Below the pieces are notes generated by a model. That model did not search any database, was not told the origin of the DNA, and worked only from the letters and a program-made list of their open reading frames with translations. The translations under genes and the position numbers were made by a program. DNA of 64,000 bases from a virus: IMG/VR virus record IMGVR_UViG_3300032249_000861, positions 1-64,000 of that record; one strand, 5' to 3'. The number at the start of each line of letters is the position of its first letter. Position 1 is the first letter of the stretch. This document shows positions 1 to 64,000 of the stretch, one piece after another.

Positions 1-88
1 ATCCACCATAGACCGAATAGAAGACGAAACCCACAACAGCAACGGCAGCAGCCGCAAGAATCGAACCAAACAAAATCACATCGTTCAT
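1..88 (-). CDS. Small single-span membrane peptide, C-terminus cut by window edge
   Basis: Reading leftward from the ATG at 88, the 29 visible residues run from MNDVILFGS through an Ala/Val-rich hydrophobic stretch to FVFYSVYGG. This is one membrane span with almost no N-terminal tail. The start is supported by an AAAGGG ribosome binding site just upstream and by a consensus promoter at 134-162. The rest of the protein lies outside the window. I do not recognise a family. It resembles the other tiny membrane peptides of this arm (2304-2375, 2732-2812, 2799-2906, 5022-5141), which suggests host-takeover or envelope-acting peptides, but that is inference. Confidence 0.6.
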   Translation of the reverse strand, partial: MNDVILFGSILAAAAVAVVGFVFYSVYGG

Positions 89-133
89 AGAAACCCTTTC
101 AAATTGAAAATCGATCACAACATCCATGCCACA

Positions 134-162
134 AGTCTACACTAATTATCGTCATTTGTCAA
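134..162 (-). promoter_or_regulatory. Sigma-70-like promoter with embedded CGATAAT motif
   Basis: On the minus strand TTGACA (157-162) and TAGACT (134-139) are separated by 17 nt. The spacer carries GACGATAATT, a member of the GTCGATAATA motif family seen in this arm. It would drive the membrane peptide starting at 88. Confidence 0.75.
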
Positions 163-187
163 GTGGGAACTTTAAAAAAATTTTGGT

Positions 188-346
188 TCACCACCCATTA
201 CGGCGACACTCTTCATTCCAAGCGTCTACCTCTGCTTTTTGCTTACGGGTAACTGCCGGACCCTCGCCCGTCAAGTAAGCGTCACGGGCTGCATCATAGC
301 CATCATCCGAATCTTCGTCATCGTACTCGTTATCATACCGACTCAT
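188..346 (-). CDS. Small acidic hypothetical protein, 52 aa
   Basis: The protein begins MSRYDNEYDDEDSDD and is strongly acidic at the N-terminus, then basic (TRKQKAEVDAW), ending CRRNGW. A longer frame starts upstream at 403, but that start lies inside the promoter. The ATG at 346 has a GTGAGG site 6 nt upstream and is the better start. No family is recognised. It forms its own transcription unit, flanked by a promoter upstream and by a palindromic element beyond that. Small acidic phage proteins are often host-protein inhibitors or DNA mimics; nothing here proves that role. Confidence 0.65.
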   Translation of the reverse strand: MSRYDNEYDDEDSDDGYDAARDAYLTGEGPAVTRKQKAEVDAWNEECRRNGW

Positions 347-374
347 CACCAACCTCACTTTCTTGTATGCCATC

Positions 375-403
375 ATTCTACCATATATTATCGGCAAATG
401 CAA
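375..403 (-). promoter_or_regulatory. Sigma-70-like promoter with embedded CCGATAATA
   Basis: Minus-strand TTGCAT (398-403), a 17-nt spacer containing GCCGATAATA (386-395), then TAGAAT (375-380). It lies just upstream of the 52-aa acidic gene starting at 346. Confidence 0.75.
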
Positions 404-424
404 GGGGCGAACTTGAATCTTACG

Positions 425-524
425 AGATTGTAAGGATTGTCGTAAAGTGTTGCAGCATAAAGACTTGCGACGACCCCGGCCCGCCCCGTCGGCCCTAAGT
501 GCTTGAACACAAAGGGTTTACGAC
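425..524. repeat. Intergenic imperfect palindrome, copy 1
   Basis: The core runs 459-504: AAGACTTGCG, a C/G-rich centre (CCCCGGCCCGCCCC), then CCCTAAGTGCTT, so the arms pair imperfectly. Outer arms (CGTAAAG on the left, GGTTTACG on the right) extend it to about 95 bp. It sits between the stop of the gene at 535 and the promoter at 375. It is one of eight copies. Confidence 0.75.
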
Positions 525-534
525 GAGGGAGAGT

Positions 535-765
535 TTACTCAAAATCAACAAAGATGATCTGAGCGTAGCCGCGAGGCTTAACGGTATAGCCATCTCCATA
601 GTCAAGGGTATCGGCCTTAACAGCCGTCATACCAGCTAGAGCCTTAGCCTTACGAACAACACTGCGCTGGCTAGCATTTTTCTTGGGGATGAACTCGTAA
701 CGATTCACCCAACCAAAGTTAGCTTCACCACCAAAAGTATCCGTATGGGTAACAACGCACTTCAT
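535..765 (-). CDS. Hypothetical protein, 76 aa, last gene of a four-gene unit
   Basis: The protein starts MKCVVTHTDTFGGEANF and continues through NRYEFIPKKN to QIIFVDFE. The mix of beta-prone and basic residues fits a small soluble protein. Its ATG overlaps the stop of the upstream 47-aa gene (ATGA), and an AAAGGAA ribosome binding site lies inside that gene. It is therefore the distal gene of the operon 1224 to 535, driven by the promoter at 1255-1282. Palindrome copy 1 begins directly after its stop. No function can be assigned; it looks like the short conserved proteins of many phage early regions. Confidence 0.7.
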   Translation of the reverse strand: MKCVVTHTDTFGGEANFGWVNRYEFIPKKNASQRSVVRKAKALAGMTAVKADTLDYGDGYTVKPRGYAQIIFVDFE

Positions 766-905
766 TTTGCCAATTCCTTTGCTTTCATGGTTTCAAGATA
801 CAACTGTTCCAACATCTTCACACGATTTACTGCACGATCAGTCTCACGATTCATGAGTATAACAGCTTTCTCATGTGCTGTCAACTCTATCTTTTTCGTT
901 TTCAT
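762..905 (-). CDS. Short helical hypothetical protein, 47 aa
   Basis: The sequence begins MKTKKIELTAHEKAV and ends KAKELAK. It is lysine- and glutamate-rich and probably all helical, perhaps a coiled coil. The start codon overlaps the stop of the upstream gene by 4 nt (ATGA) and its own stop overlaps the next start in the same way. This tight coupling is the main evidence that it is real. Function is unknown. Confidence 0.65.
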   Translation of the reverse strand: MKTKKIELTAHEKAVILMNRETDRAVNRVKMLEQLYLETMKAKELAK

Positions 906-1057
906 TTGTTTTCTTCTTCTTTCTTCAACGGGCCACGATAGCCCCTGAACTTTCTCAACTCACCATAGTAGTTACGACTAGCAGACCCGTGCGAGGTCTT
1001 TTTCTTTTTAGGGTTTTGGTACATAACTTTCAACAAAAATTCATAATGAGGATCCAT
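902..1057 (-). CDS. Basic hypothetical protein, 51 aa
   Basis: It starts MDPHYEFLLKVMYQNPKKKK and continues through HGSASRNYYG to an acidic/basic end (KKEEENK). The TTAGGAG ribosome binding site overlaps the stop codon of the upstream gene, and the stop overlaps the next start as ATGA. The lysine run and the aromatic/basic middle suggest nucleic-acid binding, but no family is recognised. It is the second gene of the four-gene unit. Confidence 0.65.
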   Translation of the reverse strand: MDPHYEFLLKVMYQNPKKKKTSHGSASRNYYGELRKFRGYRGPLKKEEENK

Positions 1058-1068
1058 TTTTTATACTC

Positions 1069-1224
1069 CTAACCAAACAACTCATATTCTTCATCGGTCA
1101 ATGCTACCTCATCGGGACGATAGCAGTTATTGCCGTACAGATCACGATTCTTAGGACGCTTTTCCCATTCGTCCATGAATCGGTTATACTCTTCGATACG
1201 CTTTTCTTCTTCGCTTTTCATCAT
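1069..1224 (-). CDS. Charged hypothetical protein, 51 aa, first gene of unit
   Basis: It reads MMKSEEEKRIEEYNRF and ends TDEEYELFG. It is charged and helical at the N-terminus, with Asn/Tyr-rich middle residues. Two consecutive ATGs (1224 and 1221) follow a GAGAG ribosome binding site. It is the promoter-proximal gene of the four-gene unit, 30 nt downstream of the -10 element. Function is not recognised. Confidence 0.65.
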   Translation of the reverse strand: MMKSEEEKRIEEYNRFMDEWEKRPKNRDLYGNNCYRPDEVALTDEEYELFG

Positions 1225-1254
1225 TCACTCTCTTTTTCTACTCTATTATCGACA

Positions 1255-1282
1255 AGTATAGCAGAGAAACTTTAGGTGTCAA
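1255..1282 (-). promoter_or_regulatory. Sigma-70-like promoter followed by GTCGATAATA
   Basis: Minus-strand TTGACA (1277-1282), a 16-nt spacer, then TATACT (1255-1260). The motif GTCGATAATA (1245-1254) directly abuts the -10 element, where it would cover the transcription start. It drives the four-gene unit 1224 to 535. Confidence 0.75.
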
Positions 1283-1294
1283 GCAGGAAGTTTT

Positions 1295-1395
1295 CTTACA
1301 ATATCGTAAGGTTATCGTAAAGCATTACAACATAAGGACTTACGCTTCGCCCGGCCTGCCCCGTTTGACGTAAGTGTTTACGCCATAAGGGTTTA
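1295..1395. repeat. Intergenic imperfect palindrome, copy 2
   Basis: Core arms are AAGGACTTACG (1334-1344) and CGTAAGTGTTT (1369-1379) around CCCGGCCTGCCCCG. Outer arms carry CGTAAAGCATTAC and CATAAGGGTTTAG. It lies immediately downstream of the gene at 1398-1841 and just 5' of the 1255-1282 promoter. Confidence 0.8.
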
Positions 1396-1397
1396 GA

Positions 1398-1841
1398 TTA
1401 GGTGCAGTTGTAGGTGTCGGTGTAAACCTCGCACCCCATCTCACTAAGCCGTGCGGCCAGCTCCCTAACCAATTCCGTACGCTCAGTCAGAGTGTTGGGG
1501 GTTCCGTTGATATATTTGGGAGCCCAATATCCATTATCGTCATATGTACCAGCACCAAGATCGAGCTTTCCCAGAGCAACATCAACGAAATCCTTGCTCT
1601 CTTTCAGACCCCACAGCAGAGTGTTTCTTACGGCAGCAATGCACCGAATCTTCTCTTTGACAGGAACGCTTTGCAGAGTCAGATTCATGTGACGGGTGGG
1701 CTCAGAGCAACCACGATCACACGGAGACAGGCCGATTTCAATAGCCCTCTGAATCTCGTCACGAATAGTGTCGGAGATACTGGTGTTGCGGAGCAGCGAG
1801 AGAGCAGAGGTGAGAGCGAGCGAGAGGTTGATATTGTTCAT
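1398..1841 (-). CDS. Protein with ribosomal L7/L12 C-terminal-like domain, 147 aa
   Basis: Residues about 58-91 read VKEKIRCIAAVRN...LWGLKESKDFVD, and residues 119-142 give a helix plus strand ending GCEVYTD. This matches the L7/L12 C-terminal fold, in which K-I-x-V-I-x-x-V-R is followed by GLKEAKDLVE and a final GAKVE strand. In ribosomes this domain recruits translation GTPases. Here it is fused to an unrelated helical N-terminus (MNNINLSLALTSALSLL) with a Cys pair (CDRGC). It is monocistronic, has an AGGAA site before ATG 1841 and the promoter at 1883-1911. Function in the phage is unknown. Modulation of host translation is a hypothesis. Confidence 0.7.
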   Translation of the reverse strand: MNNINLSLALTSALSLLRNTSISDTIRDEIQRAIEIGLSPCDRGCSEPTRHMNLTLQSVPVKEKIRCIAAVRNTLLWGLKESKDFVDVALGKLDLGAGTYDDNGYWAPKYINGTPNTLTERTELVRELAARLSEMGCEVYTDTYNCT

Positions 1842-1882
1842 CTTGAAGTTCCTACTGGGGGTTTGGTTAGTGATTACACACT

Positions 1883-1911
1883 AGTCTACCATACATTATC
1901 GACCAATGCAA
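1883..1911 (-). promoter_or_regulatory. Sigma-70-like promoter with embedded GTCGATAATG
   Basis: Minus-strand TTGCAT (1906-1911), a 17-nt spacer containing GTCGATAATG, and TAGACT (1883-1888). It serves the L7/L12-like gene. Confidence 0.75.
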
Positions 1912-1941
1912 GAGGGTGTCTTGAAAAATTCTTTTTTTATC

Positions 1942-2024
1942 CTAAGTCTATTAGCTTCAAGGACTTGCGTCAAAAGCGGCCCGCCCCGTTTGCCCTAAGT
2001 GCTGTCGCACAAAGGGTTTAGGGG
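1942..2024. repeat. Intergenic imperfect palindrome, copy 3
   Basis: AAGGACTTGCG (1959-1969) pairs imperfectly with CCCTAAGTGCT (1993-2003) around a CGGCCCGCCCCG centre. The right outer arm is AAAGGGTTTAG. It lies between the stop at 2032 and the promoter at 1883. Confidence 0.75.
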
Positions 2025-2031
2025 GAATGGC

Positions 2032-2301
2032 TCAGTCGTCGTATGGGCCATCTTCGTTATAGTCTACAAATCCCACAGCCTCATCAGCGTGGAAATCTTC
2101 CTGATAATCTAAATCTTCCCCATAACAGCCGTAATCTTCATCGGTTCCCCATCCTGCGGAAGCCAACGCAGATTCAGCATCACCATCCATACTATCATCA
2201 AACGAATCATCGTCAAATTCTCCAACGGTATCATCTTGCTCAAAATCGTATCCCTGTCCGTATTCCTCATTCCAGCCCTGATCAGCACTGTCGTAGCTCA
2301 T
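2032..2301 (-). CDS. Highly acidic Asp/Glu/Gly/Tyr-rich protein, 89 aa
   Basis: Starting MSYDSADQGWNEEY, the protein is dominated by Asp, Glu, Gly and Tyr with almost no basic residues. It is probably disordered and strongly negative. The ATG at 2301 has GAGGGA 7 nt upstream. A TTG two codons earlier in frame is less likely. It follows the 23-aa membrane peptide with no gap (the site GTGAGGGATTGA includes that peptide's stop). Extreme acidity suggests a DNA-mimic or a polycation-binding inhibitor, but this is only inference from composition. Confidence 0.7.
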   Translation of the reverse strand: MSYDSADQGWNEEYGQGYDFEQDDTVGEFDDDSFDDSMDGDAESALASAGWGTDEDYGCYGEDLDYQEDFHADEAVGFVDYNEDGPYDD

Positions 2302-2303
2302 GG

Positions 2304-2375
2304 TCAATCCCTCACAATGGTGGTGATGTAAAACAGGCCAACGTATCCGACAACAAAAGCAATTGCACTAAGCAT
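2304..2375 (-). CDS. 23-aa single-span membrane peptide
   Basis: The peptide MLSAIAFVVGYVG continues to FYITTIVRD and is essentially one membrane span with a basic C-terminal end. GGAG lies 7 nt upstream of the ATG at 2375. A second ATG at 2381 is too close to that site. It overlaps the end of the upstream gene by 8 nt and its stop sits in the leader of the acidic gene, so the three are translationally coupled. Function is unknown. Confidence 0.5.
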   Translation of the reverse strand: MLSAIAFVVGYVGLFYITTIVRD

Positions 2376-2541
2376 GATCATACTCCTCTGGAACAAATTC
2401 GTCAATAGCACCCACAACGTCTGCCCAATCCCAAAAGTTGACTTCCACACTAGGGTCGTCGATAGGCTCAACCATCGGCTCAACAATACCCGCTTCGGCC
2501 ATGTCGTTCAGAATGTCGTTGATCTCGTCGAAGTTCAGCAT
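2368..2541 (-). CDS. Acidic hypothetical protein, 57 aa
   Basis: It starts MLNFDEINDILNDMAE and is rich in Asp, Glu, Val and Trp (VNFWDWADVVG), ending EEYDHA. A longer frame starts at 2607, inside the promoter. The ATG at 2541 is preferred because AGGAATCAG precedes it and the -10 element lies just upstream. It is the first gene of the unit 2541 to 2032. No family is recognised. Confidence 0.65.
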   Translation of the reverse strand: MLNFDEINDILNDMAEAGIVEPMVEPIDDPSVEVNFWDWADVVGAIDEFVPEEYDHA

Positions 2542-2578
2542 GATTCTGATTCCTGTGGTTTCCGTTCGTGATGCTGCG

Positions 2579-2607
2579 ATTATACTCTTATTATCGGCCA
2601 GCGTCAA
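2579..2607 (-). promoter_or_regulatory. Near-consensus sigma-70 promoter with CCGATAATA
   Basis: Minus-strand TTGACG (2602-2607), 17-nt spacer containing GGCCGATAATA, then TATAAT (2579-2584). It drives the three-gene unit of acidic and membrane proteins. Confidence 0.8.
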
Positions 2608-2664
2608 GCAGAAACTTGGAAAATTCCAGAATATAATTTCATGCCAAAGATGAAAAATCTTTTA

Positions 2665-2737
2665 GTTGACGTAAAGCGTTGGTACATAAAGACTTACGCT
2701 TCGCGGGGCGGGCCGGACTCGCGGTAAGTCCTTACTG
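2665..2737. repeat. Intergenic imperfect palindrome, copy 4
   Basis: AAAGACTTACG (2688-2698) and CGGTAAGTCCTTA (2722-2734) flank GGGGCGGGCCGG. The element overlaps the stop codon of the 26-aa gene at 2732. The left outer arm has GACGTAAAGCG. Confidence 0.75.
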
Positions 2738-2812
2738 GTGAAGGAGATACGTCAAGCCACACCCTAGAATGAAACACACCCCCAGTAGAACATAATCACT
2801 AATTTTCATCAT
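2732..2812 (-). CDS. 26-aa membrane peptide
   Basis: MMKISDYVLLGVCFILGC continues to LTYLLHQ and is one hydrophobic span. A strong TGGAGGAAA site precedes the double ATG (2812, 2809). The gene overlaps the end of the upstream 35-aa peptide gene, giving translational coupling. The stop lies within palindrome copy 4. The same frame stays open to 2920, but the internal ribosome binding site makes the short form more likely. No family is recognised. Confidence 0.5.
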   Translation of the reverse strand: MMKISDYVLLGVCFILGCGLTYLLHQ

Positions 2813-2906
2813 TTTCCTCCATATACATGATATTTGACATACTAGCATACAGAATAATACCAACAATATACCCAAAAGCCACACTGATAAAATCAAACTG
2901 ATACAT
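2799..2906 (-). CDS. 35-aa membrane peptide with acidic tail
   Basis: It starts MYQFDFISVAFGYIVG, forms one membrane span, and ends with the charged tail MEENDEN. GGAG sits 8 nt upstream of the ATG at 2906. An alternative overlapping frame starting at 2920 (MEIQGCISL) is hydrophobic and Cys-rich throughout and less convincing. It lies between the 62-aa membrane protein and the 26-aa peptide in one run of tiny membrane genes. Confidence 0.45.
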   Translation of the reverse strand: MYQFDFISVAFGYIVGIILYASMSNIMYMEENDEN

Positions 2907-2934
2907 CCCTGTATCTCCATTTTGGTTTAAGTGG

Positions 2935-3123
2935 TCAATCCCTGTATCCTACCCAGAAATCATCCCCATCATCACTCTTCATAAGGGTAAAACCTCTGGC
3001 CCTCATAGCCTCATACTCATGTATTCTCTGCCAAACTTCTCCCACAATAGAGAGAAAGTAGACAAACCCCAAAACAAAAAGCATAAGACCCATCCAAGCC
3101 CACACCAGAATAAAATCGCCCAT
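2935..3123 (-). CDS. Membrane protein, 62 aa
   Basis: It begins MGDFILVWAWMGLML, with a hydrophobic span over about residues 4-28. The cytosolic or periplasmic part that follows is charged (EVWQRIHEYEAMRAR) and ends VGYRD. The ATG at 3123 has GGAGG 7 nt upstream. A TTG two codons earlier is an in-frame alternative. It starts 2 nt after the upstream stop and shares the promoter at 3376. The topology of a short N-out span with a soluble tail resembles small phage membrane effectors, but no family is recognised. Confidence 0.65.
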   Translation of the reverse strand: MGDFILVWAWMGLMLFVLGFVYFLSIVGEVWQRIHEYEAMRARGFTLMKSDDGDDFWVGYRD

Positions 3124-3125
3124 GT

Positions 3126-3329
3126 TCAAGCCTCCGTTTCGGCAGGGATATTGGTCAAATTCTCACACTGGTCAAGGTAGCACGACCGATACTCAGTATG
3201 TCCAATCTTCACAATCATCAACTTACCCTTGGGCTTATCTTCAACCCTACGAACCTCACCACGGAAGTCCTCACCCTTATAGCTAAACTCTACCCAATCA
3301 TACCGCTGGGGCAACACAATGTTACTCAT
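3126..3329 (-). CDS. SH3/KOW-like small beta protein, 67 aa
   Basis: It begins MSNIVLPQRYDWVEF and has alternating beta strands: VEFSYKGEDFRGEVRRV, then GKLMIVKIG, then an end with two Cys (SCYLDQCEN). This is like the small SH3/KOW-type barrel proteins common in phages, including 4296-4454 here. The ATG at 3329 follows GAGG by 5 nt. Earlier in-frame ATGs (3353, 3377) lie too close to the promoter. It is the first gene of the unit 3329 to 2732. Fold assignment is by eye. Confidence 0.6.
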   Translation of the reverse strand: MSNIVLPQRYDWVEFSYKGEDFRGEVRRVEDKPKGKLMIVKIGHTEYRSCYLDQCENLTNIPAETEA

Positions 3330-3375
3330 CTTTTCCTCTTGGTTACTGGTCATCTTCCCTATACCTATTATCGAC

Positions 3376-3404
3376 ATCCTACCACATCAGCCTTTAGTCT
3401 GCAA
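3376..3404 (-). promoter_or_regulatory. Sigma-70-like promoter followed by GTCGATAATA
   Basis: Minus-strand TTGCAG (3399-3404), 17-nt spacer, TAGGAT (3376-3381), with GTCGATAATA (3366-3375) abutting the -10. This is the same layout as the promoters at 1255 and 4495. It drives the unit of SH3-like and membrane genes. Confidence 0.6.
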
Positions 3405-3425
3405 CACCTTGCAATGCCGTAAGGT

Positions 3426-3629
3426 TCAGATTCTCCACTCAACAAATTTGAGCGTGAAAACTTGACCGGGATACTTACTGGCGATATACGCCCGTGCAGT
3501 CTCCTCACGATTGTCGGTGGCGCCAACGCCTTGAACAACCTTTCCGTCAATGATCACACTCCAAATCTTACGCTTCCGAATTTTGGGAAGCGAACCAATG
3601 AAACCATTCACACTCGTAACTTTTTCCAT
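3426..3629 (-). CDS. Hypothetical protein, 67 aa
   Basis: It starts MEKVTSVNGFIGSLPK and continues IWSVIIDGKVVQGVG, then DNREETARAYIASKYPG, ending VEWRI. The arrangement is beta, beta, helix, beta, a compact soluble domain. The ATG at 3629 follows a GAGAG-type site. The longer in-frame version would start upstream of the promoter. It is monocistronic under the perfect-consensus promoter at 3658. The family is not recognised. Confidence 0.65.
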   Translation of the reverse strand: MEKVTSVNGFIGSLPKIRKRKIWSVIIDGKVVQGVGATDNREETARAYIASKYPGQVFTLKFVEWRI

Positions 3630-3657
3630 CTTCAACTCTCTCTTTCTTTCTGTCACC

Positions 3658-3686
3658 ATTATACAAGTATTATCGTCATTTGTCAA
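3658..3686 (-). promoter_or_regulatory. Perfect-consensus sigma-70 promoter with GACGATAATA
   Basis: Minus-strand TTGACA (3681-3686), exactly 17 nt, TATAAT (3658-3663). The spacer contains GACGATAATA. This is the best match to bacterial consensus in the window. Confidence 0.85.
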
Positions 3687-3711
3687 TAGCTTAGGCCAGA
3701 AAAACTTTCCT

Positions 3712-3810
3712 TGCAATGTCGTAAGGTTGTCGTAAGTCATTACCCCACAAGTACTTACGCTTCGCGGGGCGGGCCGCGTTTGCCCTAAGTGCTTATAGGG
3801 TAACGCTTTA
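3712..3810. repeat. Intergenic imperfect palindrome, copy 5
   Basis: AAGTACTTACG (3749-3759) pairs with CCCTAAGTGCTT (3783-3794) around GGGGCGGGCCGCG. The outer arms CATTACCCC and GGGTAACG are also complementary, so pairing extends to about 90 bp. Confidence 0.8.
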
Positions 3811-3845
3811 TGTCAACTGCTATAATTTTGTGCAGTAGTGATCGT

Positions 3846-4220
3846 TCATTCATCACTCTTGAAGCTGAACGGGCTGAGTTCCAGATGGGCGACCGCACCG
3901 TATTGCTTGGTCAGTTCTTCGACACGTTCACGACTTCCCGGCTTGCCAACCGGAACGATCATTGTGTCCTCACCCCCCACATAGCGTGGGTCAGCCTTTT
4001 CCTTGCGAGCTTTGCCAATGTTCTTCAGTGCGGCACGATTGAACTTGAGAACCTTTTCAGTCACAACGTAACGCTTGTGGTCAGTTACACCGTGAACATA
4101 GTCAACGTCGATGATAAACTGCTCATCGGTCACTTCGTGGCGAACGGGAATCGCGATACCCTTGAAGATCATACGGGCTTGACGCTCGGCATTTTCGATG
4201 ATGGGATACTTGGTTTTCAT
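3846..4220 (-). CDS. Hypothetical protein, 124 aa
   Basis: It starts MKTKYPIIENAERQARM and is basic in the centre (LKFNRAALKNIGKARKEK), with a C-terminal KPGSRERVEELTKQYG segment. An AGAGAGAAAAG site precedes the ATG. It looks like a soluble alpha/beta protein, perhaps nucleic-acid binding by charge. I recognise no family. It is monocistronic under the promoter at 4261-4288, and palindrome copy 5 lies just downstream of it. A 249-codon plus-strand frame overlaps the whole locus and was judged a shadow. Confidence 0.7.
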   Translation of the reverse strand: MKTKYPIIENAERQARMIFKGIAIPVRHEVTDEQFIIDVDYVHGVTDHKRYVVTEKVLKFNRAALKNIGKARKEKADPRYVGGEDTMIVPVGKPGSRERVEELTKQYGAVAHLELSPFSFKSDE

Positions 4221-4260
4221 TTTCTTTTCTCTCTTAGGTCTATCGTTCTCTTGTGCGTGA

Positions 4261-4288
4261 ATTATACCAAAAAACTTTTTCTTGTCAA
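4261..4288 (-). promoter_or_regulatory. Sigma-70 promoter without the CGATAATA motif
   Basis: Minus-strand TTGACA (4283-4288), 16-nt spacer, TATAAT (4261-4266). It lacks the GTCGATAATA motif seen in most promoters of this arm. It drives the 124-aa gene. Confidence 0.8.
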
Positions 4289-4295
4289 TCCCCTC

Positions 4296-4454
4296 TTATG
4301 CGGGGGATATCTCATGATCGCCACAATCCCAAAGGTTTCCACCTTCGGTACGCACGATCCACACATTCCCCTCATCGTAGGTATAGGAAACAATCTTTCC
4401 TACAATCTTTTTCTCGAATCCCTTGAGCACAACCTTATCACCAATTTCAAACAT
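4296..4454 (-). CDS. KOW/SH3-like small protein, 52 aa
   Basis: It begins MFEIGDKVVLKGFEKK and continues IVGKIVSYTYDEGNVW, then WDCGDHE. The GDKVVLKG...GKIVS pattern is typical of small SH3/KOW-type barrels that bind RNA or protein. The ATG at 4454 has an AGAGAGAAAAG site and follows the promoter at 4495-4523. The stop lies 8 nt before the next promoter. It is too short for confident family naming. Confidence 0.65.
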   Translation of the reverse strand: MFEIGDKVVLKGFEKKIVGKIVSYTYDEGNVWIVRTEGGNLWDCGDHEISPA

Positions 4455-4494
4455 TCTTTTCTCTCTTTCTTTCTTCTCTATCTCTTATATCGAC

Positions 4495-4523
4495 ATTATA
4501 CCACAGCTTTCTTGAGTTTGCAA
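4495..4523 (-). promoter_or_regulatory. Sigma-70-like promoter followed by GTCGATATAA
   Basis: Minus-strand TTGCAA (4518-4523), 17-nt spacer, TATAAT (4495-4500), then GTCGATATAA (4485-4494) directly abutting the -10. It drives the 52-aa KOW-like gene. Confidence 0.8.
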
Positions 4524-4601
4524 GAGAAATCCAGAGATTTTATTGTCAAGAGATTTTGACAAAACTTTTCGTCATTTCCTTTGGGCTTGGCACACCATTT
4601 G

Positions 4602-4692
4602 CTAAGTCGTCGTAAAGTCTTATGGGGCAAGTACTTACGTCGAGCGGGGCCCGCCCGCCTTGCCCTAAGTGCTTTAGGGTCAAGGACTTACG
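4602..4692. repeat. Intergenic imperfect palindrome, copy 6
   Basis: CAAGTACTTACG and CCCTAAGTGCTT flank GCGGGGCCCGCCCG. The outer arms CGTAAAGTCTTATGG and AAGGACTTACGG extend the symmetry. It ends just before the stop of the gene at 4694. Confidence 0.8.
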
Positions 4693-4693
4693 G

Positions 4694-5011
4694 TTAGTAT
4701 ACCAGATTCATATCGGCTACCGTTACCCCATCAGTATATGGTGTACCATCGTCCAGGTACCATTCTCCCTTGCGTTGATACACACGTACAGGCGAATACT
4801 GGTTGATTCTATCTTTAGTGGTAATGGTATACCATCCACCCGTATTGAGTGTAGCAGAGTTATCGGGATGAATACGTACAACGGTCGTACCATGTAAGGC
4901 GATACCTACGCTACCATCAGGAAGAATTTCCGCATAGGTATTGTTACCCACCTTGCGAGTATTCCTCTTAGTCTTACCATGTACCATCTTAGTAGCTTCG
5001 TAGTGTGTCAT
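4694..5011 (-). CDS. Hypothetical protein, 105 aa, possible nucleic-acid binding N-terminus
   Basis: It begins MTHYEATKMVHGKTKRNTRK, then a beta-rich section with repeated turns (LPDGSVGIALHG, VRIHPDNSATL, WYTITTKDR, GEWYLDDGTPY). This could be a small beta-sheet protein with a basic N-terminal arm. AAGGAAAAC precedes the ATG at 5011. An in-frame start far upstream (5101) would overlap the 39-aa membrane gene and is rejected. It is the second gene of the unit starting at 5141. No family is recognised. Confidence 0.65.
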   Translation of the reverse strand: MTHYEATKMVHGKTKRNTRKVGNNTYAEILPDGSVGIALHGTTVVRIHPDNSATLNTGGWYTITTKDRINQYSPVRVYQRKGEWYLDDGTPYTDGVTVADMNLVY

Positions 5012-5021
5012 TTTGTTTTCC

Positions 5022-5141
5022 TTAGTCGTTTTCGTGCAGAATGGAATGAACAGCGTTACCCACTTCGTGGGCAGTATACGAAATAAAACCAGCAAAAGCA
5101 ATCAAGGCGAACAGTTGAGCGTATTCGATAACCGTAATCAT
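5022..5141 (-). CDS. 39-aa membrane peptide
   Basis: It starts MITVIEYAQLFALIAFAGF, forms one membrane span, then a His-containing polar tail (HEVGNAVHSILHEND). A GAGAG site lies 7 nt before the ATG at 5141, and the promoter at 5167-5195 is correctly placed. It is followed 10 nt later by the 105-aa gene. It joins the group of tiny membrane peptides in this arm. Confidence 0.6.
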   Translation of the reverse strand: MITVIEYAQLFALIAFAGFISYTAHEVGNAVHSILHEND

Positions 5142-5166
5142 TAGACTCTCTCTTTCTTGTGTCATC

Positions 5167-5195
5167 ATTCTACATCTATTATCGACCAATGTCAA
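5167..5195 (-). promoter_or_regulatory. Near-consensus promoter with GTCGATAATA in spacer
   Basis: Minus-strand TTGACA (5190-5195), 17-nt spacer with GGTCGATAATA, TAGAAT (5167-5172). It drives the membrane peptide and the 105-aa gene. Confidence 0.85.
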
Positions 5196-5225
5196 CCCCT
5201 AGCAGCAAGAAAAACTTCCTTACAA

Positions 5226-5321
5226 TACCGTAAGCTTTCTCTAAGTCTATACGGAATAAGCACTTACGTCGAGTTCGGCCCGTCCGCCTAGCCCTAAGTA
5301 CTTATAGGGCAGGGGTTTACG
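5226..5321. repeat. Intergenic imperfect palindrome, copy 7
   Basis: AAGCACTTACG (5258-5268) and CCCTAAGTACTT (5292-5303) flank a CGGCCCGTCCG centre. The inner arms differ from copy 5 yet still pair, with G-T or matched changes. It ends at the stop of the gene at 5322. Confidence 0.8.
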
Positions 5322-5537
5322 TCATGAGGCGTGAATGAACACCGTTTCGCTTACTGTACGGTTGGTCACCGTCACGATCCAATTCTTTCCACTACCATCC
5401 TCACGCATGATGCCATTGATAAGGCCCACATGAGCGTTACCCCTTGGGTCGATCACACAGTGATACTTGCCAGCTCGCATAGCAGCGAAAATCTTGTCAA
5501 GATTATTCGTCACAGTTTTATAGTTAGTCTGAAGCAT
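5322..5537 (-). CDS. Hypothetical protein, 71 aa
   Basis: It starts MLQTNYKTVTNNLDKIF and continues AAMRAGKYHCVIDPRGN, then NWIVTVTNRTVSE, ending FIHAS. A helix is followed by several strands, with a small soluble look. AAGAGGAAAAAG gives a strong ribosome binding site. Its promoter (5561-5589) is consensus but without the CGATAATA motif. No family is recognised. Confidence 0.7.
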   Translation of the reverse strand: MLQTNYKTVTNNLDKIFAAMRAGKYHCVIDPRGNAHVGLINGIMREDGSGKNWIVTVTNRTVSETVFIHAS

Positions 5538-5560
5538 CTTTTTCCTCTTGGGTTGATTCT

Positions 5561-5589
5561 ATTCTAGTGTTTTGCTCTTACGTTGTCAA
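5561..5589 (-). promoter_or_regulatory. Sigma-70-like promoter without CGATAATA
   Basis: Minus-strand TTGACA (5584-5589), 17-nt spacer, TAGAAT (5561-5566). The spacer lacks the conserved motif. It drives the 71-aa gene. Confidence 0.8.
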
Positions 5590-5603
5590 TACTGTACGAA
5601 CTA

Positions 5604-5837
5604 TCAGTTGACCGCAAAATCATCGATAACGTATCCCATATCGTCAATCTCGATCCAACCGCCATCGTCCATGAACCCAAGCTCATCATCGATTGCAATC
5701 TGGTTGTATCCGCTTGCACGAACATGGTCGAGAAGATCAGCAGCAAAAGCAACTCGACCAACCAAAGTAGAAAGGCTAGTGTTGTCAAGGAACTCCCTCA
5801 ACTCAGCCACAGTGTTCAGAACGATCAGGTTTTCCAT
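5604..5837 (-). CDS. Acidic hypothetical protein, 77 aa
   Basis: It starts MENLIVLNTVAELREFL, with a helix-rich first half (LVGRVAFAADLLDHVRA) and an acidic second half (IDDELGFMDDGGWIEI), ending IDDFAVN. The ATG at 5837 is preceded by AAAGAGGATAAG. An upstream in-frame ATG at 5879 overlaps the -10 element and is rejected. It is monocistronic. Function is unknown. Confidence 0.7.
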   Translation of the reverse strand: MENLIVLNTVAELREFLDNTSLSTLVGRVAFAADLLDHVRASGYNQIAIDDELGFMDDGGWIEIDDMGYVIDDFAVN

Positions 5838-5877
5838 TTTCTTATCCTCTTTTTGTCTCTTGGTCTCTTGTGCTTTC

Positions 5878-5905
5878 ATTATACAGTATTTATCGACACT
5901 TTCAA
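5878..5905 (-). promoter_or_regulatory. Sigma-70-like promoter with GTCGATAAAT
   Basis: Minus-strand TTGAAA (5900-5905), 16-nt spacer containing GTCGATAAAT, TATAAT (5878-5883). It drives the 77-aa acidic gene. Confidence 0.8.
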
Positions 5906-5965
5906 GAGAAATCTTTGGAATTTTTGAAATATAATTTCATGCCAAACAAAATCTTTTTTATATTT

Positions 5966-6060
5966 ATCATAAGTCTATATGTGGTAAGCACTTACGTCAA
6001 GCGGGGCCCGTCCAACAAGACATAAGTCCTTGCCTACCATATACTTAGGGGGTTTTTTCG
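5966..6060. repeat. Intergenic imperfect palindrome, copy 8, at the end of the small-gene arm
   Basis: AAGCACTTACG (5986-5996) pairs with CATAAGTCCTT (6020-6030) around GCGGGGCCCG. The outer arms TATATGTGGTA and TACCATATA are complementary. It is followed on the plus strand by GGGGGTTTTTTCG, so it could also terminate rightward transcripts. The compositionally distinct left arm ends here. The 98 nt to the next gene hold no other feature I can identify. Confidence 0.75.
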
Positions 6061-6157
6061 TTTTCAAGGGGCTAAGGGGCCGCACCGTCAAAACCGCCGG
6101 GAGGTCCATAAACAATAAGCACCCCCATATATAATTGGCCAGTTTAATAGCCAGTTA

Positions 6158-6462
6158 TTAGTATCTGTTTGGAACATAAACCGTTTGAGGCAATGTTACC
6201 ACTTCATACTTTTTAAAAAAGCAACAGTATCGACGTTCCACTAGTATATTTTGATAACTTGTCACAGGAACGAACAGAGGAACTGCAGGAGCAATAGTTA
6301 CGGTTGGAGCATAATATTGAATCATCTGAAAATTTTGAACTACTGGAGCTTGTTGACTCACTATTGGAGCCCGATAAACATACGGCCCCATCCTTCATCT
6401 CCATTAACACTACCACAACATCCTACACAAACTAAAAACACTGTTGCTAATAGCTTTTTCAT
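6158..6462 (-). pseudogene. Frameshifted gene for a small secreted Tyr/Pro/Val-rich protein
   Basis: The ATG at 6462 (site AGAGGA) encodes a signal peptide, MKKLLATVFLVCVGCCG, then SVNGDEGWG. That frame ends soon after. The next frame continues as GPYVYRAPIVSQQAP to a clean end at YVPNRY. Adding one G to the run of four (C-run 6386-6389 on the plus strand) restores a single 101-aa protein, GDEGWGPYVYRAP. This is either a true homopolymer indel, an assembly error or a programmed slip. The product resembles the protein at 9312-9626 in size, secretion signal and Tyr/Pro-rich body. Confidence 0.65.
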
Positions 6463-6553
6463 AAAAAATCCTCTATATTAGAAAGTAATTGACCGATTTC
6501 CCGCTAATACTATTATCGACAGACCTTGCTCGGAACTTTAGAAATAGCAGAAA

Positions 6554-8359
6554 CTACTCCACAGTCACACTTTTTGCTAAATTTCTTGGCTTATCAACGT
6601 TTAAGTTCAATTTTATAGCATAATAATAGGCTAATAGCTGAAGAGGTATCACAGACAATAGTGGACTTAGCTGATCTATTGTTGAAGGAACCAGAATATC
6701 ACAATGTTCTTGAGATCCTAATAATATTACAGGACCATTTCTTGCTTTTATTTCTTGAATATTATTTTGAAGCTTCTGATATTGATCCATGTTGTTTGCT
6801 ATAACTAAAGTTGGAGTATCTTTATCAACCAAAGCTAAAGGCCCGTGTTTCATCTCTGCTGCAGCATATCCTTCAGCATGAATATAGCTTATCTCTTTAA
6901 GTTTTAAAGCGCCCTCTAAAGCTATTGGAAAGTTGTATCCTCGTCCAAGAAACAAACAATTTTTAATGCTTTTGTATTTTTCAACTGTTTGTATTAGCTG
7001 ATCACTATCGCTTAGTGTTTTTTTAATTAAGTATGGTAGTTGTAGTATGTTACTAATTAAATTTTTTCTAATATTAGTATTAGAGTTTTCTTGATTTTGA
7101 TTTATCCATAACGATAATAGAAGCAATACCAAAACCTGATTCAAAAAAGTTTTAGTACTAGCTACTCCTATTTCTACTCCTGATCTTAAGAAGATACCAC
7201 AATCTGTCATTCGTGCCATTGTTGAATTAGGAACATTACATATACCAATAATAGTAGCTCCTTGAGCTTTTGCTTTTTCTAATGCTGATAATGTATCTGC
7301 AGTTTCCCCACTTTGACTAATTCCAATAACAATATCACCAGGACCAATTGCTGTTGTTCGATATTTAAATTCACTAGCATACTCAACACTAACTTTAATA
7401 TTATTTAATTCTTCTATGTAGTACTTGCCCAATAATCCAGCATTCCAACTGGACCCACATGCTACTATGGTAATATGATTAGCAGATGCTAATATCTTTT
7501 CATATCCTAATAATCCCCCTAGTCTAATACTATCTTTAAAAAGCCTGCCACTAAAACATTGAGCTATAGTATCAGGTTGTTCATTTATCTCCTTAAGCAT
7601 GTAAGAATCATAAGCCCCCTTGTCAGAAGGCATTCTATGATCTAACACCTTTTCAATTTCACAATCCACCTCAACACCACATGTCATATCATATGTAATG
7701 ATTTGATCACCGATTTGACATATGTTATTATCTTTCAAATAGATTAGATCTGTAATATTTTCATCAATGCCCATCTTATCAGAAGACACATAATATTCCT
7801 GATCACCCACCCCGACTATTAAAGAGCTTCCTTTTCTTGCACAAACAAGAGTATTAGGATTATCTTTGTCAACAATTACAATAGCATAAGCCCCCATAAC
7901 TTGTTCTAAAGCCAATTTAACAGCTTCAAATAACGACAGATTATTTAAAATCATAATATCGTATACCAGATATAATAATACTTCGCTGTCAGTATCTGAA
8001 GAAAAATTATATTTCTTAGAAAGTTCAGCTTTTAAATCTTTATAATTCTCAATGATACCGTTATGAACTAAAGACAACCGCCTATCTTCTGTAACATGAG
8101 GATGACAGTTGTTAACAGATGGTTGTCCATGAGTTGCCCATCTAGTATGAGAGATAGCACAGTATGATCTCAATAATGACGAGCCTACCTCTTTTTTTAA
8201 AGATTCTACTGGCCCCACAGACTTATAAACTTTAAATTCTGGACCACAAACATAGCACACCCCAGCACTATCATAGCCTCTATATTCTAGATGAGATAGT
8301 TTGTCTAATATATTGTTAGAGCAGTTGTTCTTTCCTATATATGCTACAATTCCGCACAT
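6554..8359 (-). CDS. glmS: Glutamine--fructose-6-phosphate aminotransferase (isomerizing)
   Basis: GlmS makes glucosamine-6-phosphate from fructose-6-phosphate and glutamine, the entry step to UDP-GlcNAc, in the cytoplasm. At 601 aa it is the usual full length. It opens MCGIVAYIG with the catalytic Cys2, followed by EYRGYDSAG and SHTRWATHG of the Ntn glutaminase. The first SIS domain has ACGSSWNAG and SQSGETADT. The second has GRGYNFPIALEGALKLKE and AEMKHGPLAL, and the protein ends KPRNLAKSVTVE. No key residue is missing. Its start overlaps the fucose synthase stop by 16 nt, so the two are co-translated sugar genes. It is AT-rich like the structural region. Probably functional; likely supplies amino sugar for surface glycans or for modification of phage components. 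Confidence 0.97.
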   Translation of the reverse strand: MCGIVAYIGKNNCSNNILDKLSHLEYRGYDSAGVCYVCGPEFKVYKSVGPVESLKKEVGSSLLRSYCAISHTRWATHGQPSVNNCHPHVTEDRRLSLVHNGIIENYKDLKAELSKKYNFSSDTDSEVLLYLVYDIMILNNLSLFEAVKLALEQVMGAYAIVIVDKDNPNTLVCARKGSSLIVGVGDQEYYVSSDKMGIDENITDLIYLKDNNICQIGDQIITYDMTCGVEVDCEIEKVLDHRMPSDKGAYDSYMLKEINEQPDTIAQCFSGRLFKDSIRLGGLLGYEKILASANHITIVACGSSWNAGLLGKYYIEELNNIKVSVEYASEFKYRTTAIGPGDIVIGISQSGETADTLSALEKAKAQGATIIGICNVPNSTMARMTDCGIFLRSGVEIGVASTKTFLNQVLVLLLLSLWINQNQENSNTNIRKNLISNILQLPYLIKKTLSDSDQLIQTVEKYKSIKNCLFLGRGYNFPIALEGALKLKEISYIHAEGYAAAEMKHGPLALVDKDTPTLVIANNMDQYQKLQNNIQEIKARNGPVILLGSQEHCDILVPSTIDQLSPLLSVIPLQLLAYYYAIKLNLNVDKPRNLAKSVTVE

Positions 8360-9282
8360 GATTTAGTAGTTAAGTACCATTCTATAGTTGTTTTTAATCC
8401 TGATGTAAAATCTTGTTTCGGTTCCCAGTCTAATAACTGTTTAGCTTTAGCAATATTCAAAACTCTTCGTGGCTGGCCATTTGGTTTATCACTATCCCAA
8501 AGAATATCTCCTCTATAATTAACCAACTCTTTAATCTTATCAGCTAACAATAGAATACTAATTTCTTTATTAGACCCAATATTAATAGGACTAGGATCCT
8601 TAACCTTCTCCATGCCGTTAACTATCGCCCTTGCAGCATCCTGCACATACAAAAACTCTCTTGTTGCTGATCCGTCTCCCCAACAAGAAACATTGGGGAA
8701 GTTATATTTTTTAGCTATGACAAATTTTCTAATTAGCGCAGGAATAACATGAGAAGAAGCTGGATCAAAGTTATCAAAAGGTCCATACAGATTAGTTGGT
8801 ACTATTACACAACTATTTAATCCATATTGTTTTTTATAAGCCTCTAACATAACAAACAAAGCCTTTTTAGCAACACCATACGGAGCATTAGTTTCTTCAG
8901 GATATCCATCCCAAATATCTTCTTCCATAAAAGGAGCATCACAAAATTTTGGATAAGCACATACTGTACCAATTTGAACAAACTGGCTAACCCCGTATAA
9001 TCTGCTCATCTCAATAAGATTAGATCCCATAACCATATTACTATAGAAGAATCTTCCAGGATTGGCCATATTCGCCCCGATACCTCCAACCTCTGCTGCC
9101 AGATGAATCACAGTATCAGGCTTATGCTCTTCAAATAGTTTTTTAACAGTATTATAATCAGTTAGATCATAGTCTTTCTTACGGGGGATAAATATATCGG
9201 TTTGGCCGTAATTCCTATTCAATAGTTCCTGATAAACAAATCGGCCTAAAAATCCACCACCACCAGTTAATAATATTTTCAT
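8344..9282 (-). CDS. fcl: GDP-L-fucose synthase (GDP-4-keto-6-deoxymannose epimerase/reductase)
   Basis: This short-chain dehydrogenase-type enzyme converts GDP-4-keto-6-deoxy-D-mannose to GDP-L-fucose with NADPH. It has 312 aa with the Rossmann motif TGGGGFLG (6-13), HLAAEVGGIGANMANP (60-75), the catalytic region GTVCAYPKF (105-113) and Y135-x3-K139 (APYGVAKK), and the later TNLYGPFDNFDP. The usual catalytic Ser is a Thr-Val pair here, a variant known in this family. The partner Gmd is encoded at 11673-12677 on the other strand. AGGAAAAAAAATAAG precedes the ATG. A related NDP-sugar epimerase is possible, but context with Gmd supports GDP-fucose. Confidence 0.88.
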   Translation of the reverse strand: MKILLTGGGGFLGRFVYQELLNRNYGQTDIFIPRKKDYDLTDYNTVKKLFEEHKPDTVIHLAAEVGGIGANMANPGRFFYSNMVMGSNLIEMSRLYGVSQFVQIGTVCAYPKFCDAPFMEEDIWDGYPEETNAPYGVAKKALFVMLEAYKKQYGLNSCVIVPTNLYGPFDNFDPASSHVIPALIRKFVIAKKYNFPNVSCWGDGSATREFLYVQDAARAIVNGMEKVKDPSPINIGSNKEISILLLADKIKELVNYRGDILWDSDKPNGQPRRVLNIAKAKQLLDWEPKQDFTSGLKTTIEWYLTTKSCAEL

Positions 9283-9311
9283 ATCTTATTTTTTTTCCTA
9301 TATTCTATACT

Positions 9312-9626
9312 TTAATACCTATAAGGAGCAACCATCATACCATTGCTATAATATGAACCAGGATTACCAAACCAACAAAGCCCATGATAATATACGGGGG
9401 TAATATGCTGGTATTGATAAATCGTAAAATTAGGTATGACTATTGGCCGAAATTCCCAAGTATGTACTAACACTTCTTTCTGCACCAATACTAGAACAAA
9501 AGAAACGTTTGGAGCTTGAGAGTATACTATTGATTGAGACGGAACAGTTTGATATATAACATCTTGACCATAAGAAACTGAACAAAACGTTAGGGCCAAA
9601 AGAAATAAGACACTTTTAATCATCAT
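9312..9626 (-). CDS. Small secreted Tyr/Pro-rich protein, 104 aa
   Basis: It has a clear signal peptide (MMIKSVLFLLALTFCSVSYG, cleavage likely after the Gly or Gln). The mature body is rich in Val, Tyr, Pro, Gln and aromatic residues (QTVPSQSIVYSQAP, NFTIYQYQHITPVYYHG), ending MMVAPYRY. AAAGGAAG lies upstream. It resembles the broken gene at 6158-6462, so the glmS-fcl pair is bracketed by two related secreted proteins. Such small Tyr/Pro-rich exported proteins occur in host genomes, and transfer from the host is possible. Role unknown. Confidence 0.75.
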   Translation of the reverse strand: MMIKSVLFLLALTFCSVSYGQDVIYQTVPSQSIVYSQAPNVSFVLVLVQKEVLVHTWEFRPIVIPNFTIYQYQHITPVYYHGLCWFGNPGSYYSNGMMVAPYRY

Positions 9627-9692
9627 AAGATGCTTCCTTTACATGAGAAAATAAGAATATTAGTATTATGATACAACTTAAACTTTTATATT

Positions 9693-9732
9693 CCAAAAAT
9701 AAAAGCTACCAGCTCAAATAAACCGGTAGCTT
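9693..9732 (-). terminator. Intrinsic terminator after the AT-hook gene
   Basis: The arms AAGCTACC (9703-9710) and GGTAGCTT (9725-9732) form an 8-bp stem. Read on the minus strand it is followed by TTATTTTT. It lies directly downstream of the gene at 9762-9992. Confidence 0.75.
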
Positions 9733-9761
9733 CTATCTGTTATTAGCTATTTGTAAATAGG

Positions 9762-9992
9762 TCAATTAATTGATGACGGAACAGCATCATCTGATACCTT
9801 AACAATCTTACGAGGACGACCCCTACTCTTCTTAAGAGCAAGCTTTCTTCGCTGTCTTCGCACCATAGCAGTAGTAACATTCTCTCCAGTCATCTTACTA
9901 AGAGATCCGGCCAGAAATTCGTCACACAAACTTGTGTGGTTGTTTTGAATATAGTCCAGTTCAGCAGATGTCCACTTCTTATAGTTGGCCAT
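9762..9992 (-). CDS. Small DNA-binding protein with SANT/HTH-like N-terminus and AT-hook
   Basis: The 76-aa protein starts MANYKKWTSAELDYIQNN. This resembles a Myb/SANT or HTH-type helical module (WT..E..YI.....). It is followed by the basic VRRQRRKLALKKS and an AT-hook RGRPRK (57-62). These features suggest binding to AT-rich DNA, possibly as a regulator of the divergent transcription units starting at 9992 (minus) and 10085 (plus). It is followed by its own terminator. The specific family is not certain. A related SANT-like segment occurs at the N-terminus of the protein at 10859. Confidence 0.7.
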   Translation of the reverse strand: MANYKKWTSAELDYIQNNHTSLCDEFLAGSLSKMTGENVTTAMVRRQRRKLALKKSRGRPRKIVKVSDDAVPSSIN

Positions 9993-10084
9993 AATAACTC
10001 CTTAAAAAAATCTTGTTTAATAATTGACAATTTGTCCAATGAACATATTATAGTAAGAGTTGGCAAGTTTGAGGCAACAAAAAA

Positions 10085-10264
10085 ATGAATGAAAATAATA
10101 TAAAAACTAATAACATTATCGACTCTGTATTGTATATCAGGGCATCGGGCAGTATAGAGGACGTATCCTCAGATCTAGAGTCTCAGCCCACAAAAACCAT
10201 AGCTCAACTACTAGATGAAAAAACAAAAGAAACCCATACCGATCAAGATAAAACCTCAAACTAA
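10085..10264 (+). CDS. Small hypothetical protein, 59 aa, overlapping the sigma-like gene
   Basis: It starts MNENNIKTNNIIDSVLY and continues RASGSIEDVSSDLES, then AQLLDEKTKETHTD. It is polar and acidic. It overlaps the start of the sigma-like gene by 50 nt, and no strong ribosome binding site is seen. It is the first plus-strand gene after the divergent AT-hook gene. It may be a translated leader. Overlap and length keep confidence modest. Confidence 0.5.
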   Translation: MNENNIKTNNIIDSVLYIRASGSIEDVSSDLESQPTKTIAQLLDEKTKETHTDQDKTSN

Positions 10265-10898
10265 TTTACCGAATGGCGTAAATACAGAAGAGTTTTTACA
10301 AGCGTTAGAAAATATTAGCAAAAGATTAGCTAATAAATTTAGGTTTGCATATCATAGCGTAGAGGACATGAAACAACAAGCAGCAATATTCGCTCTTGAG
10401 GGTTTGGAAAACTATGATAATAAAAGACCATTAGAGAATTTCTTATGGACTCATGTTCGCAATCGTTTATTTAATTACAAACGAAACAACTATCAGCGAC
10501 CAGACAAGCCTTGTCACTCATGCCCTTTCTTTGACAAAACCTATAAACTATCACTAAATCAATGTGAGAAATATTGTAATAAAGACGATTGTGAATTATA
10601 TTCTGCTTGGGCAAAACGTAATGAGGTTAAGAAAAATATTATACAACCATCATACATAGAAACTTCATTACATCAATCTGTTCAGCCGACAGATTTTGAT
10701 CTTAGCATACAAAATCAGGAATTAATTAAATTTCTAGACACTAGTGTTCAAAGTGAATTTCGTGAAAGTTACCTTAAACTTAAGCATGGGGCCAAAATTT
10801 CTAAGTTAGAACTTAAAAAATTACAACAACACATCTTTACTCTAATGGAGGCTAATAATTGGAAGCTAACAACATTCCAAGAAAACGAGGACAATTAA
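10215..10898 (+). CDS. Phage sigma-70-family-like transcription factor
   Basis: Residues about 30-95 (ISKRLANKFRFAYHSVEDM, ALEGLENYD, ENFLWTHVRNRLFNYKRNN) match the helical pattern of sigma-70 region 2, including the acidic/aromatic part that contacts core polymerase and the -10 strand. A Cys-rich insert follows (CHSCPFF then CEKYCNKDDC), likely binding zinc. The C-terminus is helical without a clear region 4. At 227 aa it is comparable to phage late sigma factors such as T4 gp55, though identity is uncertain. Being at the head of the virion gene block, it could direct host polymerase to late promoters. Alternative: another helical nucleic-acid-binding protein. Confidence 0.7.
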   Translation: MKKQKKPIPIKIKPQTNLPNGVNTEEFLQALENISKRLANKFRFAYHSVEDMKQQAAIFALEGLENYDNKRPLENFLWTHVRNRLFNYKRNNYQRPDKPCHSCPFFDKTYKLSLNQCEKYCNKDDCELYSAWAKRNEVKKNIIQPSYIETSLHQSVQPTDFDLSIQNQELIKFLDTSVQSEFRESYLKLKHGAKISKLELKKLQQHIFTLMEANNWKLTTFQENEDN

Positions 10899-11680
10899 GC
10901 CTCGACGAAGAAAAATACATTAGAGAGAACTACAAACAACTAAGTTTACAGCAAATAGCTGATAACTTAAATCGTACAGTATCTCCAGTACAAAGATATA
11001 TTTCTGAGAATCAGCTCTCTATTGTAGAAACAGATAATGATGCAGAAATATTAAAGCATAAACTTCATACTAAAACTTTCTGGCGAGAAATACAGAGACA
11101 GTTTGATGTTGATACTGGAGAACTTGCATATTTTGAAGATACTTGGATTGGTTTGATAAAACAGTTTAGAGAGGATGTTCTACCAGCCGAAGAACTACAA
11201 ATAAAACAATTTATTACTATTGATATTTTGATTAACAGAAGCATGAAGGAGCGAAAGAGACATATCGCCGAAACAGAAAAGCTTCAGAGACAAGTTGACA
11301 AAGAATATGAAAAAACAGAAACAGAAAGAGACATTCCGAAACTTGCAAACCTAGAAACCCAACTGAGCTTTGCTCGCAATAGCATTGCCAATTATACCAA
11401 TGAGTATACAAAGCTATTAAATGAACAACAAAAGATTAGTAAAGATTTAAAGGCGACCCGAGAGCAGAGAATTAAAAGAATCGAAGATGGGAAAAGTAGC
11501 TGGGTAGGATTAATTAGAATGTTAGAAGATGAAGAAGTCAGGGAGAGAGAGGGTAGGGAAATGGAAATTTTGAGCATGGCAACCGAAAAGGTTAAGAAGG
11601 AATTACAAGGATATCATAATTACCAAGACGGAGTTGTTGACAAACCACTCTTAACACCAGAAAGCATTAATAATGAATAA
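10859..11680 (+). CDS. HTH and coiled-coil protein, putative small terminase subunit
   Basis: The start is a TTG at 10859 with GGAGG 7 nt upstream; no ATG is available near the conserved N-terminus. Residues 1-55 (PRKRGQLSLDEEKYIREN, LQQIADNLNRTVSPVQRYI) form a helix-turn-helix. A long charged coiled coil spans about 130-230, and the end is Asn/Glu-rich. An N-terminal HTH plus a coiled-coil oligomerisation region is typical of small terminases, which bind the packaging site and stimulate the large subunit at 13407. It overlaps its neighbours on both sides (40 nt with the sigma-like gene, 8 nt with gmd). A DNA-binding regulator is the alternative. Confidence 0.6.
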   Translation: MEANNIPRKRGQLSLDEEKYIRENYKQLSLQQIADNLNRTVSPVQRYISENQLSIVETDNDAEILKHKLHTKTFWREIQRQFDVDTGELAYFEDTWIGLIKQFREDVLPAEELQIKQFITIDILINRSMKERKRHIAETEKLQRQVDKEYEKTETERDIPKLANLETQLSFARNSIANYTNEYTKLLNEQQKISKDLKATREQRIKRIEDGKSSWVGLIRMLEDEEVREREGREMEILSMATEKVKKELQGYHNYQDGVVDKPLLTPESINNE

Positions 11681-12677
11681 AACAGCACTTATTAGTGGAG
11701 TAACAGGACAAGACGGATCATATCTTGCAGAATTATTGCTTGATTTAGACTATTCAGTCATTGGATTATACAGAAGATCCAGTTCTTCTAATCTTGAAAG
11801 AATATCCCACATATCTAGTCCAAATCTAAAACTAGAAGAATTTGATCTGACCGACCCAAGTTCATGCCTTTCAGTAATCAATAAATATAAACCGAACGAG
11901 TTCTACAACCTAGCTGCGCAAAGTCATGTTGGAACAAGTTTCAACCAGCCAACCACAACCTTTGAAATTGATACTATTGGAGTAATTAATCTCTTGGAGA
12001 GTATCAGAAAATTTTCTCCCAGTACAAGATTCTATCAGGCCAGTACCAGCGAAATGTTTGGCTCTAATTATTCTGTAGATGTTGGAAATAACAAATATCA
12101 AAATGAAGATACTAAGTTTTTGCCACAAAGTCCCTACGCTGTTGCAAAGATGGCAAGTCATAGAATGATACAGATATATAGAGAAGCTTATGGTTTATAT
12201 ACTTGTTCTGGGATTTTATTTAATCACGAAAGTCCACGAAGAGGTGTAAATTTTGTTACTCGTAAGATAACCAATTTTATCGGTCAACTTGTTTCCGGAT
12301 CAATATCACCTGCATCAAAACTTGGATTAGGCAACTTAGAAGCTAGTAGAGACTGGGGACATGCTAGAGACTATGTTAAAGGTATGTTTTTAATGTTACA
12401 ACAAGATGAAGCAGACGATTTTGTACTGAGTACTGGAGATACATATACCGTAAGAGAATTTTGTGAAAAAGCATTTTCTCATGTTGATTTAAATTGGTCA
12501 GATTACATATTTATTGATCCAGAGTTCTATAGGCCCTGTGAAGTTAATTATCTTAAAGGTGACAGTACGAAGGCCAGAAATAAACTGGGATGGTCCCCTA
12601 ATGTATCCTTTGATGATCTGGTTAAAGATATGGTAGATAGTGATATTTCTAAATATAAAAGTAGTTCATATGTTTAA
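11673..12677 (+). CDS. gmd: GDP-mannose 4,6-dehydratase
   Basis: Gmd dehydrates GDP-D-mannose to GDP-4-keto-6-deoxymannose, the substrate of the fucose synthase at 8344. The 334 residues show the Rossmann motif GVTGQDGSYLAE (9-20), NLAAQSHVGTSF (79-90), the catalytic triad T125/S126/E127 within ASTSEMFG, Y155-x3-K159 (SPYAVAKM), and NHESPRRG, a known loop of this family. It ends near the normal length. It is inserted among packaging genes, overlapping them by 8 nt at each end, so it is co-expressed with the virion genes. Likely acquired by horizontal transfer, although base use matches the neighbours. Confidence 0.95.
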   Translation: MNKTALISGVTGQDGSYLAELLLDLDYSVIGLYRRSSSSNLERISHISSPNLKLEEFDLTDPSSCLSVINKYKPNEFYNLAAQSHVGTSFNQPTTTFEIDTIGVINLLESIRKFSPSTRFYQASTSEMFGSNYSVDVGNNKYQNEDTKFLPQSPYAVAKMASHRMIQIYREAYGLYTCSGILFNHESPRRGVNFVTRKITNFIGQLVSGSISPASKLGLGNLEASRDWGHARDYVKGMFLMLQQDEADDFVLSTGDTYTVREFCEKAFSHVDLNWSDYIFIDPEFYRPCEVNYLKGDSTKARNKLGWSPNVSFDDLVKDMVDSDISKYKSSSYV

Positions 12678-12948
12678 ACGTAATTTTGATGATCCAGAAT
12701 ATAAAAAGTGGAGAACCAAGGTATACAAAAGAGACGAACACCAGTGTCAATGGATAGGGTGTACTATGAGAAAAAAACTGAATGCTCACCATATTAAAAC
12801 TTGGGCTAATTTTCCTGGTTTGAGATTTGATGTTAATAATGGAATTACTTTATGCTATTATCATCACAAATTAATCCAAGGATTAGAGCATATATACGAA
12901 GCGGTATTCTTAAAAATATTAGCGGATAAAAAAAATGACTCATTATAA
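12670..12948 (+). CDS. HNH endonuclease
   Basis: The 92-aa protein has a classic HNH core: CQWIGC (26-31), LNAHHIKTW with the HH pair at 40-41, N57 (NNGITLC) and H65-H66 (YYHHKLI). The N-terminus is basic (MFKRNFDDPEYKKW). The ATG at 12670 overlaps the gmd stop by 8 nt. HNH enzymes next to terminase genes are often required for packaging-linked cleavage of phage DNA, so a packaging role is likelier than homing. It is a compact single-domain HNH and could alternatively be a free-standing homing enzyme. Confidence 0.88.
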   Translation: MFKRNFDDPEYKKWRTKVYKRDEHQCQWIGCTMRKKLNAHHIKTWANFPGLRFDVNNGITLCYYHHKLIQGLEHIYEAVFLKILADKKNDSL

Positions 12949-13414
12949 TAACTTTACTATTATCGTAGACACAAGAGAACAACAACCCTGGGTTTTTGAG
13001 TCTTATACTACAGCAAATAAAAAACTGGATACCGGAGATTATAGTATAGAAGGATTAGAGCACTTAATTTGTGTTGAAAGAAAAAAGAGTGCTAGCGAAT
13101 TTGCTAATAATGTTGTAGAAAGCAGATTTAAAGATGTAATAATGAGAATGAGTAGTATTAAATATGCATTTTTATTACTAGAATTCGATCTAGAAGACCT
13201 TCTTATTTATCCTGTCGGATCTACTGTTCCTAAAAAAATGTGGGATAAAATTAAAATTAGTCCAGCTTTCTTAATTAAAAATATATTAGAGCTAGAGATG
13301 TCTCACAATATAAAAGTATTTTTCTGTGGTAATGCTACAAATGCTGCCAAGCTTGCAGAAATGATTCTTAAAAAAATTCACTACATAGAAGTGGTTAAAC
13401 AGAATAATGCTTAA
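12935..13414 (+). CDS. ERCC4-type (XPF/Mus81-like) nuclease
   Basis: The 159-aa protein carries the ERCC4 signature: VDTREQQPW (11-19), GDYSIEG (34-40) and the metal-binding ERKK (48-51), followed by SASEF and helices. Families with D-x-R-E, GDY and ERK motifs cut branched DNA. It sits between the HNH gene and the large terminase, overlapping them by 14 and 8 nt. It probably trims branched replication intermediates before packaging. No helix-hairpin-helix tail is present, so it is a minimal catalytic domain. Confidence 0.9.
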   Translation: MTHYNNFTIIVDTREQQPWVFESYTTANKKLDTGDYSIEGLEHLICVERKKSASEFANNVVESRFKDVIMRMSSIKYAFLLLEFDLEDLLIYPVGSTVPKKMWDKIKISPAFLIKNILELEMSHNIKVFFCGNATNAAKLAEMILKKIHYIEVVKQNNA

Positions 13415-15428
13415 AAATGTAGCTTTTGATAATGCGTGGCTTGGATTAGGAGACCTAACAGCTCTGTCTCTTGACGATAATCCGATGATTCATAGAAATG
13501 AACTGGATATAGAAAATCCAGATTTACATTTGATGAAATTATTAAGAAATCCAAAATATATCGGAGGTACATGCAAGTTGTTATTTAGTATAGAGCTACA
13601 TCCTATTCAAATGACAATTCTGCAAGAGCTATGGGTTAGACCATTTCCTATGTATATTGCTAGTCGTGGATGGGGCAAAAGCTTTTTACTAGCTCTATAT
13701 TGTATTATACGTATGACTTTTTATCCAGGAACAAAAATAGTAGTAGTTGGCGCTGCTTTTCGTCAAAGTAAAATCATTTTTGAATATATGGAAACCATAT
13801 GGCGCAGCAGTCCCATATTAAGGAGTATCTTTGGAGGAGGAGACGACGGTCCTCGTAGAGATGTTGATAGATGCACTATGAGACTAGGCGATAGTTGGAC
13901 AGTGGCTATTCCCATGGGTGATGGAAGTAAAATTAGAGGATTAAGAGCACATATTATTATTGCAGACGAATTTGCTTCGATATCTCCAGATATTTATGAA
14001 ACAGTAGTTTCAGGTTTCGCAGCAGTATCAGCTAGTCCAATACAGAATGTTAAAGAAGAAGCCAAAAAAGCAGCAATGGTTGAAGCTGGACTGTGGAATA
14101 CGGAATTGGAAGAACTAAATATAAAGATGGGTAATCAGGCTATTATATCAGGTACGGCAGACTATGCTTTCAAACACTTTGCAAGTTACTGGAAAAGATA
14201 CAAAGCTATTATAGAAAGTAGGGGAGATACTAAAAAATTAGAAGAAATTTTTAAAGGAGAAGTTCCTAGTAATTTTAATTGGAAAGACTATAGTATTATT
14301 AGAATGCCTTATGAGTTAATACCTAAAGGATTTATGGATGATAAACAGGTATCAAGAGCTAAGGCTACTATTCATAGCGGTATTTATAATATGGAATATG
14401 CTGCATGTTTTGTTAGTGATAGTGAAGGATTTTTCAGAAGGAGTTTGATTGAAAATTGTGTTGTGTCTAATAATAATGTTATTATAGATAATAAGCCTAT
14501 TAAATTTTCAGCAACAATTAACGGAGATCCAAATAAGCAATATATTTATGGCATCGACCCGGCATCTGAACAAGATAATTTCAGTATAGTTATATTAGAA
14601 GTTAATCCTACACATTCTCGTATAGTTTATTGCTGGACAACAAATCGTGCTAATTTTAAGGAAAGACAAAAAATAGGATTAGTTACAGAACATGATTTTT
14701 ATGGATTCTGTTGTAGAAAAATTCGTAATTTAATGAAGACTTTTACTCCTATAAGGATTGGTATGGATGCTCAAGGTGGTGGTGTTGCTATAGAAGAAGG
14801 TCTTCACGATCCAATAAAAATAGAAGCAGGAGAACATTTAATATGGCCAGTAGTAGACGATAGTAAGTCTAGAGATACTGATGATCAAACAGGATTGCAT
14901 ATTCTAGAACTTGTTCAATTTGCCAAAGCAGAATGGACTAGTCAAGCGAATCATGGTATGAGAAAAGACTTTGAGGATAAAGTATTATTATTTCCAGAAT
15001 TTGATAGCTTAACACTAGGTTTGGCGCTAGAGCAAGAAAATAAAAATATTATTACTACAGATCTAAGTTCGGCTCTTTATGATAGTTTAAGTGAGTGCAT
15101 ACTAGAAATCGAAGAATTAAAGAACGAATTAACAACTATTGTAATGACACAAACAAGTAACAATGCTAACGCTAGAGATAGATGGGATACACCCGAAACA
15201 AAACTGTCTCATGGTAAAAAGGGCCGACTAAGAAAAGATAGATATAGTGCCTTAGTAATTGCCAATATGTTAGCTCGTCAAATTAATAGAGCTCTTAAGC
15301 CAATAGACTATGATGTGATTGGTGCAGATGCTCGTAATTCCGTAAAAAGCGATGGAAAGCTATATAAGGGTCCAGATTGGTTTGTATCTGGTGCCAATGA
15401 CGATATTTATACGGGAATTTATAGATAA
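13407..15428 (+). CDS. Terminase large subunit
   Basis: This is the DNA packaging motor. It shows an ATPase P-loop ASRGWGKS (85-92), Walker B IIIADEF (183-189) with the catalytic Glu adjacent, and a coupling region nearby. The C-terminal RNase-H-like nuclease has YGIDPASEQDNFSIV with its first Asp and later IGMDAQGGG. At 673 aa it is slightly longer than usual. It starts 8 nt before the end of the ERCC4 gene. It works with the portal at 15485 and probably the HTH protein at 10859. It ends at a nearly gene-free 56-nt gap. Confidence 0.93.
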   Translation: MLKNVAFDNAWLGLGDLTALSLDDNPMIHRNELDIENPDLHLMKLLRNPKYIGGTCKLLFSIELHPIQMTILQELWVRPFPMYIASRGWGKSFLLALYCIIRMTFYPGTKIVVVGAAFRQSKIIFEYMETIWRSSPILRSIFGGGDDGPRRDVDRCTMRLGDSWTVAIPMGDGSKIRGLRAHIIIADEFASISPDIYETVVSGFAAVSASPIQNVKEEAKKAAMVEAGLWNTELEELNIKMGNQAIISGTADYAFKHFASYWKRYKAIIESRGDTKKLEEIFKGEVPSNFNWKDYSIIRMPYELIPKGFMDDKQVSRAKATIHSGIYNMEYAACFVSDSEGFFRRSLIENCVVSNNNVIIDNKPIKFSATINGDPNKQYIYGIDPASEQDNFSIVILEVNPTHSRIVYCWTTNRANFKERQKIGLVTEHDFYGFCCRKIRNLMKTFTPIRIGMDAQGGGVAIEEGLHDPIKIEAGEHLIWPVVDDSKSRDTDDQTGLHILELVQFAKAEWTSQANHGMRKDFEDKVLLFPEFDSLTLGLALEQENKNIITTDLSSALYDSLSECILEIEELKNELTTIVMTQTSNNANARDRWDTPETKLSHGKKGRLRKDRYSALVIANMLARQINRALKPIDYDVIGADARNSVKSDGKLYKGPDWFVSGANDDIYTGIYR

Positions 15429-15484
15429 AAGTGTATAAGAAGTTTAATCCTTTTACATTCGCATTATAATAGTATTATAACAAT

Positions 15485-17683
15485 ATGGCTAACAGAAAAA
15501 CAAAAAACGAAGTTATCAAAGATGCTAATATCATCCCAGAGGACGCTTACGTCACATGGGGTGATGATTTGGCCAGTAAGCAAGAAGCTTTAAAAGCATC
15601 TGCTTCATCTTTAGACGAATTTACCTTAGTAGAAAGAGCTGTTGCTGCTGGCGGCAGAAGATATAGCTTAGACTTTTCTAATTTAGATGGTCAAACAGGA
15701 AGTCGTCCAGGGTTAACCAAATCGGATTACTATACTTTTCGTCCACAAGAAGCTCCTCCTAATCAAATAAAAGCTATCTTACGTAGAGCAGATGAGGTTT
15801 ATCAGCGTGTGGGCTTGGTTAAAAATGTTATAGATTTGATGGGTGATTTTGCTAGTCAGGGCATCAGGCTTGTTCATCGGAATAAAAGAATCGAAAGATT
15901 TTATAGACAGTGGTTTAAAAAAATTAGCGGTAAAGATCGTAGCGAAAGATTTCTTAATAATATATACAAAAGTGGTAATATAGTTATTGATCGTAGAACA
16001 GCAAAAATAAGTGTTAAGGTTGCAGATAAGCTTTATAGGGCCTTGGGTTCTGCCGATATGCAATTGGCAGATATTCCAGAAGTGTCTGTAGAAAAAAGAG
16101 AGATCCCTTGGAAATACACATTTATTGACCCTGTTTGTGTAGAGGTTGCTGCCGGGGCACTATCTTCATTTGTTAGCAACAAGACTTATGAATTACAATT
16201 ACCGCCATCATTACGAAGAATTATTAACAGTCCAAAAACAGAAGCTGAAAAGGCTGTTGTTTTAGGATTACCAGAACAGATAATAGAAGCGGCAAAAGCC
16301 AAGAAGCCGTATCCTCTTGATCCTAATAAAACCCTTGTTTTTCATTATAAGAAAGACGATTGGCAGTCATGGGCCTATCCTATGATTTATGCTATCATGG
16401 ACGATATTACTGTTATTGAAAAGCTTAAACTAGCAGATATGGCTGCTCTTGACGGAGCTATTAGTAATATTCGTATATTCAAACTAGGTAATCTAGAACA
16501 TAAAATAGCACCCACCAGAGCAGCTACTGCTAAACTAGCTAGTATCTTAGGTAATAATGTTGGTGGCGGTACTATGGATTTGATTTGGGGGCCAGATATT
16601 GAATTAGTCGAATCAAATACTAATGTTCACAATTTTCTTGGAGAGGGCAAATATATTCCTCACTTGAATTCAGTATATGCTGGATTGGGAATTCCTCCAA
16701 CACTAACAGGAACATTCGGTGCTGCTGGAACAACAAATAATTTCATTTCGCTAAAGACCCTTACTCAAAGACTACAATATGGTAGAGATGTTTTAATACA
16801 ATTTTGGGAACAAGAAATTGCAATTGTACAGAAAGCAATGGGTTTTAAATATCCTGCCAAGATTGAATTTGACAGAATGGATCTTAGTAATGAAGATAGT
16901 GAAAAAGCATTATTAATACAACTAGCTGATAGAAATGTTATTAGTGATGAGCTATTACAAACAAGATTTGGTTTTGATCCAGATATTGAGAGATCAAGAC
17001 TTAATCGTGAAAGCAGAGATAGAGCAGCCGAAAGAATGATACCAAAATCTGGTCCATGGCATGATCCACAATTTGAAAATGCTTTGCGTAAAATTTCTTT
17101 ACAGCTTGGTATAGCTGCTCCTAGTCAAGTTGGTCTTGAGCTAGATCCTAAAAAGTCTGGAGAAAAAAATGCTCTAGAATTAAAACAGGCTTTAACTCCT
17201 CCTAAAATACCGCCAGGATCAACTAATCCGTCACAAGATAAGCTTCCCAAAGAACCCGGAGAAGGAAGACCTAAACTATCTAAAGACAGCGAACAGCGAA
17301 AGGACAGAAAATTTAGTCCAAGAACAGGGGCTTCATTAAGACTATGGGCTACAGCAGCACAAGAAGATATTGGAGGTATTATTAATCCAATCTTATTAGA
17401 ATTTTTTAATAAAAAGAATATTCGTAGCTTATCCAATATAGAAAATAAACAATTAGAAGATTTAAAAACAAATATACTGTTTCAATTTAATCCATACTCT
17501 AGTATTAGTGAAGCAGAAATAGTTAAACAGATCAGTGAACCTATTGACCATAATTTAATTAATAACTATTATAGTTGGTTAAAATTAATTTCAATAGATA
17601 TAAACAGAGAATTAACAGTTGACGAAATCAAACAAGCTAAGGCTTCTTTCTATGATATGGTGTATAACCAGTCAGCCAAATAA
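15485..17683 (+). CDS. Portal protein
   Basis: The 732-residue protein follows the terminase as expected for a portal. It starts MANRKTKNEVIKDANI. Residues 100-150 hold the helical portal crown core (VYQRVGLVKNVIDLMGDF) and later the wing segments (LVFHYKKDDWQSWAYPM, AAGTTNNFISLKTLTQRL). The C-terminal tail (KIPPGSTNPSQDKLPKEPG) is Pro/Lys-rich and probably disordered. No Shine-Dalgarno is obvious, but an AT-rich ATTATAATAGTATTATAAC stretch directly upstream may be a promoter. It forms the dodecameric DNA channel at the capsid vertex. Family membership is by context and core motifs; no structure was compared. Confidence 0.85.
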   Translation: MANRKTKNEVIKDANIIPEDAYVTWGDDLASKQEALKASASSLDEFTLVERAVAAGGRRYSLDFSNLDGQTGSRPGLTKSDYYTFRPQEAPPNQIKAILRRADEVYQRVGLVKNVIDLMGDFASQGIRLVHRNKRIERFYRQWFKKISGKDRSERFLNNIYKSGNIVIDRRTAKISVKVADKLYRALGSADMQLADIPEVSVEKREIPWKYTFIDPVCVEVAAGALSSFVSNKTYELQLPPSLRRIINSPKTEAEKAVVLGLPEQIIEAAKAKKPYPLDPNKTLVFHYKKDDWQSWAYPMIYAIMDDITVIEKLKLADMAALDGAISNIRIFKLGNLEHKIAPTRAATAKLASILGNNVGGGTMDLIWGPDIELVESNTNVHNFLGEGKYIPHLNSVYAGLGIPPTLTGTFGAAGTTNNFISLKTLTQRLQYGRDVLIQFWEQEIAIVQKAMGFKYPAKIEFDRMDLSNEDSEKALLIQLADRNVISDELLQTRFGFDPDIERSRLNRESRDRAAERMIPKSGPWHDPQFENALRKISLQLGIAAPSQVGLELDPKKSGEKNALELKQALTPPKIPPGSTNPSQDKLPKEPGEGRPKLSKDSEQRKDRKFSPRTGASLRLWATAAQEDIGGIINPILLEFFNKKNIRSLSNIENKQLEDLKTNILFQFNPYSSISEAEIVKQISEPIDHNLINNYYSWLKLISIDINRELTVDEIKQAKASFYDMVYNQSAK

Positions 17684-17697
17684 CTAAGGTAAAAACT

Positions 17698-19254
17698 ATG
17701 CAAATATTTGAACAAGAAAAAGCAGATGGTTTAGCTTCGGCTCTTCAAGCATCCTCCTCAATTTCTTATGCTAGTGTGGCATTGCCATACAACGGAGCGA
17801 ATAAAGATGTTAAATATCTAAAGAGCATAGCCTCGTTTAGTGATGAAGATCTATACTATGTTCAGTCCATTCTAGTATCGTCATCATGGAATAAAAATGA
17901 TGATATATTTGATAAACTAGAAGTATGGAATGCTAGAAATACTCCAGAACATAAGCCCACTAATCTCGAACATAATGAAGAAACTATTATCGGTCATATT
18001 ATTTCTAATTGGCCAATTACAGAAGATGGCATACTAATCGACGAAAATACTCCAATAGATAATTTACCAGAAAAATACCATATATTAACTGGTTCTGTTA
18101 TTTATAAAGGCTTTACTACTCCAGAACTCAGAGAAAGATCAGAGAAGCTGATTGCAGAAATCGAAGATGGATCAAAGTACGTTAGTATGGAATGTTTCTT
18201 TAAGGGATTTGATTATGGTGTTTTAAATAAAGCTAGCGGAGAATATAAAATTCTCGGTAGAAATAACGAGACAGCATATCTTACCAAATATCTAAGAGCA
18301 TATGGTGGTCTTGGAGAACATGAAGACTATAAAATAGGCAGAGTTCTAAGAAATATTACCTTTACTGGTAAGGGTTATGTTGACAAACCAGCCAATCAAG
18401 ATAGTATAATCTTTTCTAAGAATATGATCATTAAACCAGAACCAGAACCAGAAACAATAATTGATAATTTTGAAGAAAAAAATGAAGAAATTGTCAATTC
18501 AGGTGTATTAAATTTTCAATCCAATACTAATTCGGAGATTTTAACTATGAGTGCAGCTAAAGAAGGGGTTGTAATGAATAATTCAGAAACTACAACAGAA
18601 GTCGTTGCGCAAGTGACTGAGCTTAAAACAGCAAACGAAAAACTACAAGCAGAACTCGCAGGAGTCGTGGCTGCTAAAGACAGTGAGATTGCTCAGATCA
18701 AAGAGCAGGCTGCACAATTACTTGCACAAGAAATCGAGAAGCTTCAAACAGAAATGTTGGCTGAGGCTGCCAAAAAAATGGATGAAGAAAAGAAAGCTAA
18801 AGACGAAGAAATGACAAAAGTCAAGTCTGAGCTTGATGCCGCTAATGAAGTCATTGCTGGCTATAAAATGAAAGAAGAAGAGATGGCCAAGAAAGAAAAG
18901 AAAATGAAACGTATGGCTTCTCTTGTTGAGGTTGGCTTTGATAACGAAGCAGCCTCTGCTACAGTAGATAAGTTTGAGTCTCTTGATGATGTTTCTTTTG
19001 AGGCTATGACATCACTCTTTGCTGGCAAATTACCTCCTTGGTTAAACAAGAAGGATAAAGAAGACGACAAAGAGAAGAAAGATAAGCCCAAAGCCTCGTC
19101 TGATAATGCCGATTCCCAGGTTTTGGAGCAGGCTGAAGAAGATGAGTCTGTTAATTTGAGCGTCGGCAGCGAAACAGAATCCCAAGTGGATTCAACAAGA
19201 GCTGCTTTGGTCGAATTCGTATGTAGCAAACTAGGCAAAAAGAATAACAAATAA
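17698..19254 (+). CDS. Capsid maturation protease fused to scaffold domain
   Basis: The first ~270 residues resemble the phage U9/S80 prohead protease. Examples are HNEETIIGHI, whose His is a candidate catalytic residue, YVSMECFF with the candidate Ser, and FTGKGYVDKPANQDS, like the conserved 'VDxPAN' end. The rest (about 284-518) is a long charged coiled coil (KEQAAQLLAQEIEKLQ, KKAKDEEMTKVKSELD), typical of scaffolding proteins. AAGG precedes the ATG. An in-frame ATG at 18547 with GGAG 9 nt upstream probably yields a separate scaffold protein, as in several protease-scaffold phages. It sits directly between portal and decoration genes. Confidence 0.8.
   Translation: MQIFEQEKADGLASALQASSSISYASVALPYNGANKDVKYLKSIASFSDEDLYYVQSILVSSSWNKNDDIFDKLEVWNARNTPEHKPTNLEHNEETIIGHIISNWPITEDGILIDENTPIDNLPEKYHILTGSVIYKGFTTPELRERSEKLIAEIEDGSKYVSMECFFKGFDYGVLNKASGEYKILGRNNETAYLTKYLRAYGGLGEHEDYKIGRVLRNITFTGKGYVDKPANQDSIIFSKNMIIKPEPEPETIIDNFEEKNEEIVNSGVLNFQSNTNSEILTMSAAKEGVVMNNSETTTEVVAQVTELKTANEKLQAELAGVVAAKDSEIAQIKEQAAQLLAQEIEKLQTEMLAEAAKKMDEEKKAKDEEMTKVKSELDAANEVIAGYKMKEEEMAKKEKKMKRMASLVEVGFDNEAASATVDKFESLDDVSFEAMTSLFAGKLPPWLNKKDKEDDKEKKDKPKASSDNADSQVLEQAEEDESVNLSVGSETESQVDSTRAALVEFVCSKLGKKNNK
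18547..19254 (+). CDS. Nested scaffold protein from internal start
   Basis: The internal ATG (MSAAKEGVVMNN) has GGAG 9 nt upstream and would make a 235-aa coiled-coil protein identical to the C-terminal part of the protease gene. Its composition (Glu, Lys, Gln, Ala) matches scaffolds. Nested protease-scaffold arrangements are established in phages such as lambda (C/Nu3). It is inferred from the ribosome binding site and domain boundary; expression was not shown. Confidence 0.5.
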   Translation: MSAAKEGVVMNNSETTTEVVAQVTELKTANEKLQAELAGVVAAKDSEIAQIKEQAAQLLAQEIEKLQTEMLAEAAKKMDEEKKAKDEEMTKVKSELDAANEVIAGYKMKEEEMAKKEKKMKRMASLVEVGFDNEAASATVDKFESLDDVSFEAMTSLFAGKLPPWLNKKDKEDDKEKKDKPKASSDNADSQVLEQAEEDESVNLSVGSETESQVDSTRAALVEFVCSKLGKKNNK

Positions 19255-19278
19255 CTCACTTTTAATGGAGATTTTACA

Positions 19279-19737
19279 ATGGCTCTAAAACCAGATCGTG
19301 TTGAACTTTTAACTGATGTTTCCTTTTTCATGAACACAACAGCCGAGCGTGGTGGTGTTGTCAGTGTTGTAACAGCCACCAGCGGTGTTGGCGTTTCAAT
19401 GGACGACGCTAATGCTGTTGTTGCTTATGCTGCGGTTGCTTCTGGCGCCAAGCCAGTTGGACTACTAATGAATGATGTTGTTAATCTTGACCTAACAAGA
19501 CAACACATCAACTGGCACAAAGACGAGACACAAGTTGGTGGCAAGGTCACCGTGCTTCGTGTTGGTCAGGTTACAACAAATATGTTAGTTGCTAACACAA
19601 CACCTTCCGCTGGTGCTGATGCTTATGTTGGTGCTAATGGTTTAATTGGTACAAGCAGTACTAATGCTGTTAAAGTTGGTCAATTCCTTAGTGCTAAAGA
19701 TACCGACGGTTACGTCAAAGTATCAGTTAACCTTTAA
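19279..19737 (+). CDS. Putative capsid decoration/cement protein
   Basis: The 152-aa protein starts MALKPDRVELLTDVSFFM and is rich in Val, Ala, Gly and Thr (GGVVSVVTATSGVGVSMDD, AVASGAKPVGLLMNDVV). It looks like a small beta-barrel of the DUF2190-type capsid cement family. GGAG precedes the ATG. Its position directly before the major capsid gene is typical. Such proteins sit on the capsid surface and stabilise it. Family naming is by composition and context, not by alignment. Confidence 0.65.
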   Translation: MALKPDRVELLTDVSFFMNTTAERGGVVSVVTATSGVGVSMDDANAVVAYAAVASGAKPVGLLMNDVVNLDLTRQHINWHKDETQVGGKVTVLRVGQVTTNMLVANTTPSAGADAYVGANGLIGTSSTNAVKVGQFLSAKDTDGYVKVSVNL

Positions 19738-19766
19738 TCATTTTTTAATAACAGGGAGATAAAAAC

Positions 19767-20777
19767 ATGTCAGCCAAAACCGAAAGATTTCAACCCACAC
19801 CAGAGTTAACAGATCTTCTTGTTCGTTCTGGTTCACCAAATAGAGAGGTCGCTCTTGCTGCTAATGCTGAATTTGCAAAAGCTCTTGAACTACCTCTTCG
19901 CAGAGGAGTTTTAAGTGGAGATATCCTAGACGGTATTTTCGAGCCAATTCAATTAGCTCAAAGTGCTACTCCAGAGTTTCCTCTTGATTTTCTAGCTCCT
20001 GGCACAGAGAAAGACTTTGTTGCCTATACTATTCCTAACCATGGATATATTCCAGAGCGTCATGTTGAAGGCGATTACGTCATGGTGCCAACATATGATG
20101 TTGGTGCATCTATCGACTATCTCCTAAAGTATGCCCGCGATGCTCGTTGGGACGTTGTTGGCCGTGCTATGGAAGTTCTAGAAGCTTCTTTTGTTAAGAA
20201 GATGAATGACGACGGTTGGCACACTATCATGGCTGCTGGTATTGATCGCAATATCGTAGTATATGATAGCGATGCAAATTCAAGTCAATTCACCAAGAGA
20301 CTAGTTAGTCTCATGAAGACTGTTATGCGTCGAAATGGTGGTGGTAATAGTACCAGTGCCAATAGAGGTCTACTAACAGATCTTTATGTTTCTCCAGAAG
20401 CCATGGAAGACATTCGTAACTGGGGTCTAGATCAAGTTGACGAAGTTACTCGTAGAGAAATCTACACAGCTGCTGATGGCAGTCTTAACAGAGTATTCGG
20501 CGTAAATCTTCACGATCTAGATGAACTAGGTGTTGGACAACAGTATCAGTTGTTCTACTCCAATACTCTCGGAGCAAGTCTTCCAGCAGGCAAGACCGAG
20601 GTTGTTGTTGGTCTTGACCTTCGTAAGAGAGACAGTTTTATTATGCCAGTTCGTCAAGAAGTTCAGATCTTTGAAGACGATACACTACATCGTCAGAAGA
20701 GAGCTGGTTTCTACGGCTGGGCCGAACTAGGCTTTGCTGTTCTTGACAACCGCAGAGTTCTTGTTGGCGCACTATAA
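19767..20777 (+). CDS. Major capsid protein (HK97 fold)
   Basis: The 336-aa protein starts MSAKTERFQPTPELTDLL. Its helical N-terminal part is followed by an E-loop-like region and the P- and A-domain patterns (EVLEASFVKKMNDDGWHTI, RGLLTDLYVSPEAMEDI, GFYGWAELGFAVLDNRRVL), consistent with HK97-fold capsids. A GGGAG site precedes the ATG. It is the last gene of the head block and is followed by the strong terminator at 20812, as for highly expressed capsid genes. No C-terminal extra domain is seen. Confidence 0.88.
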   Translation: MSAKTERFQPTPELTDLLVRSGSPNREVALAANAEFAKALELPLRRGVLSGDILDGIFEPIQLAQSATPEFPLDFLAPGTEKDFVAYTIPNHGYIPERHVEGDYVMVPTYDVGASIDYLLKYARDARWDVVGRAMEVLEASFVKKMNDDGWHTIMAAGIDRNIVVYDSDANSSQFTKRLVSLMKTVMRRNGGGNSTSANRGLLTDLYVSPEAMEDIRNWGLDQVDEVTRREIYTAADGSLNRVFGVNLHDLDELGVGQQYQLFYSNTLGASLPAGKTEVVVGLDLRKRDSFIMPVRQEVQIFEDDTLHRQKRAGFYGWAELGFAVLDNRRVLVGAL

Positions 20778-20811
20778 TTTAGTGATTGTCAATCATTAAT
20801 CAAAAGAAGAT

Positions 20812-20843
20812 GGGCCAGTATTCTCTGGCCTGTCTTTTTTTTT
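20812..20843 (+). terminator. Strong intrinsic terminator after the capsid gene
   Basis: GGCCAG (20813-20818), a 6-nt loop and CTGGCC (20825-20830) form the stem, followed by TGTCTTTTTTTTT. It separates the head block from the adhesion block. Confidence 0.92.
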
Positions 20844-20877
20844 ATACATATGCTTTTCAGCATAGTTATAGTTTCAA

Positions 20878-20887
20878 GGTGTATTAA
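20878..20887 (+). promoter_or_regulatory. Recurrent GGTGTATTAA element, site 1
   Basis: The 10-mer GGTGTATTAA lies 41 nt before the CDS at 20928. Identical copies are at 27283-27292 and 31307-31316. Each lies in a gap 38-58 nt upstream of a structural gene. It could be a late promoter or operator; it has no sigma-70 -35/-10 pair. Confidence 0.35.
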
Positions 20888-20927
20888 ACTATGAATATCT
20901 TACATAAAAATCTATTTAAGGCAGATT

Positions 20928-21329
20928 ATGGCAGCTAGTAAATACGATTTTATTATCGAACAAGGATCGTCTTTTAAGTTAACACTAATTTATAAAGACG
21001 AGAACGGTACCATTATCGACTTGACTAACTGGTGCGCCAGATTTACCTGGAAAACAAATACAAATATTACACAAGTTTTTACTACTGATAACTTAGACTA
21101 TAGTGTATATAAGTTTACAATAGAACCAGAAATTGGCAAGCTTACACTATTGATTCCCGCAAGCACAACCAATTCTTTTACTTTTAATACAGCTAAATAC
21201 GATTTAGAACTTCAAAGCGATTACGATTTATACACAGGAGGAGGTAAGTATATTAGCCGTTTGCTTTTTGGAACAGCAACTATTGGCAAGAGATTCAGTC
21301 AATCCACAGATTTACTGGAATGTGAATAA
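20928..21329 (+). CDS. Structural protein, Ig-like, paralogue of the N-terminus of 31874-32881
   Basis: The 133-aa protein starts MAASKYDFIIEQGSSFKL and continues GTIIDLTNWCARFTWK, then SFTFNTAKYDLELQ, and ends STDLLECE. The protein at 31874 begins in the same way (NYNFIIEQGSDF, IDLSSKC, FTFNTAVYDLD), showing a duplicated module of about 125 residues. In other phages such EQG.SF..D.T modules are baseplate or tail structural domains. AAGG precedes the ATG. It is the first gene after the capsid terminator. Confidence 0.65.
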   Translation: MAASKYDFIIEQGSSFKLTLIYKDENGTIIDLTNWCARFTWKTNTNITQVFTTDNLDYSVYKFTIEPEIGKLTLLIPASTTNSFTFNTAKYDLELQSDYDLYTGGGKYISRLLFGTATIGKRFSQSTDLLECE

Positions 21330-21332
21330 TTT

Positions 21333-21560
21333 ATGAGTAATTTTACATTAGAGATTTTTGATACTAAACATACCGTTGAGATAGAAACCACCATAGCTGA
21401 TACTGTTAATAATTTATTTATTGAGACGTCCTCTGATAAAAGTGTAGATATAACTGTTGGATATATAGGCGCTGTTGTGTATGCTAGTGATATCGTCGGT
21501 TTGGATTCATACTTAACAAATTTCATAGATCACCACAATATTGATTGTGGTTCACCATAA
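21333..21560 (+). CDS. Hypothetical structural-region protein, 75 aa
   Basis: It starts MSNFTLEIFDTKHTVEI and continues through TIADTVNNLFIETSS to FIDHHNIDCGSP. It is short, acidic and beta-prone. It starts 3 nt after the upstream stop, with no strong ribosome binding site of its own, so it is probably coupled. No family is recognised. Position before the fibre gene suggests a fibre-attachment or chaperone role; this is inference. Confidence 0.55.
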   Translation: MSNFTLEIFDTKHTVEIETTIADTVNNLFIETSSDKSVDITVGYIGAVVYASDIVGLDSYLTNFIDHHNIDCGSP

Positions 21561-21578
21561 TAACTAGGAGATGACATA

Positions 21579-23750
21579 ATGGCTGTTCAAACATTAATTC
21601 AGGTTCGTAGAGGCACAGCAAGCGAATGGAGAATAGCCAATTCAACACTAAGTGCTGGTGAATGGGGTTTTGAAACAGACTCAAAAAGATATAAGATAGG
21701 TGATGGTCTAACATCATGGAATAGTTTGCCCTACTCGTCTATATTACCATCATCTAGTGATCTTTCTGGAGTAAGCGGCATAGGCGTATCGTTTACTGCA
21801 AACTCTGGCGTACCTGTTACTATTGCTGTTACTGGTATTAGCTCATCACAAGTTACTAATTTTAATAGTTCCGTAAGCGGCCTATTGCCAGTTAAAAGTA
21901 TCTTAGCAGGAAATAACATTACTGTTACTCCTACTGGTGATAATGGGTTTGTTATTAGCTCTCCAGTAAATGAAGATACTGTTAAAGACATTATCGGCTC
22001 CACCATTGTTGGCGTGAGCGGTATTAGAGCAAGTTACGACAGTGTTAATAAAATAGAGACCATCTCAGTTACTGGATTGACTAGTTCATATATCGGAGAC
22101 TTTAATACTGCAGTAAGTGGACTATTAGGAGTTAAAAGTCTGATTCAAGGTACTGGCATAGGTATTTCGAATGCCGGAGGAAACCAGACAATTAGTATTA
22201 CTGGTATTCCAACATCTTTGATCACCAACTTTGCTAGTGGTGTTAATACTCTTATTGATAATGCTGTTAGTGCAAGTATTGTTGGAGGTAGCGGTGTTGA
22301 TATTGTATACAATAGTGGCACAAATACTCTTACTATTAGTAGTGCTCTAACTGCAGGCAGTGGAATAGCATTAACTCATAATAGTGGTAATTATGTTGTT
22401 AGTCTAAGTGATCCTACCATTCAGCTATCAGAGATTACAGACCTGTCAGCTAACGCTAGAAGCTTTTTACTAACACCAAGCAGTAACAATCTTTCAGCTC
22501 TAGTTAGTGACGAAACAGGAACAGGTCCTCTAGTATTTGCTAATAATCCAACAATGAGTGGAGTTACTGTTAACGGTAATCTTACTGTTAGTGGTAGTGG
22601 ATTAGTGGCCAGTAATGTTAACGACTTTAATACTGCTGTAAGAACTAATCGTTTAGATCAAATGGCTGTTCCTACAGGTGATGTATCGTTCAATAGTGTT
22701 AAGATCACTAGTTTAGCGGATCCAGTTAGTGCCCAAGACGCTGCTACAAAGTCCTATGTTGATGCTGCCCGAATGGGTCTTGATGTTAAAGAGAGTGTCA
22801 GAGTTGCCACAACGGCAAACTTAACACTATCTGGAACACAAACTATTGATGGAGTATCTCTTTCAGCTGGTGATAGAGTATTAGTTAAAAATCAGAGTAC
22901 AGCTAGCCAAAATGGTATTTACGTAGTGGCCGCTGGAGTTTGGGGTAGAGCTTCTGATGCTGATATTAGTGCAGAAGTAACAGCCGGTATGTTTACTTTC
23001 GTGGCCGAAGGTACTGTTAATGCTGATAGTGGATGGGTATTAACAACGAACGATACCATCACTCTTGGCACAACAAGTCTAACATTTGCTCAATTCTCTG
23101 GAGCAGGCCAGATAACTGCTGGTGCTGGTTTAACAAAGAATGGTAATACTATAGACGCTGTTGGTACAGCTGGTCGTATAGTTGTTAATGCTGACAATAT
23201 TGATCTTGATACAGTAAGCCAAACAGACGGGAGTGGTTCGGCTGGTACTAGTTTTGTACAGAGTGTTACTAGAGATTCTTATGGACGAGTAACCGGAGTA
23301 ACAACAGCCTCGGTACAAGACGCCACGACTTCTGCTAAAGGTATAGCTAGTTTTGATAGTGGAGATTTTAGTGTTGCTTCTGGCTCTGTTAGTATCAAGG
23401 CTAGCGGTGTTGATAACTCTCAGTTAGTCAACAGCGCTGTTACAATTGGTTCAACATCAGTTAGTCTTGGAGGAAGCGTAACTTCTGTATCAGGATTGAC
23501 TAGTGTTGCTAGTACGTCATTCGTTGGTGATTTGACAGGTACTGCTACTAATGCTAATAATATTGAAGTTGATCTTAGTACAAGTAATGTGAATAATCTT
23601 GTCTTTGTTAATGGCACAGATGGTAATCTTAAGCCTAGTGTTAATAATAATTTAAGATTTAATGCGTCAGCTAATGAGTTACTAGGTTCATCAAATACAA
23701 CCCCAGCAACAACACTGAAGTATTTTATTATCGATGGAGGCACACCATAA
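21579..23750 (+). CDS. Tail fibre protein with Mtd-N-like attachment domain
   Basis: Residues 1-55 (TLIQVRRGTASEWRIANS, GEWGFETDSKRYKIGDG) match the N-terminal module that docks many tail fibres to the virion (Mtd/hyaluronidase-type). A stalk of about 50-residue repeats follows, each with 'TGISSSQVTNFNSSVSGLL', 'TGLTSSYIGDFNTAVSGLL' and similar steps. The shaft then includes the common fibre element DAATKSYVDAARMGLDVKES, SAGDRVLVKNQST and ITAGAGLTKNGN. It ends FIIDGGTP without an obvious tip enzyme. AGGAG precedes the ATG. It likely forms a trimeric side or central fibre for host recognition. Confidence 0.88.
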   Translation: MAVQTLIQVRRGTASEWRIANSTLSAGEWGFETDSKRYKIGDGLTSWNSLPYSSILPSSSDLSGVSGIGVSFTANSGVPVTIAVTGISSSQVTNFNSSVSGLLPVKSILAGNNITVTPTGDNGFVISSPVNEDTVKDIIGSTIVGVSGIRASYDSVNKIETISVTGLTSSYIGDFNTAVSGLLGVKSLIQGTGIGISNAGGNQTISITGIPTSLITNFASGVNTLIDNAVSASIVGGSGVDIVYNSGTNTLTISSALTAGSGIALTHNSGNYVVSLSDPTIQLSEITDLSANARSFLLTPSSNNLSALVSDETGTGPLVFANNPTMSGVTVNGNLTVSGSGLVASNVNDFNTAVRTNRLDQMAVPTGDVSFNSVKITSLADPVSAQDAATKSYVDAARMGLDVKESVRVATTANLTLSGTQTIDGVSLSAGDRVLVKNQSTASQNGIYVVAAGVWGRASDADISAEVTAGMFTFVAEGTVNADSGWVLTTNDTITLGTTSLTFAQFSGAGQITAGAGLTKNGNTIDAVGTAGRIVVNADNIDLDTVSQTDGSGSAGTSFVQSVTRDSYGRVTGVTTASVQDATTSAKGIASFDSGDFSVASGSVSIKASGVDNSQLVNSAVTIGSTSVSLGGSVTSVSGLTSVASTSFVGDLTGTATNANNIEVDLSTSNVNNLVFVNGTDGNLKPSVNNNLRFNASANELLGSSNTTPATTLKYFIIDGGTP

Positions 23751-23823
23751 TCGATTTTATACTTTAACCCATTGTTCATACAACCATAACCAAATCCCTT
23801 ATTTTTGAAATAGGCATAATAAC

Positions 23824-24696
23824 ATGAGTGGTAAATTCTTTATCGTTAATGGACAAGCAAAGACTTTTCCACCAAAACCACCATCTCCTCCGCTATCGTC
23901 CTTACCGGCGATGACGGTAGGGGGTTGGGGAGATCCACATATTTATATTACTACTAGCTCTGTAGATTCCAAAAACAGAACAAGTACTAAAACTATAGCT
24001 CAGGTTGGAGATAATAAGCCTGGATCAGCTGGAAATAATGAACTTATTTTATTAGATCTACAAACAACAACAGATACTATTAAAATTTATTATACCAACA
24101 AACCATGGCAGAATACCACTGCTAAAATTATAGACTCTATTAAAGTAGAACATAATACTGTCTCAACAATATATAGTGATACTACTAAAGTAGTCATTGG
24201 TCCAGTAACTCTAAGTATTGTTAAAGTTGGATCCGGAGTAAATGGTTATTTGAACTTTGAGACAACTTGGGCCAAAATCAATAATATTATTAAATTAGGA
24301 GGGGCCATAGTACCTATTCTTAAAAGAGTGGCTAATAGTAATGGAAAACTCTGGAATGGTGGAGACGGAGTATCATGGGACGGTATTGGAAAAGCAGCAG
24401 CTCCTTATGGGTTAAATAGAAGTAACTTTGAAACTGGTGTTGGAATTCAAGGCTTAGAAGAAGAACTAGTATTATCAGAGAAAGAAGCTGAATTTTTAGA
24501 AGTTGCAGCAGAAAACTTTACTCAAAATAGCGATGCTTTAGAGATTTATCAAGATAGCGACGGCGCCCCTGTTGCAACATGGGATGATGGTACTGGGCCA
24601 GCTAGGGCAATGCATTCTCTTCCTGGTGGACTAACGAGCGTAGCTGATGGGACTTATGTTGTGACTTTTGCCACTAATGTAAATTATATTCCATAA
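23824..24696 (+). CDS. Fibre-associated protein with GDPH/von Willebrand type-D-like segment
   Basis: It starts MSGKFFIVNGQAKTFPPKPP, sharing the 'K.FI.NGQ' leader with the next protein, a possible docking peptide. Then GGWGDPHIYITTSS matches the GDPH signature that opens vWF type-D domains. A beta-rich stretch follows (TIKIYYTNKPWQNTTAKI, TKVVIGPVTLSIVKVG), and the end is acidic (EEELVLSEKEAEFLE). It lies among fibre genes, so an extracellular adhesive role is plausible. vWD naming rests on one motif and the beta pattern. A pre-neck or fibre accessory protein is the alternative. Confidence 0.5.
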   Translation: MSGKFFIVNGQAKTFPPKPPSPPLSSLPAMTVGGWGDPHIYITTSSVDSKNRTSTKTIAQVGDNKPGSAGNNELILLDLQTTTDTIKIYYTNKPWQNTTAKIIDSIKVEHNTVSTIYSDTTKVVIGPVTLSIVKVGSGVNGYLNFETTWAKINNIIKLGGAIVPILKRVANSNGKLWNGGDGVSWDGIGKAAAPYGLNRSNFETGVGIQGLEEELVLSEKEAEFLEVAAENFTQNSDALEIYQDSDGAPVATWDDGTGPARAMHSLPGGLTSVADGTYVVTFATNVNYIP

Positions 24697-24713
24697 TAAT
24701 ATATAGATAGAAC

Positions 24714-27215
24714 ATGAAAAATAGCAAAATATTTATTAAAAATGGACAACCTTATGTTCTGCCAGTTCGCTTGGTAGATGGTGTTTGGGTGGGTTATGTT
24801 GATCACAATATATCAGCAGCAGTCACCGCACCGCCAGGAGCTAATTCTGCTAATTATAATTTTTGTGCTGATTGGGACTCTAGGACCATTGGGGGGAGTG
24901 GCGAACAATTTTTAAACGGTAATGTTACAACCGTTGGGACCAACGGCGGACCAAGTGCTTACGGAACATATGATCAAATTGGGCAAATCCGTGAGTGGAA
25001 TGATTCGGATAATATCACCATTCGTGTGACGCGGGGCGGCGGTTGGGACAGTAACGCGTTCTTATTGTCGTCCTCCGACGACGGCTTGTACCTTAACTCG
25101 CACGGTCAGGGCAATACTGCCGTCGGTTTTCGTATCGCCAGTTCCTTTTCTACTCCTAATCCTTTAGCTCTTTCTAACTTTGTGACTGTTGGTGATGTTA
25201 ACAACTCTGCTGATACTGGAGGAACTGTTGGAAGAGGTAGTGTAGGCTACAGTTATGCTATAGGAAAGTATCCTGTAACCAATAGTGAATACGTTGAATT
25301 TTTGAACGCTGTTGCTGCAACTGACTCGTATTTTCTTTACAATCCCAATATGGCAGATGCTAGGGGCGGTATCACACAATCAGGAAGTGGTGGAAGTTAC
25401 ACTTACTCAGTAAAAACCAATTACGGTAATAAGCCAGTAAGTTATGTAAGCTGGTATGATTGCGCAAGATACTGTAATTGGCTTCATAACAATAAACCGT
25501 CTGGAAGTCAGAATAGCAGCACAACAGAAAACGGAGCCTACACCTTGAGTGGGGCAACAACAGGAAACGCAGTATCTAAAAACGCTGGAGCAAAATACCA
25601 CATTCCTACAGAAGATGAATGGTATAAAGCCGCTTACTATAAAGGTGGCGGAACAAATGCTGGATATTGGAGCTATGCAACTCAAAGCGATACTGAACCA
25701 ACATGTGTTAATGCTGATAGCATAGGAGACGGTATCCCTACCCCTGCACCAACACCAACAGTCACACCAACACCAACAGCCACCCCAGCACAGGTTGAAT
25801 CATTGGAAACTTCTATTGGATCAAATATTGTACTTTCTATTCCTAAACAACAGCCTTCTGACATAGGAATATCTTTAAATTTTGACTCTGTCGTTGATTC
25901 CGGAGTAACTACGATAGTTACTATAAATCCAAACTTAAATACTCCGGATCTTCCAGCTAATTTCGTGGTTGGAGACTCTTTAGCATCTTTTTCAATAAAT
26001 TCGACTGCCAGCTTCTCTGGTGACGTGGTGCTTGATTTTTACCTTCCGGAAAGTATTTCGCAACAAATTTTTAATTCGTGTAGAATATTTAGGGTTTCAA
26101 ACGGACAAACCACGGACTCAACTGTACTTAATGGACCAAAAGCTCCAGATTTTAGCACAAAAAGAATATCAGCACTAGTGAATGGTTTTAGTGAATTCTA
26201 TGTTATACCAGAAACAATCGCTCCAACACCAACACCAACTCCAAGTTCTAGTTCAGTAGCAGTCACGCCCACACCAACTAATACGATTACACCAACAGCT
26301 ACACCAACACCAACGACCACACCAACGACCACACCAACCTCCACACTAACACAAACCCCTACTACTACTCCGACAACTACTATAACTAATACTCCTACTT
26401 CTAGTACTATACCAGCTACGCCCACTCCAACAGTAACGCCAACGCCAACCGCCACACCAGCTCCTCAATCGGTATTATCTGCCTCTGGATGGACGGGTAG
26501 CGGCACCAACTCTAGCCGACTGACCCCTCCCGGCAATTTTGATAATGCAACAATCTCTGTGGGCCAGACGGGGGTGCTGAATGTCAAATTCCACGTGTCT
26601 GGAAGCGAAGACACACAGGCCATTGTTTCTGTCAATGGGGTGTCGAGGCGAGGGGTTGCCAACTATGCCGATGGTGAAGTGCAAACCGTCGGCGTAATGT
26701 CTGGCGATACTGTCACGCTGAGTACGAACGACAATCGATATATTGATTGGTTCGCAGCGACCCGCGTTTGGATTGGCGATCTGCCAGCCAACAACTCCAT
26801 TACTTTCCCGTTTGGTATTGGAAGCCCCAACGGATACAGCCTTGCGGGTGCGGGAACCAGCGCAAGCCCATATTATTTCAACTTCGCCCGCAATGTTGAA
26901 AAGATTCCGATTATCTGGGTACGGGGAACGCAGCAGATAACTTTCCAATTTGGCGATCATCGCGGTGAAGAGGATAGCGAAGTAGTCGAAGCGATCTACT
27001 CATTCAGTTCCTTCCCCGACATCAACAAAAATCAATTCCCATCGCCCACGGGCGGGACGTTGATTGCCTCCGGTCGCAACACTACCGTCACTGTAACGGT
27101 GACAGACAAGTTCCTAGCGATGCGGCGGCGCAATGCCGAATGGGGGCCGTTTGTCGATTACTACCCGCAAGACTTTTTCAACGGCGGGCCGTCTGTAAGA
27201 TTTTTTGCATCTTAG
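24714..27215 (+). CDS. Mosaic adhesin: permuted FGE/C-type-lectin domain, PT linkers, unknown GC-rich tip
   Basis: It starts MKNSKIFIKNGQPYVLP. Residues 40-145 look like the C-terminal half of a planctomycete-type FGE/sulfatase-modifying domain (ANYNF, SAYGTYDQIGQIREWND, GGGWDSNAF, AVGFRIAS). Residues 150-345 are its N-terminal half (VTVGDVNNSADTGG, YAIGKYPVTNSEYVEFL, VSYVSWYDCARYCNWLH, EDEWYKAAYYKGGGTNAG). The domain is thus circularly permuted. Thr/Pro linkers and a beta domain follow, then a C-terminal module (about 585-833) in GC-rich DNA. The segment GGGWDSNAFLLSSSDDGL is where DGR target proteins vary. Likely a receptor-binding protein. Confidence 0.75.
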   Translation: MKNSKIFIKNGQPYVLPVRLVDGVWVGYVDHNISAAVTAPPGANSANYNFCADWDSRTIGGSGEQFLNGNVTTVGTNGGPSAYGTYDQIGQIREWNDSDNITIRVTRGGGWDSNAFLLSSSDDGLYLNSHGQGNTAVGFRIASSFSTPNPLALSNFVTVGDVNNSADTGGTVGRGSVGYSYAIGKYPVTNSEYVEFLNAVAATDSYFLYNPNMADARGGITQSGSGGSYTYSVKTNYGNKPVSYVSWYDCARYCNWLHNNKPSGSQNSSTTENGAYTLSGATTGNAVSKNAGAKYHIPTEDEWYKAAYYKGGGTNAGYWSYATQSDTEPTCVNADSIGDGIPTPAPTPTVTPTPTATPAQVESLETSIGSNIVLSIPKQQPSDIGISLNFDSVVDSGVTTIVTINPNLNTPDLPANFVVGDSLASFSINSTASFSGDVVLDFYLPESISQQIFNSCRIFRVSNGQTTDSTVLNGPKAPDFSTKRISALVNGFSEFYVIPETIAPTPTPTPSSSSVAVTPTPTNTITPTATPTPTTTPTTTPTSTLTQTPTTTPTTTITNTPTSSTIPATPTPTVTPTPTATPAPQSVLSASGWTGSGTNSSRLTPPGNFDNATISVGQTGVLNVKFHVSGSEDTQAIVSVNGVSRRGVANYADGEVQTVGVMSGDTVTLSTNDNRYIDWFAATRVWIGDLPANNSITFPFGIGSPNGYSLAGAGTSASPYYFNFARNVEKIPIIWVRGTQQITFQFGDHRGEEDSEVVEAIYSFSSFPDINKNQFPSPTGGTLIASGRNTTVTVTVTDKFLAMRRRNAEWGPFVDYYPQDFFNGGPSVRFFAS
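25021..25139 (+). other. Candidate DGR variable region in the C-type-lectin-like part
   Basis: This GC-rich stretch encodes TRGGGWDSNAFLLSSSDD and ends with VGFRIAS, the typical layout of diversity-generating-retroelement variable regions (start around RGG.W, end at GFR). It stands out in composition from the AT-rich flanks. No template repeat or reverse transcriptase was found in the window. Confidence 0.45.
26221..26460 (+). repeat. Thr/Pro-encoding low-complexity repeat
   Basis: Near-tandem ACACCAACACCAAC-type units encode a PTPTPT-style linker of about 80 residues. A shorter copy is at 25740-25792. It separates the beta domain from the GC-rich C-terminal module and would be prone to slippage and recombination. 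Confidence 0.85.
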
Positions 27216-27282
27216 ATAATATATTAGAAAAGCTAAAATAAGGTCTTTAATAGCTAAATAGAGCAATACTATCTTGCCCACG

Positions 27283-27292
27283 GGTGTATTAA
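27283..27292 (+). promoter_or_regulatory. Recurrent GGTGTATTAA element, site 2
   Basis: Identical to the element at 20878. It lies 48 nt before the CDS at 27341 in a 125-nt gap that holds no other recognised feature. Confidence 0.35.
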
Positions 27293-27340
27293 CTATTATC
27301 ATACCGTATAGTATTCATAAAAATAGGACTATTTTCCAAG

Positions 27341-29443
27341 ATGGCTGTAAATGACCTTATTACATTTCGTAAAGGAATAGCATCAGAATGGATATCGGCT
27401 AATCCTGTTTTAGCTAGTGGTGAGCCAGGATATGATCTAACAAATAGTATTCTTAAGATAGGCAACGGTGTTTCTAATTGGGTAGCTCTTAGTGGAATAG
27501 GATCAACTAGTGTTGGAGGGTCATCATCTTCGTCTGTTGGAGTTAGAGGAGTTATCAATACAACAGGGGTATTGACCAGTTTCTCCGTATCAGGAGGCTA
27601 CCCTGTTGGATATTTAGACTTATTCCAAGATGGAGTTAAGCTAGTATCAAGTTTAGACTTTTCTGCAACAGACGGATCTAATGTTACTCTTAGCAACAGT
27701 GTACCATCTGGAACAGTTTTAGAATATTTAACTATGGCTTCTGGAGTTTCTTATTTAAACGGAATACTTCCTGGCTCATCAGGATCCCCGGCTATTAGTT
27801 CATCCAATGATTTAACAACTGGTTTTTATTTTCCAAGTTCTGGTAATATTTCAGTAGTTGGTAATTTAGGGATAGGAACATCATCACCCTCAAGCAAACT
27901 TCATGTAGTTGGTGATATTAATGCTACTAGTGGTAATTTTAGTCAGAATCTAAAAGTTAATAATGTTAATGTTAGCGTTAGTGGCCATAATCATATTATT
28001 AATGATATTTCCGGATTACAGACCGCTTTAGATAGTAAGCAAGCTTCTGGAAGCTATGCAGCCAACTCCCATACTCACTCATCTTCAAACATAACTGATT
28101 TTAATAGTAGCGTTAGCGGTTTATTACCAATTACTAATATAGTTGCTGGAAATGGAATTAATGTTGCCATTAGTGGAACAACAGCTATTGTAACTAACAA
28201 TGATACTAGGTGGAATTTGTTTCTGCCAGCCGCACCGACCAACCTCTCTGTGACCAGAGGTAATGGTAAGGCATCGCTGTCATGGACAGCACCTACTGGA
28301 GTGATCGTTCAGGCACCGATTACGGATTACCGCGAGCAATACAGCGACAATAATGGATCAACATGGACGATGTTTTCGTCGGCCTCTTCTGTCGCAACAA
28401 GTGGAACGATCACAGGACTGACCAACGGGACAGCATATGTATTTCGCGTTGCAGCAGTGAACGACATAGGTCTCGGTGCTTATACTGCGGCAAGTAGCAG
28501 CGTTACACCAATAGTCGGAACCCCACCCAATGCGCCAACTAATTTGACTATAACCCCAGGTCAGACACAAGCCTCACTCACGTGGACTGCTCCGTCTGCA
28601 CCCGGTACTTATGCGATCACAGGCTATACAGTGGAATACACACCGTCTGGAGGCTCCGCTCAGACTATCAATACTAGCAGCACATCAACTACCTATACGT
28701 TGACAGGACTGACCAACGGCATCTCTTATGCTGTGAGAGTAGCGGCGGTGAGTGACTCGGGCACAGGGACGTATACAGCAAGCAACAATGTGACGCCCAG
28801 TTCAATGGCTGTGGTGACAGGTGGCACCGTTACGACTCCTGGCGATGGCTACACATATCGAACATTCACCAGCAGCGGTACTCTTGGCATTTCCGGCTCC
28901 TCTCTGACCGCAGACGTTCTTGTGGTTGGCGGTGGCGGGGGTGGCGGCAAAGCCGGTGGCGGAGGTGGTGGCGTTCTGTATCAAACCGGCCAGACTCTTA
29001 ATGCTGGGTCTTATGTTGTAACAGTTGCTGATAGTGTCAATCCCAGTGCAAATGCTGGATCATCGTCATTGGGCGCGTCATACACTGCAACAGGCGGTGC
29101 AGGCGGCGTAAATAACTGGGTAACTGGTGGAACGTCTGGCTTTCCTACCTCAACGTCAAATACTACTGGAAATGCCGGAGGCGCCGGGGCCACTGGTTCC
29201 TGTGACTATACTGGCGGAGGTGGCGGTGGTGCGGGCGGAGCAGGTTCAACGCCGCCGTGTGACGTGCAGTTTGCTGGTGGCGGTGCTGGTAGGCTTGTCT
29301 TCGGCAATACTTATGGTGAGGGTGGCGGTGGCGTTGACCAGAGTGGGGGAACAAACGCCCCAGCGAATATTGGCAGAGGCGGGTCCGGCACCAACTCTCG
29401 CGGAGGTTCTGGTATTGTTATAATCAGATACATTGTTGCATAA
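27341..29443 (+). CDS. Tail fibre with Mtd-N-like start, two FN3 domains and glycine-rich tip
   Basis: It begins MAVNDLITFRKGIASEWISA, homologous to the start of the fibre at 21579. A fibre stalk (SSKLHVVGDINATSGNF, DISGLQTALDSKQASGS, NITDFNSSVSGLL) follows to about residue 290. Two fibronectin type III repeats follow (PAAPTNLSVTRGNGKASLSW, then PPNAPTNLTITPGQTQASL). The C-terminus is a glycine-rich tip (LVVGGGGGGGKAGGGGGGVL), ending SGIVIIRYIVA. From about 28215 the DNA is clearly richer in GC than the 5' half, suggesting that the FN3/Gly tip was acquired as a module. Probable receptor-binding fibre. Confidence 0.88.
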   Translation: MAVNDLITFRKGIASEWISANPVLASGEPGYDLTNSILKIGNGVSNWVALSGIGSTSVGGSSSSSVGVRGVINTTGVLTSFSVSGGYPVGYLDLFQDGVKLVSSLDFSATDGSNVTLSNSVPSGTVLEYLTMASGVSYLNGILPGSSGSPAISSSNDLTTGFYFPSSGNISVVGNLGIGTSSPSSKLHVVGDINATSGNFSQNLKVNNVNVSVSGHNHIINDISGLQTALDSKQASGSYAANSHTHSSSNITDFNSSVSGLLPITNIVAGNGINVAISGTTAIVTNNDTRWNLFLPAAPTNLSVTRGNGKASLSWTAPTGVIVQAPITDYREQYSDNNGSTWTMFSSASSVATSGTITGLTNGTAYVFRVAAVNDIGLGAYTAASSSVTPIVGTPPNAPTNLTITPGQTQASLTWTAPSAPGTYAITGYTVEYTPSGGSAQTINTSSTSTTYTLTGLTNGISYAVRVAAVSDSGTGTYTASNNVTPSSMAVVTGGTVTTPGDGYTYRTFTSSGTLGISGSSLTADVLVVGGGGGGGKAGGGGGGVLYQTGQTLNAGSYVVTVADSVNPSANAGSSSLGASYTATGGAGGVNNWVTGGTSGFPTSTSNTTGNAGGAGATGSCDYTGGGGGGAGGAGSTPPCDVQFAGGGAGRLVFGNTYGEGGGGVDQSGGTNAPANIGRGGSGTNSRGGSGIVIIRYIVA

Positions 29444-29482
29444 AGCATCTCAAAATTTATACTTTAACAACCAACACATAAA

Positions 29483-29683
29483 ATGACAAAAGCATACGAT
29501 AATTCAATACTAGCACAAAACATAAACGTTAGTGGAGTTAATACTAATGTTAGTGGGCCATTAACTGCTCCTAGCGGATCATTTACTAATAATCTTACAG
29601 TTGGTTCTAATAATTTGACACCAACCAATACTCTCAATATAATAAATAGTAGTAATCTTTACTTGTGGTCTAATTTCATATAG
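29483..29683 (+). CDS. Short fibre-like protein, 66 aa
   Basis: It starts MTKAYDNSILAQNINVSGV and continues VSGPLTAPSGSFTNNLTVG, like the stalk segments of the larger fibres (see SATSGNFSQNL at 27341). It ends YLWSNFI. It could be a truncated fibre remnant or a small fibre component. A 13-mer TTTATACTTTAAC directly upstream (29456-29468) is shared with the gap before 23824. Confidence 0.5.
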   Translation: MTKAYDNSILAQNINVSGVNTNVSGPLTAPSGSFTNNLTVGSNNLTPTNTLNIINSSNLYLWSNFI

Positions 29684-29692
29684 GAGAATATC

Positions 29693-30076
29693 ATGGCAGC
29701 TAGTCCAGTTTTTGCGGTAACGCCCAGAATAGGTGCTGTTTCTATAGCAACAGCAGAAGCTAGTTATACAGCACCAACCAATTTTGGAACATTAATAACA
29801 GGAGCAGCGACAGGAACACGAATAGCAGAAATAATAGTAAAGATGGCGGCAACGAGTGCTGCTGCTATTGTTAGAATATTTTTATATGATGGATCAACAT
29901 ATTGGTTATTTGATGAAATTACTATAGCTGCTGCTACTGGTAGTTCAACCGTTCAACAAACCAGAGTATCTACAACTTATAATAATTTAATTCTGCCTAG
30001 CGCTTCTTGGTCAGTTAGAGTAACAACCTCAGTATCTCAAGCTACACACGTAACAGCTTTAGGAGCAGATTTATAA
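29693..30076 (+). CDS. Hypothetical fibre-region structural protein, 127 aa
   Basis: It starts MAASPVFAVTPRIGAVSI and is beta-rich and Ala/Thr-rich (ATAEASYTAPTNFGTLITGA, RIAEIIVKMAATSAAAIVR, YDGSTYWLFDEITIAAA). It likely forms a jelly-roll-like structural domain. AGGAG precedes the ATG and its stop overlaps the next start. It occurs among the adhesion genes. A fibre-hub or tip-cap role is inferred from position only. Confidence 0.65.
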   Translation: MAASPVFAVTPRIGAVSIATAEASYTAPTNFGTLITGAATGTRIAEIIVKMAATSAAAIVRIFLYDGSTYWLFDEITIAAATGSSTVQQTRVSTTYNNLILPSASWSVRVTTSVSQATHVTALGADL

Positions 30077-30945
30077 TGAATCAAGGTATTTATTCTATTG
30101 GAAATGCAGCAATTGCCTCAGTACCATATGGGGTTAATGGTGTCACTGCACCCACTAGCGTTAGAGTACTTGTTGTGGGTGGTGGTGGCTCTGGTGGCTC
30201 TGGTGGGGCAACAGCAACTATTGGAGCAGGAGCCGGTGGCGGTGCGGTCGTAGAGCAGACAGTAACTATAGCTTTAAACTCTGCTATTTCTGTTACTGTT
30301 GGTGCTGGTGGTGCCGGATCTGTTACCAATGGTATTAGAAGTAGTTTTGGAGTTGCTAGTAAATTTGATAGCGTTACAGCAATTGGTGGAGGTTCTGGTG
30401 GAATACAAGATTCTAACGGAACTTTTGCGTCATATGTGCGATCTGGTGGTAATGGTGCTAATGGTGGTGGACGTTCGTATCTCGTAGGATCGTTTGATGT
30501 CGCTGGTGCATCTGTGACAGGCTCCGGTTTCGCTGGCAGAGTAGGTGACGGTTTTAATCCTGGTGGTGGTGGCGGTTCAGGAGGTCTCGGTACCACAGGA
30601 GGACTTGGAGGTGCCGGAAAAGTATCAACTATTACTGGATTAACTTATGGAGGTGGTGGCGGTGGTGGTCGTAGTGGTTCTGCTGGTGGAACAGGTGGAG
30701 GAGGTTCTGGCGGTGCTTCTGGCGTAGCAGCCGTGGCAGGAACAGCTAATACAGGAGGTGGCGGAGGTGGAGCGTTTGCAGCTTCTACTGCTACCGGTAC
30801 TGGCGGAAGCGGAGTCGTTGTTATTCGATGCTCTTCTGGCTTGAATATTAGATTAGGAATAGGTTTAACTTATACAGTTTCCACAATTAGTGGAGATCGT
30901 TTAATTACAATTACGGCTGGTACAGACACTGTTACTTTTTTCTAA
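30076..30945 (+). CDS. Glycine-rich tail tip/adhesin-like protein
   Basis: The 289-aa protein has a core like the tip of the 27341 fibre: VRVLVVGGGGSGGSGGATAT, SVTVGAGGAGSVTNG, YGGGGGGGRSGSAGGTGGGGS, ending SGVVVIRCSSG. Glycine-rich repeats of this type form polyglycine-II-like receptor-binding tips in phage adhesins. Overlap with the previous gene by 1 nt suggests coupling. It is free-standing, so it may cap another fibre, like the T4-type gp38 adhesin. The comparison is by composition and motif only. Confidence 0.7.
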   Translation: MNQGIYSIGNAAIASVPYGVNGVTAPTSVRVLVVGGGGSGGSGGATATIGAGAGGGAVVEQTVTIALNSAISVTVGAGGAGSVTNGIRSSFGVASKFDSVTAIGGGSGGIQDSNGTFASYVRSGGNGANGGGRSYLVGSFDVAGASVTGSGFAGRVGDGFNPGGGGGSGGLGTTGGLGGAGKVSTITGLTYGGGGGGGRSGSAGGTGGGGSGGASGVAAVAGTANTGGGGGGAFAASTATGTGGSGVVVIRCSSGLNIRLGIGLTYTVSTISGDRLITITAGTDTVTFF

Positions 30946-30956
30946 AGGACTATTAT

Positions 30957-31271
30957 ATGGCTCATTATGCATTTTTAGACGAAAACAATATGGTAACAGA
31001 AGTTATAGTTGGCAAGAACGAAGACGAAAATAATATCGACTGGGAAACTTATTATGGAGAATTTAGGGGACAAATCTGTAAACGAACATCATATAATACA
31101 GTGGGTGGGATTCATAACAGTGGTGGAGTTCCATACCGAAAAAATTATGCTGGCGTAGGATACTCTTTTCGTGACGATATTAATGTTCCAGAAGGAGCTT
31201 TTGTTCCACCATGTCCCGGTGACGAATATGTTTTAGATGAGATTACTGGATTATGGGTAGTTCCAAATTAG
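30957..31271 (+). CDS. Conserved small phage protein, 104 aa
   Basis: It starts MAHYAFLDENNMVTEVIVG and contains GQICKRTSYNTVGGIH, VPYRKNYAGVGYSFRDD and FVPPCPGDEYVLDEITGLW. This pattern is widespread in marine and freshwater phages, next to fibre genes. AAGGA precedes the ATG. The function is not established. It probably ends the adhesion block, as the next gene begins after an 82-nt gap with a hairpin. Confidence 0.75.
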   Translation: MAHYAFLDENNMVTEVIVGKNEDENNIDWETYYGEFRGQICKRTSYNTVGGIHNSGGVPYRKNYAGVGYSFRDDINVPEGAFVPPCPGDEYVLDEITGLWVVPN

Positions 31272-31306
31272 CCCTTTAATTTTAAATTCCATACCCTCCA
31301 CTATAA

Positions 31307-31316
31307 GGTGTATTAA
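31307..31316 (+). promoter_or_regulatory. Recurrent GGTGTATTAA element, site 3, within a hairpin
   Basis: GGTGTATTAA lies 38 nt before the CDS at 31354. Here AGGTGT and ACACCT (about 31306-31329) form a short stem around it. Same element as at 20878 and 27283. Confidence 0.35.
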
Positions 31317-31353
31317 AGACTAGACACCTATATCTATATAAAAGGGTTAAATT

Positions 31354-31863
31354 ATGAGTTGGAATATTGAAATTCCTATTATTGTTAGGACACTAATTAA
31401 TGACTTAGATGATAGTCCAACATATAGTGACGAAAGAATACTCCAAGTAATAGCTGTTGCAGCAAAATATGTGCAATTTGATATTGTTTTAGATACTACC
31501 TATGTTATAGATGTGGTTAATACAAATATTGCTCCAGATCCCACAATTAATAACGACAGTATTTTTATAAGCTTGGTTGGATTAAAAGCAGCGTGCATTA
31601 TTGACCAAAGTACTCTCAGAAGCAAAGCGGCCCTGGAAGGCATTAGAGCTGCTCTAGGCCCCGCACAATTAAGTGTTGCTGGAAGTTTAGCTGGATTTAA
31701 TTTGATCTTGGATAAAGGCCCATGCGCTGCATATGAAGAGCTAGTATCTCATTGGGATGTTAGAGAAGCAACAGCCGTTAGGGCCATTCTTAGTCCGTTT
31801 GTTGGCAATAAATTTGATCCTCGTTCTCTTTATTCAGATAACCGTGGTCGAGACATGATATAG
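31354..31863 (+). CDS. Neck/connector-like structural protein, 169 aa
   Basis: It starts MSWNIEIPIIVRTLINDL, then SDERILQVIAVAAKYVQFD and ISLVGLKAACIIDQSTLRS. It has a helical pattern seen in head-tail connector proteins of related phages. AAGGG precedes the ATG. It opens the block 31354-36027, in which genes overlap by 4 nt or lie a few nucleotides apart. Connector assignment rests on position and helical look only. Confidence 0.6.
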   Translation: MSWNIEIPIIVRTLINDLDDSPTYSDERILQVIAVAAKYVQFDIVLDTTYVIDVVNTNIAPDPTINNDSIFISLVGLKAACIIDQSTLRSKAALEGIRAALGPAQLSVAGSLAGFNLILDKGPCAAYEELVSHWDVREATAVRAILSPFVGNKFDPRSLYSDNRGRDMI

Positions 31864-31873
31864 AAAGAGTACT

Positions 31874-32881
31874 ATGCCAGCTGCTAATTATAATTTTATT
31901 ATAGAACAAGGTTCTGATTTTATATTAAATTTTCAATATAATGATCAAGACAGAAATTCTATTGACCTTAGTTCTAAATGTATTGTTCTACAATGGGTAA
32001 CTGATGATGGAACTACCAAGCGAGTATTTTCTAGTGGAGCAAATGCTAATTACAATATTAATGATTGGTCTATCGTTGGAGATAATAGGGGATTAATTAG
32101 ATTTAGAATAGCTGCCAACCTCACTAAAGCTTTCACTTTTAATACTGCTGTTTATGATTTAGATATTATTTCTCCAGGAGATAGATTAAGAAGTATAAGG
32201 CTTTCTACTGGAATTATTACTTTAGCAAAAAGAAATACTGAATTATTAGACACTTGCCCATCTGATGTTGATTCTAATATAGACCTAGTAACTCCAACAT
32301 TAACCGCTCCAGGTACAACCCCCGGAATCACCCCTACTGTAACAGTAACCTCTGGTCAGGTTGAAGATCTCTGTTTGCCAGAAGACTGTTTAAATCTAGA
32401 TATATATTCAGTAGTATACACTGGGAATAGATTAAATCTGCCTGATCTATCAACAGTTAGCGGTTCTGTTACAACAACTGACACTAGATTAATAGAAAAT
32501 ATAGAAGTGGCAATAAACAAACTTCAACATAACAGCCCATCTGATCTATGGTTCATATTAAGTCCTCCATCTGGAAATAAAATTCTATTATCTGCCAATA
32601 GTAAAATACCAGCATTCAATAATAATTTTAGTTTTATGTTTTCTAATAAAGCCAAGCCTTCTGATTATTTACATAATATATCTAATGGTGGATTGTCTAA
32701 TATATATAATAAAACAAATATTATAAACTATAGTAATGAAACACTAACTTCTGGGTTTGGTCATTTGCTTGGAGCTTCTGTTACAGGAAACTGGAATCTT
32801 GTGGTTAAGGACACTGATCCGATAGGATCAGGATTAATTGACTCCTGGAAACTAATAATAACATACGCACCACGAGAGTAA
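31874..32881 (+). CDS. Structural protein with Ig-like N-terminus fused to a P/Homo-B domain
   Basis: Residues 1-130 resemble the whole protein at 20928 (NYNFIIEQGSDFILNF, SIDLSSKCIVLQWV, FTFNTAVYDLDI). After a Thr/Pro linker, residues 180-335 look like the P-domain that follows subtilisin-type proprotein convertases: VAINKLQHNSPSDLWFILS, PPSGNKILLS and GNWNLVVKDTDPIGSGLID, ending SWKLIITYAP. P-domains stabilise proteases or bind surfaces. Here it appears without a protease. It may be a neck or baseplate protein with an extra adhesive domain. The P-domain call is by conserved motif order. Confidence 0.65.
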   Translation: MPAANYNFIIEQGSDFILNFQYNDQDRNSIDLSSKCIVLQWVTDDGTTKRVFSSGANANYNINDWSIVGDNRGLIRFRIAANLTKAFTFNTAVYDLDIISPGDRLRSIRLSTGIITLAKRNTELLDTCPSDVDSNIDLVTPTLTAPGTTPGITPTVTVTSGQVEDLCLPEDCLNLDIYSVVYTGNRLNLPDLSTVSGSVTTTDTRLIENIEVAINKLQHNSPSDLWFILSPPSGNKILLSANSKIPAFNNNFSFMFSNKAKPSDYLHNISNGGLSNIYNKTNIINYSNETLTSGFGHLLGASVTGNWNLVVKDTDPIGSGLIDSWKLIITYAPRE

Positions 32882-32885
32882 TACA

Positions 32886-33095
32886 ATGATATTGTTTTCA
32901 GAATTTAAATCCGGATCAAATGTAACAATAACTACTCCTAGTAGAGTACTATTCTCTGTTCCTGGCTTCGGAGGGAATGGTGAGCAAATTGTAACAATAA
33001 ACAATGAAATAATTTCATATTCAGCAAATCTATTTAATTCTGGATCCGAAATAAGAGAAGAATCCCCATTAGTTTATGGTATTATATCATCATGA
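32886..33095 (+). CDS. Hypothetical neck-region protein, 69 aa
   Basis: It starts MILFSEFKSGSNVTITTP and continues FSVPGFGGNGEQIVTINN, ending YGIISS. Small and beta-prone. Its stop overlaps the next start (ATGA). Not recognised. Confidence 0.55.
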   Translation: MILFSEFKSGSNVTITTPSRVLFSVPGFGGNGEQIVTINNEIISYSANLFNSGSEIREESPLVYGIISS

Positions 33096-33625
33096 GCAAT
33101 AATCCATATATCAATATAATTTCTCCAGAACTCAAAGCAGTATTCAATAACGCAATAGATGCACTACTGCAACAAAACGCACTAACTGTTCAGTGTCGAT
33201 TAAGATACTCTGGACAACAAAACTCAAAATTCTGTTCAAATTGTATTTTTGATGCTATATCTCAGCTATCTTCAAACATTTATAATGGAACAGGATCTAA
33301 TCCATTTTCAGAAGGATCAATTTGTCCAGTATGTATGGGTATGGGCATGATGCTTAGTGACAGTTCTGAGATTGTTTCTTTAGCTTGTATTTTTGATAGT
33401 AAATACTTTGTAAATTATTCTTCTAAAACAATCAATATTCCAGCCGGAACAATTCAAACAATTTGTCATTCTTCTCTTCTTCCTAAAATCCGTAATGCTA
33501 ATGATGTTGTTGTAGATACAACTCTTGAACAATACGGTAATTATATTTATCAAAGGGCTGGAGATCCAGAACCAATAGGATTCGGAGACAACAGATATAT
33601 AGCAACAATATGGAGTAGAAAATGA
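33092..33625 (+). CDS. Neck-region protein with Cys-pair zinc motif
   Basis: The 177-aa protein starts MSNNPYINIISPELKAVFN. Two Cys pairs, FCSNC (about residue 46) and ICPVCMGMG (about 75), suggest a zinc-binding module. The C-terminal half is beta-rich (SSKTINIPAGTIQTICHSS, GFGDNRYIATIWSRK). Overlaps of 4 nt on both sides tie it to the connector block. It could be a head-completion or tail-connector protein. The family is uncertain. Confidence 0.6.
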   Translation: MSNNPYINIISPELKAVFNNAIDALLQQNALTVQCRLRYSGQQNSKFCSNCIFDAISQLSSNIYNGTGSNPFSEGSICPVCMGMGMMLSDSSEIVSLACIFDSKYFVNYSSKTINIPAGTIQTICHSSLLPKIRNANDVVVDTTLEQYGNYIYQRAGDPEPIGFGDNRYIATIWSRK

Positions 33626-34263
33626 AATTTGATATTACCATATTAGAAAGTAACAGCCAAATCGCCTCTGCTATTATCCATAGCATAAAAGATGTTATTA
33701 GTGGAGCTATTAAAAAGTCTATGAATAAAATTATAGATGGTGCCAAAGAGATTATATCAGAATCTTTAAGACAAGAACCAGAGTATGGATCTTTGATGTC
33801 TGGTAAGTTGAAAGCAGACTTTGGTATACCTAATTCCTCTGTTGTTCAAAGAGTGGTAGATGCTTTGGTTAATACCGTAATTATGACTGATATGCCTATT
33901 ACCGCAAATAAGAATGGATTGCACGGAGGATTCGTTCTTACAATGATGAAGTCTAGTGATCTTAATGGTGTTATATATCAAGATATCGCTAGTGTATCAG
34001 ATGTTAAAGGCTATACGTTACCGTGGCTAGAATGGCTATTATTACAAAATAATTCTCCAATAATTAAAAACTATGAAGTTAAATACGGTCCGTCTCCATA
34101 CTCTAGATCTGGTTTAGGAATTATGGTTCCATCAGATAGTGACTGGAGAGTTCCTCCGGAATTTGCAGGATCACAAGATAATAACTGGACTACTAGAGCT
34201 GTTGATCGTTCAGAAACCCAAATATATAAACTTATCCAACAGGCTATTGAAAAAAATATATGA
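33622..34263 (+). CDS. Putative neck/tail-completion protein, 213 aa
   Basis: It starts MKFDITILESNSQIASAII. Its N-terminal half is helical (HSIKDVISGAIKKSMNKI). The C-terminal half has conserved-looking motifs (LPWLEWLLLQNNSPII, SRSGLGIMVPSDSDWRVPP, ETQIYKLIQQAIEKN). This layout resembles neck or tail-completion proteins of gp10-like families. It overlaps the next gene by 4 nt. Assignment is by context and motif pattern; function unproven. Confidence 0.6.
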   Translation: MKFDITILESNSQIASAIIHSIKDVISGAIKKSMNKIIDGAKEIISESLRQEPEYGSLMSGKLKADFGIPNSSVVQRVVDALVNTVIMTDMPITANKNGLHGGFVLTMMKSSDLNGVIYQDIASVSDVKGYTLPWLEWLLLQNNSPIIKNYEVKYGPSPYSRSGLGIMVPSDSDWRVPPEFAGSQDNNWTTRAVDRSETQIYKLIQQAIEKNI

Positions 34264-35249
34264 CAACACAGTTTAACCATGTAGAATCAATAGGTAAAAA
34301 AGACAGATTATCAGGATTAGAAGATAATCTTAAAAGCTTTTTAGACTGGTCATTTTTACAAATTGGTGGATTCGTTAATGTGAATATTCCGACCTCTGGT
34401 ATTGAGACTACTAAAGGTACGGGATTTCATATTATGAAATGTGTTAACGAACCATCAAAGCCATCAAAAACCTGGGAAGCTCCAAGAAAAGACTGGGTTT
34501 ACGAAAACAATAGTCTGCTAAACAATCCAGCATCAATATCATATAATCCATATGGCTCTGTAGCTTCGGGACTAAAAACATCTCCAATATCTTTTTCTGG
34601 AGTTCATCTCAATAATACTTTTTTACCAGCTCCATCAGGTAGCGGCAACTATACATATTCTGTTAATTATCCATTAGGACATATTGTTTTTAATAATAAT
34701 GTAGCGCCCACTAGTACAGTATCAGTATCGTATAGTCACAGATATATTCAAGTATATAAAGCTAGTGATTCAGTATGGTGGAAAGAAATCCAAAAAGAGA
34801 CTTATACTCCACAAATTAAAACCAATGGCGACTACAGTATAACTTCAAATCATAGAGCCCAGCTACCCTGTATAATTGTTGAATTAATTCCTCGTACTGA
34901 GATGATACCATACCAGTTAGGAACAACTGAAAACATTGTTATTCAAGATGTATTCCTACATATTTTTGCTCAAACGGCCAATCAAAGAAATAATATAATA
35001 GATACTTTATTACTTCAAAAAGATAATAGCTTTTGGTTATACGATGTTAGTGCAGTAATAAAAAATAATGCCTACTTGCTAAGTCGTAACGGAGATATTA
35101 ATATTGGTGGACAGAACTATAATACTCTAGTTTCCAACTTTAAGGATCATTGGAGTACTATTAAGAATGCTACTCTCAGTGAATTAAATAATATGAGTGC
35201 TAGTTTATACAATGGCATAGTGAGATGGTCAATAGAAATTTTTCCATAA
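34260..35249 (+). CDS. Virion structural protein, 329 aa
   Basis: It starts MTTQFNHVESIGKKDRLSG and contains WSFLQIGGFVNVNIPTSG, KTWEAPRKDWVYENN, GHIVFNNNVAPTSTVSVSY, LIPRTEMIPYQLG and VRWSIEIFP. It is beta-rich and of a size fitting a tail-terminator, neck or baseplate-type protein. It overlaps the preceding gene by 4 nt. Sequence similarity to a known family cannot be shown here. Tail terminator is one guess from gene order, as it precedes the tail-tube genes. Confidence 0.55.
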   Translation: MTTQFNHVESIGKKDRLSGLEDNLKSFLDWSFLQIGGFVNVNIPTSGIETTKGTGFHIMKCVNEPSKPSKTWEAPRKDWVYENNSLLNNPASISYNPYGSVASGLKTSPISFSGVHLNNTFLPAPSGSGNYTYSVNYPLGHIVFNNNVAPTSTVSVSYSHRYIQVYKASDSVWWKEIQKETYTPQIKTNGDYSITSNHRAQLPCIIVELIPRTEMIPYQLGTTENIVIQDVFLHIFAQTANQRNNIIDTLLLQKDNSFWLYDVSAVIKNNAYLLSRNGDINIGGQNYNTLVSNFKDHWSTIKNATLSELNNMSASLYNGIVRWSIEIFP

Positions 35250-35283
35250 CAGACAATTTATTTAGGACAAGATAGGAAACAGT

Positions 35284-36027
35284 ATGATTAATACAAAATG
35301 TAAAGAGTGTATGTTTGCACACTCTAACGATAAAAATAATAGTAACCCAATATGTTCTAAAAATATAATAGAACAAATAAAAAATCTTAAAAAGATTACA
35401 CAAGAAGATGGATTTAATATAATAGAAAATTATGCTTGTAGATATGGTTTTTCTAAAGACATTTATGAAAAACACAAGGATAACTGGGATCCACAAGATT
35501 TCGAAAACAGATTACAAGAAAATAGTAAAATTAGATATTACTTATTATTAGACTGTTATGATCCTGATTTAAATTTTAACGATATTATACAAAAAATACC
35601 ACAGCTCAATATACCTCCTAAATCTGTATCTTTTATGTTTAGGAGCTTAAATTTTAGACCATTTATTCAAGAGCACCAAGATTTTTTGTTATCAAACTAT
35701 AAAGATATTCGTTGGAAAGCTCATAATTTTTTGGAAGAGATGCCCCTTGAAGGTGGAATCGATCACATTTTGTCAACCAATGCAAAAAATAATAATACAT
35801 CAATTTTTTTGGTGTATAATGCTAAAGATATCCAGTTTCTAGATAATGATATTCGTACCATTAACGATAATATGATTTTATATCAATCTCCAACGATAGC
35901 AGTAATTGATCGCAACAATAGCTTATATAGGTTAGCCATGTCTTTTGAAAATTATAAACTGGCTAAAACATTGGGTCCAGAATTGATTCCGGTACTAATC
36001 CAAGAAAGTGGTATCGTATACTATTAA
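35284..36027 (+). CDS. Cys-containing protein of unknown function, 247 aa
   Basis: It starts MINTKCKECMFAHSND, with Cys6, Cys9, another Cys at about 24 and one near 52 (YACRYGF), possibly a zinc site. The second half has alternating strands and helices (KSVSFMFRSLNFRPFIQE, TSIFLVYNAKDIQFLDND, AVIDRNNSLYRL), reminiscent of a Rossmann-like or glycosyltransferase-type fold. AGGAAAC precedes the ATG. It lies between connector and tail-tube genes, an odd place for an enzyme. No family is named. Confidence 0.55.
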   Translation: MINTKCKECMFAHSNDKNNSNPICSKNIIEQIKNLKKITQEDGFNIIENYACRYGFSKDIYEKHKDNWDPQDFENRLQENSKIRYYLLLDCYDPDLNFNDIIQKIPQLNIPPKSVSFMFRSLNFRPFIQEHQDFLLSNYKDIRWKAHNFLEEMPLEGGIDHILSTNAKNNNTSIFLVYNAKDIQFLDNDIRTINDNMILYQSPTIAVIDRNNSLYRLAMSFENYKLAKTLGPELIPVLIQESGIVYY

Positions 36028-36084
36028 TTTTATGTATCATTTGGTGTAAGTCTTAATACACGCACAATACAATGGGAGTTTCAA

Positions 36085-37338
36085 ATGTCTATTAATAACA
36101 GAGTTTACTACGCATCACAAGCAGTACAGTTAAGACCAACTAGTGCAGAAGGAACATCGTTTGGGTACTGGTATCACCCGTTAGCCGTTCAAAGTGTTGG
36201 CATGCAAACCAACTTTACTACTGAGCAAACTTTTCAATTAGGAACAGTAGAACTTTACGATAATGTTGAAACTATTCCAGAAGTAGAAGTAACCATTAAT
36301 AAGGTTATAGATAGTACAGCTCCTCTATATCTAATGTGCATGGGTGGAAGTGCTGGAATACCAGGAGCAGATAACAAGTCATTAGTATCATTATCAAATA
36401 ATAGAGTTCATTTCCGTTTAGGTATTTACGGCGATGATCAACAATACGTCACAGGATCTGCAAAATCTAGTGTTCTCTGTTCTGGTATGTACTTATCTAG
36501 TTTTAATTATACTTTTCCCGTTGATGGTAATGCTACAGAAGAAGTGACTTTAGTAGGCAATAGTAAATTGTGGAATACCGGAAATATTCCGGGAGTACAG
36601 TCTAATAACTTTGCTGCTGGTACAATGTTTGAACCAACTACTGTAGTTAATGGTATAAAGCCGTCAACAAGCAGTGGCATTGTAACTAGACAATATCTTA
36701 ACATTATTGACTCGGTTCTTCCTACTGGAGTGGGAGGAATTAGAACTCCTGACGGAACACATCAACTTCCTCACGTTCAAAATATTACAATTAGTGCTGA
36801 TCTTGGTCGCGAAACCATTAATCAATTAGGTAAATTTGGACCATATTGTCGCTATGCTACTTTCCCAATTGAGGTTACTAGCGAATTTGAAGTTATTGCT
36901 CAAGATGGTGATGGAGTAGATGCTAACGACTTTAAGACTGATGCGTTCTGTGGATCATTAAAGAAAAATTTACATAATAAAACAATCACTTTATCTGTAT
37001 GTGATAAAGAGAGCGGCAATAATGATAATAGTATGACTTTTAATTTGGGAGATAAAAATACATTAACATCAATTAATTATACCGGCGGAGATACTGGTGG
37101 TGGTAATGCCACAGTTTCATATAGCTTCAGAAATTTTAATACCTTTTCTATAACTGCTGTAGGAAAATATAAAAAGGGTATTGCTTTTGCTGATTCCAAT
37201 GGTGCCATATCTACGCAGTCAGTAGTTGTTGATAGTTCAAAACCAGTTGCTCTTGATAAGCCAAAATCAGTCGCTCTTGATAATTCAGAGCCAGTACCAT
37301 ATTTAGATTATAATTCTGGAGATAACAACAATGTCTAA
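36085..37338 (+). CDS. Major tail tube-like protein, paralogue 1
   Basis: The 417-aa protein starts MSINNRVYYASQAVQLRP and has conserved blocks PLAVQSVGMQTNFTTEQTF, CSGMYLSSFNYTFPVDGNA, TEEVTLVGNSKLWN, ISADLGRETINQLGKFGPY and SINYTGGDTGGGNATVSYS. The two genes that follow share these blocks in the same order. GGGAG precedes the ATG. Size and beta content suit a tail-tube subunit, possibly with a C-terminal Ig-like extension. The C-terminal tail (KPVALDKPKSVALDNSEP) is a short repeat not seen in the other two copies. Confidence 0.75.
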   Translation: MSINNRVYYASQAVQLRPTSAEGTSFGYWYHPLAVQSVGMQTNFTTEQTFQLGTVELYDNVETIPEVEVTINKVIDSTAPLYLMCMGGSAGIPGADNKSLVSLSNNRVHFRLGIYGDDQQYVTGSAKSSVLCSGMYLSSFNYTFPVDGNATEEVTLVGNSKLWNTGNIPGVQSNNFAAGTMFEPTTVVNGIKPSTSSGIVTRQYLNIIDSVLPTGVGGIRTPDGTHQLPHVQNITISADLGRETINQLGKFGPYCRYATFPIEVTSEFEVIAQDGDGVDANDFKTDAFCGSLKKNLHNKTITLSVCDKESGNNDNSMTFNLGDKNTLTSINYTGGDTGGGNATVSYSFRNFNTFSITAVGKYKKGIAFADSNGAISTQSVVVDSSKPVALDKPKSVALDNSEPVPYLDYNSGDNNNV

Positions 37339-38560
37339 TAAAAGAATTTTTTATGCTTCACAAAGTATCAACATTCAGCCAGTTTCAACGGGTACTGCTG
37401 ATCCGATAAACTACAGAGACCCTACTCATTATACTCAGTTTGGAAACGGAAGTAGTTGGGTGGTTCCACTGGGTTTACAAAGTGCTGGTGTTTCAACAAC
37501 ATTCAACTCTGAGCCAGTATCTCAACTTGGTACTCTTCAGGTTTATTCTCAAACAGAAACTTCTCCAGAAGTTGAAGTTACTTTGTCAAAAGTACTAGAT
37601 GGAACAGCTCCATTATATTCTATTTGCACAGCCAAAGTTAATGAGAGCGATACTAGTGAATTAAAGTCAATTAATGCAGATATTACCGAAGTGTCGTCTA
37701 ATATGGTTAATGTTCGCATAGCAGTAACCAAGGATACAGGAGCAGCAGCAACCGGTACTGCCAACTACTATACTCTTTGTGAAAGAATGTACTTATCTAG
37801 TGTTTCTTTTACTTTTCCTGTTGATGGAAATGCTACAGAAGAAATCACATTAGTTGGAACTAATAAGTCATGGAATAGTGGCCCATTAACTCTACCAGGA
37901 GATAATAATGGTACTCCTTATGGAACTGGTACAGAGGCTGTTGTAAGTAGGCAGTATATTTCAGTTACGGGAACAGATACAGCTGCCACTCGTGATAGTA
38001 ATGGAAAAATAAGCGTAAATCCAGCGAACAGTATTCTTCCAACCAGATTGCCTAAATATATTATTAATGGAGTTAGTCAACCTCATTTACAAAATATTAC
38101 AATTAATGCTAATTTTAATCGTGAAAATATTAATGAGCTGGGTTTCTTTGGTCCATACTATAAGTATACCAGCTTCCCTCTTGAGGTGACTAGTGAATTT
38201 GAGGTTATTGCTGTTAGTGGAGATCTAGTATCCGCTAATGATTTTGAATATAAAGATAACGAAGGTAATGACATGACCACTTTTAGCTGCACAACTAAAT
38301 ATGATAATGTTAAGGATGAAGAAATTGTAGTTAAAGTTTGTGGTAATATAGCTGGTAGTAATCTCTATCTTGATCTTGGCAAAAAGAATAAATTAACATC
38401 TGTTAACTATACTGGTGGAGATACTGGTGGCGGTAATGCTACTGTAACTTATAGTTATCAAACATTTAATAAGTTTAATGTAATTCCAGAAGGATCATAC
38501 GCTGACTATGTGACCCATGACGGAACATCCTCATCAACAGAGACACTGGCAAATTACTAA
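37331..38560 (+). CDS. Major tail tube-like protein, paralogue 2
   Basis: At 409 aa it starts MSNKRIFYASQSINIQPVS. It shares PLGLQSAGVSTTFNSEPVS, VTLSKVLDGTAPLYS, CERMYLSSVSFTFPVDGNA and SVNYTGGDTGGGNATVTYS with its neighbours. The start lies 8 nt inside the end of paralogue 1, so they are co-translated. Divergence is clear (insertions and different loops), suggesting an old duplication. It may be a minor tube or a specialised decoration of the tube. Which copy forms the main tube is not decidable from sequence. Confidence 0.75.
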   Translation: MSNKRIFYASQSINIQPVSTGTADPINYRDPTHYTQFGNGSSWVVPLGLQSAGVSTTFNSEPVSQLGTLQVYSQTETSPEVEVTLSKVLDGTAPLYSICTAKVNESDTSELKSINADITEVSSNMVNVRIAVTKDTGAAATGTANYYTLCERMYLSSVSFTFPVDGNATEEITLVGTNKSWNSGPLTLPGDNNGTPYGTGTEAVVSRQYISVTGTDTAATRDSNGKISVNPANSILPTRLPKYIINGVSQPHLQNITINANFNRENINELGFFGPYYKYTSFPLEVTSEFEVIAVSGDLVSANDFEYKDNEGNDMTTFSCTTKYDNVKDEEIVVKVCGNIAGSNLYLDLGKKNKLTSVNYTGGDTGGGNATVTYSYQTFNKFNVIPEGSYADYVTHDGTSSSTETLANY

Positions 38561-38583
38561 TTCATAAATATAGGAGATTTTAA

Positions 38584-39675
38584 ATGGCCAATAATAATAG
38601 AGTTTTTTACGGTTCTCAGGTAGCCCAACTAAAGCCAGCCACTACTGGCAATAACTATAGCGCTTGGTATCAACCTCTAGGCGTACAAAGTGTTGGATTT
38701 AATACCACTTTTGAAACAGAGCAAGCGTTTCAGTTAGGGGCTCTAGATATTTATGCCATTTCAGAAAATGTTCCTAATGTAGAAACAACAATGTCTAAGG
38801 TTCTTGATGGAACATGTCCACTATATTTAATGTGCATGGGCGGGGAGAACGGCATTAGTGGCGCAAACCTAACAGATTTCTCAGATGACCAAAAGAATAA
38901 TAAGGGGCTTGGTGCTTTAGCTAATAATACTGTTACTTTTAGACTTGGTATATATAATGATACAAAATCCAATGTTGCTGGAGAAACTAGCGACTGGGTT
39001 CAATGTTCTGGTATGTACTTATCAAGTTTAAACTACACCTTCCCTGTTGATGGTAATGCTACAGAAGAAATAACTTTAGTTGGAAACAACAAAAGATGGA
39101 GTCAGAATAATGCAGGCACTATGGGTAATATGACTGCTGTTGCCCCAACAGGAGAATATGCCATAGCCAAAAAACTAGCTCGTCGTCAATTTATTAATGT
39201 AAATGGTTCTACTATGCCTACTGGTAGTGGCGGTCTGCCGACCGGCGTAGCAACCAATGTTGACTTACATTTACAAAATGTTACCATTAGTGCTGATCTT
39301 GGAAGAGATCAAATTAATGAGTTAGGATCATTTGCTCCCTATCACCGCTACGCAACATTTCCTGTAGAAGTTACTAGCGAATTTGAAATGATTGCTACAG
39401 AAGGAGATTGGATTAGTGCTAATGACTTTTTATTCCAAAGCGGATGTGGAGTTAATTACACAAATACTGAGTCTCTACCAATTCAACTGCAAGTATGTGG
39501 CAGTGGTGACGCTACTTTAGAGATTTTCCTTGGTAGTGGTAATCAATTAACTTCCGTTAATTATACTGGGGGAGATACTAGTGGTGGAAACGTATCAGTA
39601 ACATATAGTTTCAGAAATTATAATGATTTCTATATGAAGGCTTCTGGTACATATGCTAGTGTTCCTTCGTTATAA
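38584..39675 (+). CDS. Major tail tube-like protein, paralogue 3
   Basis: The shortest copy at 363 aa, it starts MANNNRVFYGSQVAQLKPA. It shares PLGVQSVGFNTTFETEQ, FQLGALDIYAISENVPN, LYLMCMGGENGI, CSGMYLSSLNYTFPVDGNA and SVNYTGGDTSGGNVSVTYS with the other two. AGGAG lies upstream. Closest in its first 50 residues to paralogue 1. As the gene nearest the chaperones it is a candidate for the major tube subunit. Three tube paralogues in a row is uncommon. Confidence 0.75.
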   Translation: MANNNRVFYGSQVAQLKPATTGNNYSAWYQPLGVQSVGFNTTFETEQAFQLGALDIYAISENVPNVETTMSKVLDGTCPLYLMCMGGENGISGANLTDFSDDQKNNKGLGALANNTVTFRLGIYNDTKSNVAGETSDWVQCSGMYLSSLNYTFPVDGNATEEITLVGNNKRWSQNNAGTMGNMTAVAPTGEYAIAKKLARRQFINVNGSTMPTGSGGLPTGVATNVDLHLQNVTISADLGRDQINELGSFAPYHRYATFPVEVTSEFEMIATEGDWISANDFLFQSGCGVNYTNTESLPIQLQVCGSGDATLEIFLGSGNQLTSVNYTGGDTSGGNVSVTYSFRNYNDFYMKASGTYASVPSL

Positions 39676-39747
39676 GATTGGTTTACTATAGAAAAGTAGA
39701 TTGTTGATTTATCAAAGAGACTAAAGGACCAATAAAAGGACACAGGA

Positions 39748-39921
39748 ATGGAAGAGCTATATAATATAGTCGGTCGGTTATATGTCGATATACTTCATGC
39801 TCAGAAGTATGTTGAAAGCATACAAAATCAATTAAAAGACAAAGACACAGAGATCATATTACTAAAATCAAAATTAGTAGGTTTACCAAAAGATAAGGAC
39901 AAAAATGCTGAATCGGTATGA
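39748..39921 (+). CDS. Small coiled-coil protein, 57 aa, between tube and chaperone genes
   Basis: It starts MEELYNIVGRLYVDILHA and forms a heptad-like helix (KYVESIQNQLKDKDTEIILLKS). It ends KDKNAESV and its stop overlaps the next start as ATGA. An AGGA site precedes the ATG. Likely a tail-assembly accessory; function is unknown. Confidence 0.65.
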   Translation: MEELYNIVGRLYVDILHAQKYVESIQNQLKDKDTEIILLKSKLVGLPKDKDKNAESV

Positions 39922-40928
39922 GTCAGGAACTAGAACAATTTATATATCGTATTATAAGTGCTAAATTATTATTTACCTATAATAACAAAACATATGTTCT
40001 TGTTTCTACTAAACCGATAACTAAATATAGAGCTAATTTATTATATATTTCTATCTTAAATGATGAAAAATATGATGAGTGGATAAGGGCTGAAAATTTG
40101 GACAGATACATGATGTTTCTAGAAGTTTGGAATAGTGATATGTCTAGTTTTATGGAAAAATCAGAGAAACAGATAGAAGACTTAAAAATATCACTTTATA
40201 ATAACAGACTGAATAGTAAGATGACAACGAAAACAAGAAATCAACTAGCACATTTAAGAAAAAGAATATCTGATCTTCAACTTATAAAACAAACATATTA
40301 TGCTCAAACCTTGGAAGGATATGCAGAGAGTATAAAATACGAATATATTATTACGAATACATTATTTCATAATAAAAAAAGAGTGTTTAAAAAATTTGGA
40401 TCAGTACAAACATCATATCAAGAATTTACATCAGTAGTGTCAGAGATAAATAAATATGCACTACAAACATCGGATTACAGAAGAATTGCAAGATCAGATT
40501 TATGGAGATCTTTTTGGACTATAGATAAGACTAACATCTTCCCTGGACCAGTTTCATTATGGACAGAAGAACAACGAACATTGGCAGGATATAGTTCCAT
40601 GTATGATAGTGTATACGAACATCCCGAAAAACCTAATGATTCTGTAATTGATGATGATGATATGCTTGATGGTTGGATGATTAGTCAACGTAGAGCAATA
40701 GAAAAGAGTAAACAACAAGAGTCTATACTCAAGAGCAATTCCAAGCTTGGTAAAGCACAAGAAGTATTTATCTTTACCGATAATGAGCAAGGAATTAAAG
40801 AGGTTATGAGTATGAACTCCGATGAAGCTAACCTAGCCATTGCACAACGATCTAATATACTAAATAATACGCAATCAATAGATCATGCTCGCTTGCCAGA
40901 CGTTCAAAAAGATTTACTAAATAAATAG
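39918..40928 (+). CDS. Tail-assembly region protein, 336 aa
   Basis: It starts MSQELEQFIYRIISAKLLF and is long, basic and helical (NRLNSKMTTKTRNQLAHLRKR, ISDLQLIKQTYYAQTLEGY). An aromatic segment (LWRSFWTIDKTNIFPGP) and an acidic/Gln-rich end follow. Located between tube and tape measure, where chaperones or tail-assembly factors are found. It overlaps the previous gene by 4 nt. It does not resemble a known chaperone by eye. A helical initiator of tail assembly is a reasonable guess. Confidence 0.6.
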   Translation: MSQELEQFIYRIISAKLLFTYNNKTYVLVSTKPITKYRANLLYISILNDEKYDEWIRAENLDRYMMFLEVWNSDMSSFMEKSEKQIEDLKISLYNNRLNSKMTTKTRNQLAHLRKRISDLQLIKQTYYAQTLEGYAESIKYEYIITNTLFHNKKRVFKKFGSVQTSYQEFTSVVSEINKYALQTSDYRRIARSDLWRSFWTIDKTNIFPGPVSLWTEEQRTLAGYSSMYDSVYEHPEKPNDSVIDDDDMLDGWMISQRRAIEKSKQQESILKSNSKLGKAQEVFIFTDNEQGIKEVMSMNSDEANLAIAQRSNILNNTQSIDHARLPDVQKDLLNK

Positions 40929-40938
40929 GATACAATAT

Positions 40939-41226
40939 ATGTCAAATTATCAACAACTACTCTACGACGTAGAAACAAAATTTAAAACAACAATGATTGG
41001 CTCATTGGCCAGATTTGAAGAAACATTTGGTCACTTATGGGAAGAAGAAGGGCCTGATCAACAGGAATATTTAGAATCTTGGGAATATACTCGAAATGCT
41101 ATTCTAAACAATGGAAACAAGCAAATGAGAGCAGCTTTGGATGATTTATCAGATGCTTTATTGGGGTCATATAAAACAAAATATACTTATAAGTTCAACA
41201 ACAGGAATAATGGAGATAAACAATGA
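40939..41226 (+). CDS. Tail-assembly region protein, 95 aa
   Basis: It starts MSNYQQLLYDVETKFKTTM and has an acidic middle (HLWEEEGPDQQEYLESWEY), ending basic (FNNRNNGDKQ). Small and helical, and its stop overlaps the next start (ATGA). Possibly the shorter product of a chaperone pair, but no -1 slippery heptamer links it to the next gene. Confidence 0.6.
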   Translation: MSNYQQLLYDVETKFKTTMIGSLARFEETFGHLWEEEGPDQQEYLESWEYTRNAILNNGNKQMRAALDDLSDALLGSYKTKYTYKFNNRNNGDKQ

Positions 41227-42131
41227 AGACAAAGACTTTCAAAGCTACTATTGACGGTAAGGAAAGAGAATTTTTAGTTAAGACACCTTCTTTGACCGAT
41301 CAAAGAGAAGGACAAAAGGTTTATAACCAAGCTTTTACAGACGCTATTAAGAGCAAGAGTGTTGTTAGGGCTAAATTGGATGATCTATTAGAAGATCAAG
41401 GACTATGGAATGATGAGAAACAGGCTAAGTTCACAGCACTACAAAGAGAACTATTAGACGGCGAGAAAAAGCTAGCTAAGGGCGGGTTTAGTTTAAACGA
41501 AGCCAAAGACCTTGCTATTAAAATGAAGGGCGTGAGAGACGAAATCAGAGATCTAATCAGTGTTAGAACTTCTTTGGACAATCATAGTGCTGAAGGTCAA
41601 GCTGATAATGCTAGATTTAATTATCTTGTATCAGTATGTGTGGTGTATAGTGATAACAAAGAGCCATATTTTAGGAATATGGAAGATTATTTAAATCGAG
41701 CTACTGAAGAAGTTTCTTTATTGGGTGCTCAGAATTTGGCTAATATGATTTACGGATTGGATAATGACTATGAGACTAATTTGCCTGAAAATAAGTTTTT
41801 GAAAAAGTATAGGTTTGTTGATGACAAACTAAGACTAATTGACAAAAAGGGTAGATTAGTAGATGGTGATGGTAGACTAATTGATAGCAGTGGCAGATTT
41901 ATTGATGAAGAAGGCAATTTTGTTGATAAATATGGCAATAAGGTTACTTCAGACGGAGATTATATTGTTGAGCCACAACCGTTTTTGGACGACAATGGAA
42001 ATCCAGTTGTTCTAGAGGAAGAGAAAAAAGATGCACCAGCAAACACTGAGACACCACCAACACCTCTCCCAGTACAACCAGCAGCACCAGCACCAGAGGC
42101 TCAACCGCCAACTCCTCCAACTAATAGTTAG
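41223..42131 (+). CDS. Putative tail assembly chaperone with octad repeats
   Basis: The 302-aa protein begins MKTKTFKATIDGKEREFLV and continues SLTDQREGQKVYNQAF and AKLDDLLEDQGLW, then helical. This resembles the tail-assembly chaperones of marine-type phages, which bind the tape measure. From about residue 195 it carries at least five near-octad repeats (GRLVDGDG, GRLIDSSG, GRFIDEEG, GNFVDKYG), followed by a Pro-rich tail (TPLPVQPAAPAPEAQPPTPP). Positioned directly before the tape measure, where it may hold it unfolded. It overlaps the 95-aa gene by 4 nt. Confidence 0.7.
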   Translation: MKTKTFKATIDGKEREFLVKTPSLTDQREGQKVYNQAFTDAIKSKSVVRAKLDDLLEDQGLWNDEKQAKFTALQRELLDGEKKLAKGGFSLNEAKDLAIKMKGVRDEIRDLISVRTSLDNHSAEGQADNARFNYLVSVCVVYSDNKEPYFRNMEDYLNRATEEVSLLGAQNLANMIYGLDNDYETNLPENKFLKKYRFVDDKLRLIDKKGRLVDGDGRLIDSSGRFIDEEGNFVDKYGNKVTSDGDYIVEPQPFLDDNGNPVVLEEEKKDAPANTETPPTPLPVQPAAPAPEAQPPTPPTNS

Positions 42132-42161
42132 TGTTTTTTGTTTTATCTTGATTCCTAAAAG

Positions 42162-42208
42162 TATTCCCTGCTCAGACATTGTTTTGGGCCGGGAATATTT
42201 TTTATTAT
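42162..42208 (+). terminator. Intrinsic terminator before the tape-measure gene
   Basis: TATTCCC (42162-42168) and GGGAATA (42191-42197) form a 7-bp stem with a long loop, followed by TTTTTTATTATT. It would limit read-through into the giant gene that starts 35 nt later. Confidence 0.7.
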
Positions 42209-42242
42209 TACCAATATCCATCTAACTTAATAATATAATTTT

Positions 42243-45200
42243 ATGGCTACAGCTTTTAATTTGACAGCACAACTTAATTTACGCGGTCCAAATAATGTTA
42301 ACAAGATTGTTGCAGACATTAAAAAGCAACTAACTGGTATAACTGCTAATGTTAATTTAAAACTAGACCCTAACGTTGCTAAAAATGTTAAAGCTATTGA
42401 TTATTCGCTAAAATCATTAAATGCTACATTATCTAAAACAACTACAAATGCTGGTTCCGCAGCAGCTGCTATAGCCGCTTTTGGTAAAGCTGTTAATGCT
42501 ATTAGTATAAAAAATGTATCGCCGCAAATTAATGCTGCTGTAGCCAGCATGAATAAGCTAAATAAGTCAAGCAGCAATGTTTCTCAGTCATTAACTGAAT
42601 CAGCAACAGAAATGCAAGAGTTTGGAAAACAAGCAGGATTAGCTATTAGACGTTTTGCGGCATTTAGTGCTGTTACTGGAGTTATCTATAGTTTAAGTAA
42701 TAGTATTACTCAAGGAATTCAAGCATATATAGATTATGATAAAGAACTAGTTCGTTTACAACAAGTTACAGGCGAGACCGCTGGAGGTCTACAATTACTA
42801 CAAGACTCAATTTCTCAACTAGCAACAGGTTTCGGCGTTAGCTCAAAAGAATTAACAACAGTATCAGTTACACTAGCACAGGCCGGTTTAAGTGCTAAAG
42901 ATACCGAAAGAGCCTTAAGAGCACTAGCATTAAGTTCATTGGCCCCATCGTTCGATGATATGAATGAAACTGTAGAAGGTTCTATTGCTTTGATGAGACA
43001 GTTTGGAATTAGTGCTGGACAACTAGAACCAGCTTTAGGTTCCATCAATGCTGTTGCTGCTGCGTTTGCTGTAGAAGCCGATGACTTAATTACTGCTATT
43101 CAACGTACCGGTGGTGTATTCGCCACTGCTAGTAAAGGCGTTAGTGAGGGAACAGATGCTCTTAATGAGTTCATTGCTGTATTTACTAGTGTTAGAGCAA
43201 CTACTCGTGAAAGCGCAGAAACTATTGCTACTGGTTTACGTACTATTTTTACACGTATTCAACGAGGAAGCACCATTGATGCTCTCAAAGAATTCGGCGT
43301 TACTTTAACAGACTCAGAAGGTAAATTTGTTGGAGCGTATAAAGCTGTTCAGTTATTAAGTGAAGGACTGTCTAAAATAGACACAAGAGATATTAAATTC
43401 TCTAGAATAGTAGAAGAGCTTGGTGGTTTTAGACAGATTGGTAAGGTTATTCCTCTTATTCAACAATTCTCTGTTGCACAAAATGCTCTTAAGATAGCTC
43501 AAACAGGACAATCTTCTTTGGCTAAAGACGCATCAACAGCGCAACTATCATTAGCAAATCAAATTCAAAAAGTTCGTGAAGAATTCTTCGCACTATTCCG
43601 TGAAATTGGACAAAGTAAAGGATTCCAGTCATTGCTTACTGGGGTATTAACATTAACAAGAGGTCTAATTAAGCTTGCTGATGTCTCTAAGAGCCTACTT
43701 CCTGCATTAAGTGTTGTACTAGCGTTTAAAGGAGCTAGTGCTTTAACTCAGTTTGCTAGTGGTTTCAGTAAAGGCTTTAGACCTGGCGGCGGCAAACCAG
43801 AAAAAGAAAGACCGCGATTTGCAGATGGTGGACAAGTTAGATACTATGCTAAGGGAGGACATGTTGCTGGTAGTGGAAATTCTGATACGATACCCGCCAT
43901 GCTAACTCCTGGCGAGTTTGTCATAAATAAAAAAGCCGCACGAGCTGTCGGCTCTAAGAATTTAAATAGGATTAATAGATATGCTTCTGGTGGTAAAGTT
44001 AAAGATTTAGTTAATGATCCTAATGGTAAAAAATCTCTTAAAAAGGTCTATGATATAAATAAAGATTTTGATAGTTATGAAGATCCTACAATAGATAGAG
44101 TAGACCTCGACAAAACATATGATCAGTATACACAACAATCTAAACAGATTTGGTTAGAGGCTAATAAAAAATACAAACAAGATTTAGCTCAAGGATACAA
44201 ACCCCAAAAAGGAGACGTCCCCCAATTAGCAAATGCATATATAAAAAGAGAAACTGGTGGACTAGCTCAGAATCTTGGATTCAAAGAACTAAGAGAGCCT
44301 CAGACGGCTAAAAAATTAAATAAAATTCGTGGAGCTTTAGCTGAAAATGAAGTTAAGAAAAGATATAAATTAGGAAATCCTCTCGCTTTACAAGATGGGG
44401 CTGATTTTTATGATGCTAAAAATGACAGATTCGTAGAAATCAAAAATCAGAAAAAACAATTAAAAGATTCTACTCTGATATCAAAAACATTGCTAGCATT
44501 TGCTGCGAGAAAAGGAAACAAGTTAAATAATCAACCAGATTATGTTCCTAGTTTAAAAATTCTTGCTGTTGAAGCTCCAAGCCCAGACAAATATGATGAA
44601 TTTGAAGAAAAAAAACTTGGCGGACCAATTAATAAAAGAGTTAAACAAGCTGTTGACTTCAAGAACCTGCACAAGATTAATGGGTATGCTAAAGGTGGGC
44701 CTATTGCAGCAAATATTACTGATACTACAACAAGCGATGGAGATACATTAAATGTAAATTTTACACCAGAACAAAAACCATTTAATACTTTGAGCAGATT
44801 AGAAAATTGGGATGCTTTTGAAACAGATGATGTTCAAGGTTTCAAAATACCCGAATGGCAAAGAAAATTGGGTAGAGCGGCAGCGAAGGTTACTTCTGAA
44901 GAATACAATAAACAAGATGACAAAGCTTTGAAAGCGTTTAGGTCGTCAAACGGAGCTATGGATAATTATGGTCGCCCAATGTTTAAAGATGATAATTTGG
45001 GGTCAAAATTAAAAAACTTAGGATTAGCTATGCCATATAAAGGTAAAGGCAAAGCTCCTACCAAACAGCTATCAACATGGGGAGACTATAGAAATATTTT
45101 TGGATATGCTCCTTCACAAGCACCAGGATTACAAGGAGAAGAGATATCAGAAGATAAGGCTGTAAAAAAAGCTTTGGGAGGAATGATTCAAAAGTTTGAA

Positions 45201-48200
45201 GAAGGTGGAGTAGCTCAAAGAAAAGTTGGATATATTGATTATGATGTTATAGCTAATGAAGCTAATAAAGATATTGTAGAAAAAGGAATGAAAGAAACAG
45301 GATCTGATGGTCCTAGAATCTATTCAGACTATCTTACCAAATTAGCTGTTAATGCTAGGAAATCTTCTAGTATTCAAAAACTAAGAGCAATCTATGGTGT
45401 TGCTGGTAGTGGTAAAACAACACTAGCTCGCGGTCAAGGAACAGATAATGCTAGACTAAGAAAGACAGAAAGATTTCCAATTCTTAGTCCAGAAGATATT
45501 CAAAAAGCTACTGAAATATTAATCCTAACTAGTAGTGTAAGTCAAACTAAAATGGATGATTTCTTTGGTGATGTTGATAGAGCATATACATTAAGTTCGA
45601 CTACTGATGCAGAAAGAAGCAGAGTAAGGGATCAAAGAGGATCAAGAGATGTTACGGGGATTGGTTTAGAGGGTCGTCAGCCAGGAACTACTATGGGCGT
45701 TTCAGCAGATACTGCTGTTGGAGAGGCTTTATTATCAGATAAACTAGGAGCTAAATCTACAGTATTAGGAAGAAGTGGCTCTGGTAGACTAAGAAGAAAG
45801 AGCGGAAATGAATTAGTAGACATTGTCAAGAAGAGAATTGGTTTTACATGGGGTGGATTTGCCCCAACAACAGCTGGTCATGAATCAATTATGGATGCTG
45901 CTGCTGCTATGGGTATTCCTCCAGAAGACTTTATAGCACTAGTTGGAGCTAACGAAGCCGTAGACGCATCATCTTATCGCACAGCAATATTTGATCAAGA
46001 TTCCAGAGTATTGCTAGCCAAGGCTGGTTTTGGAGCAAAAGGAGCTACTGTACTTCCCAAGCCAAGAGATTTTGAAGTTCCTCAAGGTTTTGATATAACT
46101 CAACAGGGTTCTGATAGAAGACAAGTACTAATTCCCAGCCAAGGTAGTACAGCATTTGTTGCAGATAAAACAGAAGACCAGACAGCAAAATATAGACAAG
46201 CTGGATATGATGTTAAGAACATAGAACGAACCGGTGGTATTAGTGGCACAATGGTTAGAGATTTAATTATAGCTGGAGATATGGCTAAACTTCAATCAGT
46301 ATTGTCTCCTGGCGTATATGATCTTGTCTCGAATAACATAGGAAGAATACAAAATAGAGCTAGTGTTTTACCATCTCTTATAGAACAAGCTCAAAAAGAA
46401 GCACAAGCTGAAATGGGTCAGGTGGATCAACAGATAGAAGCTCTTGGAATCAAGAGAATAGATTCTAAAAAGTTGGAGAGTGACCCAGAATATGCAGCTA
46501 AAGTAGAAGTTCTTAAAGAGTTAAGAGCTAAAAAACAAAAGATCAAATCAGCTGCGGGATTCACCCCATATAAATTATTAGATGCTTTAGCCGAAAAAGA
46601 TCCGCAAAATTATGCATTGGACTTCTCCACATCATCTAACCTGGGTAATGTTCCAGACATGAGGGTCATGGGACAAAACTCACAAGCTTCAATACCAGCT
46701 GGTAGAGTTGCTCAATTAGCTCAAGAAAAAAATAAAAGTATTCAAGACGTTATACTAGAACAGCTAGGCGGATTGGGTGGTCCTGCTGGAGTTAAAAAAA
46801 TACTTGGCATAGGTAGTGGAGATAGAACATTAAGCTCATTATTACAAGCAGGAAATATTAAGGGAGGTAAAGGTCTAGACGAAGCAGCAGACTATGTTAA
46901 CAGAGCTTTAGCCGCTAGGGGTATAAGAGATGCTGCAGAAGCCAAAAGATTAGAGGAGTATCAAGCTAAGGCTCTTCATTTTGGTATTGCTGGTTTATTG
47001 CCAATGGATTACTCAAAAGAATTCGAATGGGATATTGGCGGTACCGATGTTTACGCTACTGCCAGAGGTTTTGGTAGTACGTATTTGGAAGAAGCAAAAC
47101 AAATGCAGAAGGAGTCATCAGAACTAGCTCAAAGATTTGCAGAAAATGTGCAAAATAAAAATATCTTTGGTGGTGGTGAAAAATTGGCTTTTGATTTTGA
47201 CAAAACATTAGTTGAGGATGCAGATATTCTTGATGCTAAGGGCAAGCCAGATATTGCAAAATATTCAAATAGAGAGGCTGTACAAGAAGCTCTCAAAAGT
47301 GCAAGACCAACCAGACTAGCAACTAAATTAAAATCACTCATAGAGCAAGATCCCCCATTTATTAAGAAAACCAGAATACTAACAGCTAGGCCACAAAGCA
47401 CAGCAGACCTTCTTGCACAATCATTACAAAGCTTTGGTCTTCCCTATGCCGAAACAGATATTACTGGAGTTAGTGGTGGCGTTAGTAGCAATATTCCTGC
47501 ATTAAAAGCTGCTAATTTACAGAAAGAAGAGAAACTTATTGATGATAGTTTAGATAATATTATGGCTGTTCGTAAAGCTGGTAAAAAAGGATTTCAATAT
47601 ACTGAACCCAAATCCACAACATCAGAACTAGACGAAAAAATGGGTCAGGGTAATATCGAGGGTGCTATAATAGAAAAAGCTTTGGCTGTTTTGGGTGCTC
47701 CAGTAAGGCCGGATGCTAAACAAAATAGAGCCATAGACTATCCAGACGGTTTAGGTAGTGCATCTCAATTCTTTCCTGGTATTGATCCTGGTATTCCAAC
47801 AGAAGTTAAAAGAACAATTGACGGTAGTAGTTTAGAGAAAGTTAGAGAAGAGATTGGAAGATACATAACAGGAGGAGCCCAAGCTGTTAAATTAGCTAGA
47901 GGTGGAGCCGTTCAAAGCTTTATGGCCGGTGGAGCAGCAACCAAAACCAGAAAAACAAAAGAGCCTTTCGGAACTGGTGAAACAGAATTTCCAACAAGAA
48001 TATCAAAAAAATATGCCGAAGAACAAAAAACTGCTGATGAATTTGCTAAATCTAAATTAGCATGGGATAAGTATCCTAAAGACGAAAGAATAATGGTTGA
48101 CGATACAAAAGTGCAAGAAGCTTATCAGCAACCATTCGATAGAGAAAGATTTGCTTCATCATTCAAAGAAAAAATTAGTCGCGACTCACTATTCCAAAGA

Positions 48201-51200
48201 ATGTCAGATTTTGCTAAGTTTGTAGGACTTCCAGAAGAAGACCTATCAGTAGCATTACCCCTACAATTAGATTTCGGCGCTAGCAAAAGAGGCGGTGGTC
48301 TAGGCATGTTCGCTGCTGCTCAATTTGAAAAAGGAGCAACCGGAATTAGGCCATATGAAGGCTATGATTTATCTAAATTTGGATATGGAGAAAAACAAAA
48401 ACAAGAAGCTTATGGATTAGAGAAGCTTATAACAGCAAAAGAAAAAGAAATAGCAAAGATTAGAAAAACACCAACTGAAACTTATGATGATGGTAGTTTC
48501 TCTTTTGATAGTGAAGCATTCCAGAAAACCAGTATTGAGTTAGATAGCCTTAAAAATAGATTATTTAAACTAAAAGATTTAAAACGTGACGCAGAAAAAG
48601 CGGCACTGTCTGAGCAAAATACTACTTCATCAGCTGCCGGTCGAGGAACTATCAGCTTTGCTTCTTCTATGGGTTACTCTAGCGATACCAAGAACAGCAC
48701 CCTATACCACGAAATGACTCATCAGCTATTTCAAGGACTAAGAACAAAATCAGCAGGGAGTTTTGATAAATATCGAGATAGAGTATCGTCATTATTTTCT
48801 GGAGATAATGATGATTTAGCAGACGCTTTTGACTCCTTAACGGCTGGGGGCGGATATTCTAGTGCTGATGTTGTATATGGTAGAAGCTATAAGTCAAATA
48901 ACTTAAGTCAAATACTTTCGAGCTATTATCGTCAGAATCTTGATTTTTCTAGAAGTGCTGCTACTATTCCCCAAGATACGACAAAAAATCTTGCTAGTTT
49001 AAGTACCCAAAGCACAGCCGCCAAAAGAGCCAGAGAGTATAGACCAATAAATCCTAGAGTTAACGAAGCTTTACTTCAAGCTGGCGATAAGTTTGGAATG
49101 ACTCAAGAGAAGATTGATAGAATGGAAGATAATGGTAAAGAAGAGTTCTTAACAACCTTAATGGAAAAAGCCCCTCAGCTTGATCAAAATTTACAAGGAA
49201 TTTTAGACTCTACTTTAACAGAACTATTGAGTGGAGCTGGAATTCAGAGACAAAAATATGCAGCAGGAAGAAAAGTAGATTACGAATCTGGTGTTGGAGT
49301 ATCACCATTCGGAGGTTCGATATCAAAAAGATTAAGCGAGTCAGTTTATAATCTGCAAAAGGGTACCGGACTAAGTGATCCAGAATTCAATGAGATCAAA
49401 AAGACAGCAGATACATACGGATATAATGAAGAAGAATTTAAAGAATATTTAGCAAAAAGAATACAAGAGAAAAAGAATAAACAGGGACTAAGAGCCAGTC
49501 CATCAGCCTTGGCACAGCAGTTGATGCAACAAAAAACAGTATCAACACCCAAACAGCTAGCATTAGCAGAAACACTAAAGGGTGAGCCAGATGCTGGTTA
49601 TAGACCCATACCAACAGCAGCCGAAAGAATAGCTTCAGATCGAATGGCTGTTCAGAATGCCACAAGAAGATTTGCTAGTGGAGGCACTGTCTCGGCTTTA
49701 GTTAGTAACGGCGAAGCTTATGTTCCGCCAAAAATAGCCAAGAGAATTGGTTATGGTAATCTTAATCGTATGAATCAAGCTGATCGTAACGGGATGAGCA
49801 AGTTCTCTAGCGGTGGTATTAGTGTGTTTAAAGGTCCTGGGACTGGCACTAGTGACAGTATTCCTGCTAATTTACCAGTTGGTAGTTTTATTATTAGAGA
49901 AAAGGCTACGAAGGCTTTAGGTCTTAATAAGGGAGGTGCTGTACCAGCACAAAGATTTGCTACTGGGGGTAGCGTAACAAGCATGATTATGGAATGGTTG
50001 TCATCAGACATGACTGCTGGGACTAAGCCTAAAATGCCTCAAAGACCTGATATTGTTAGTAGGGCTACTGTTACAGCTTCTTCTGATACAACAAAAGAGT
50101 TGGATAATCTAGTTAAATCTCTTAATGCTGTCGGGTTTAGTGCAAAAGAATCTGCAGACATATTGAATAGGGGCGGGCAGGTTAGTTATAAAACTATAGA
50201 AAAAGCTTTGGTTAAAGATATTGAGAGATTAAAAAAATCTACAGCAGGTATAGATCAAATTACTCAAGCAGAAACAACTTTAGCAAGAATTCGTAATCAG
50301 ACAAAAAAAGATGTTGGTAGTAAACAAAAAATGGAGGAAGCTTTCAGAGGATCAGGAAGATCATCCGGCTCTGTGCAGCAAGAAATTTATTCTACAGCCA
50401 TGTCTATGGGCGAACAGAATATAGAAGCAAAAGAAGCTGCGAGAAGAAAGAAAATACCACAAATAGAAAAAAGAGAAAGAAAAAAGCTTATAGAAAGTAA
50501 GCGAGAAGATTTTATTGAGAAAGAATATAAAAATCAAGTAGCTAAAGAACAAAAAACTAAAGGTAGAAAATTAACAAGTACAGAAAAAGATAAAGTTAGA
50601 TCTGATGCAGAGCTTAAGGGAAATACAAAAACTTTTAAATTAACTACAGAAGAAAAAACCAATGTTAAAGCAACAGCACAAGCCAAAACCACATTATCTG
50701 CTGAAGAAAGAACAAAAGAATACAATAAAGCAGCGTTAAGGGCGACAACCTCGGTTACAGGAGCAAGTAAATCAGAATTAGCAGCTAAAAACGTTAAAGG
50801 TTCTGATATCTTAAGATATGCTCAAGAGAGTATGAGAGATCGTAAAACCCTAGCCGAAATGGATAAACAGTTTGTGGCTATGGCAATGGATGAGTATAAA
50901 AATCGTGGCACTGTAAATGGTATAGTTGTTAAGAGTGCGGCTGAAGCTAAAAAAGCTGCTGAAGAGGAGATCTCAAAGAGAAGAGAAGCTATTAATGCGA
51001 GAGCTTCACAGAATGGAGAAAAAGGAGTCGGTGCTGCTGGGTTGAGAGACTATAGAAATAGTCCCATACTTAATCAGATAAAGGGATTTATAAAATCTCC
51101 TGGAAGAGTAATGGGTGGAGTGTCTGTTGCTGCTGGGCTAGCTGCTGGCTCTTCCGATATGATTGCTAAAAATATGTATGATATGAGTACAACAGAGGGC

Positions 51201-54200
51201 CAAGGGAAAGCTGCTAAAACTTCTGCAGCTATTCAGTCTTCTGGTACTATTCTTAGTACTGGATTAGCAGCAGCATCACAGATGGCAACCATACCAGTTA
51301 TTGGTCCTTATGTTGCTGCTCTTACTGCTGTGGGAACAGCTGCTGCAGCTGCTGCTGATTATTTTTATGATTTTACAGGAGCTCAAAAGGCTGCTACTGT
51401 AGAATTCGAAAGATCAGTAAGGGCCAAAGAAATTGGAATTGCTATGGATGGTTTAGATAGAGCATTCCAAAATTTTGAAAAAGACATGGGTAATATTGAT
51501 TTACAAAACGCTTTAGAAAAATCCCTCGGCGGCGCATCCTCTTTGCAAATTAAAGATAATATGGCAGAAAGAGACAATGCTAAAGCAGAGTTCTCTTTAA
51601 AGAATAGAAGTTGGTCGGATATTTTTAGTGGAAACTTCAAAGGTTCCGCCAAGATGGACGCTCTTCAGCAAGGTGCTATGGATAGTGAAATGTCTCAAAA
51701 GATAACACCAATAGCAGATAAGGCTATGTCGTTATATGAGAAACAAATTAGTAGCGGTAAGAGTATACAAGATATTGTTAATAATGTTCGTACAGGAAAT
51801 AAAGAGGCTGGAGCTGCTGGTTTTGCTGTTGCTGCAAGTGTAAATCCCAAGTTGTGGTCAGAGTTAGAAGCCAAGATAGCAAAATCAGGAGATACTTCAG
51901 AGCAGAATAGAGAAAAAATTCAAAAAGAAATAGCTGCTAGAGAATTACTGACCAATGTTCAATTACAGTCAATTGAAAGAATGGCTAAACTAAATAAAGA
52001 GATGGATGCTGCTGATAGAGCTGGTCGCAGATTGGCTGAAACTTTTGAACACATAGGTGAAACTATTGATCAGTCAATTCAGAGAATGCAAAGAGAGTCG
52101 CAAATTCGTCAAGCTCAAGCTAACGACAGAGTAGAAGCTAGAAGAGGAAATGCTGGTTTTGATGAGAGGGCTGTTAATAACAGAAATGTTGGAGTACTAA
52201 CCAGTCCAAAAGCATATCAAAATGATCCTGGGCGCATAGAAGAAGCTATCAGAGCAGGAACTACCGGCATGTCCCCGGAACTTGCTCAAAAAATGGCTGG
52301 TGGAGCTAGATTAGAAGCTACTTTACCTAATGTGATGAGAAATGCAGTATCTTCAGAGCTTAAAACAAATGCCAATTTAGATCTTGCTGAAGCAGCAGAT
52401 GCCGCCAGGAAAAAAGGAACAGAAGCTATTCAAAGGTCTGGATTATCAGAAGCTGACCAAAAAGTTGCTATAGATAAATTAAACACAAAATTAAATAGTG
52501 AACAAGAAAAAGCACAAAAAGAAGGAGGAGATAGTCCAAGACAGAAAGTTGACTTTTTTATTGATTCTGTTAGTGAGCTTGGTCCAGAAATAGCTAATAT
52601 ATTTGGTAATGCTGGTAAGAGACTAGATGATATTATTCAAGCCAGACAAGGAATCTATGATACTTTTGCAAAGAATCTTCAAGCCGCCTCAGAAGCTGCT
52701 AAAAAAGCACGAGAATTTTTCAGTAAAGCAAGAGACATAAGATATAATGCTGGAATGGATTTGAGAGAAGCTCAAACGGGCGTAGGAGAAAGTTATGCTG
52801 AAGCAAAAGCTAAATCTGATAGTAGTATTGCACGATTAACTGGCGGGGTTACCGATCCTCAAGCTATTGGTAGAAATATTGATGCTTTAACGGCTCGTCG
52901 TGATCAGCAAATGAAAGCTAGAGATGCCGCAGCATCTGATCCAAATCTAACTCCAAAACAACAAGAAGATGCGGCCATAAAATTTGCTAAAGATATTCAA
53001 GCTACTAATAATGCTTTAAACGATAATAGAGAAGCACTAGATAAGCTAGCTAATAGTGCTGAAGTAGCACAAAAAGCTTTAGACGAAGTTAAGAACATTA
53101 GAGGACTACAACAAGATAGAGAGAACTTTGTTAATCAATTACTAACAAATACTCCAGCAGAAGCAGACAAACTTAATCAATCATTTATTAGACTTCAGCG
53201 TAACTTGTCTGGTGGGTTAAATAATGCTTCTAATCAAAGAGATGCCCGAAATGCTTTTAATGATACGTTACGTCGTACAGGTAATCTAAGAGAAGCTACT
53301 CGCGCTGGAAATACTGTATTAGCAGATCAAAGAAAACAAACCCTACAGCTGATGCAAGATCCTGGATTTAGGGGTATGATGACCCTTAATATGAAAAATC
53401 AGGGAATGAATGATCAACAGATAGATAAGAAATTCAGAGATCAAGAGAGTATGCTGATGCAGCAGATGGCTGTTGAAAGTGGAATGATCAATAATCCAAT
53501 GGTCAGACAAGCACTAGCCGCAAAACAAGATCCTAATGCTGATCCTGCCATGAAACGTGCTGCTGAACAATTTTTACAGTCAACGGGCTTACAGGCAAAA
53601 GCTACTGAGGAGCAAGGTCGATTAGAATTAGCTAATGTGCAAAGCTTATTAATAACATCTACTGATGATTTAAGAACGTCTATAGATGCTTTAACAACAA
53701 GTATTAATGCTTCGTTAGGTCCAGACGGAGAAAGAGTTCCTGGCGCTGTTGGGCCTATGGTGCCTGTTCCAGCCGGGGCCAGAGGAGCAGGTCCTATTGG
53801 ACGTCCTATTAGACGAGCTACTGGTGGTAAAGTCAATACTCAATATGCTAGTACTGGTAAATTAATAGACTTTTCTCCCAAGGGTACCGACACTGTTCCC
53901 GCCATGTTAACCCCCGGTGAATTTGTTGTTAATGCCAAAGCAACGGCAGACAATTACCCACTGCTAAAAGCTATTAATAATGGAACTAATCTAGTTGGTA
54001 ATACGGCTATGATGAGTAAGGGTGGAGTTGTTTATTTAGATAATGGCGGATTAATAGATGAGTTTAGAAGAATAGATTCTAATAGTTCCAACTTTTTAGA
54101 AGTTGGTGAAATAGATCTTAAAATGATGCAATTATTAGATACAGATAAAGATAATAAAGTTTCATTTAGAGAATATTCTGCAAGAGCAAAGAGCGGTGGT

Positions 54201-57200
54201 AGTGGATCTTCAAGATCTGGTCAAAGATCACCAGTTAATAGTAGTTTTAAAGCCGACAATCTAAGCTTTAAAGCGTATTCTAATGCTAGAGAAGAAAAAT
54301 ACTCAAAAAGATACGAAGGCACCAGAGATCGATTCCCTAGAGAAACAGAGAAATTTTCTAGTGGGGGCTTAGTTACTCCATACTATTTACAGGACGGAAC
54401 AGAAAAACCACTATCTAAAAGACCCTTTATGGTAAAGATGGAGAAACCAGAAGACCCTCTTGAGGCTGCTGAACGCCGTCGTGCCCGTGCTCTTAAAGCG
54501 TCCCATCCAGAGATTACTAGAGTCAGACAACCATCTTTGGTTCCTGGGGATCCTAGAGCATTAAGACACAAAGAAAGCTTCTATAGACTAGATGTTAATA
54601 GTGATGGTGTTCTAGATGCAAAAGAAGGCAGACCACATCCTGAACTTGATAGAGATTTAGATCGAAGAATAACACTAGAAGAATGGGACGGAATCGATCC
54701 TGGTGAATTTGACCCAGATGATTCAAGCCATGTTCTGCGAGACAGTAAAGGCAATCCTTTAACTCCTGGACTTATGGGAAGCCCATTTGAAAAAAGGCAT
54801 CGTTCTTTAATGGCTTCTGTTGCTATGGATGAAGAAAAACTTGCTAAGGGTGAACCTTTAGTGGACTCTAATGGAAAACCCATAGACTTAGCAAGTAAAA
54901 GGAAAGAACTAGCCATATTTAATGCTCAGTCTGGTCTATATAATACTAGTCAATCACTTATAGCAAGACAAAAAAATATTGACGATAGTCTAACCAAACG
55001 ATTAACTGGTGGCGGTTCTCTTCGTAATCCTGATAGTTCTTATGCTGTTACGAGAGAATTTAATAAGATTCGTGATCGGAGATCTGCTTTTGAAGAAGAA
55101 AGAAGAGGTCAAAGAGCCAAAGATGAGAACGCAACAGATGAAGAGATATTTGATCGCACAGTAGAAGCCTATGGGCAGGGAGATTCAGATTATTGGCGTA
55201 GTATGGGCGTTACTGAAGCACCAAACTCTTATGATGAATCTAATACTCTGAATTTTATTCGCTCAGGTGATCGTCTTGCAAGCAGAGGAGATCCTTATGG
55301 AGACAAGGCCAGAGCATATATAGACGGATATATCGCATCACAAGGTGCTAGACAACAGCAGGACAGAGTAGATATTGGCATGGGAAGACCTACCATATCT
55401 CCGGACAAAGCTGTAGTAGGTACTCAAGGTCCAGTAGACGATCTTAATTATTTGATAGACCGAAATGAAGTAGGTAGAGCGGTAAAGTATAAAGCAGAAC
55501 AAGCAAAGACTGAGGAAGAGAATAAGCAGAGAGATGATGCTCAGGTAAAACAAGCAGAAAAACAAGCAAGCTTAGAAAAAAGAGATAAAGAACTAGGCAT
55601 AGACACTAGCGGCATTAATCGAGATATATATGAGAGTGGTGGGGGTTTTTCAAATCAGCCAGGAAGTGGCAGAAAAGTTACAGTAGAAGAACAAACACAA
55701 AGAAAAAGAGAAAGGGCTATAGCAGATAGATTTTCGTTCACAGATAAAACAGGAAAATACTCTACTGCTGGTACTATTGATAAGGTTGATTTTGAAAAAG
55801 GTACAGTTAAAATAGCTAAGATGGATCCGAAAACTGGGGAGCCTATTACCAGAACGGTTCCGGTTTTTGCTGGTGGTGAAACAGAAGAAGCGATTAAGGC
55901 TTCTGGTAGAGATCCCAGAAGATTCAAGGTTGGGGAGAAAGAAGAACAAGTATACACTACTGTACCACTAGATAAGCTTAGTGATAAATCTAGAGATAAA
56001 GTTAGATCTTATGGCTTAGAGAAAGAAGCAGACAAAGCTAAGACTGGTGAAAATTTTACAGTTGGCACTAGTTTTGAAGATTATAAAGGTAAAATATTTA
56101 GAGTAGATGAAAAATCTGAAAAAGTTATTGTTCAAAAGGAAGATGGCAAACTAGTTAGTGTTCCTATGGGAATAATAGATCCCGAAACAAAAAATATAGC
56201 ACTAGATCAAGCCAAGACAGCTACTACAGTTACTGATTTAACACAGAAACAGATGGATGCAGATATCGGTAATATTGATTTCACTTCATCATTACCAGAA
56301 CCTCAGGTTCCATTAATTGAGGACTTTACTGATAGAGCAAATGAAGTTCGTCAAGAGACTATGAACAATGCTGCTTTAGAACAGACAAAGATGGATCAGT
56401 TACCGGTGATGTCTGAACCAGTACCAACTTCAGGTACTATTGATCCTCTTACTGGCAAAGTTGTTGGGAATAATGTTTCTATGGACTTGAATCCAGACGG
56501 AACTCGCACTCCAGAACAATTAAACATATTAAACCAACAAGCTACCAGAGATGCAGACAGACGTAATTCTAACGCAAGATACGAGGAGCTTAGAGCTCGA
56601 TCAAAAGCAGAGTCTTCATATGACAGATCATGGTTTGGAGAAAACTGGCCCAAAGAATGGGGAGGAGTATCAAAGCCCGAAAAAAGATTAACAAGAAAAG
56701 AATTAGAAGAACTTGGGGCTATGGAAAGTGAAAGAGGTGTTCCTGCATTATCAAGATTAGGAGCCAACACAAGAGTAGAACAAACAAGGAGAAATGCTGG
56801 GTTAGACGAAGCACAAATTGAAAGTTTGAGTCAACAAAAAACAGAACAGTTTAAAGCTGAACTTGAGAAAAAAAATGACGCAGAAGGTGGGGTGGCTGTT
56901 GGACTAGCTGCTCAAAGAGCAGTAGTTCCATTATTAGCTGGTGCTACCGCTGTTGCTGCTGCGCCTGCTTTAGTTCCAGCAGGAGTAATTGGTGCTGGAC
57001 TTACCATTGCTGGCGGTGTTGGTTTTAGTTTGGGTGCTAATAAACTACAAGATGTGGCATTAGAAGGTACAGATTTTGACAAGAGGCAAAAAGAATTGGC
57101 AGAAAAAAGGCCAGGAGCAACTGCTGTTGGGTCTTTATTACCAGGATTATTAACGGGCAATCCACTGACTGGTGCAACTACTCTGCGACAAGCACTAGCA

Positions 57201-60200
57201 ACAAGAGCTGCTAGCGGAGCTACTGAAGCAGCACTAGGGGCGGGCATCAGAGGAGCAACTAGTGGTGGAGATTTCGGTACCGTACAAGATGTTGGAATGG
57301 ACTTTATCTCTGGAGCTATTCTTCCGTCTCCTAATTTTGGAGGTAAGGGATCAAAAAACTATAATATTCCAGAAGGTCCAGCAAAACCCAAAACAGAAGC
57401 AGTCGCTTTAAAAGAACTTGCTAAAACAGTTAAGGCTGAACAACGAGCAATCACAGAAGAAAATGTTCTTGATGGTGCTGAAATATTAGCAACAAAAAGA
57501 AAACAAGAAGAAGTTAGAAGAGCAGCACAAGAAAAACAAAGAGTCAGAGATGAAGCAGAAGCAGTGAAAGAATCAGGAAGAGAAAAGGCTGTTTTTGATG
57601 TTTTCACTATTGGAGGAAGATTAAGTGATGATAATATAGCCAGTGCCCTAAAGTCAGCCAAGGAAAAAACTGTAACAGGAACCAAGTTACTAACCGGCAA
57701 AGTTACCGGCAAGCCTAGGGGAGATTTAATAGAGCAGAATCCTACACTAGCTAGTAGACTAGGGGTGTCAACTCCAGGATTAGATGCTGTCAAGAATGGA
57801 CAAAATATAACAGCAAAAGATTTAGTTGCAAAACTAAAAGATGAAGGTTTTAGTGAAGAATATGCTAAGAAGGTCTCAAGAGAGCGTACTCTTAAGATGG
57901 TATCAGATCTTGCTACCGAACGATCAAAAAGAAAAGATGAATCAATACAACAAGTGGCTTCTGAATATAAAGACGCTGTAACTGGTGTTGAAGATCCTAA
58001 TAAGCGAGCCAAAATTAAGGCTAAATTTCAAACCAGACTGCAAAAAGAACTATCGTCTATAGTATCTGACACTAACGACAGAGCAGAAGCATTTGATTCT
58101 GGTATGACGGTTCAAGAACTTAAAAAACAAAGAGCAGCAGAAGCTCAAGCCAAAGATAAAGCAGAGTCTGATAAATTAATACAAGAGTTTGATTCTACTC
58201 TAGGATCAAGTAAGCCAATAACTATTGATAATCCGCCCATCGGAGAACCTCTCGATCTAGGAGTAGACCCACTCGCACCAATAACGTCTGCCAGGGATAA
58301 TGCCGCTACTACGGCAGCTAGTACAAAACCGATATCAACAGAAGAACAGTCTCCGGTTGGAGAAACCACAATTCCTCAGCCTAATAAAGATGCTGCTGAT
58401 ACCGTAACTGCCGGTACAAAACCAGTCGATGCTGCAACAGTAGCAGCAAAAAACCAGACAGTAGTCAAGGCAGCAGAACAAGAAAATACATCTTCGCTAC
58501 AAACATCAGCGATACCGCAGCCCAAACCCTATAATCCTACAGATTATCCTATTATGGATAGTATTATGAGAGGAGGAAAGAACGGCCATTATGGTCCGAT
58601 GGGTACTACTAATATAACAGGTAAACAAAATATTCATGGAATAAGCGGATGGAAAACTAGACTCATACCAAAAGACGACGCGTCTGCAGCAAAAATTAAA
58701 GAATTTTTAGATACTCATCCAGATATAGGGTCATATAAGTTAGCATTAAATGAGGGACCAGTACCAGTATTTAGTGTCTATTTCAAAAAAGGCACCAAAG
58801 ATGAAGCACTATCTTTTGCACAAGCTAGTGAAAAAGGACTAAAAGATAGTTTAGATCCTCGTTTATATCAGGGTGCTGATACTCTGCTAGAAGGGACAAA
58901 TATTTCCGCAAGATTTGATGCTAGAGATCTAAAGAATAAATCAGCATCATCAATTATAGATAGACAACTAGAGAATTCTCCTTTTAGTAGAGGATTTTTA
59001 AAAGCTGAAGAACTGAATCTACAAATACTTCCATCAAATACGGCACCTGGGTCAACGGCTAGCAGAGCAATGCCAAACATTACTGCTGGCACCAGAGGAG
59101 TACCAGATACCGGGTATGTTGATTGGTTAAAAACAAAAAAGTTTTTGGCGAAAGATCCTAAAAAGATAGCTAGTCTAGATGCAGAGATACAAAGAGCTAC
59201 TAACGTAGCAGATGATTGGCTAAAAGAAAATATGTCCGACATCTACAGCGCATCTGCTGAACGAACAGCTAGAGAATCAACAGGCCCACAACAACAAGCA
59301 GTAGTTGAAACAGCAACAAGAGACGCTACGAGCAGGCCAACCAAATCCGGTTTTGTTCGAGATAAATCATTACCGATAAACGAAGTAGACGATCTAGCTT
59401 CTGCCGGATTTGGAGTTATAAGCCCAGACCAAGAAGTAGAAAGTGTTATAAGGGGTGCAAGAGAAAATTTTCTTGGCTCTTTAACTAAACCAGCAGCATT
59501 ATTACAGCCAGAAACATACCAAAAATATGCAGACCAACTATTAGAACTAGAAAAATCAGGAAAAATAAAAATAACCAAAGGCGCTTCATTTGGTACTAGT
59601 GGCCAACCAAGTATATTTGTAGGAAAACCAGAAAATGTAGATATTCTTGCAAAAGCTTTTGAATCTGAAACAGCAAGGACACGAGAAACGAGAGGTTCAA
59701 CATCAAATGAATTTAAAGAAACGGTAGGAAAAGCATTAGGATATAGTAAAGATAGTATAGCCCTACATATATTAGAAAAAGATTGGGATAAAGCAGGATT
59801 AGATATAGACACTATTCAAGATAGATTACAAGTTAGTCGTGGTGCTGCTGCTCGGTATATGGTATCAGAAATTAATAAAGCTAAAGAACAAGCATCAGTT
59901 GAGCAAGGAGTAAAAGAATCAATAAACCCGCCCATCAAAGATCCTATTACTGGAGATGAATTTGAATTAGGACCTGGAGATGATTTTCAATTAGGAGGTC
60001 TTGGAGAAGATCCGTTGGCACCGGCTCCTATAATAAAACCAGAAAATGTATTACCTGAAGCAAGAGCAGAATCAGAAGCTCGTAGAGCCGAAACAGCAAC
60101 CTCACGAACTAAATCTAGTATTGTTGATGAAGATGAGTTTGTTTTAGGAGACATGGAAGATGATAGTACTGTCGTAGCTGTTGAGCCTGACGATGGTTCG

Positions 60201-63200
60201 AACTTTTTTGGAGAAGCATTCGCTGCCGCCGCACAAGAAGCCAGAGCCATAGAAGCAACAAGGGCTCAGATTGAAACCAACGATAAGTTTGTTGTTGACC
60301 AGCCTGATATGATGACAGCTTCAGAGCTTGACCCAATAACAAGAGCTTCTAGTAGGAGGGTTTGGGGATCTGATAAGGCTTTTGAAAATATGCCCAAACC
60401 CAAAATTTCTAGAGAAAAAGTCAAAGCACTAGACACTGGCGAGCCTGACGAGATGACAGCTTCAGAGCTTACTCCTCTACAGAGGGCCGTTATTAATAAG
60501 TCATTCGGACTTGATTCTGATAAAGGTTTCGAATTGCGAGAACAACTTATAGCTCAAAAAAGAGAAGCAGATATACTTCCAGAAGACTTTTTTCCAAACG
60601 GTTCATCAAGAACAGAAACTCCATTATCTTCAGCTAGAACAGAAGCAGAAGCTAAGAATCCTGGTACCGTATTTGAAGGACAGTTAGAAGCAGCATTAAC
60701 CGATGCTTCTTCTCCAGAAGCTTTAAAAGCTTCTGCAGAAGCTCAACAAAGATTAGCAGCACAAAAATTAGCAGCAAAATCTCCAGAACAAATATCTGTA
60801 GAAAAAACATATGGTCCTTTATATAGAGAAGCTAAAAAAGCTAATGATACAGCGGAGATGGCCAGAATACGATTAGAAGCTAATGCAGAATTTAAGAAAC
60901 GCTCTCAAGAAGCTTCTACAAGATCTGAAGATAAAAAGAACAATTTCCTTCCTGTTATGGGTAGGGTCTTAAAGATAGCCGCCCCAATCGGATCAGCTAT
61001 TGGTTATGGACTAGGATCGTTATTAAGTGGTTCTATGGGCAGAAAAAAAGAAGAACCTCAAGATTTAGCTTCTAGGTTAGAAAATGCTTCTGATCTACAA
61101 GAAGTTTTTGATCTTTTAAAACTAGCAGAAAAAGACAAGATAGGAAACCCGACTAATCCTTTAAGAGAAATAGGCGGATCATCCCCACTTATTGCTAAAT
61201 TACAAAAACTAGCTCCAGAAATATATGGTAAAAAAGGTAGTGACTATTTTAGCTCTCAAGACTTAGCAGCTATGCCGGAAGACGCATATAATGAGAATTT
61301 TCTAGAAAGATTAAAAGATAATGCAACATTCGAGAAGATGAAAAGAGAACAAAAGGTAGCTGAACCTGCTCGCTTAAAGAGTGATGAGGCTGCACGGGCT
61401 ACAACAAGAGATCTTATAACGCAATGGTCTCAAGACTTTGCTATGGCGGGTAATGATGTCCGAACTCCTCCAGGTTCTGATCCTAAAAAAGCTAGAAATC
61501 CGTTAAAAGCCATGTCACGAGAAATGGCAGAAAGAGCACAAGAAAGAAGAAGTGGATTCCCCACAGACGATCAAGGAAACGATCTACAGATAGGCACTAT
61601 GATTCCCGCCCCGATATCGGTTTTAGATCGTACAAAAAATGATGCTGCAGCGATGAGAGAAATTGACGAAAAAGATAATAATGCTGCTCCGATGCTGGAA
61701 GTTAAGAAACCAGTAAAGAAATCTCTTGGGGGTTTAATTTATGCGTCGAAAGGAACCTTAGTAAACTACCAACCTCGTGGAACTGACACAGTACCAGCAA
61801 TGTTAACTCCGGGCGAGTTTGTTGTTAATGCCAGAGCAACAGCAGATAACTACCCATTACTAAAAGCTATTAATAGCGGAACTAACGTTGATACTACTGC
61901 TAATATGAGTAAGGGCGGTGTGGTTTATGCTCAAGAAGGAGCATTAGTACCTAGCTTCGGAATGCATATTCCATCTTTAGATCCAGACAAAAATACTAAA
62001 TTAACCCTATTACCAGAAAGCTCTTTAGATCAAGCAAATACAAAAGAAGCTTTTCGAGAATATGGAAACGCTCGACCTTCCTATCAATCAAGACCACAAC
62101 TACCAAAGCCAACTGTTCAATCAGGATCTTTTAAAGAAGGAGTTCATGATAGAAATTCTGTTATAAAAGATAGTGAATATTCTAGAAGTTTAAAGAGAAT
62201 GGGTATTCCACACGTATCACAGAGTGGTGGATCTAAAACCTATTTGGATCAAAATGGCAGAGAAATTTCAGCAAATGAATTTAAACTTTTACCAGAAACG
62301 TCTTTTAATCATCCAGAATATGCAGTCATGCGTAGCAGAGCAGCTTTTGCTGCTGGAGCTGCTAAGTCTGTTGTTCCTCAAATGGGGGCTACGTCTGGGG
62401 CTATAGCAGGAGCAGCTGCCGGAGCCGTATTAGGACCTCCCGGAGTAATTGCCGGAGGCTTGATTGGAGGTTTGACTGGTGGTATAATGGGATCGGCATT
62501 ACAAGAAACAGCATTAGATATAGCAAATCCAGAGGCTAACGCTATAGCTAATCAACTAATGGATCAAAATCCCGTATCAGCAATGGCAGGATCAGCAGCA
62601 GGAGACATTGCAACAGGAGGATTACTATCATTAGCCTTGCCTTCTATACCAACACCAACAAGGGCTGGAGATTCAATGGTTGGTCCCGGAGGACTAACAC
62701 CAAAACAAATAAAACATGCTGAAAAAGGATTAAATAGACCCATATCAGAAGCGATTACTCCGTTTACAGGAATGAAAGGATTTGGAGGTCGTTATGTTGA
62801 CGGTCCAATAAGTGTTGATCAGTTAGTATATAAATCCAGAGACAACTTGGCTGAGAGTATTCATTACTCTGGGGCAGATCCCAAAACATTTGATTCATTA
62901 ACAACAAGATTAACAGAACCTGTTCCTGGAGCTCTTGGTGATTATTACCAGGGACTAAGCAGGATATCTCCTAAAGCTCCTCCAGAACATATTATTGGAA
63001 CAATAGCTCATGAGGCTGGCCATCATTATCAAACAATGAAGGACCCTACTGGAAGATTCGTAAAAACTTGGATGTCAGATAATAGAGATCAAGCAAGTGA
63101 CTGGATTTTAAAAAGAACATCCTCTCCTCAATATCTTGAAACTGCAACTCCAAGAAACCAGGTGAATTATGGAGTTAATGATATGCTGAGTGGGGATTTT

Positions 63201-64000
63201 TATAAACAGAGACAAATGGAACAATTAAGAAAAGAGTTTGGAGAGGATGGTTTTAAGACTTTATTAGAAGACTCGTTAGCACATACTCTAGGGGCTGGTA
63301 AAAAAGGCATAGCTGGAGATGTAAATTCAGCACTAAGATTTGAGTCTCAAAACTATATTCGCGGCAGAACTGGTGGCAGATATGGCGAAGCAGGACTAGC
63401 ATTTGGAGGCGAAGACCTGTCTCGCATAGATCCCGATATAATGGCAAAGGTTGGAGTAAGAGCTCCACAAACCTTAACAGGTCACGACAGAGTTTTAGAC
63501 GCTATGACAAGATATGGTCAGGATAAGGGTTTTGCATTTCCTAATTTTGTAGATAATGCAGAAGTGTCTGGTAGACAAGAATTTCTTACGTCTATGTTCC
63601 AGGATTTAGGAGGAGCAGATAAAGAAGCCAGAGGATTATCTCAAGGATTAGTCAAATTTATCGAAACTAAGGGTGGAGAAGGCGTAAAAATGACTCCACC
63701 GCCACTTCCTCCATCTCCACCACCACTTCCTGTTAATAGATACGCAAATGGCGGAATGGTCAATATGTCTGAAGGTAACAAGATTCCATCCGAAGTATGG
63801 GCAATAGGTACAAAATATACAAATGTTATGTCTCCTGAAGATTTTGAAAAACGCAAAGTCATTAGACCAAAATTATCTGATGATAGTACCTATGATACCC
63901 CCAAGGTTTTTAAAGACTATCACGAAGCACATAAAAAACCTATTAGTATTGATCCAGCATTACTAGATAAACAATCTTCTTTCTCTAAGTATTTACAGTC
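42243..64000 (+). CDS. Giant multi-domain tail tape-measure protein, C-terminus outside window
   Basis: One frame stays open from the ATG at 42243 to the end, at least 7,252 codons. Residues about 124-410 are a tape-measure core (TP901-like), with EFGKQAGLAIRRFAAF and RTIFTRIQRGSTIDALKEFG. Embedded motifs, in order: PD-(D/E)XK (697-735), Walker A GVAGSGKTT (1052-1060), an HxGH-type nucleotidyltransferase (1200-1365), HAD phosphatase DFDKTL (1651), HExxH zincin (2156), EF-hands (3966, 4117-4150), hydrophobic segments (4884-4930, 6700-6760) and a second HExxH (6923). PGEFV-type modules recur at 546, 2532, 3881 and 6513. No strong ribosome binding site is seen. The tape sets tail length and is likely ejected with DNA. 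Confidence 0.93.
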   Translation, partial: MATAFNLTAQLNLRGPNNVNKIVADIKKQLTGITANVNLKLDPNVAKNVKAIDYSLKSLNATLSKTTTNAGSAAAAIAAFGKAVNAISIKNVSPQINAAVASMNKLNKSSSNVSQSLTESATEMQEFGKQAGLAIRRFAAFSAVTGVIYSLSNSITQGIQAYIDYDKELVRLQQVTGETAGGLQLLQDSISQLATGFGVSSKELTTVSVTLAQAGLSAKDTERALRALALSSLAPSFDDMNETVEGSIALMRQFGISAGQLEPALGSINAVAAAFAVEADDLITAIQRTGGVFATASKGVSEGTDALNEFIAVFTSVRATTRESAETIATGLRTIFTRIQRGSTIDALKEFGVTLTDSEGKFVGAYKAVQLLSEGLSKIDTRDIKFSRIVEELGGFRQIGKVIPLIQQFSVAQNALKIAQTGQSSLAKDASTAQLSLANQIQKVREEFFALFREIGQSKGFQSLLTGVLTLTRGLIKLADVSKSLLPALSVVLAFKGASALTQFASGFSKGFRPGGGKPEKERPRFADGGQVRYYAKGGHVAGSGNSDTIPAMLTPGEFVINKKAARAVGSKNLNRINRYASGGKVKDLVNDPNGKKSLKKVYDINKDFDSYEDPTIDRVDLDKTYDQYTQQSKQIWLEANKKYKQDLAQGYKPQKGDVPQLANAYIKRETGGLAQNLGFKELREPQTAKKLNKIRGALAENEVKKRYKLGNPLALQDGADFYDAKNDRFVEIKNQKKQLKDSTLISKTLLAFAARKGNKLNNQPDYVPSLKILAVEAPSPDKYDEFEEKKLGGPINKRVKQAVDFKNLHKINGYAKGGPIAANITDTTTSDGDTLNVNFTPEQKPFNTLSRLENWDAFETDDVQGFKIPEWQRKLGRAAAKVTSEEYNKQDDKALKAFRSSNGAMDNYGRPMFKDDNLGSKLKNLGLAMPYKGKGKAPTKQLSTWGDYRNIFGYAPSQAPGLQGEEISEDKAVKKALGGMIQKFEEGGVAQRKVGYIDYDVIANEANKDIVEKGMKETGSDGPRIYSDYLTKLAVNARKSSSIQKLRAIYGVAGSGKTTLARGQGTDNARLRKTERFPILSPEDIQKATEILILTSSVSQTKMDDFFGDVDRAYTLSSTTDAERSRVRDQRGSRDVTGIGLEGRQPGTTMGVSADTAVGEALLSDKLGAKSTVLGRSGSGRLRRKSGNELVDIVKKRIGFTWGGFAPTTAGHESIMDAAAAMGIPPEDFIALVGANEAVDASSYRTAIFDQDSRVLLAKAGFGAKGATVLPKPRDFEVPQGFDITQQGSDRRQVLIPSQGSTAFVADKTEDQTAKYRQAGYDVKNIERTGGISGTMVRDLIIAGDMAKLQSVLSPGVYDLVSNNIGRIQNRASVLPSLIEQAQKEAQAEMGQVDQQIEALGIKRIDSKKLESDPEYAAKVEVLKELRAKKQKIKSAAGFTPYKLLDALAEKDPQNYALDFSTSSNLGNVPDMRVMGQNSQASIPAGRVAQLAQEKNKSIQDVILEQLGGLGGPAGVKKILGIGSGDRTLSSLLQAGNIKGGKGLDEAADYVNRALAARGIRDAAEAKRLEEYQAKALHFGIAGLLPMDYSKEFEWDIGGTDVYATARGFGSTYLEEAKQMQKESSELAQRFAENVQNKNIFGGGEKLAFDFDKTLVEDADILDAKGKPDIAKYSNREAVQEALKSARPTRLATKLKSLIEQDPPFIKKTRILTARPQSTADLLAQSLQSFGLPYAETDITGVSGGVSSNIPALKAANLQKEEKLIDDSLDNIMAVRKAGKKGFQYTEPKSTTSELDEKMGQGNIEGAIIEKALAVLGAPVRPDAKQNRAIDYPDGLGSASQFFPGIDPGIPTEVKRTIDGSSLEKVREEIGRYITGGAQAVKLARGGAVQSFMAGGAATKTRKTKEPFGTGETEFPTRISKKYAEEQKTADEFAKSKLAWDKYPKDERIMVDDTKVQEAYQQPFDRERFASSFKEKISRDSLFQRMSDFAKFVGLPEEDLSVALPLQLDFGASKRGGGLGMFAAAQFEKGATGIRPYEGYDLSKFGYGEKQKQEAYGLEKLITAKEKEIAKIRKTPTETYDDGSFSFDSEAFQKTSIELDSLKNRLFKLKDLKRDAEKAALSEQNTTSSAAGRGTISFASSMGYSSDTKNSTLYHEMTHQLFQGLRTKSAGSFDKYRDRVSSLFSGDNDDLADAFDSLTAGGGYSSADVVYGRSYKSNNLSQILSSYYRQNLDFSRSAATIPQDTTKNLASLSTQSTAAKRAREYRPINPRVNEALLQAGDKFGMTQEKIDRMEDNGKEEFLTTLMEKAPQLDQNLQGILDSTLTELLSGAGIQRQKYAAGRKVDYESGVGVSPFGGSISKRLSESVYNLQKGTGLSDPEFNEIKKTADTYGYNEEEFKEYLAKRIQEKKNKQGLRASPSALAQQLMQQKTVSTPKQLALAETLKGEPDAGYRPIPTAAERIASDRMAVQNATRRFASGGTVSALVSNGEAYVPPKIAKRIGYGNLNRMNQADRNGMSKFSSGGISVFKGPGTGTSDSIPANLPVGSFIIREKATKALGLNKGGAVPAQRFATGGSVTSMIMEWLSSDMTAGTKPKMPQRPDIVSRATVTASSDTTKELDNLVKSLNAVGFSAKESADILNRGGQVSYKTIEKALVKDIERLKKSTAGIDQITQAETTLARIRNQTKKDVGSKQKMEEAFRGSGRSSGSVQQEIYSTAMSMGEQNIEAKEAARRKKIPQIEKRERKKLIESKREDFIEKEYKNQVAKEQKTKGRKLTSTEKDKVRSDAELKGNTKTFKLTTEEKTNVKATAQAKTTLSAEERTKEYNKAALRATTSVTGASKSELAAKNVKGSDILRYAQESMRDRKTLAEMDKQFVAMAMDEYKNRGTVNGIVVKSAAEAKKAAEEEISKRREAINARASQNGEKGVGAAGLRDYRNSPILNQIKGFIKSPGRVMGGVSVAAGLAAGSSDMIAKNMYDMSTTEGQGKAAKTSAAIQSSGTILSTGLAAASQMATIPVIGPYVAALTAVGTAAAAAADYFYDFTGAQKAATVEFERSVRAKEIGIAMDGLDRAFQNFEKDMGNIDLQNALEKSLGGASSLQIKDNMAERDNAKAEFSLKNRSWSDIFSGNFKGSAKMDALQQGAMDSEMSQKITPIADKAMSLYEKQISSGKSIQDIVNNVRTGNKEAGAAGFAVAASVNPKLWSELEAKIAKSGDTSEQNREKIQKEIAARELLTNVQLQSIERMAKLNKEMDAADRAGRRLAETFEHIGETIDQSIQRMQRESQIRQAQANDRVEARRGNAGFDERAVNNRNVGVLTSPKAYQNDPGRIEEAIRAGTTGMSPELAQKMAGGARLEATLPNVMRNAVSSELKTNANLDLAEAADAARKKGTEAIQRSGLSEADQKVAIDKLNTKLNSEQEKAQKEGGDSPRQKVDFFIDSVSELGPEIANIFGNAGKRLDDIIQARQGIYDTFAKNLQAASEAAKKAREFFSKARDIRYNAGMDLREAQTGVGESYAEAKAKSDSSIARLTGGVTDPQAIGRNIDALTARRDQQMKARDAAASDPNLTPKQQEDAAIKFAKDIQATNNALNDNREALDKLANSAEVAQKALDEVKNIRGLQQDRENFVNQLLTNTPAEADKLNQSFIRLQRNLSGGLNNASNQRDARNAFNDTLRRTGNLREATRAGNTVLADQRKQTLQLMQDPGFRGMMTLNMKNQGMNDQQIDKKFRDQESMLMQQMAVESGMINNPMVRQALAAKQDPNADPAMKRAAEQFLQSTGLQAKATEEQGRLELANVQSLLITSTDDLRTSIDALTTSINASLGPDGERVPGAVGPMVPVPAGARGAGPIGRPIRRATGGKVNTQYASTGKLIDFSPKGTDTVPAMLTPGEFVVNAKATADNYPLLKAINNGTNLVGNTAMMSKGGVVYLDNGGLIDEFRRIDSNSSNFLEVGEIDLKMMQLLDTDKDNKVSFREYSARAKSGGSGSSRSGQRSPVNSSFKADNLSFKAYSNAREEKYSKRYEGTRDRFPRETEKFSSGGLVTPYYLQDGTEKPLSKRPFMVKMEKPEDPLEAAERRRARALKASHPEITRVRQPSLVPGDPRALRHKESFYRLDVNSDGVLDAKEGRPHPELDRDLDRRITLEEWDGIDPGEFDPDDSSHVLRDSKGNPLTPGLMGSPFEKRHRSLMASVAMDEEKLAKGEPLVDSNGKPIDLASKRKELAIFNAQSGLYNTSQSLIARQKNIDDSLTKRLTGGGSLRNPDSSYAVTREFNKIRDRRSAFEEERRGQRAKDENATDEEIFDRTVEAYGQGDSDYWRSMGVTEAPNSYDESNTLNFIRSGDRLASRGDPYGDKARAYIDGYIASQGARQQQDRVDIGMGRPTISPDKAVVGTQGPVDDLNYLIDRNEVGRAVKYKAEQAKTEEENKQRDDAQVKQAEKQASLEKRDKELGIDTSGINRDIYESGGGFSNQPGSGRKVTVEEQTQRKRERAIADRFSFTDKTGKYSTAGTIDKVDFEKGTVKIAKMDPKTGEPITRTVPVFAGGETEEAIKASGRDPRRFKVGEKEEQVYTTVPLDKLSDKSRDKVRSYGLEKEADKAKTGENFTVGTSFEDYKGKIFRVDEKSEKVIVQKEDGKLVSVPMGIIDPETKNIALDQAKTATTVTDLTQKQMDADIGNIDFTSSLPEPQVPLIEDFTDRANEVRQETMNNAALEQTKMDQLPVMSEPVPTSGTIDPLTGKVVGNNVSMDLNPDGTRTPEQLNILNQQATRDADRRNSNARYEELRARSKAESSYDRSWFGENWPKEWGGVSKPEKRLTRKELEELGAMESERGVPALSRLGANTRVEQTRRNAGLDEAQIESLSQQKTEQFKAELEKKNDAEGGVAVGLAAQRAVVPLLAGATAVAAAPALVPAGVIGAGLTIAGGVGFSLGANKLQDVALEGTDFDKRQKELAEKRPGATAVGSLLPGLLTGNPLTGATTLRQALATRAASGATEAALGAGIRGATSGGDFGTVQDVGMDFISGAILPSPNFGGKGSKNYNIPEGPAKPKTEAVALKELAKTVKAEQRAITEENVLDGAEILATKRKQEEVRRAAQEKQRVRDEAEAVKESGREKAVFDVFTIGGRLSDDNIASALKSAKEKTVTGTKLLTGKVTGKPRGDLIEQNPTLASRLGVSTPGLDAVKNGQNITAKDLVAKLKDEGFSEEYAKKVSRERTLKMVSDLATERSKRKDESIQQVASEYKDAVTGVEDPNKRAKIKAKFQTRLQKELSSIVSDTNDRAEAFDSGMTVQELKKQRAAEAQAKDKAESDKLIQEFDSTLGSSKPITIDNPPIGEPLDLGVDPLAPITSARDNAATTAASTKPISTEEQSPVGETTIPQPNKDAADTVTAGTKPVDAATVAAKNQTVVKAAEQENTSSLQTSAIPQPKPYNPTDYPIMDSIMRGGKNGHYGPMGTTNITGKQNIHGISGWKTRLIPKDDASAAKIKEFLDTHPDIGSYKLALNEGPVPVFSVYFKKGTKDEALSFAQASEKGLKDSLDPRLYQGADTLLEGTNISARFDARDLKNKSASSIIDRQLENSPFSRGFLKAEELNLQILPSNTAPGSTASRAMPNITAGTRGVPDTGYVDWLKTKKFLAKDPKKIASLDAEIQRATNVADDWLKENMSDIYSASAERTARESTGPQQQAVVETATRDATSRPTKSGFVRDKSLPINEVDDLASAGFGVISPDQEVESVIRGARENFLGSLTKPAALLQPETYQKYADQLLELEKSGKIKITKGASFGTSGQPSIFVGKPENVDILAKAFESETARTRETRGSTSNEFKETVGKALGYSKDSIALHILEKDWDKAGLDIDTIQDRLQVSRGAAARYMVSEINKAKEQASVEQGVKESINPPIKDPITGDEFELGPGDDFQLGGLGEDPLAPAPIIKPENVLPEARAESEARRAETATSRTKSSIVDEDEFVLGDMEDDSTVVAVEPDDGSNFFGEAFAAAAQEARAIEATRAQIETNDKFVVDQPDMMTASELDPITRASSRRVWGSDKAFENMPKPKISREKVKALDTGEPDEMTASELTPLQRAVINKSFGLDSDKGFELREQLIAQKREADILPEDFFPNGSSRTETPLSSARTEAEAKNPGTVFEGQLEAALTDASSPEALKASAEAQQRLAAQKLAAKSPEQISVEKTYGPLYREAKKANDTAEMARIRLEANAEFKKRSQEASTRSEDKKNNFLPVMGRVLKIAAPIGSAIGYGLGSLLSGSMGRKKEEPQDLASRLENASDLQEVFDLLKLAEKDKIGNPTNPLREIGGSSPLIAKLQKLAPEIYGKKGSDYFSSQDLAAMPEDAYNENFLERLKDNATFEKMKREQKVAEPARLKSDEAARATTRDLITQWSQDFAMAGNDVRTPPGSDPKKARNPLKAMSREMAERAQERRSGFPTDDQGNDLQIGTMIPAPISVLDRTKNDAAAMREIDEKDNNAAPMLEVKKPVKKSLGGLIYASKGTLVNYQPRGTDTVPAMLTPGEFVVNARATADNYPLLKAINSGTNVDTTANMSKGGVVYAQEGALVPSFGMHIPSLDPDKNTKLTLLPESSLDQANTKEAFREYGNARPSYQSRPQLPKPTVQSGSFKEGVHDRNSVIKDSEYSRSLKRMGIPHVSQSGGSKTYLDQNGREISANEFKLLPETSFNHPEYAVMRSRAAFAAGAAKSVVPQMGATSGAIAGAAAGAVLGPPGVIAGGLIGGLTGGIMGSALQETALDIANPEANAIANQLMDQNPVSAMAGSAAGDIATGGLLSLALPSIPTPTRAGDSMVGPGGLTPKQIKHAEKGLNRPISEAITPFTGMKGFGGRYVDGPISVDQLVYKSRDNLAESIHYSGADPKTFDSLTTRLTEPVPGALGDYYQGLSRISPKAPPEHIIGTIAHEAGHHYQTMKDPTGRFVKTWMSDNRDQASDWILKRTSSPQYLETATPRNQVNYGVNDMLSGDFYKQRQMEQLRKEFGEDGFKTLLEDSLAHTLGAGKKGIAGDVNSALRFESQNYIRGRTGGRYGEAGLAFGGEDLSRIDPDIMAKVGVRAPQTLTGHDRVLDAMTRYGQDKGFAFPNFVDNAEVSGRQEFLTSMFQDLGGADKEARGLSQGLVKFIETKGGEGVKMTPPPLPPSPPPLPVNRYANGGMVNMSEGNKIPSEVWAIGTKYTNVMSPEDFEKRKVIRPKLSDDSTYDTPKVFKDYHEAHKKPISIDPALLDKQSSFSKYLQ
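53883..54035 (+). repeat. Repeated tape-measure module, copy A
   Basis: It encodes GTDTVPAMLTPGEFVVNA and continues ADNYPLLKAINNGTN, ending SKGGVVY. It is almost identical at the protein level to 61779-61928, while codons differ in places. Weaker forms are near 43880 (DTIPAMLTPGEFVINKKA) and 49839. Confidence 0.85.
61779..61928 (+). repeat. Repeated tape-measure module, copy B
   Basis: It encodes GTDTVPAMLTPGEFVVNA, then RATADNYPLLKAINSG and MSKGGVVY. It is the near-twin of copy A 7.9 kb upstream. It marks a recurrent step in the tape, possibly a folding or cutting unit. Confidence 0.85.

Follow-up and report, generated by a model that had tools for sequence, protein, structure and literature searches.

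The permuted-domain gene and its surroundings

The window analysed here is a stretch of 64,000 nucleotides, the first 64 kb of a virus record of 110,025 bp. ORF 24714-27215 lies among virion structural genes (terminase, portal, tape measure and Mtd_N fibre genes). Its protein starts with a short N-terminal segment, followed by an FGE/CLec domain whose two halves are in reversed order and by a PT-rich stalk. A beta-rich segment, a second PT-rich stalk and a C-terminal domain of unassigned kind complete the chain. The features are listed below, each with its basis.

21579..23750, + strand: fibre-like gene with an Mtd_N (major tropism determinant N-terminal) domain; domain match
24714..27215, + strand: whole ORF, 833 aa; ORF reading
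24837..25145, + strand: FGE/CLec C-terminal half, placed first, residues 42-144; half-profile match 43-145 and motifs
25041..25124, + strand: RGG..GFR loop, residues 110-137; divergence hotspot in the family, GC3, and PMC6328139 for the variable region
25146..25175, + strand: junction of native C-terminus and native N-terminus, about 10 residues; half-profiles and motifs
25176..25736, + strand: FGE/CLec N-terminal half, placed second, residues 155-341; PF03781 profile 23-129 (E 1.9e-17) and half-profile
25737..25790, + strand: first PT-rich stalk, from residue 342; sequence and repeat search
26219..26466, + strand: second PT-rich stalk; sequence and repeat search
26467..27215, + strand: C-terminal domain with GC3 of about 0.5-0.7; codon GC3 and sequence search against solved structures
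27341..29443, + strand: fibre-like gene with Mtd_N and fn3 domains; domain match

The two Mtd_N fibre-like genes flank the permuted-domain gene, and there is no retroelement there. The C-terminal domain (26467..27215) has no sequence match among PDB structures.

The two halves of the domain are swapped

In a planctomycete-type FGE domain, the motifs ANY, GNVTTVG, YGTYDQ, EWND, RGGGW and GFR mark the second half; here they lie in residues 42-144, with GANSANY at residue 42 (nt 24837), RGGGW at 107 and GFRIAS at 138. The first-half motifs VTVGD, IGKYPVTNSEYVEFLNAV, KPVSYVSWYDCARYCNWLHN, IPTEDEWYKAAYY and YWSYATQSD are found in residues 155-341, where NFVTVGD is located at residue 155 (nt 25176), IPTEDEW at 297 and SDTEPTC at 325. 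The Pfam FGE-sulfatase profile (PF03781) matches the later part of the protein only, over profile positions 23-129/131, and scores 64.2 bits against a curated cut-off of 23.3. The protein is thus a PF03781 member by sequence, but because its C-half precedes its N-half, against the linear order of the family, it is a permuted variant. The local alignment score of the window unit against a normal-order relative rises from 620 to 775 once the unit is rotated to start at NFVTVGD. Motif order and half-profile matches thereby confirm the swapped halves claimed in the sequence-only reading, whose coordinates were right to within a few residues. Ordinary domain annotation can catch just half of a permuted domain, as in the window protein with its one Pfam match to the N-half.

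The reversed order recurs in viruses and is absent from the closest cellular loci

In the 110-kb record, a PF03781 search revealed three further genes with the halves reversed, at approximately 67.2-68.1, 78.4-79.2 and 82.6-83.3 kb. In each of these paralogues, a match to profile positions 156/162/173-255 comes before a match to 33/35-126/140. All four permuted units of the virus can be aligned over their whole length, and the other three share 36-49% identity with the window copy. Two of the paralogue genes begin within about 10 residues of the permuted domain and run on into PT-rich stalks, and in one paralogue DUF285 surface repeats follow the stalk. The third encodes a long fibre-like protein with the permuted domain close to its C-terminus.

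We split the domain into a C-half and an N-half profile and scanned all fetched viral and cellular loci. The viral loci contain 14 N-C units and 150 tight C-N units, for which the 90 distinct sequences are the safer count, as some loci are one contig fetched by two scans. The cellular loci (best 80 of 570) contain 95 N-C units and one spurious C-N pair. This pair (L094, gap 41) was discarded, as it is the middle of an N-C-N-C tandem, and true C-N order was not found in the best 80 of 570 bacterial and archaeal loci. The excess of C-N order, 150 viral units versus one spurious cellular pair, is far beyond chance.

The junction between the swapped halves has a median of 9 residues, mostly 6-13. 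Near full-length colinear matches to the permuted model occur in all 20 viral records tested (61-244 kb, 1-10 matches each), and several viral proteins hold 2-4 permuted units in series. All 41 permuted units matched PF03781, and both halves retain the core motifs in these units; solved FGE-family chains match the permuted-unit profile in the opposite order. Three paralogues of the virus and many independent viral contigs share the C-N order, which excludes an assembly error as its source. The swap is present in dozens of uncultured, mostly large phages and in none of the 80 closest cellular loci, and the permuted lectin-like domain is therefore a real, inherited rearrangement of a part that seems to serve host recognition and to evolve fast.

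A tblastn search of 50,697 isolated-phage records found no relative of the permuted domain. The terminase of the window phage has only remote matches among isolated phages, mostly Bacillus phages, the best at about 26% identity.

The permuted chain is predicted to form a single fold

With an alignment of the 41 permuted units, AlphaFold2 predicted one compact domain, not two half domains (pLDDT 90.2, pTM 0.92 over 309 residues). The normal-order control L052, from a Planctomycetota MAG and with its own alignment, reached pLDDT 93.3 and pTM 0.92. When the halves were aligned by sequence, the DSSP strings of the two models agreed at 97% in both halves with no helix/strand conflict, and shifted controls averaged 61% and 43%. 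The new chain ends sit in the loop that normally links the two halves. Foldseek gave no significant match for the permuted model in PDB and BFVD, whereas it recovered the FGE family with the normal-order control model. This miss might count against the model: a sequential alignment is handicapped by permutation, yet the N-half alone would be expected to score. Taken with the sequence evidence, the models make a circular permutation that keeps a single fold very nearly certain.

The order of halves alone would also be compatible with a domain-swapped fibre oligomer, in which the C-half completes the N-half of a neighbouring chain and the permuted chain is the open form of a normal domain; phage fibres are often trimers. 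This arrangement is improbable: a single chain already gives one compact predicted domain (pTM 0.92), and the C-N junction, with a median of 9 residues, is short and varies little.

Another explanation is decay, in which two tandem FGE domains suffered a deletion and left non-functional halves or separate relics. Raw material for this exists, as bacterial relatives often carry normal-order domains in tandem. However, both halves keep the core motifs in the 41 units, the order is conserved across 90 distinct units, a single fold is predicted, and units have multiplied within proteins. Conservation thus largely refutes decay, to which we give hardly any credence. The true permutation, one of two options in the sequence-only reading, is supported by the single predicted fold and the recurrence across contigs. 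The other option, the remains of tandem copies, is not really its rival, because circular permutations usually arise when a domain is duplicated and the outer halves are then lost.

Origin of the permutation

We built a tree of 137 units with their halves put in a common order. The permuted and normal labels need 2 changes on this tree, compared with about 46 when labels are shuffled. A tree in which the permuted units form one side of a branch was not rejected (p-AU 0.83) and was 46 log units better than the tree from a free quick search. On a tree of the N-half by itself, 2 changes again suffice; the C-half tree, which is short and poorly resolved, needs 6. One row, L170, groups among normal-order units; it and row L036 are the less certain rows of the set. 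Because label changes are few on the full and N-half trees and the one-clade tree is not rejected, a single permutation event is the simplest reading of the sequences, and a probable one, although not proven.

Tandem normal-order copies are common in the bacterial relatives (L057, L061, L070, L076 and L117), and such arrays are the expected intermediate for duplication with later loss of the outer halves. We propose that a phage acquired a surface-protein module of planctomycete or verrucomicrobial type, that a tandem copy arose, and that loss of the outer halves would have left the C-N order. The permuted lineage may then have spread and multiplied across mostly large uncultured phages. We put at roughly 75% the overall reading that the domain is a receptor-binding module of mostly large uncultured phages, derived from bacterial surface proteins and permuted once.

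Four short viral-classed contigs (L040, L042, L044 and L046) carry normal-order FGE genes, some of them in tandem, and group together in the tree. They may be bacterial sequences that contaminate the collection, or belong to another element.

A variable loop on a probably non-catalytic domain

The RGG..GFR loop corresponds in position to the variable region and ligand site of Mtd, TvpA and TaqVP (PMC6328139). Near-identical phage copies differ at 36% of positions in this loop and at 5% in the N-half. In one closely related pair, L013 and L015, from which this statistic comes, replacement and silent codons number 21 and 5 in two variable segments of the C-half and 19 and 27 elsewhere (p 0.0014). 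The cellular relatives show the loop hotspot as well, so it belongs to the domain and not to the permutation, and is not peculiar to phage tropism. Codon GC3 in the loop of the window copy is 0.70, where the background has 0.2-0.35, suggesting that this piece alone was recently exchanged.

Two patches of GC3 0.5-0.7 were observed within ORF 24714-27215, at 25014-25133 (the loop) and 26514-27215 (in the C-terminal domain), where neighbouring phage genes have 0.2-0.35. They suggest mosaic acquisition.

The membership in PF03781 raises the alternative of an active enzyme of the formylglycine-generating or sulfoxide-synthase type, acting on a host or virion protein. The catalytic cysteine motif GG-x(2-4)-C-x(3-5)-C, however, occurs in 0 of 88 permuted and 0 of 94 cellular units, and the cysteine positions are occupied by S/D/N/T and L/I. 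The domain is moreover borne on a stalk within a block of structural genes, and we consider an enzyme very unlikely.

The fold type and the hypervariable loop are also those of Mtd and TvpA (PMC6328139), and the domain might thus be the target of a diversity-generating retroelement, with RGG..GFR as its variable region. Against this, an RVT_1 search found no reverse transcriptase in the record of the window or in 20 relatives, records that may be incomplete. The 110-kb record holds no template repeat by ungapped or blastn match, and base changes in the loop are not limited to adenines. We therefore hold a retroelement target to be highly improbable. The absence of catalytic cysteines, reverse transcriptase and template repeat from the units and records searched makes it unlikely that the permuted domain is an enzyme or a retroelement target.

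Putative receptor binding and modular inserts

The loops of the permuted domain hold whole modules in several relatives. In L030 (residues 835-1413, ORF 396-9584), a complete normal-order FGE domain lies inside the N-half of the permuted domain. A beta-propeller is inserted at nearly the same place in L208 (minus strand), and L209 (minus strand) has a PA-IL-like lectin domain at another loop (E 2e-4, just under the Pfam cut-off). In L162 (ORF 3-2405), a permuted unit is directly followed by a normal-order unit, which shares 83.5% DNA identity over 830 bp with a gene of L076, a Planctomycetota MAG (ORF 934-6903). The L076 gene encodes a surface-type protein with several FGE domains. This identity points to a recent exchange and gives a lead to a possible host of L162. 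Planctomycete hosts are conceivable, at somewhat less than even odds.

The inserts, the exchange between L162 and L076 and the Mtd_N fibre neighbours support a modular receptor-binding role, which we regard as likely. The domain would be a non-catalytic receptor-binding module on the PT-rich stalks of virion fibres, with the RGG..GFR loop of the C-half as its ligand-contact surface, and its loops may accept further whole binding modules. The label adhesin, given to the window protein in the sequence-only reading, is an inference, though a good one. Ordinary mutation and recombination would be the likely source of loop diversity, because there is no reverse transcriptase and no template repeat and because the changes are not limited to adenines. 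We suggest tentatively that the permutation, made once in a host-derived module, is adaptive: by moving the chain ends and the diversifying ligand loop, it may allow the domain to cap a stalk and to take up whole binding modules in its loops. If true, tropism could evolve in this way without a retroelement, on a fold that retroelements also exploit.

Relation to known domains

The closest known relatives are the PF03781 FGE-sulfatase (FGS) domains of planctomycete and verrucomicrobial surface proteins, with up to 60-65% identity. They share the motifs, the predicted secondary structure and the variable loop with the permuted domain, but have N-C order in 80 of 80 cellular loci (best of 570), where the phage domain has C-N. 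The human and bacterial formylglycine-generating enzyme (SUMF1/FGE) belongs to the same fold family by profile; the permuted domain differs from it in the reversed halves and in lacking the catalytic cysteines.

Among phage tropism proteins, the FGE/CLec fold serves as a standard scaffold on which sequences vary to an extreme degree. The FGE-type CLec variable proteins of diversity-generating retroelements (Mtd, TvpA and TaqVP) resemble the permuted domain in fold type and in the place of the hypervariable loop, and Mtd has a known role in phage tropism. Their variable region lies at the very C-terminus, in contrast to its internal place in the permuted domain. The permuted domain would work much as their ligand-binding domains do but falls outside their genetic definition, with neither reverse transcriptase nor template repeat in the available records. 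Montanier and colleagues, as cited in PMC4444583, reportedly described circularly permuted calcium-dependent carbohydrate-binding modules in 2010; these are likewise natural permutations of a carbohydrate-binding fold, but in a different protein family and not in the phage FGE/CLec domain.

In the open-licence literature, we found no earlier description of a permuted FGE or CLec domain; one elsewhere is possible. A permutation conserved throughout a lineage indicates that the FGE/CLec fold tolerates relocated ends, and the permuted domain offers a natural experiment on what chain connectivity does to a hypervariable binding site. No FGS domains were reported in a survey of 224 jumbo phages (PMC7824862), in contrast to six related viral records that exceed 200 kb and carry the permuted form.

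Other features of the window

Positions 400-6100, a region with few convincing genes, contain a repeat of 60-108 nt in at least 7 copies; its core is GC-rich and palindromic. An Rfam search of the whole record, this repeat included, gave no match, and the window contains no tRNA. Three consecutive paralogous genes (417, 409 and 363 aa) at 36085-39675, just ahead of the tape measure, perhaps encode tail-tube proteins. A single ORF of 7,574 aa spans 42243-64000 of the window and continues to position 64967 in the full record; both of its ends have tape-measure matches. Tail length follows a rule of about 0.15 nm per tape-measure residue, so a tape measure of 7,574 aa would mean a tail of about 1.1 micrometres.
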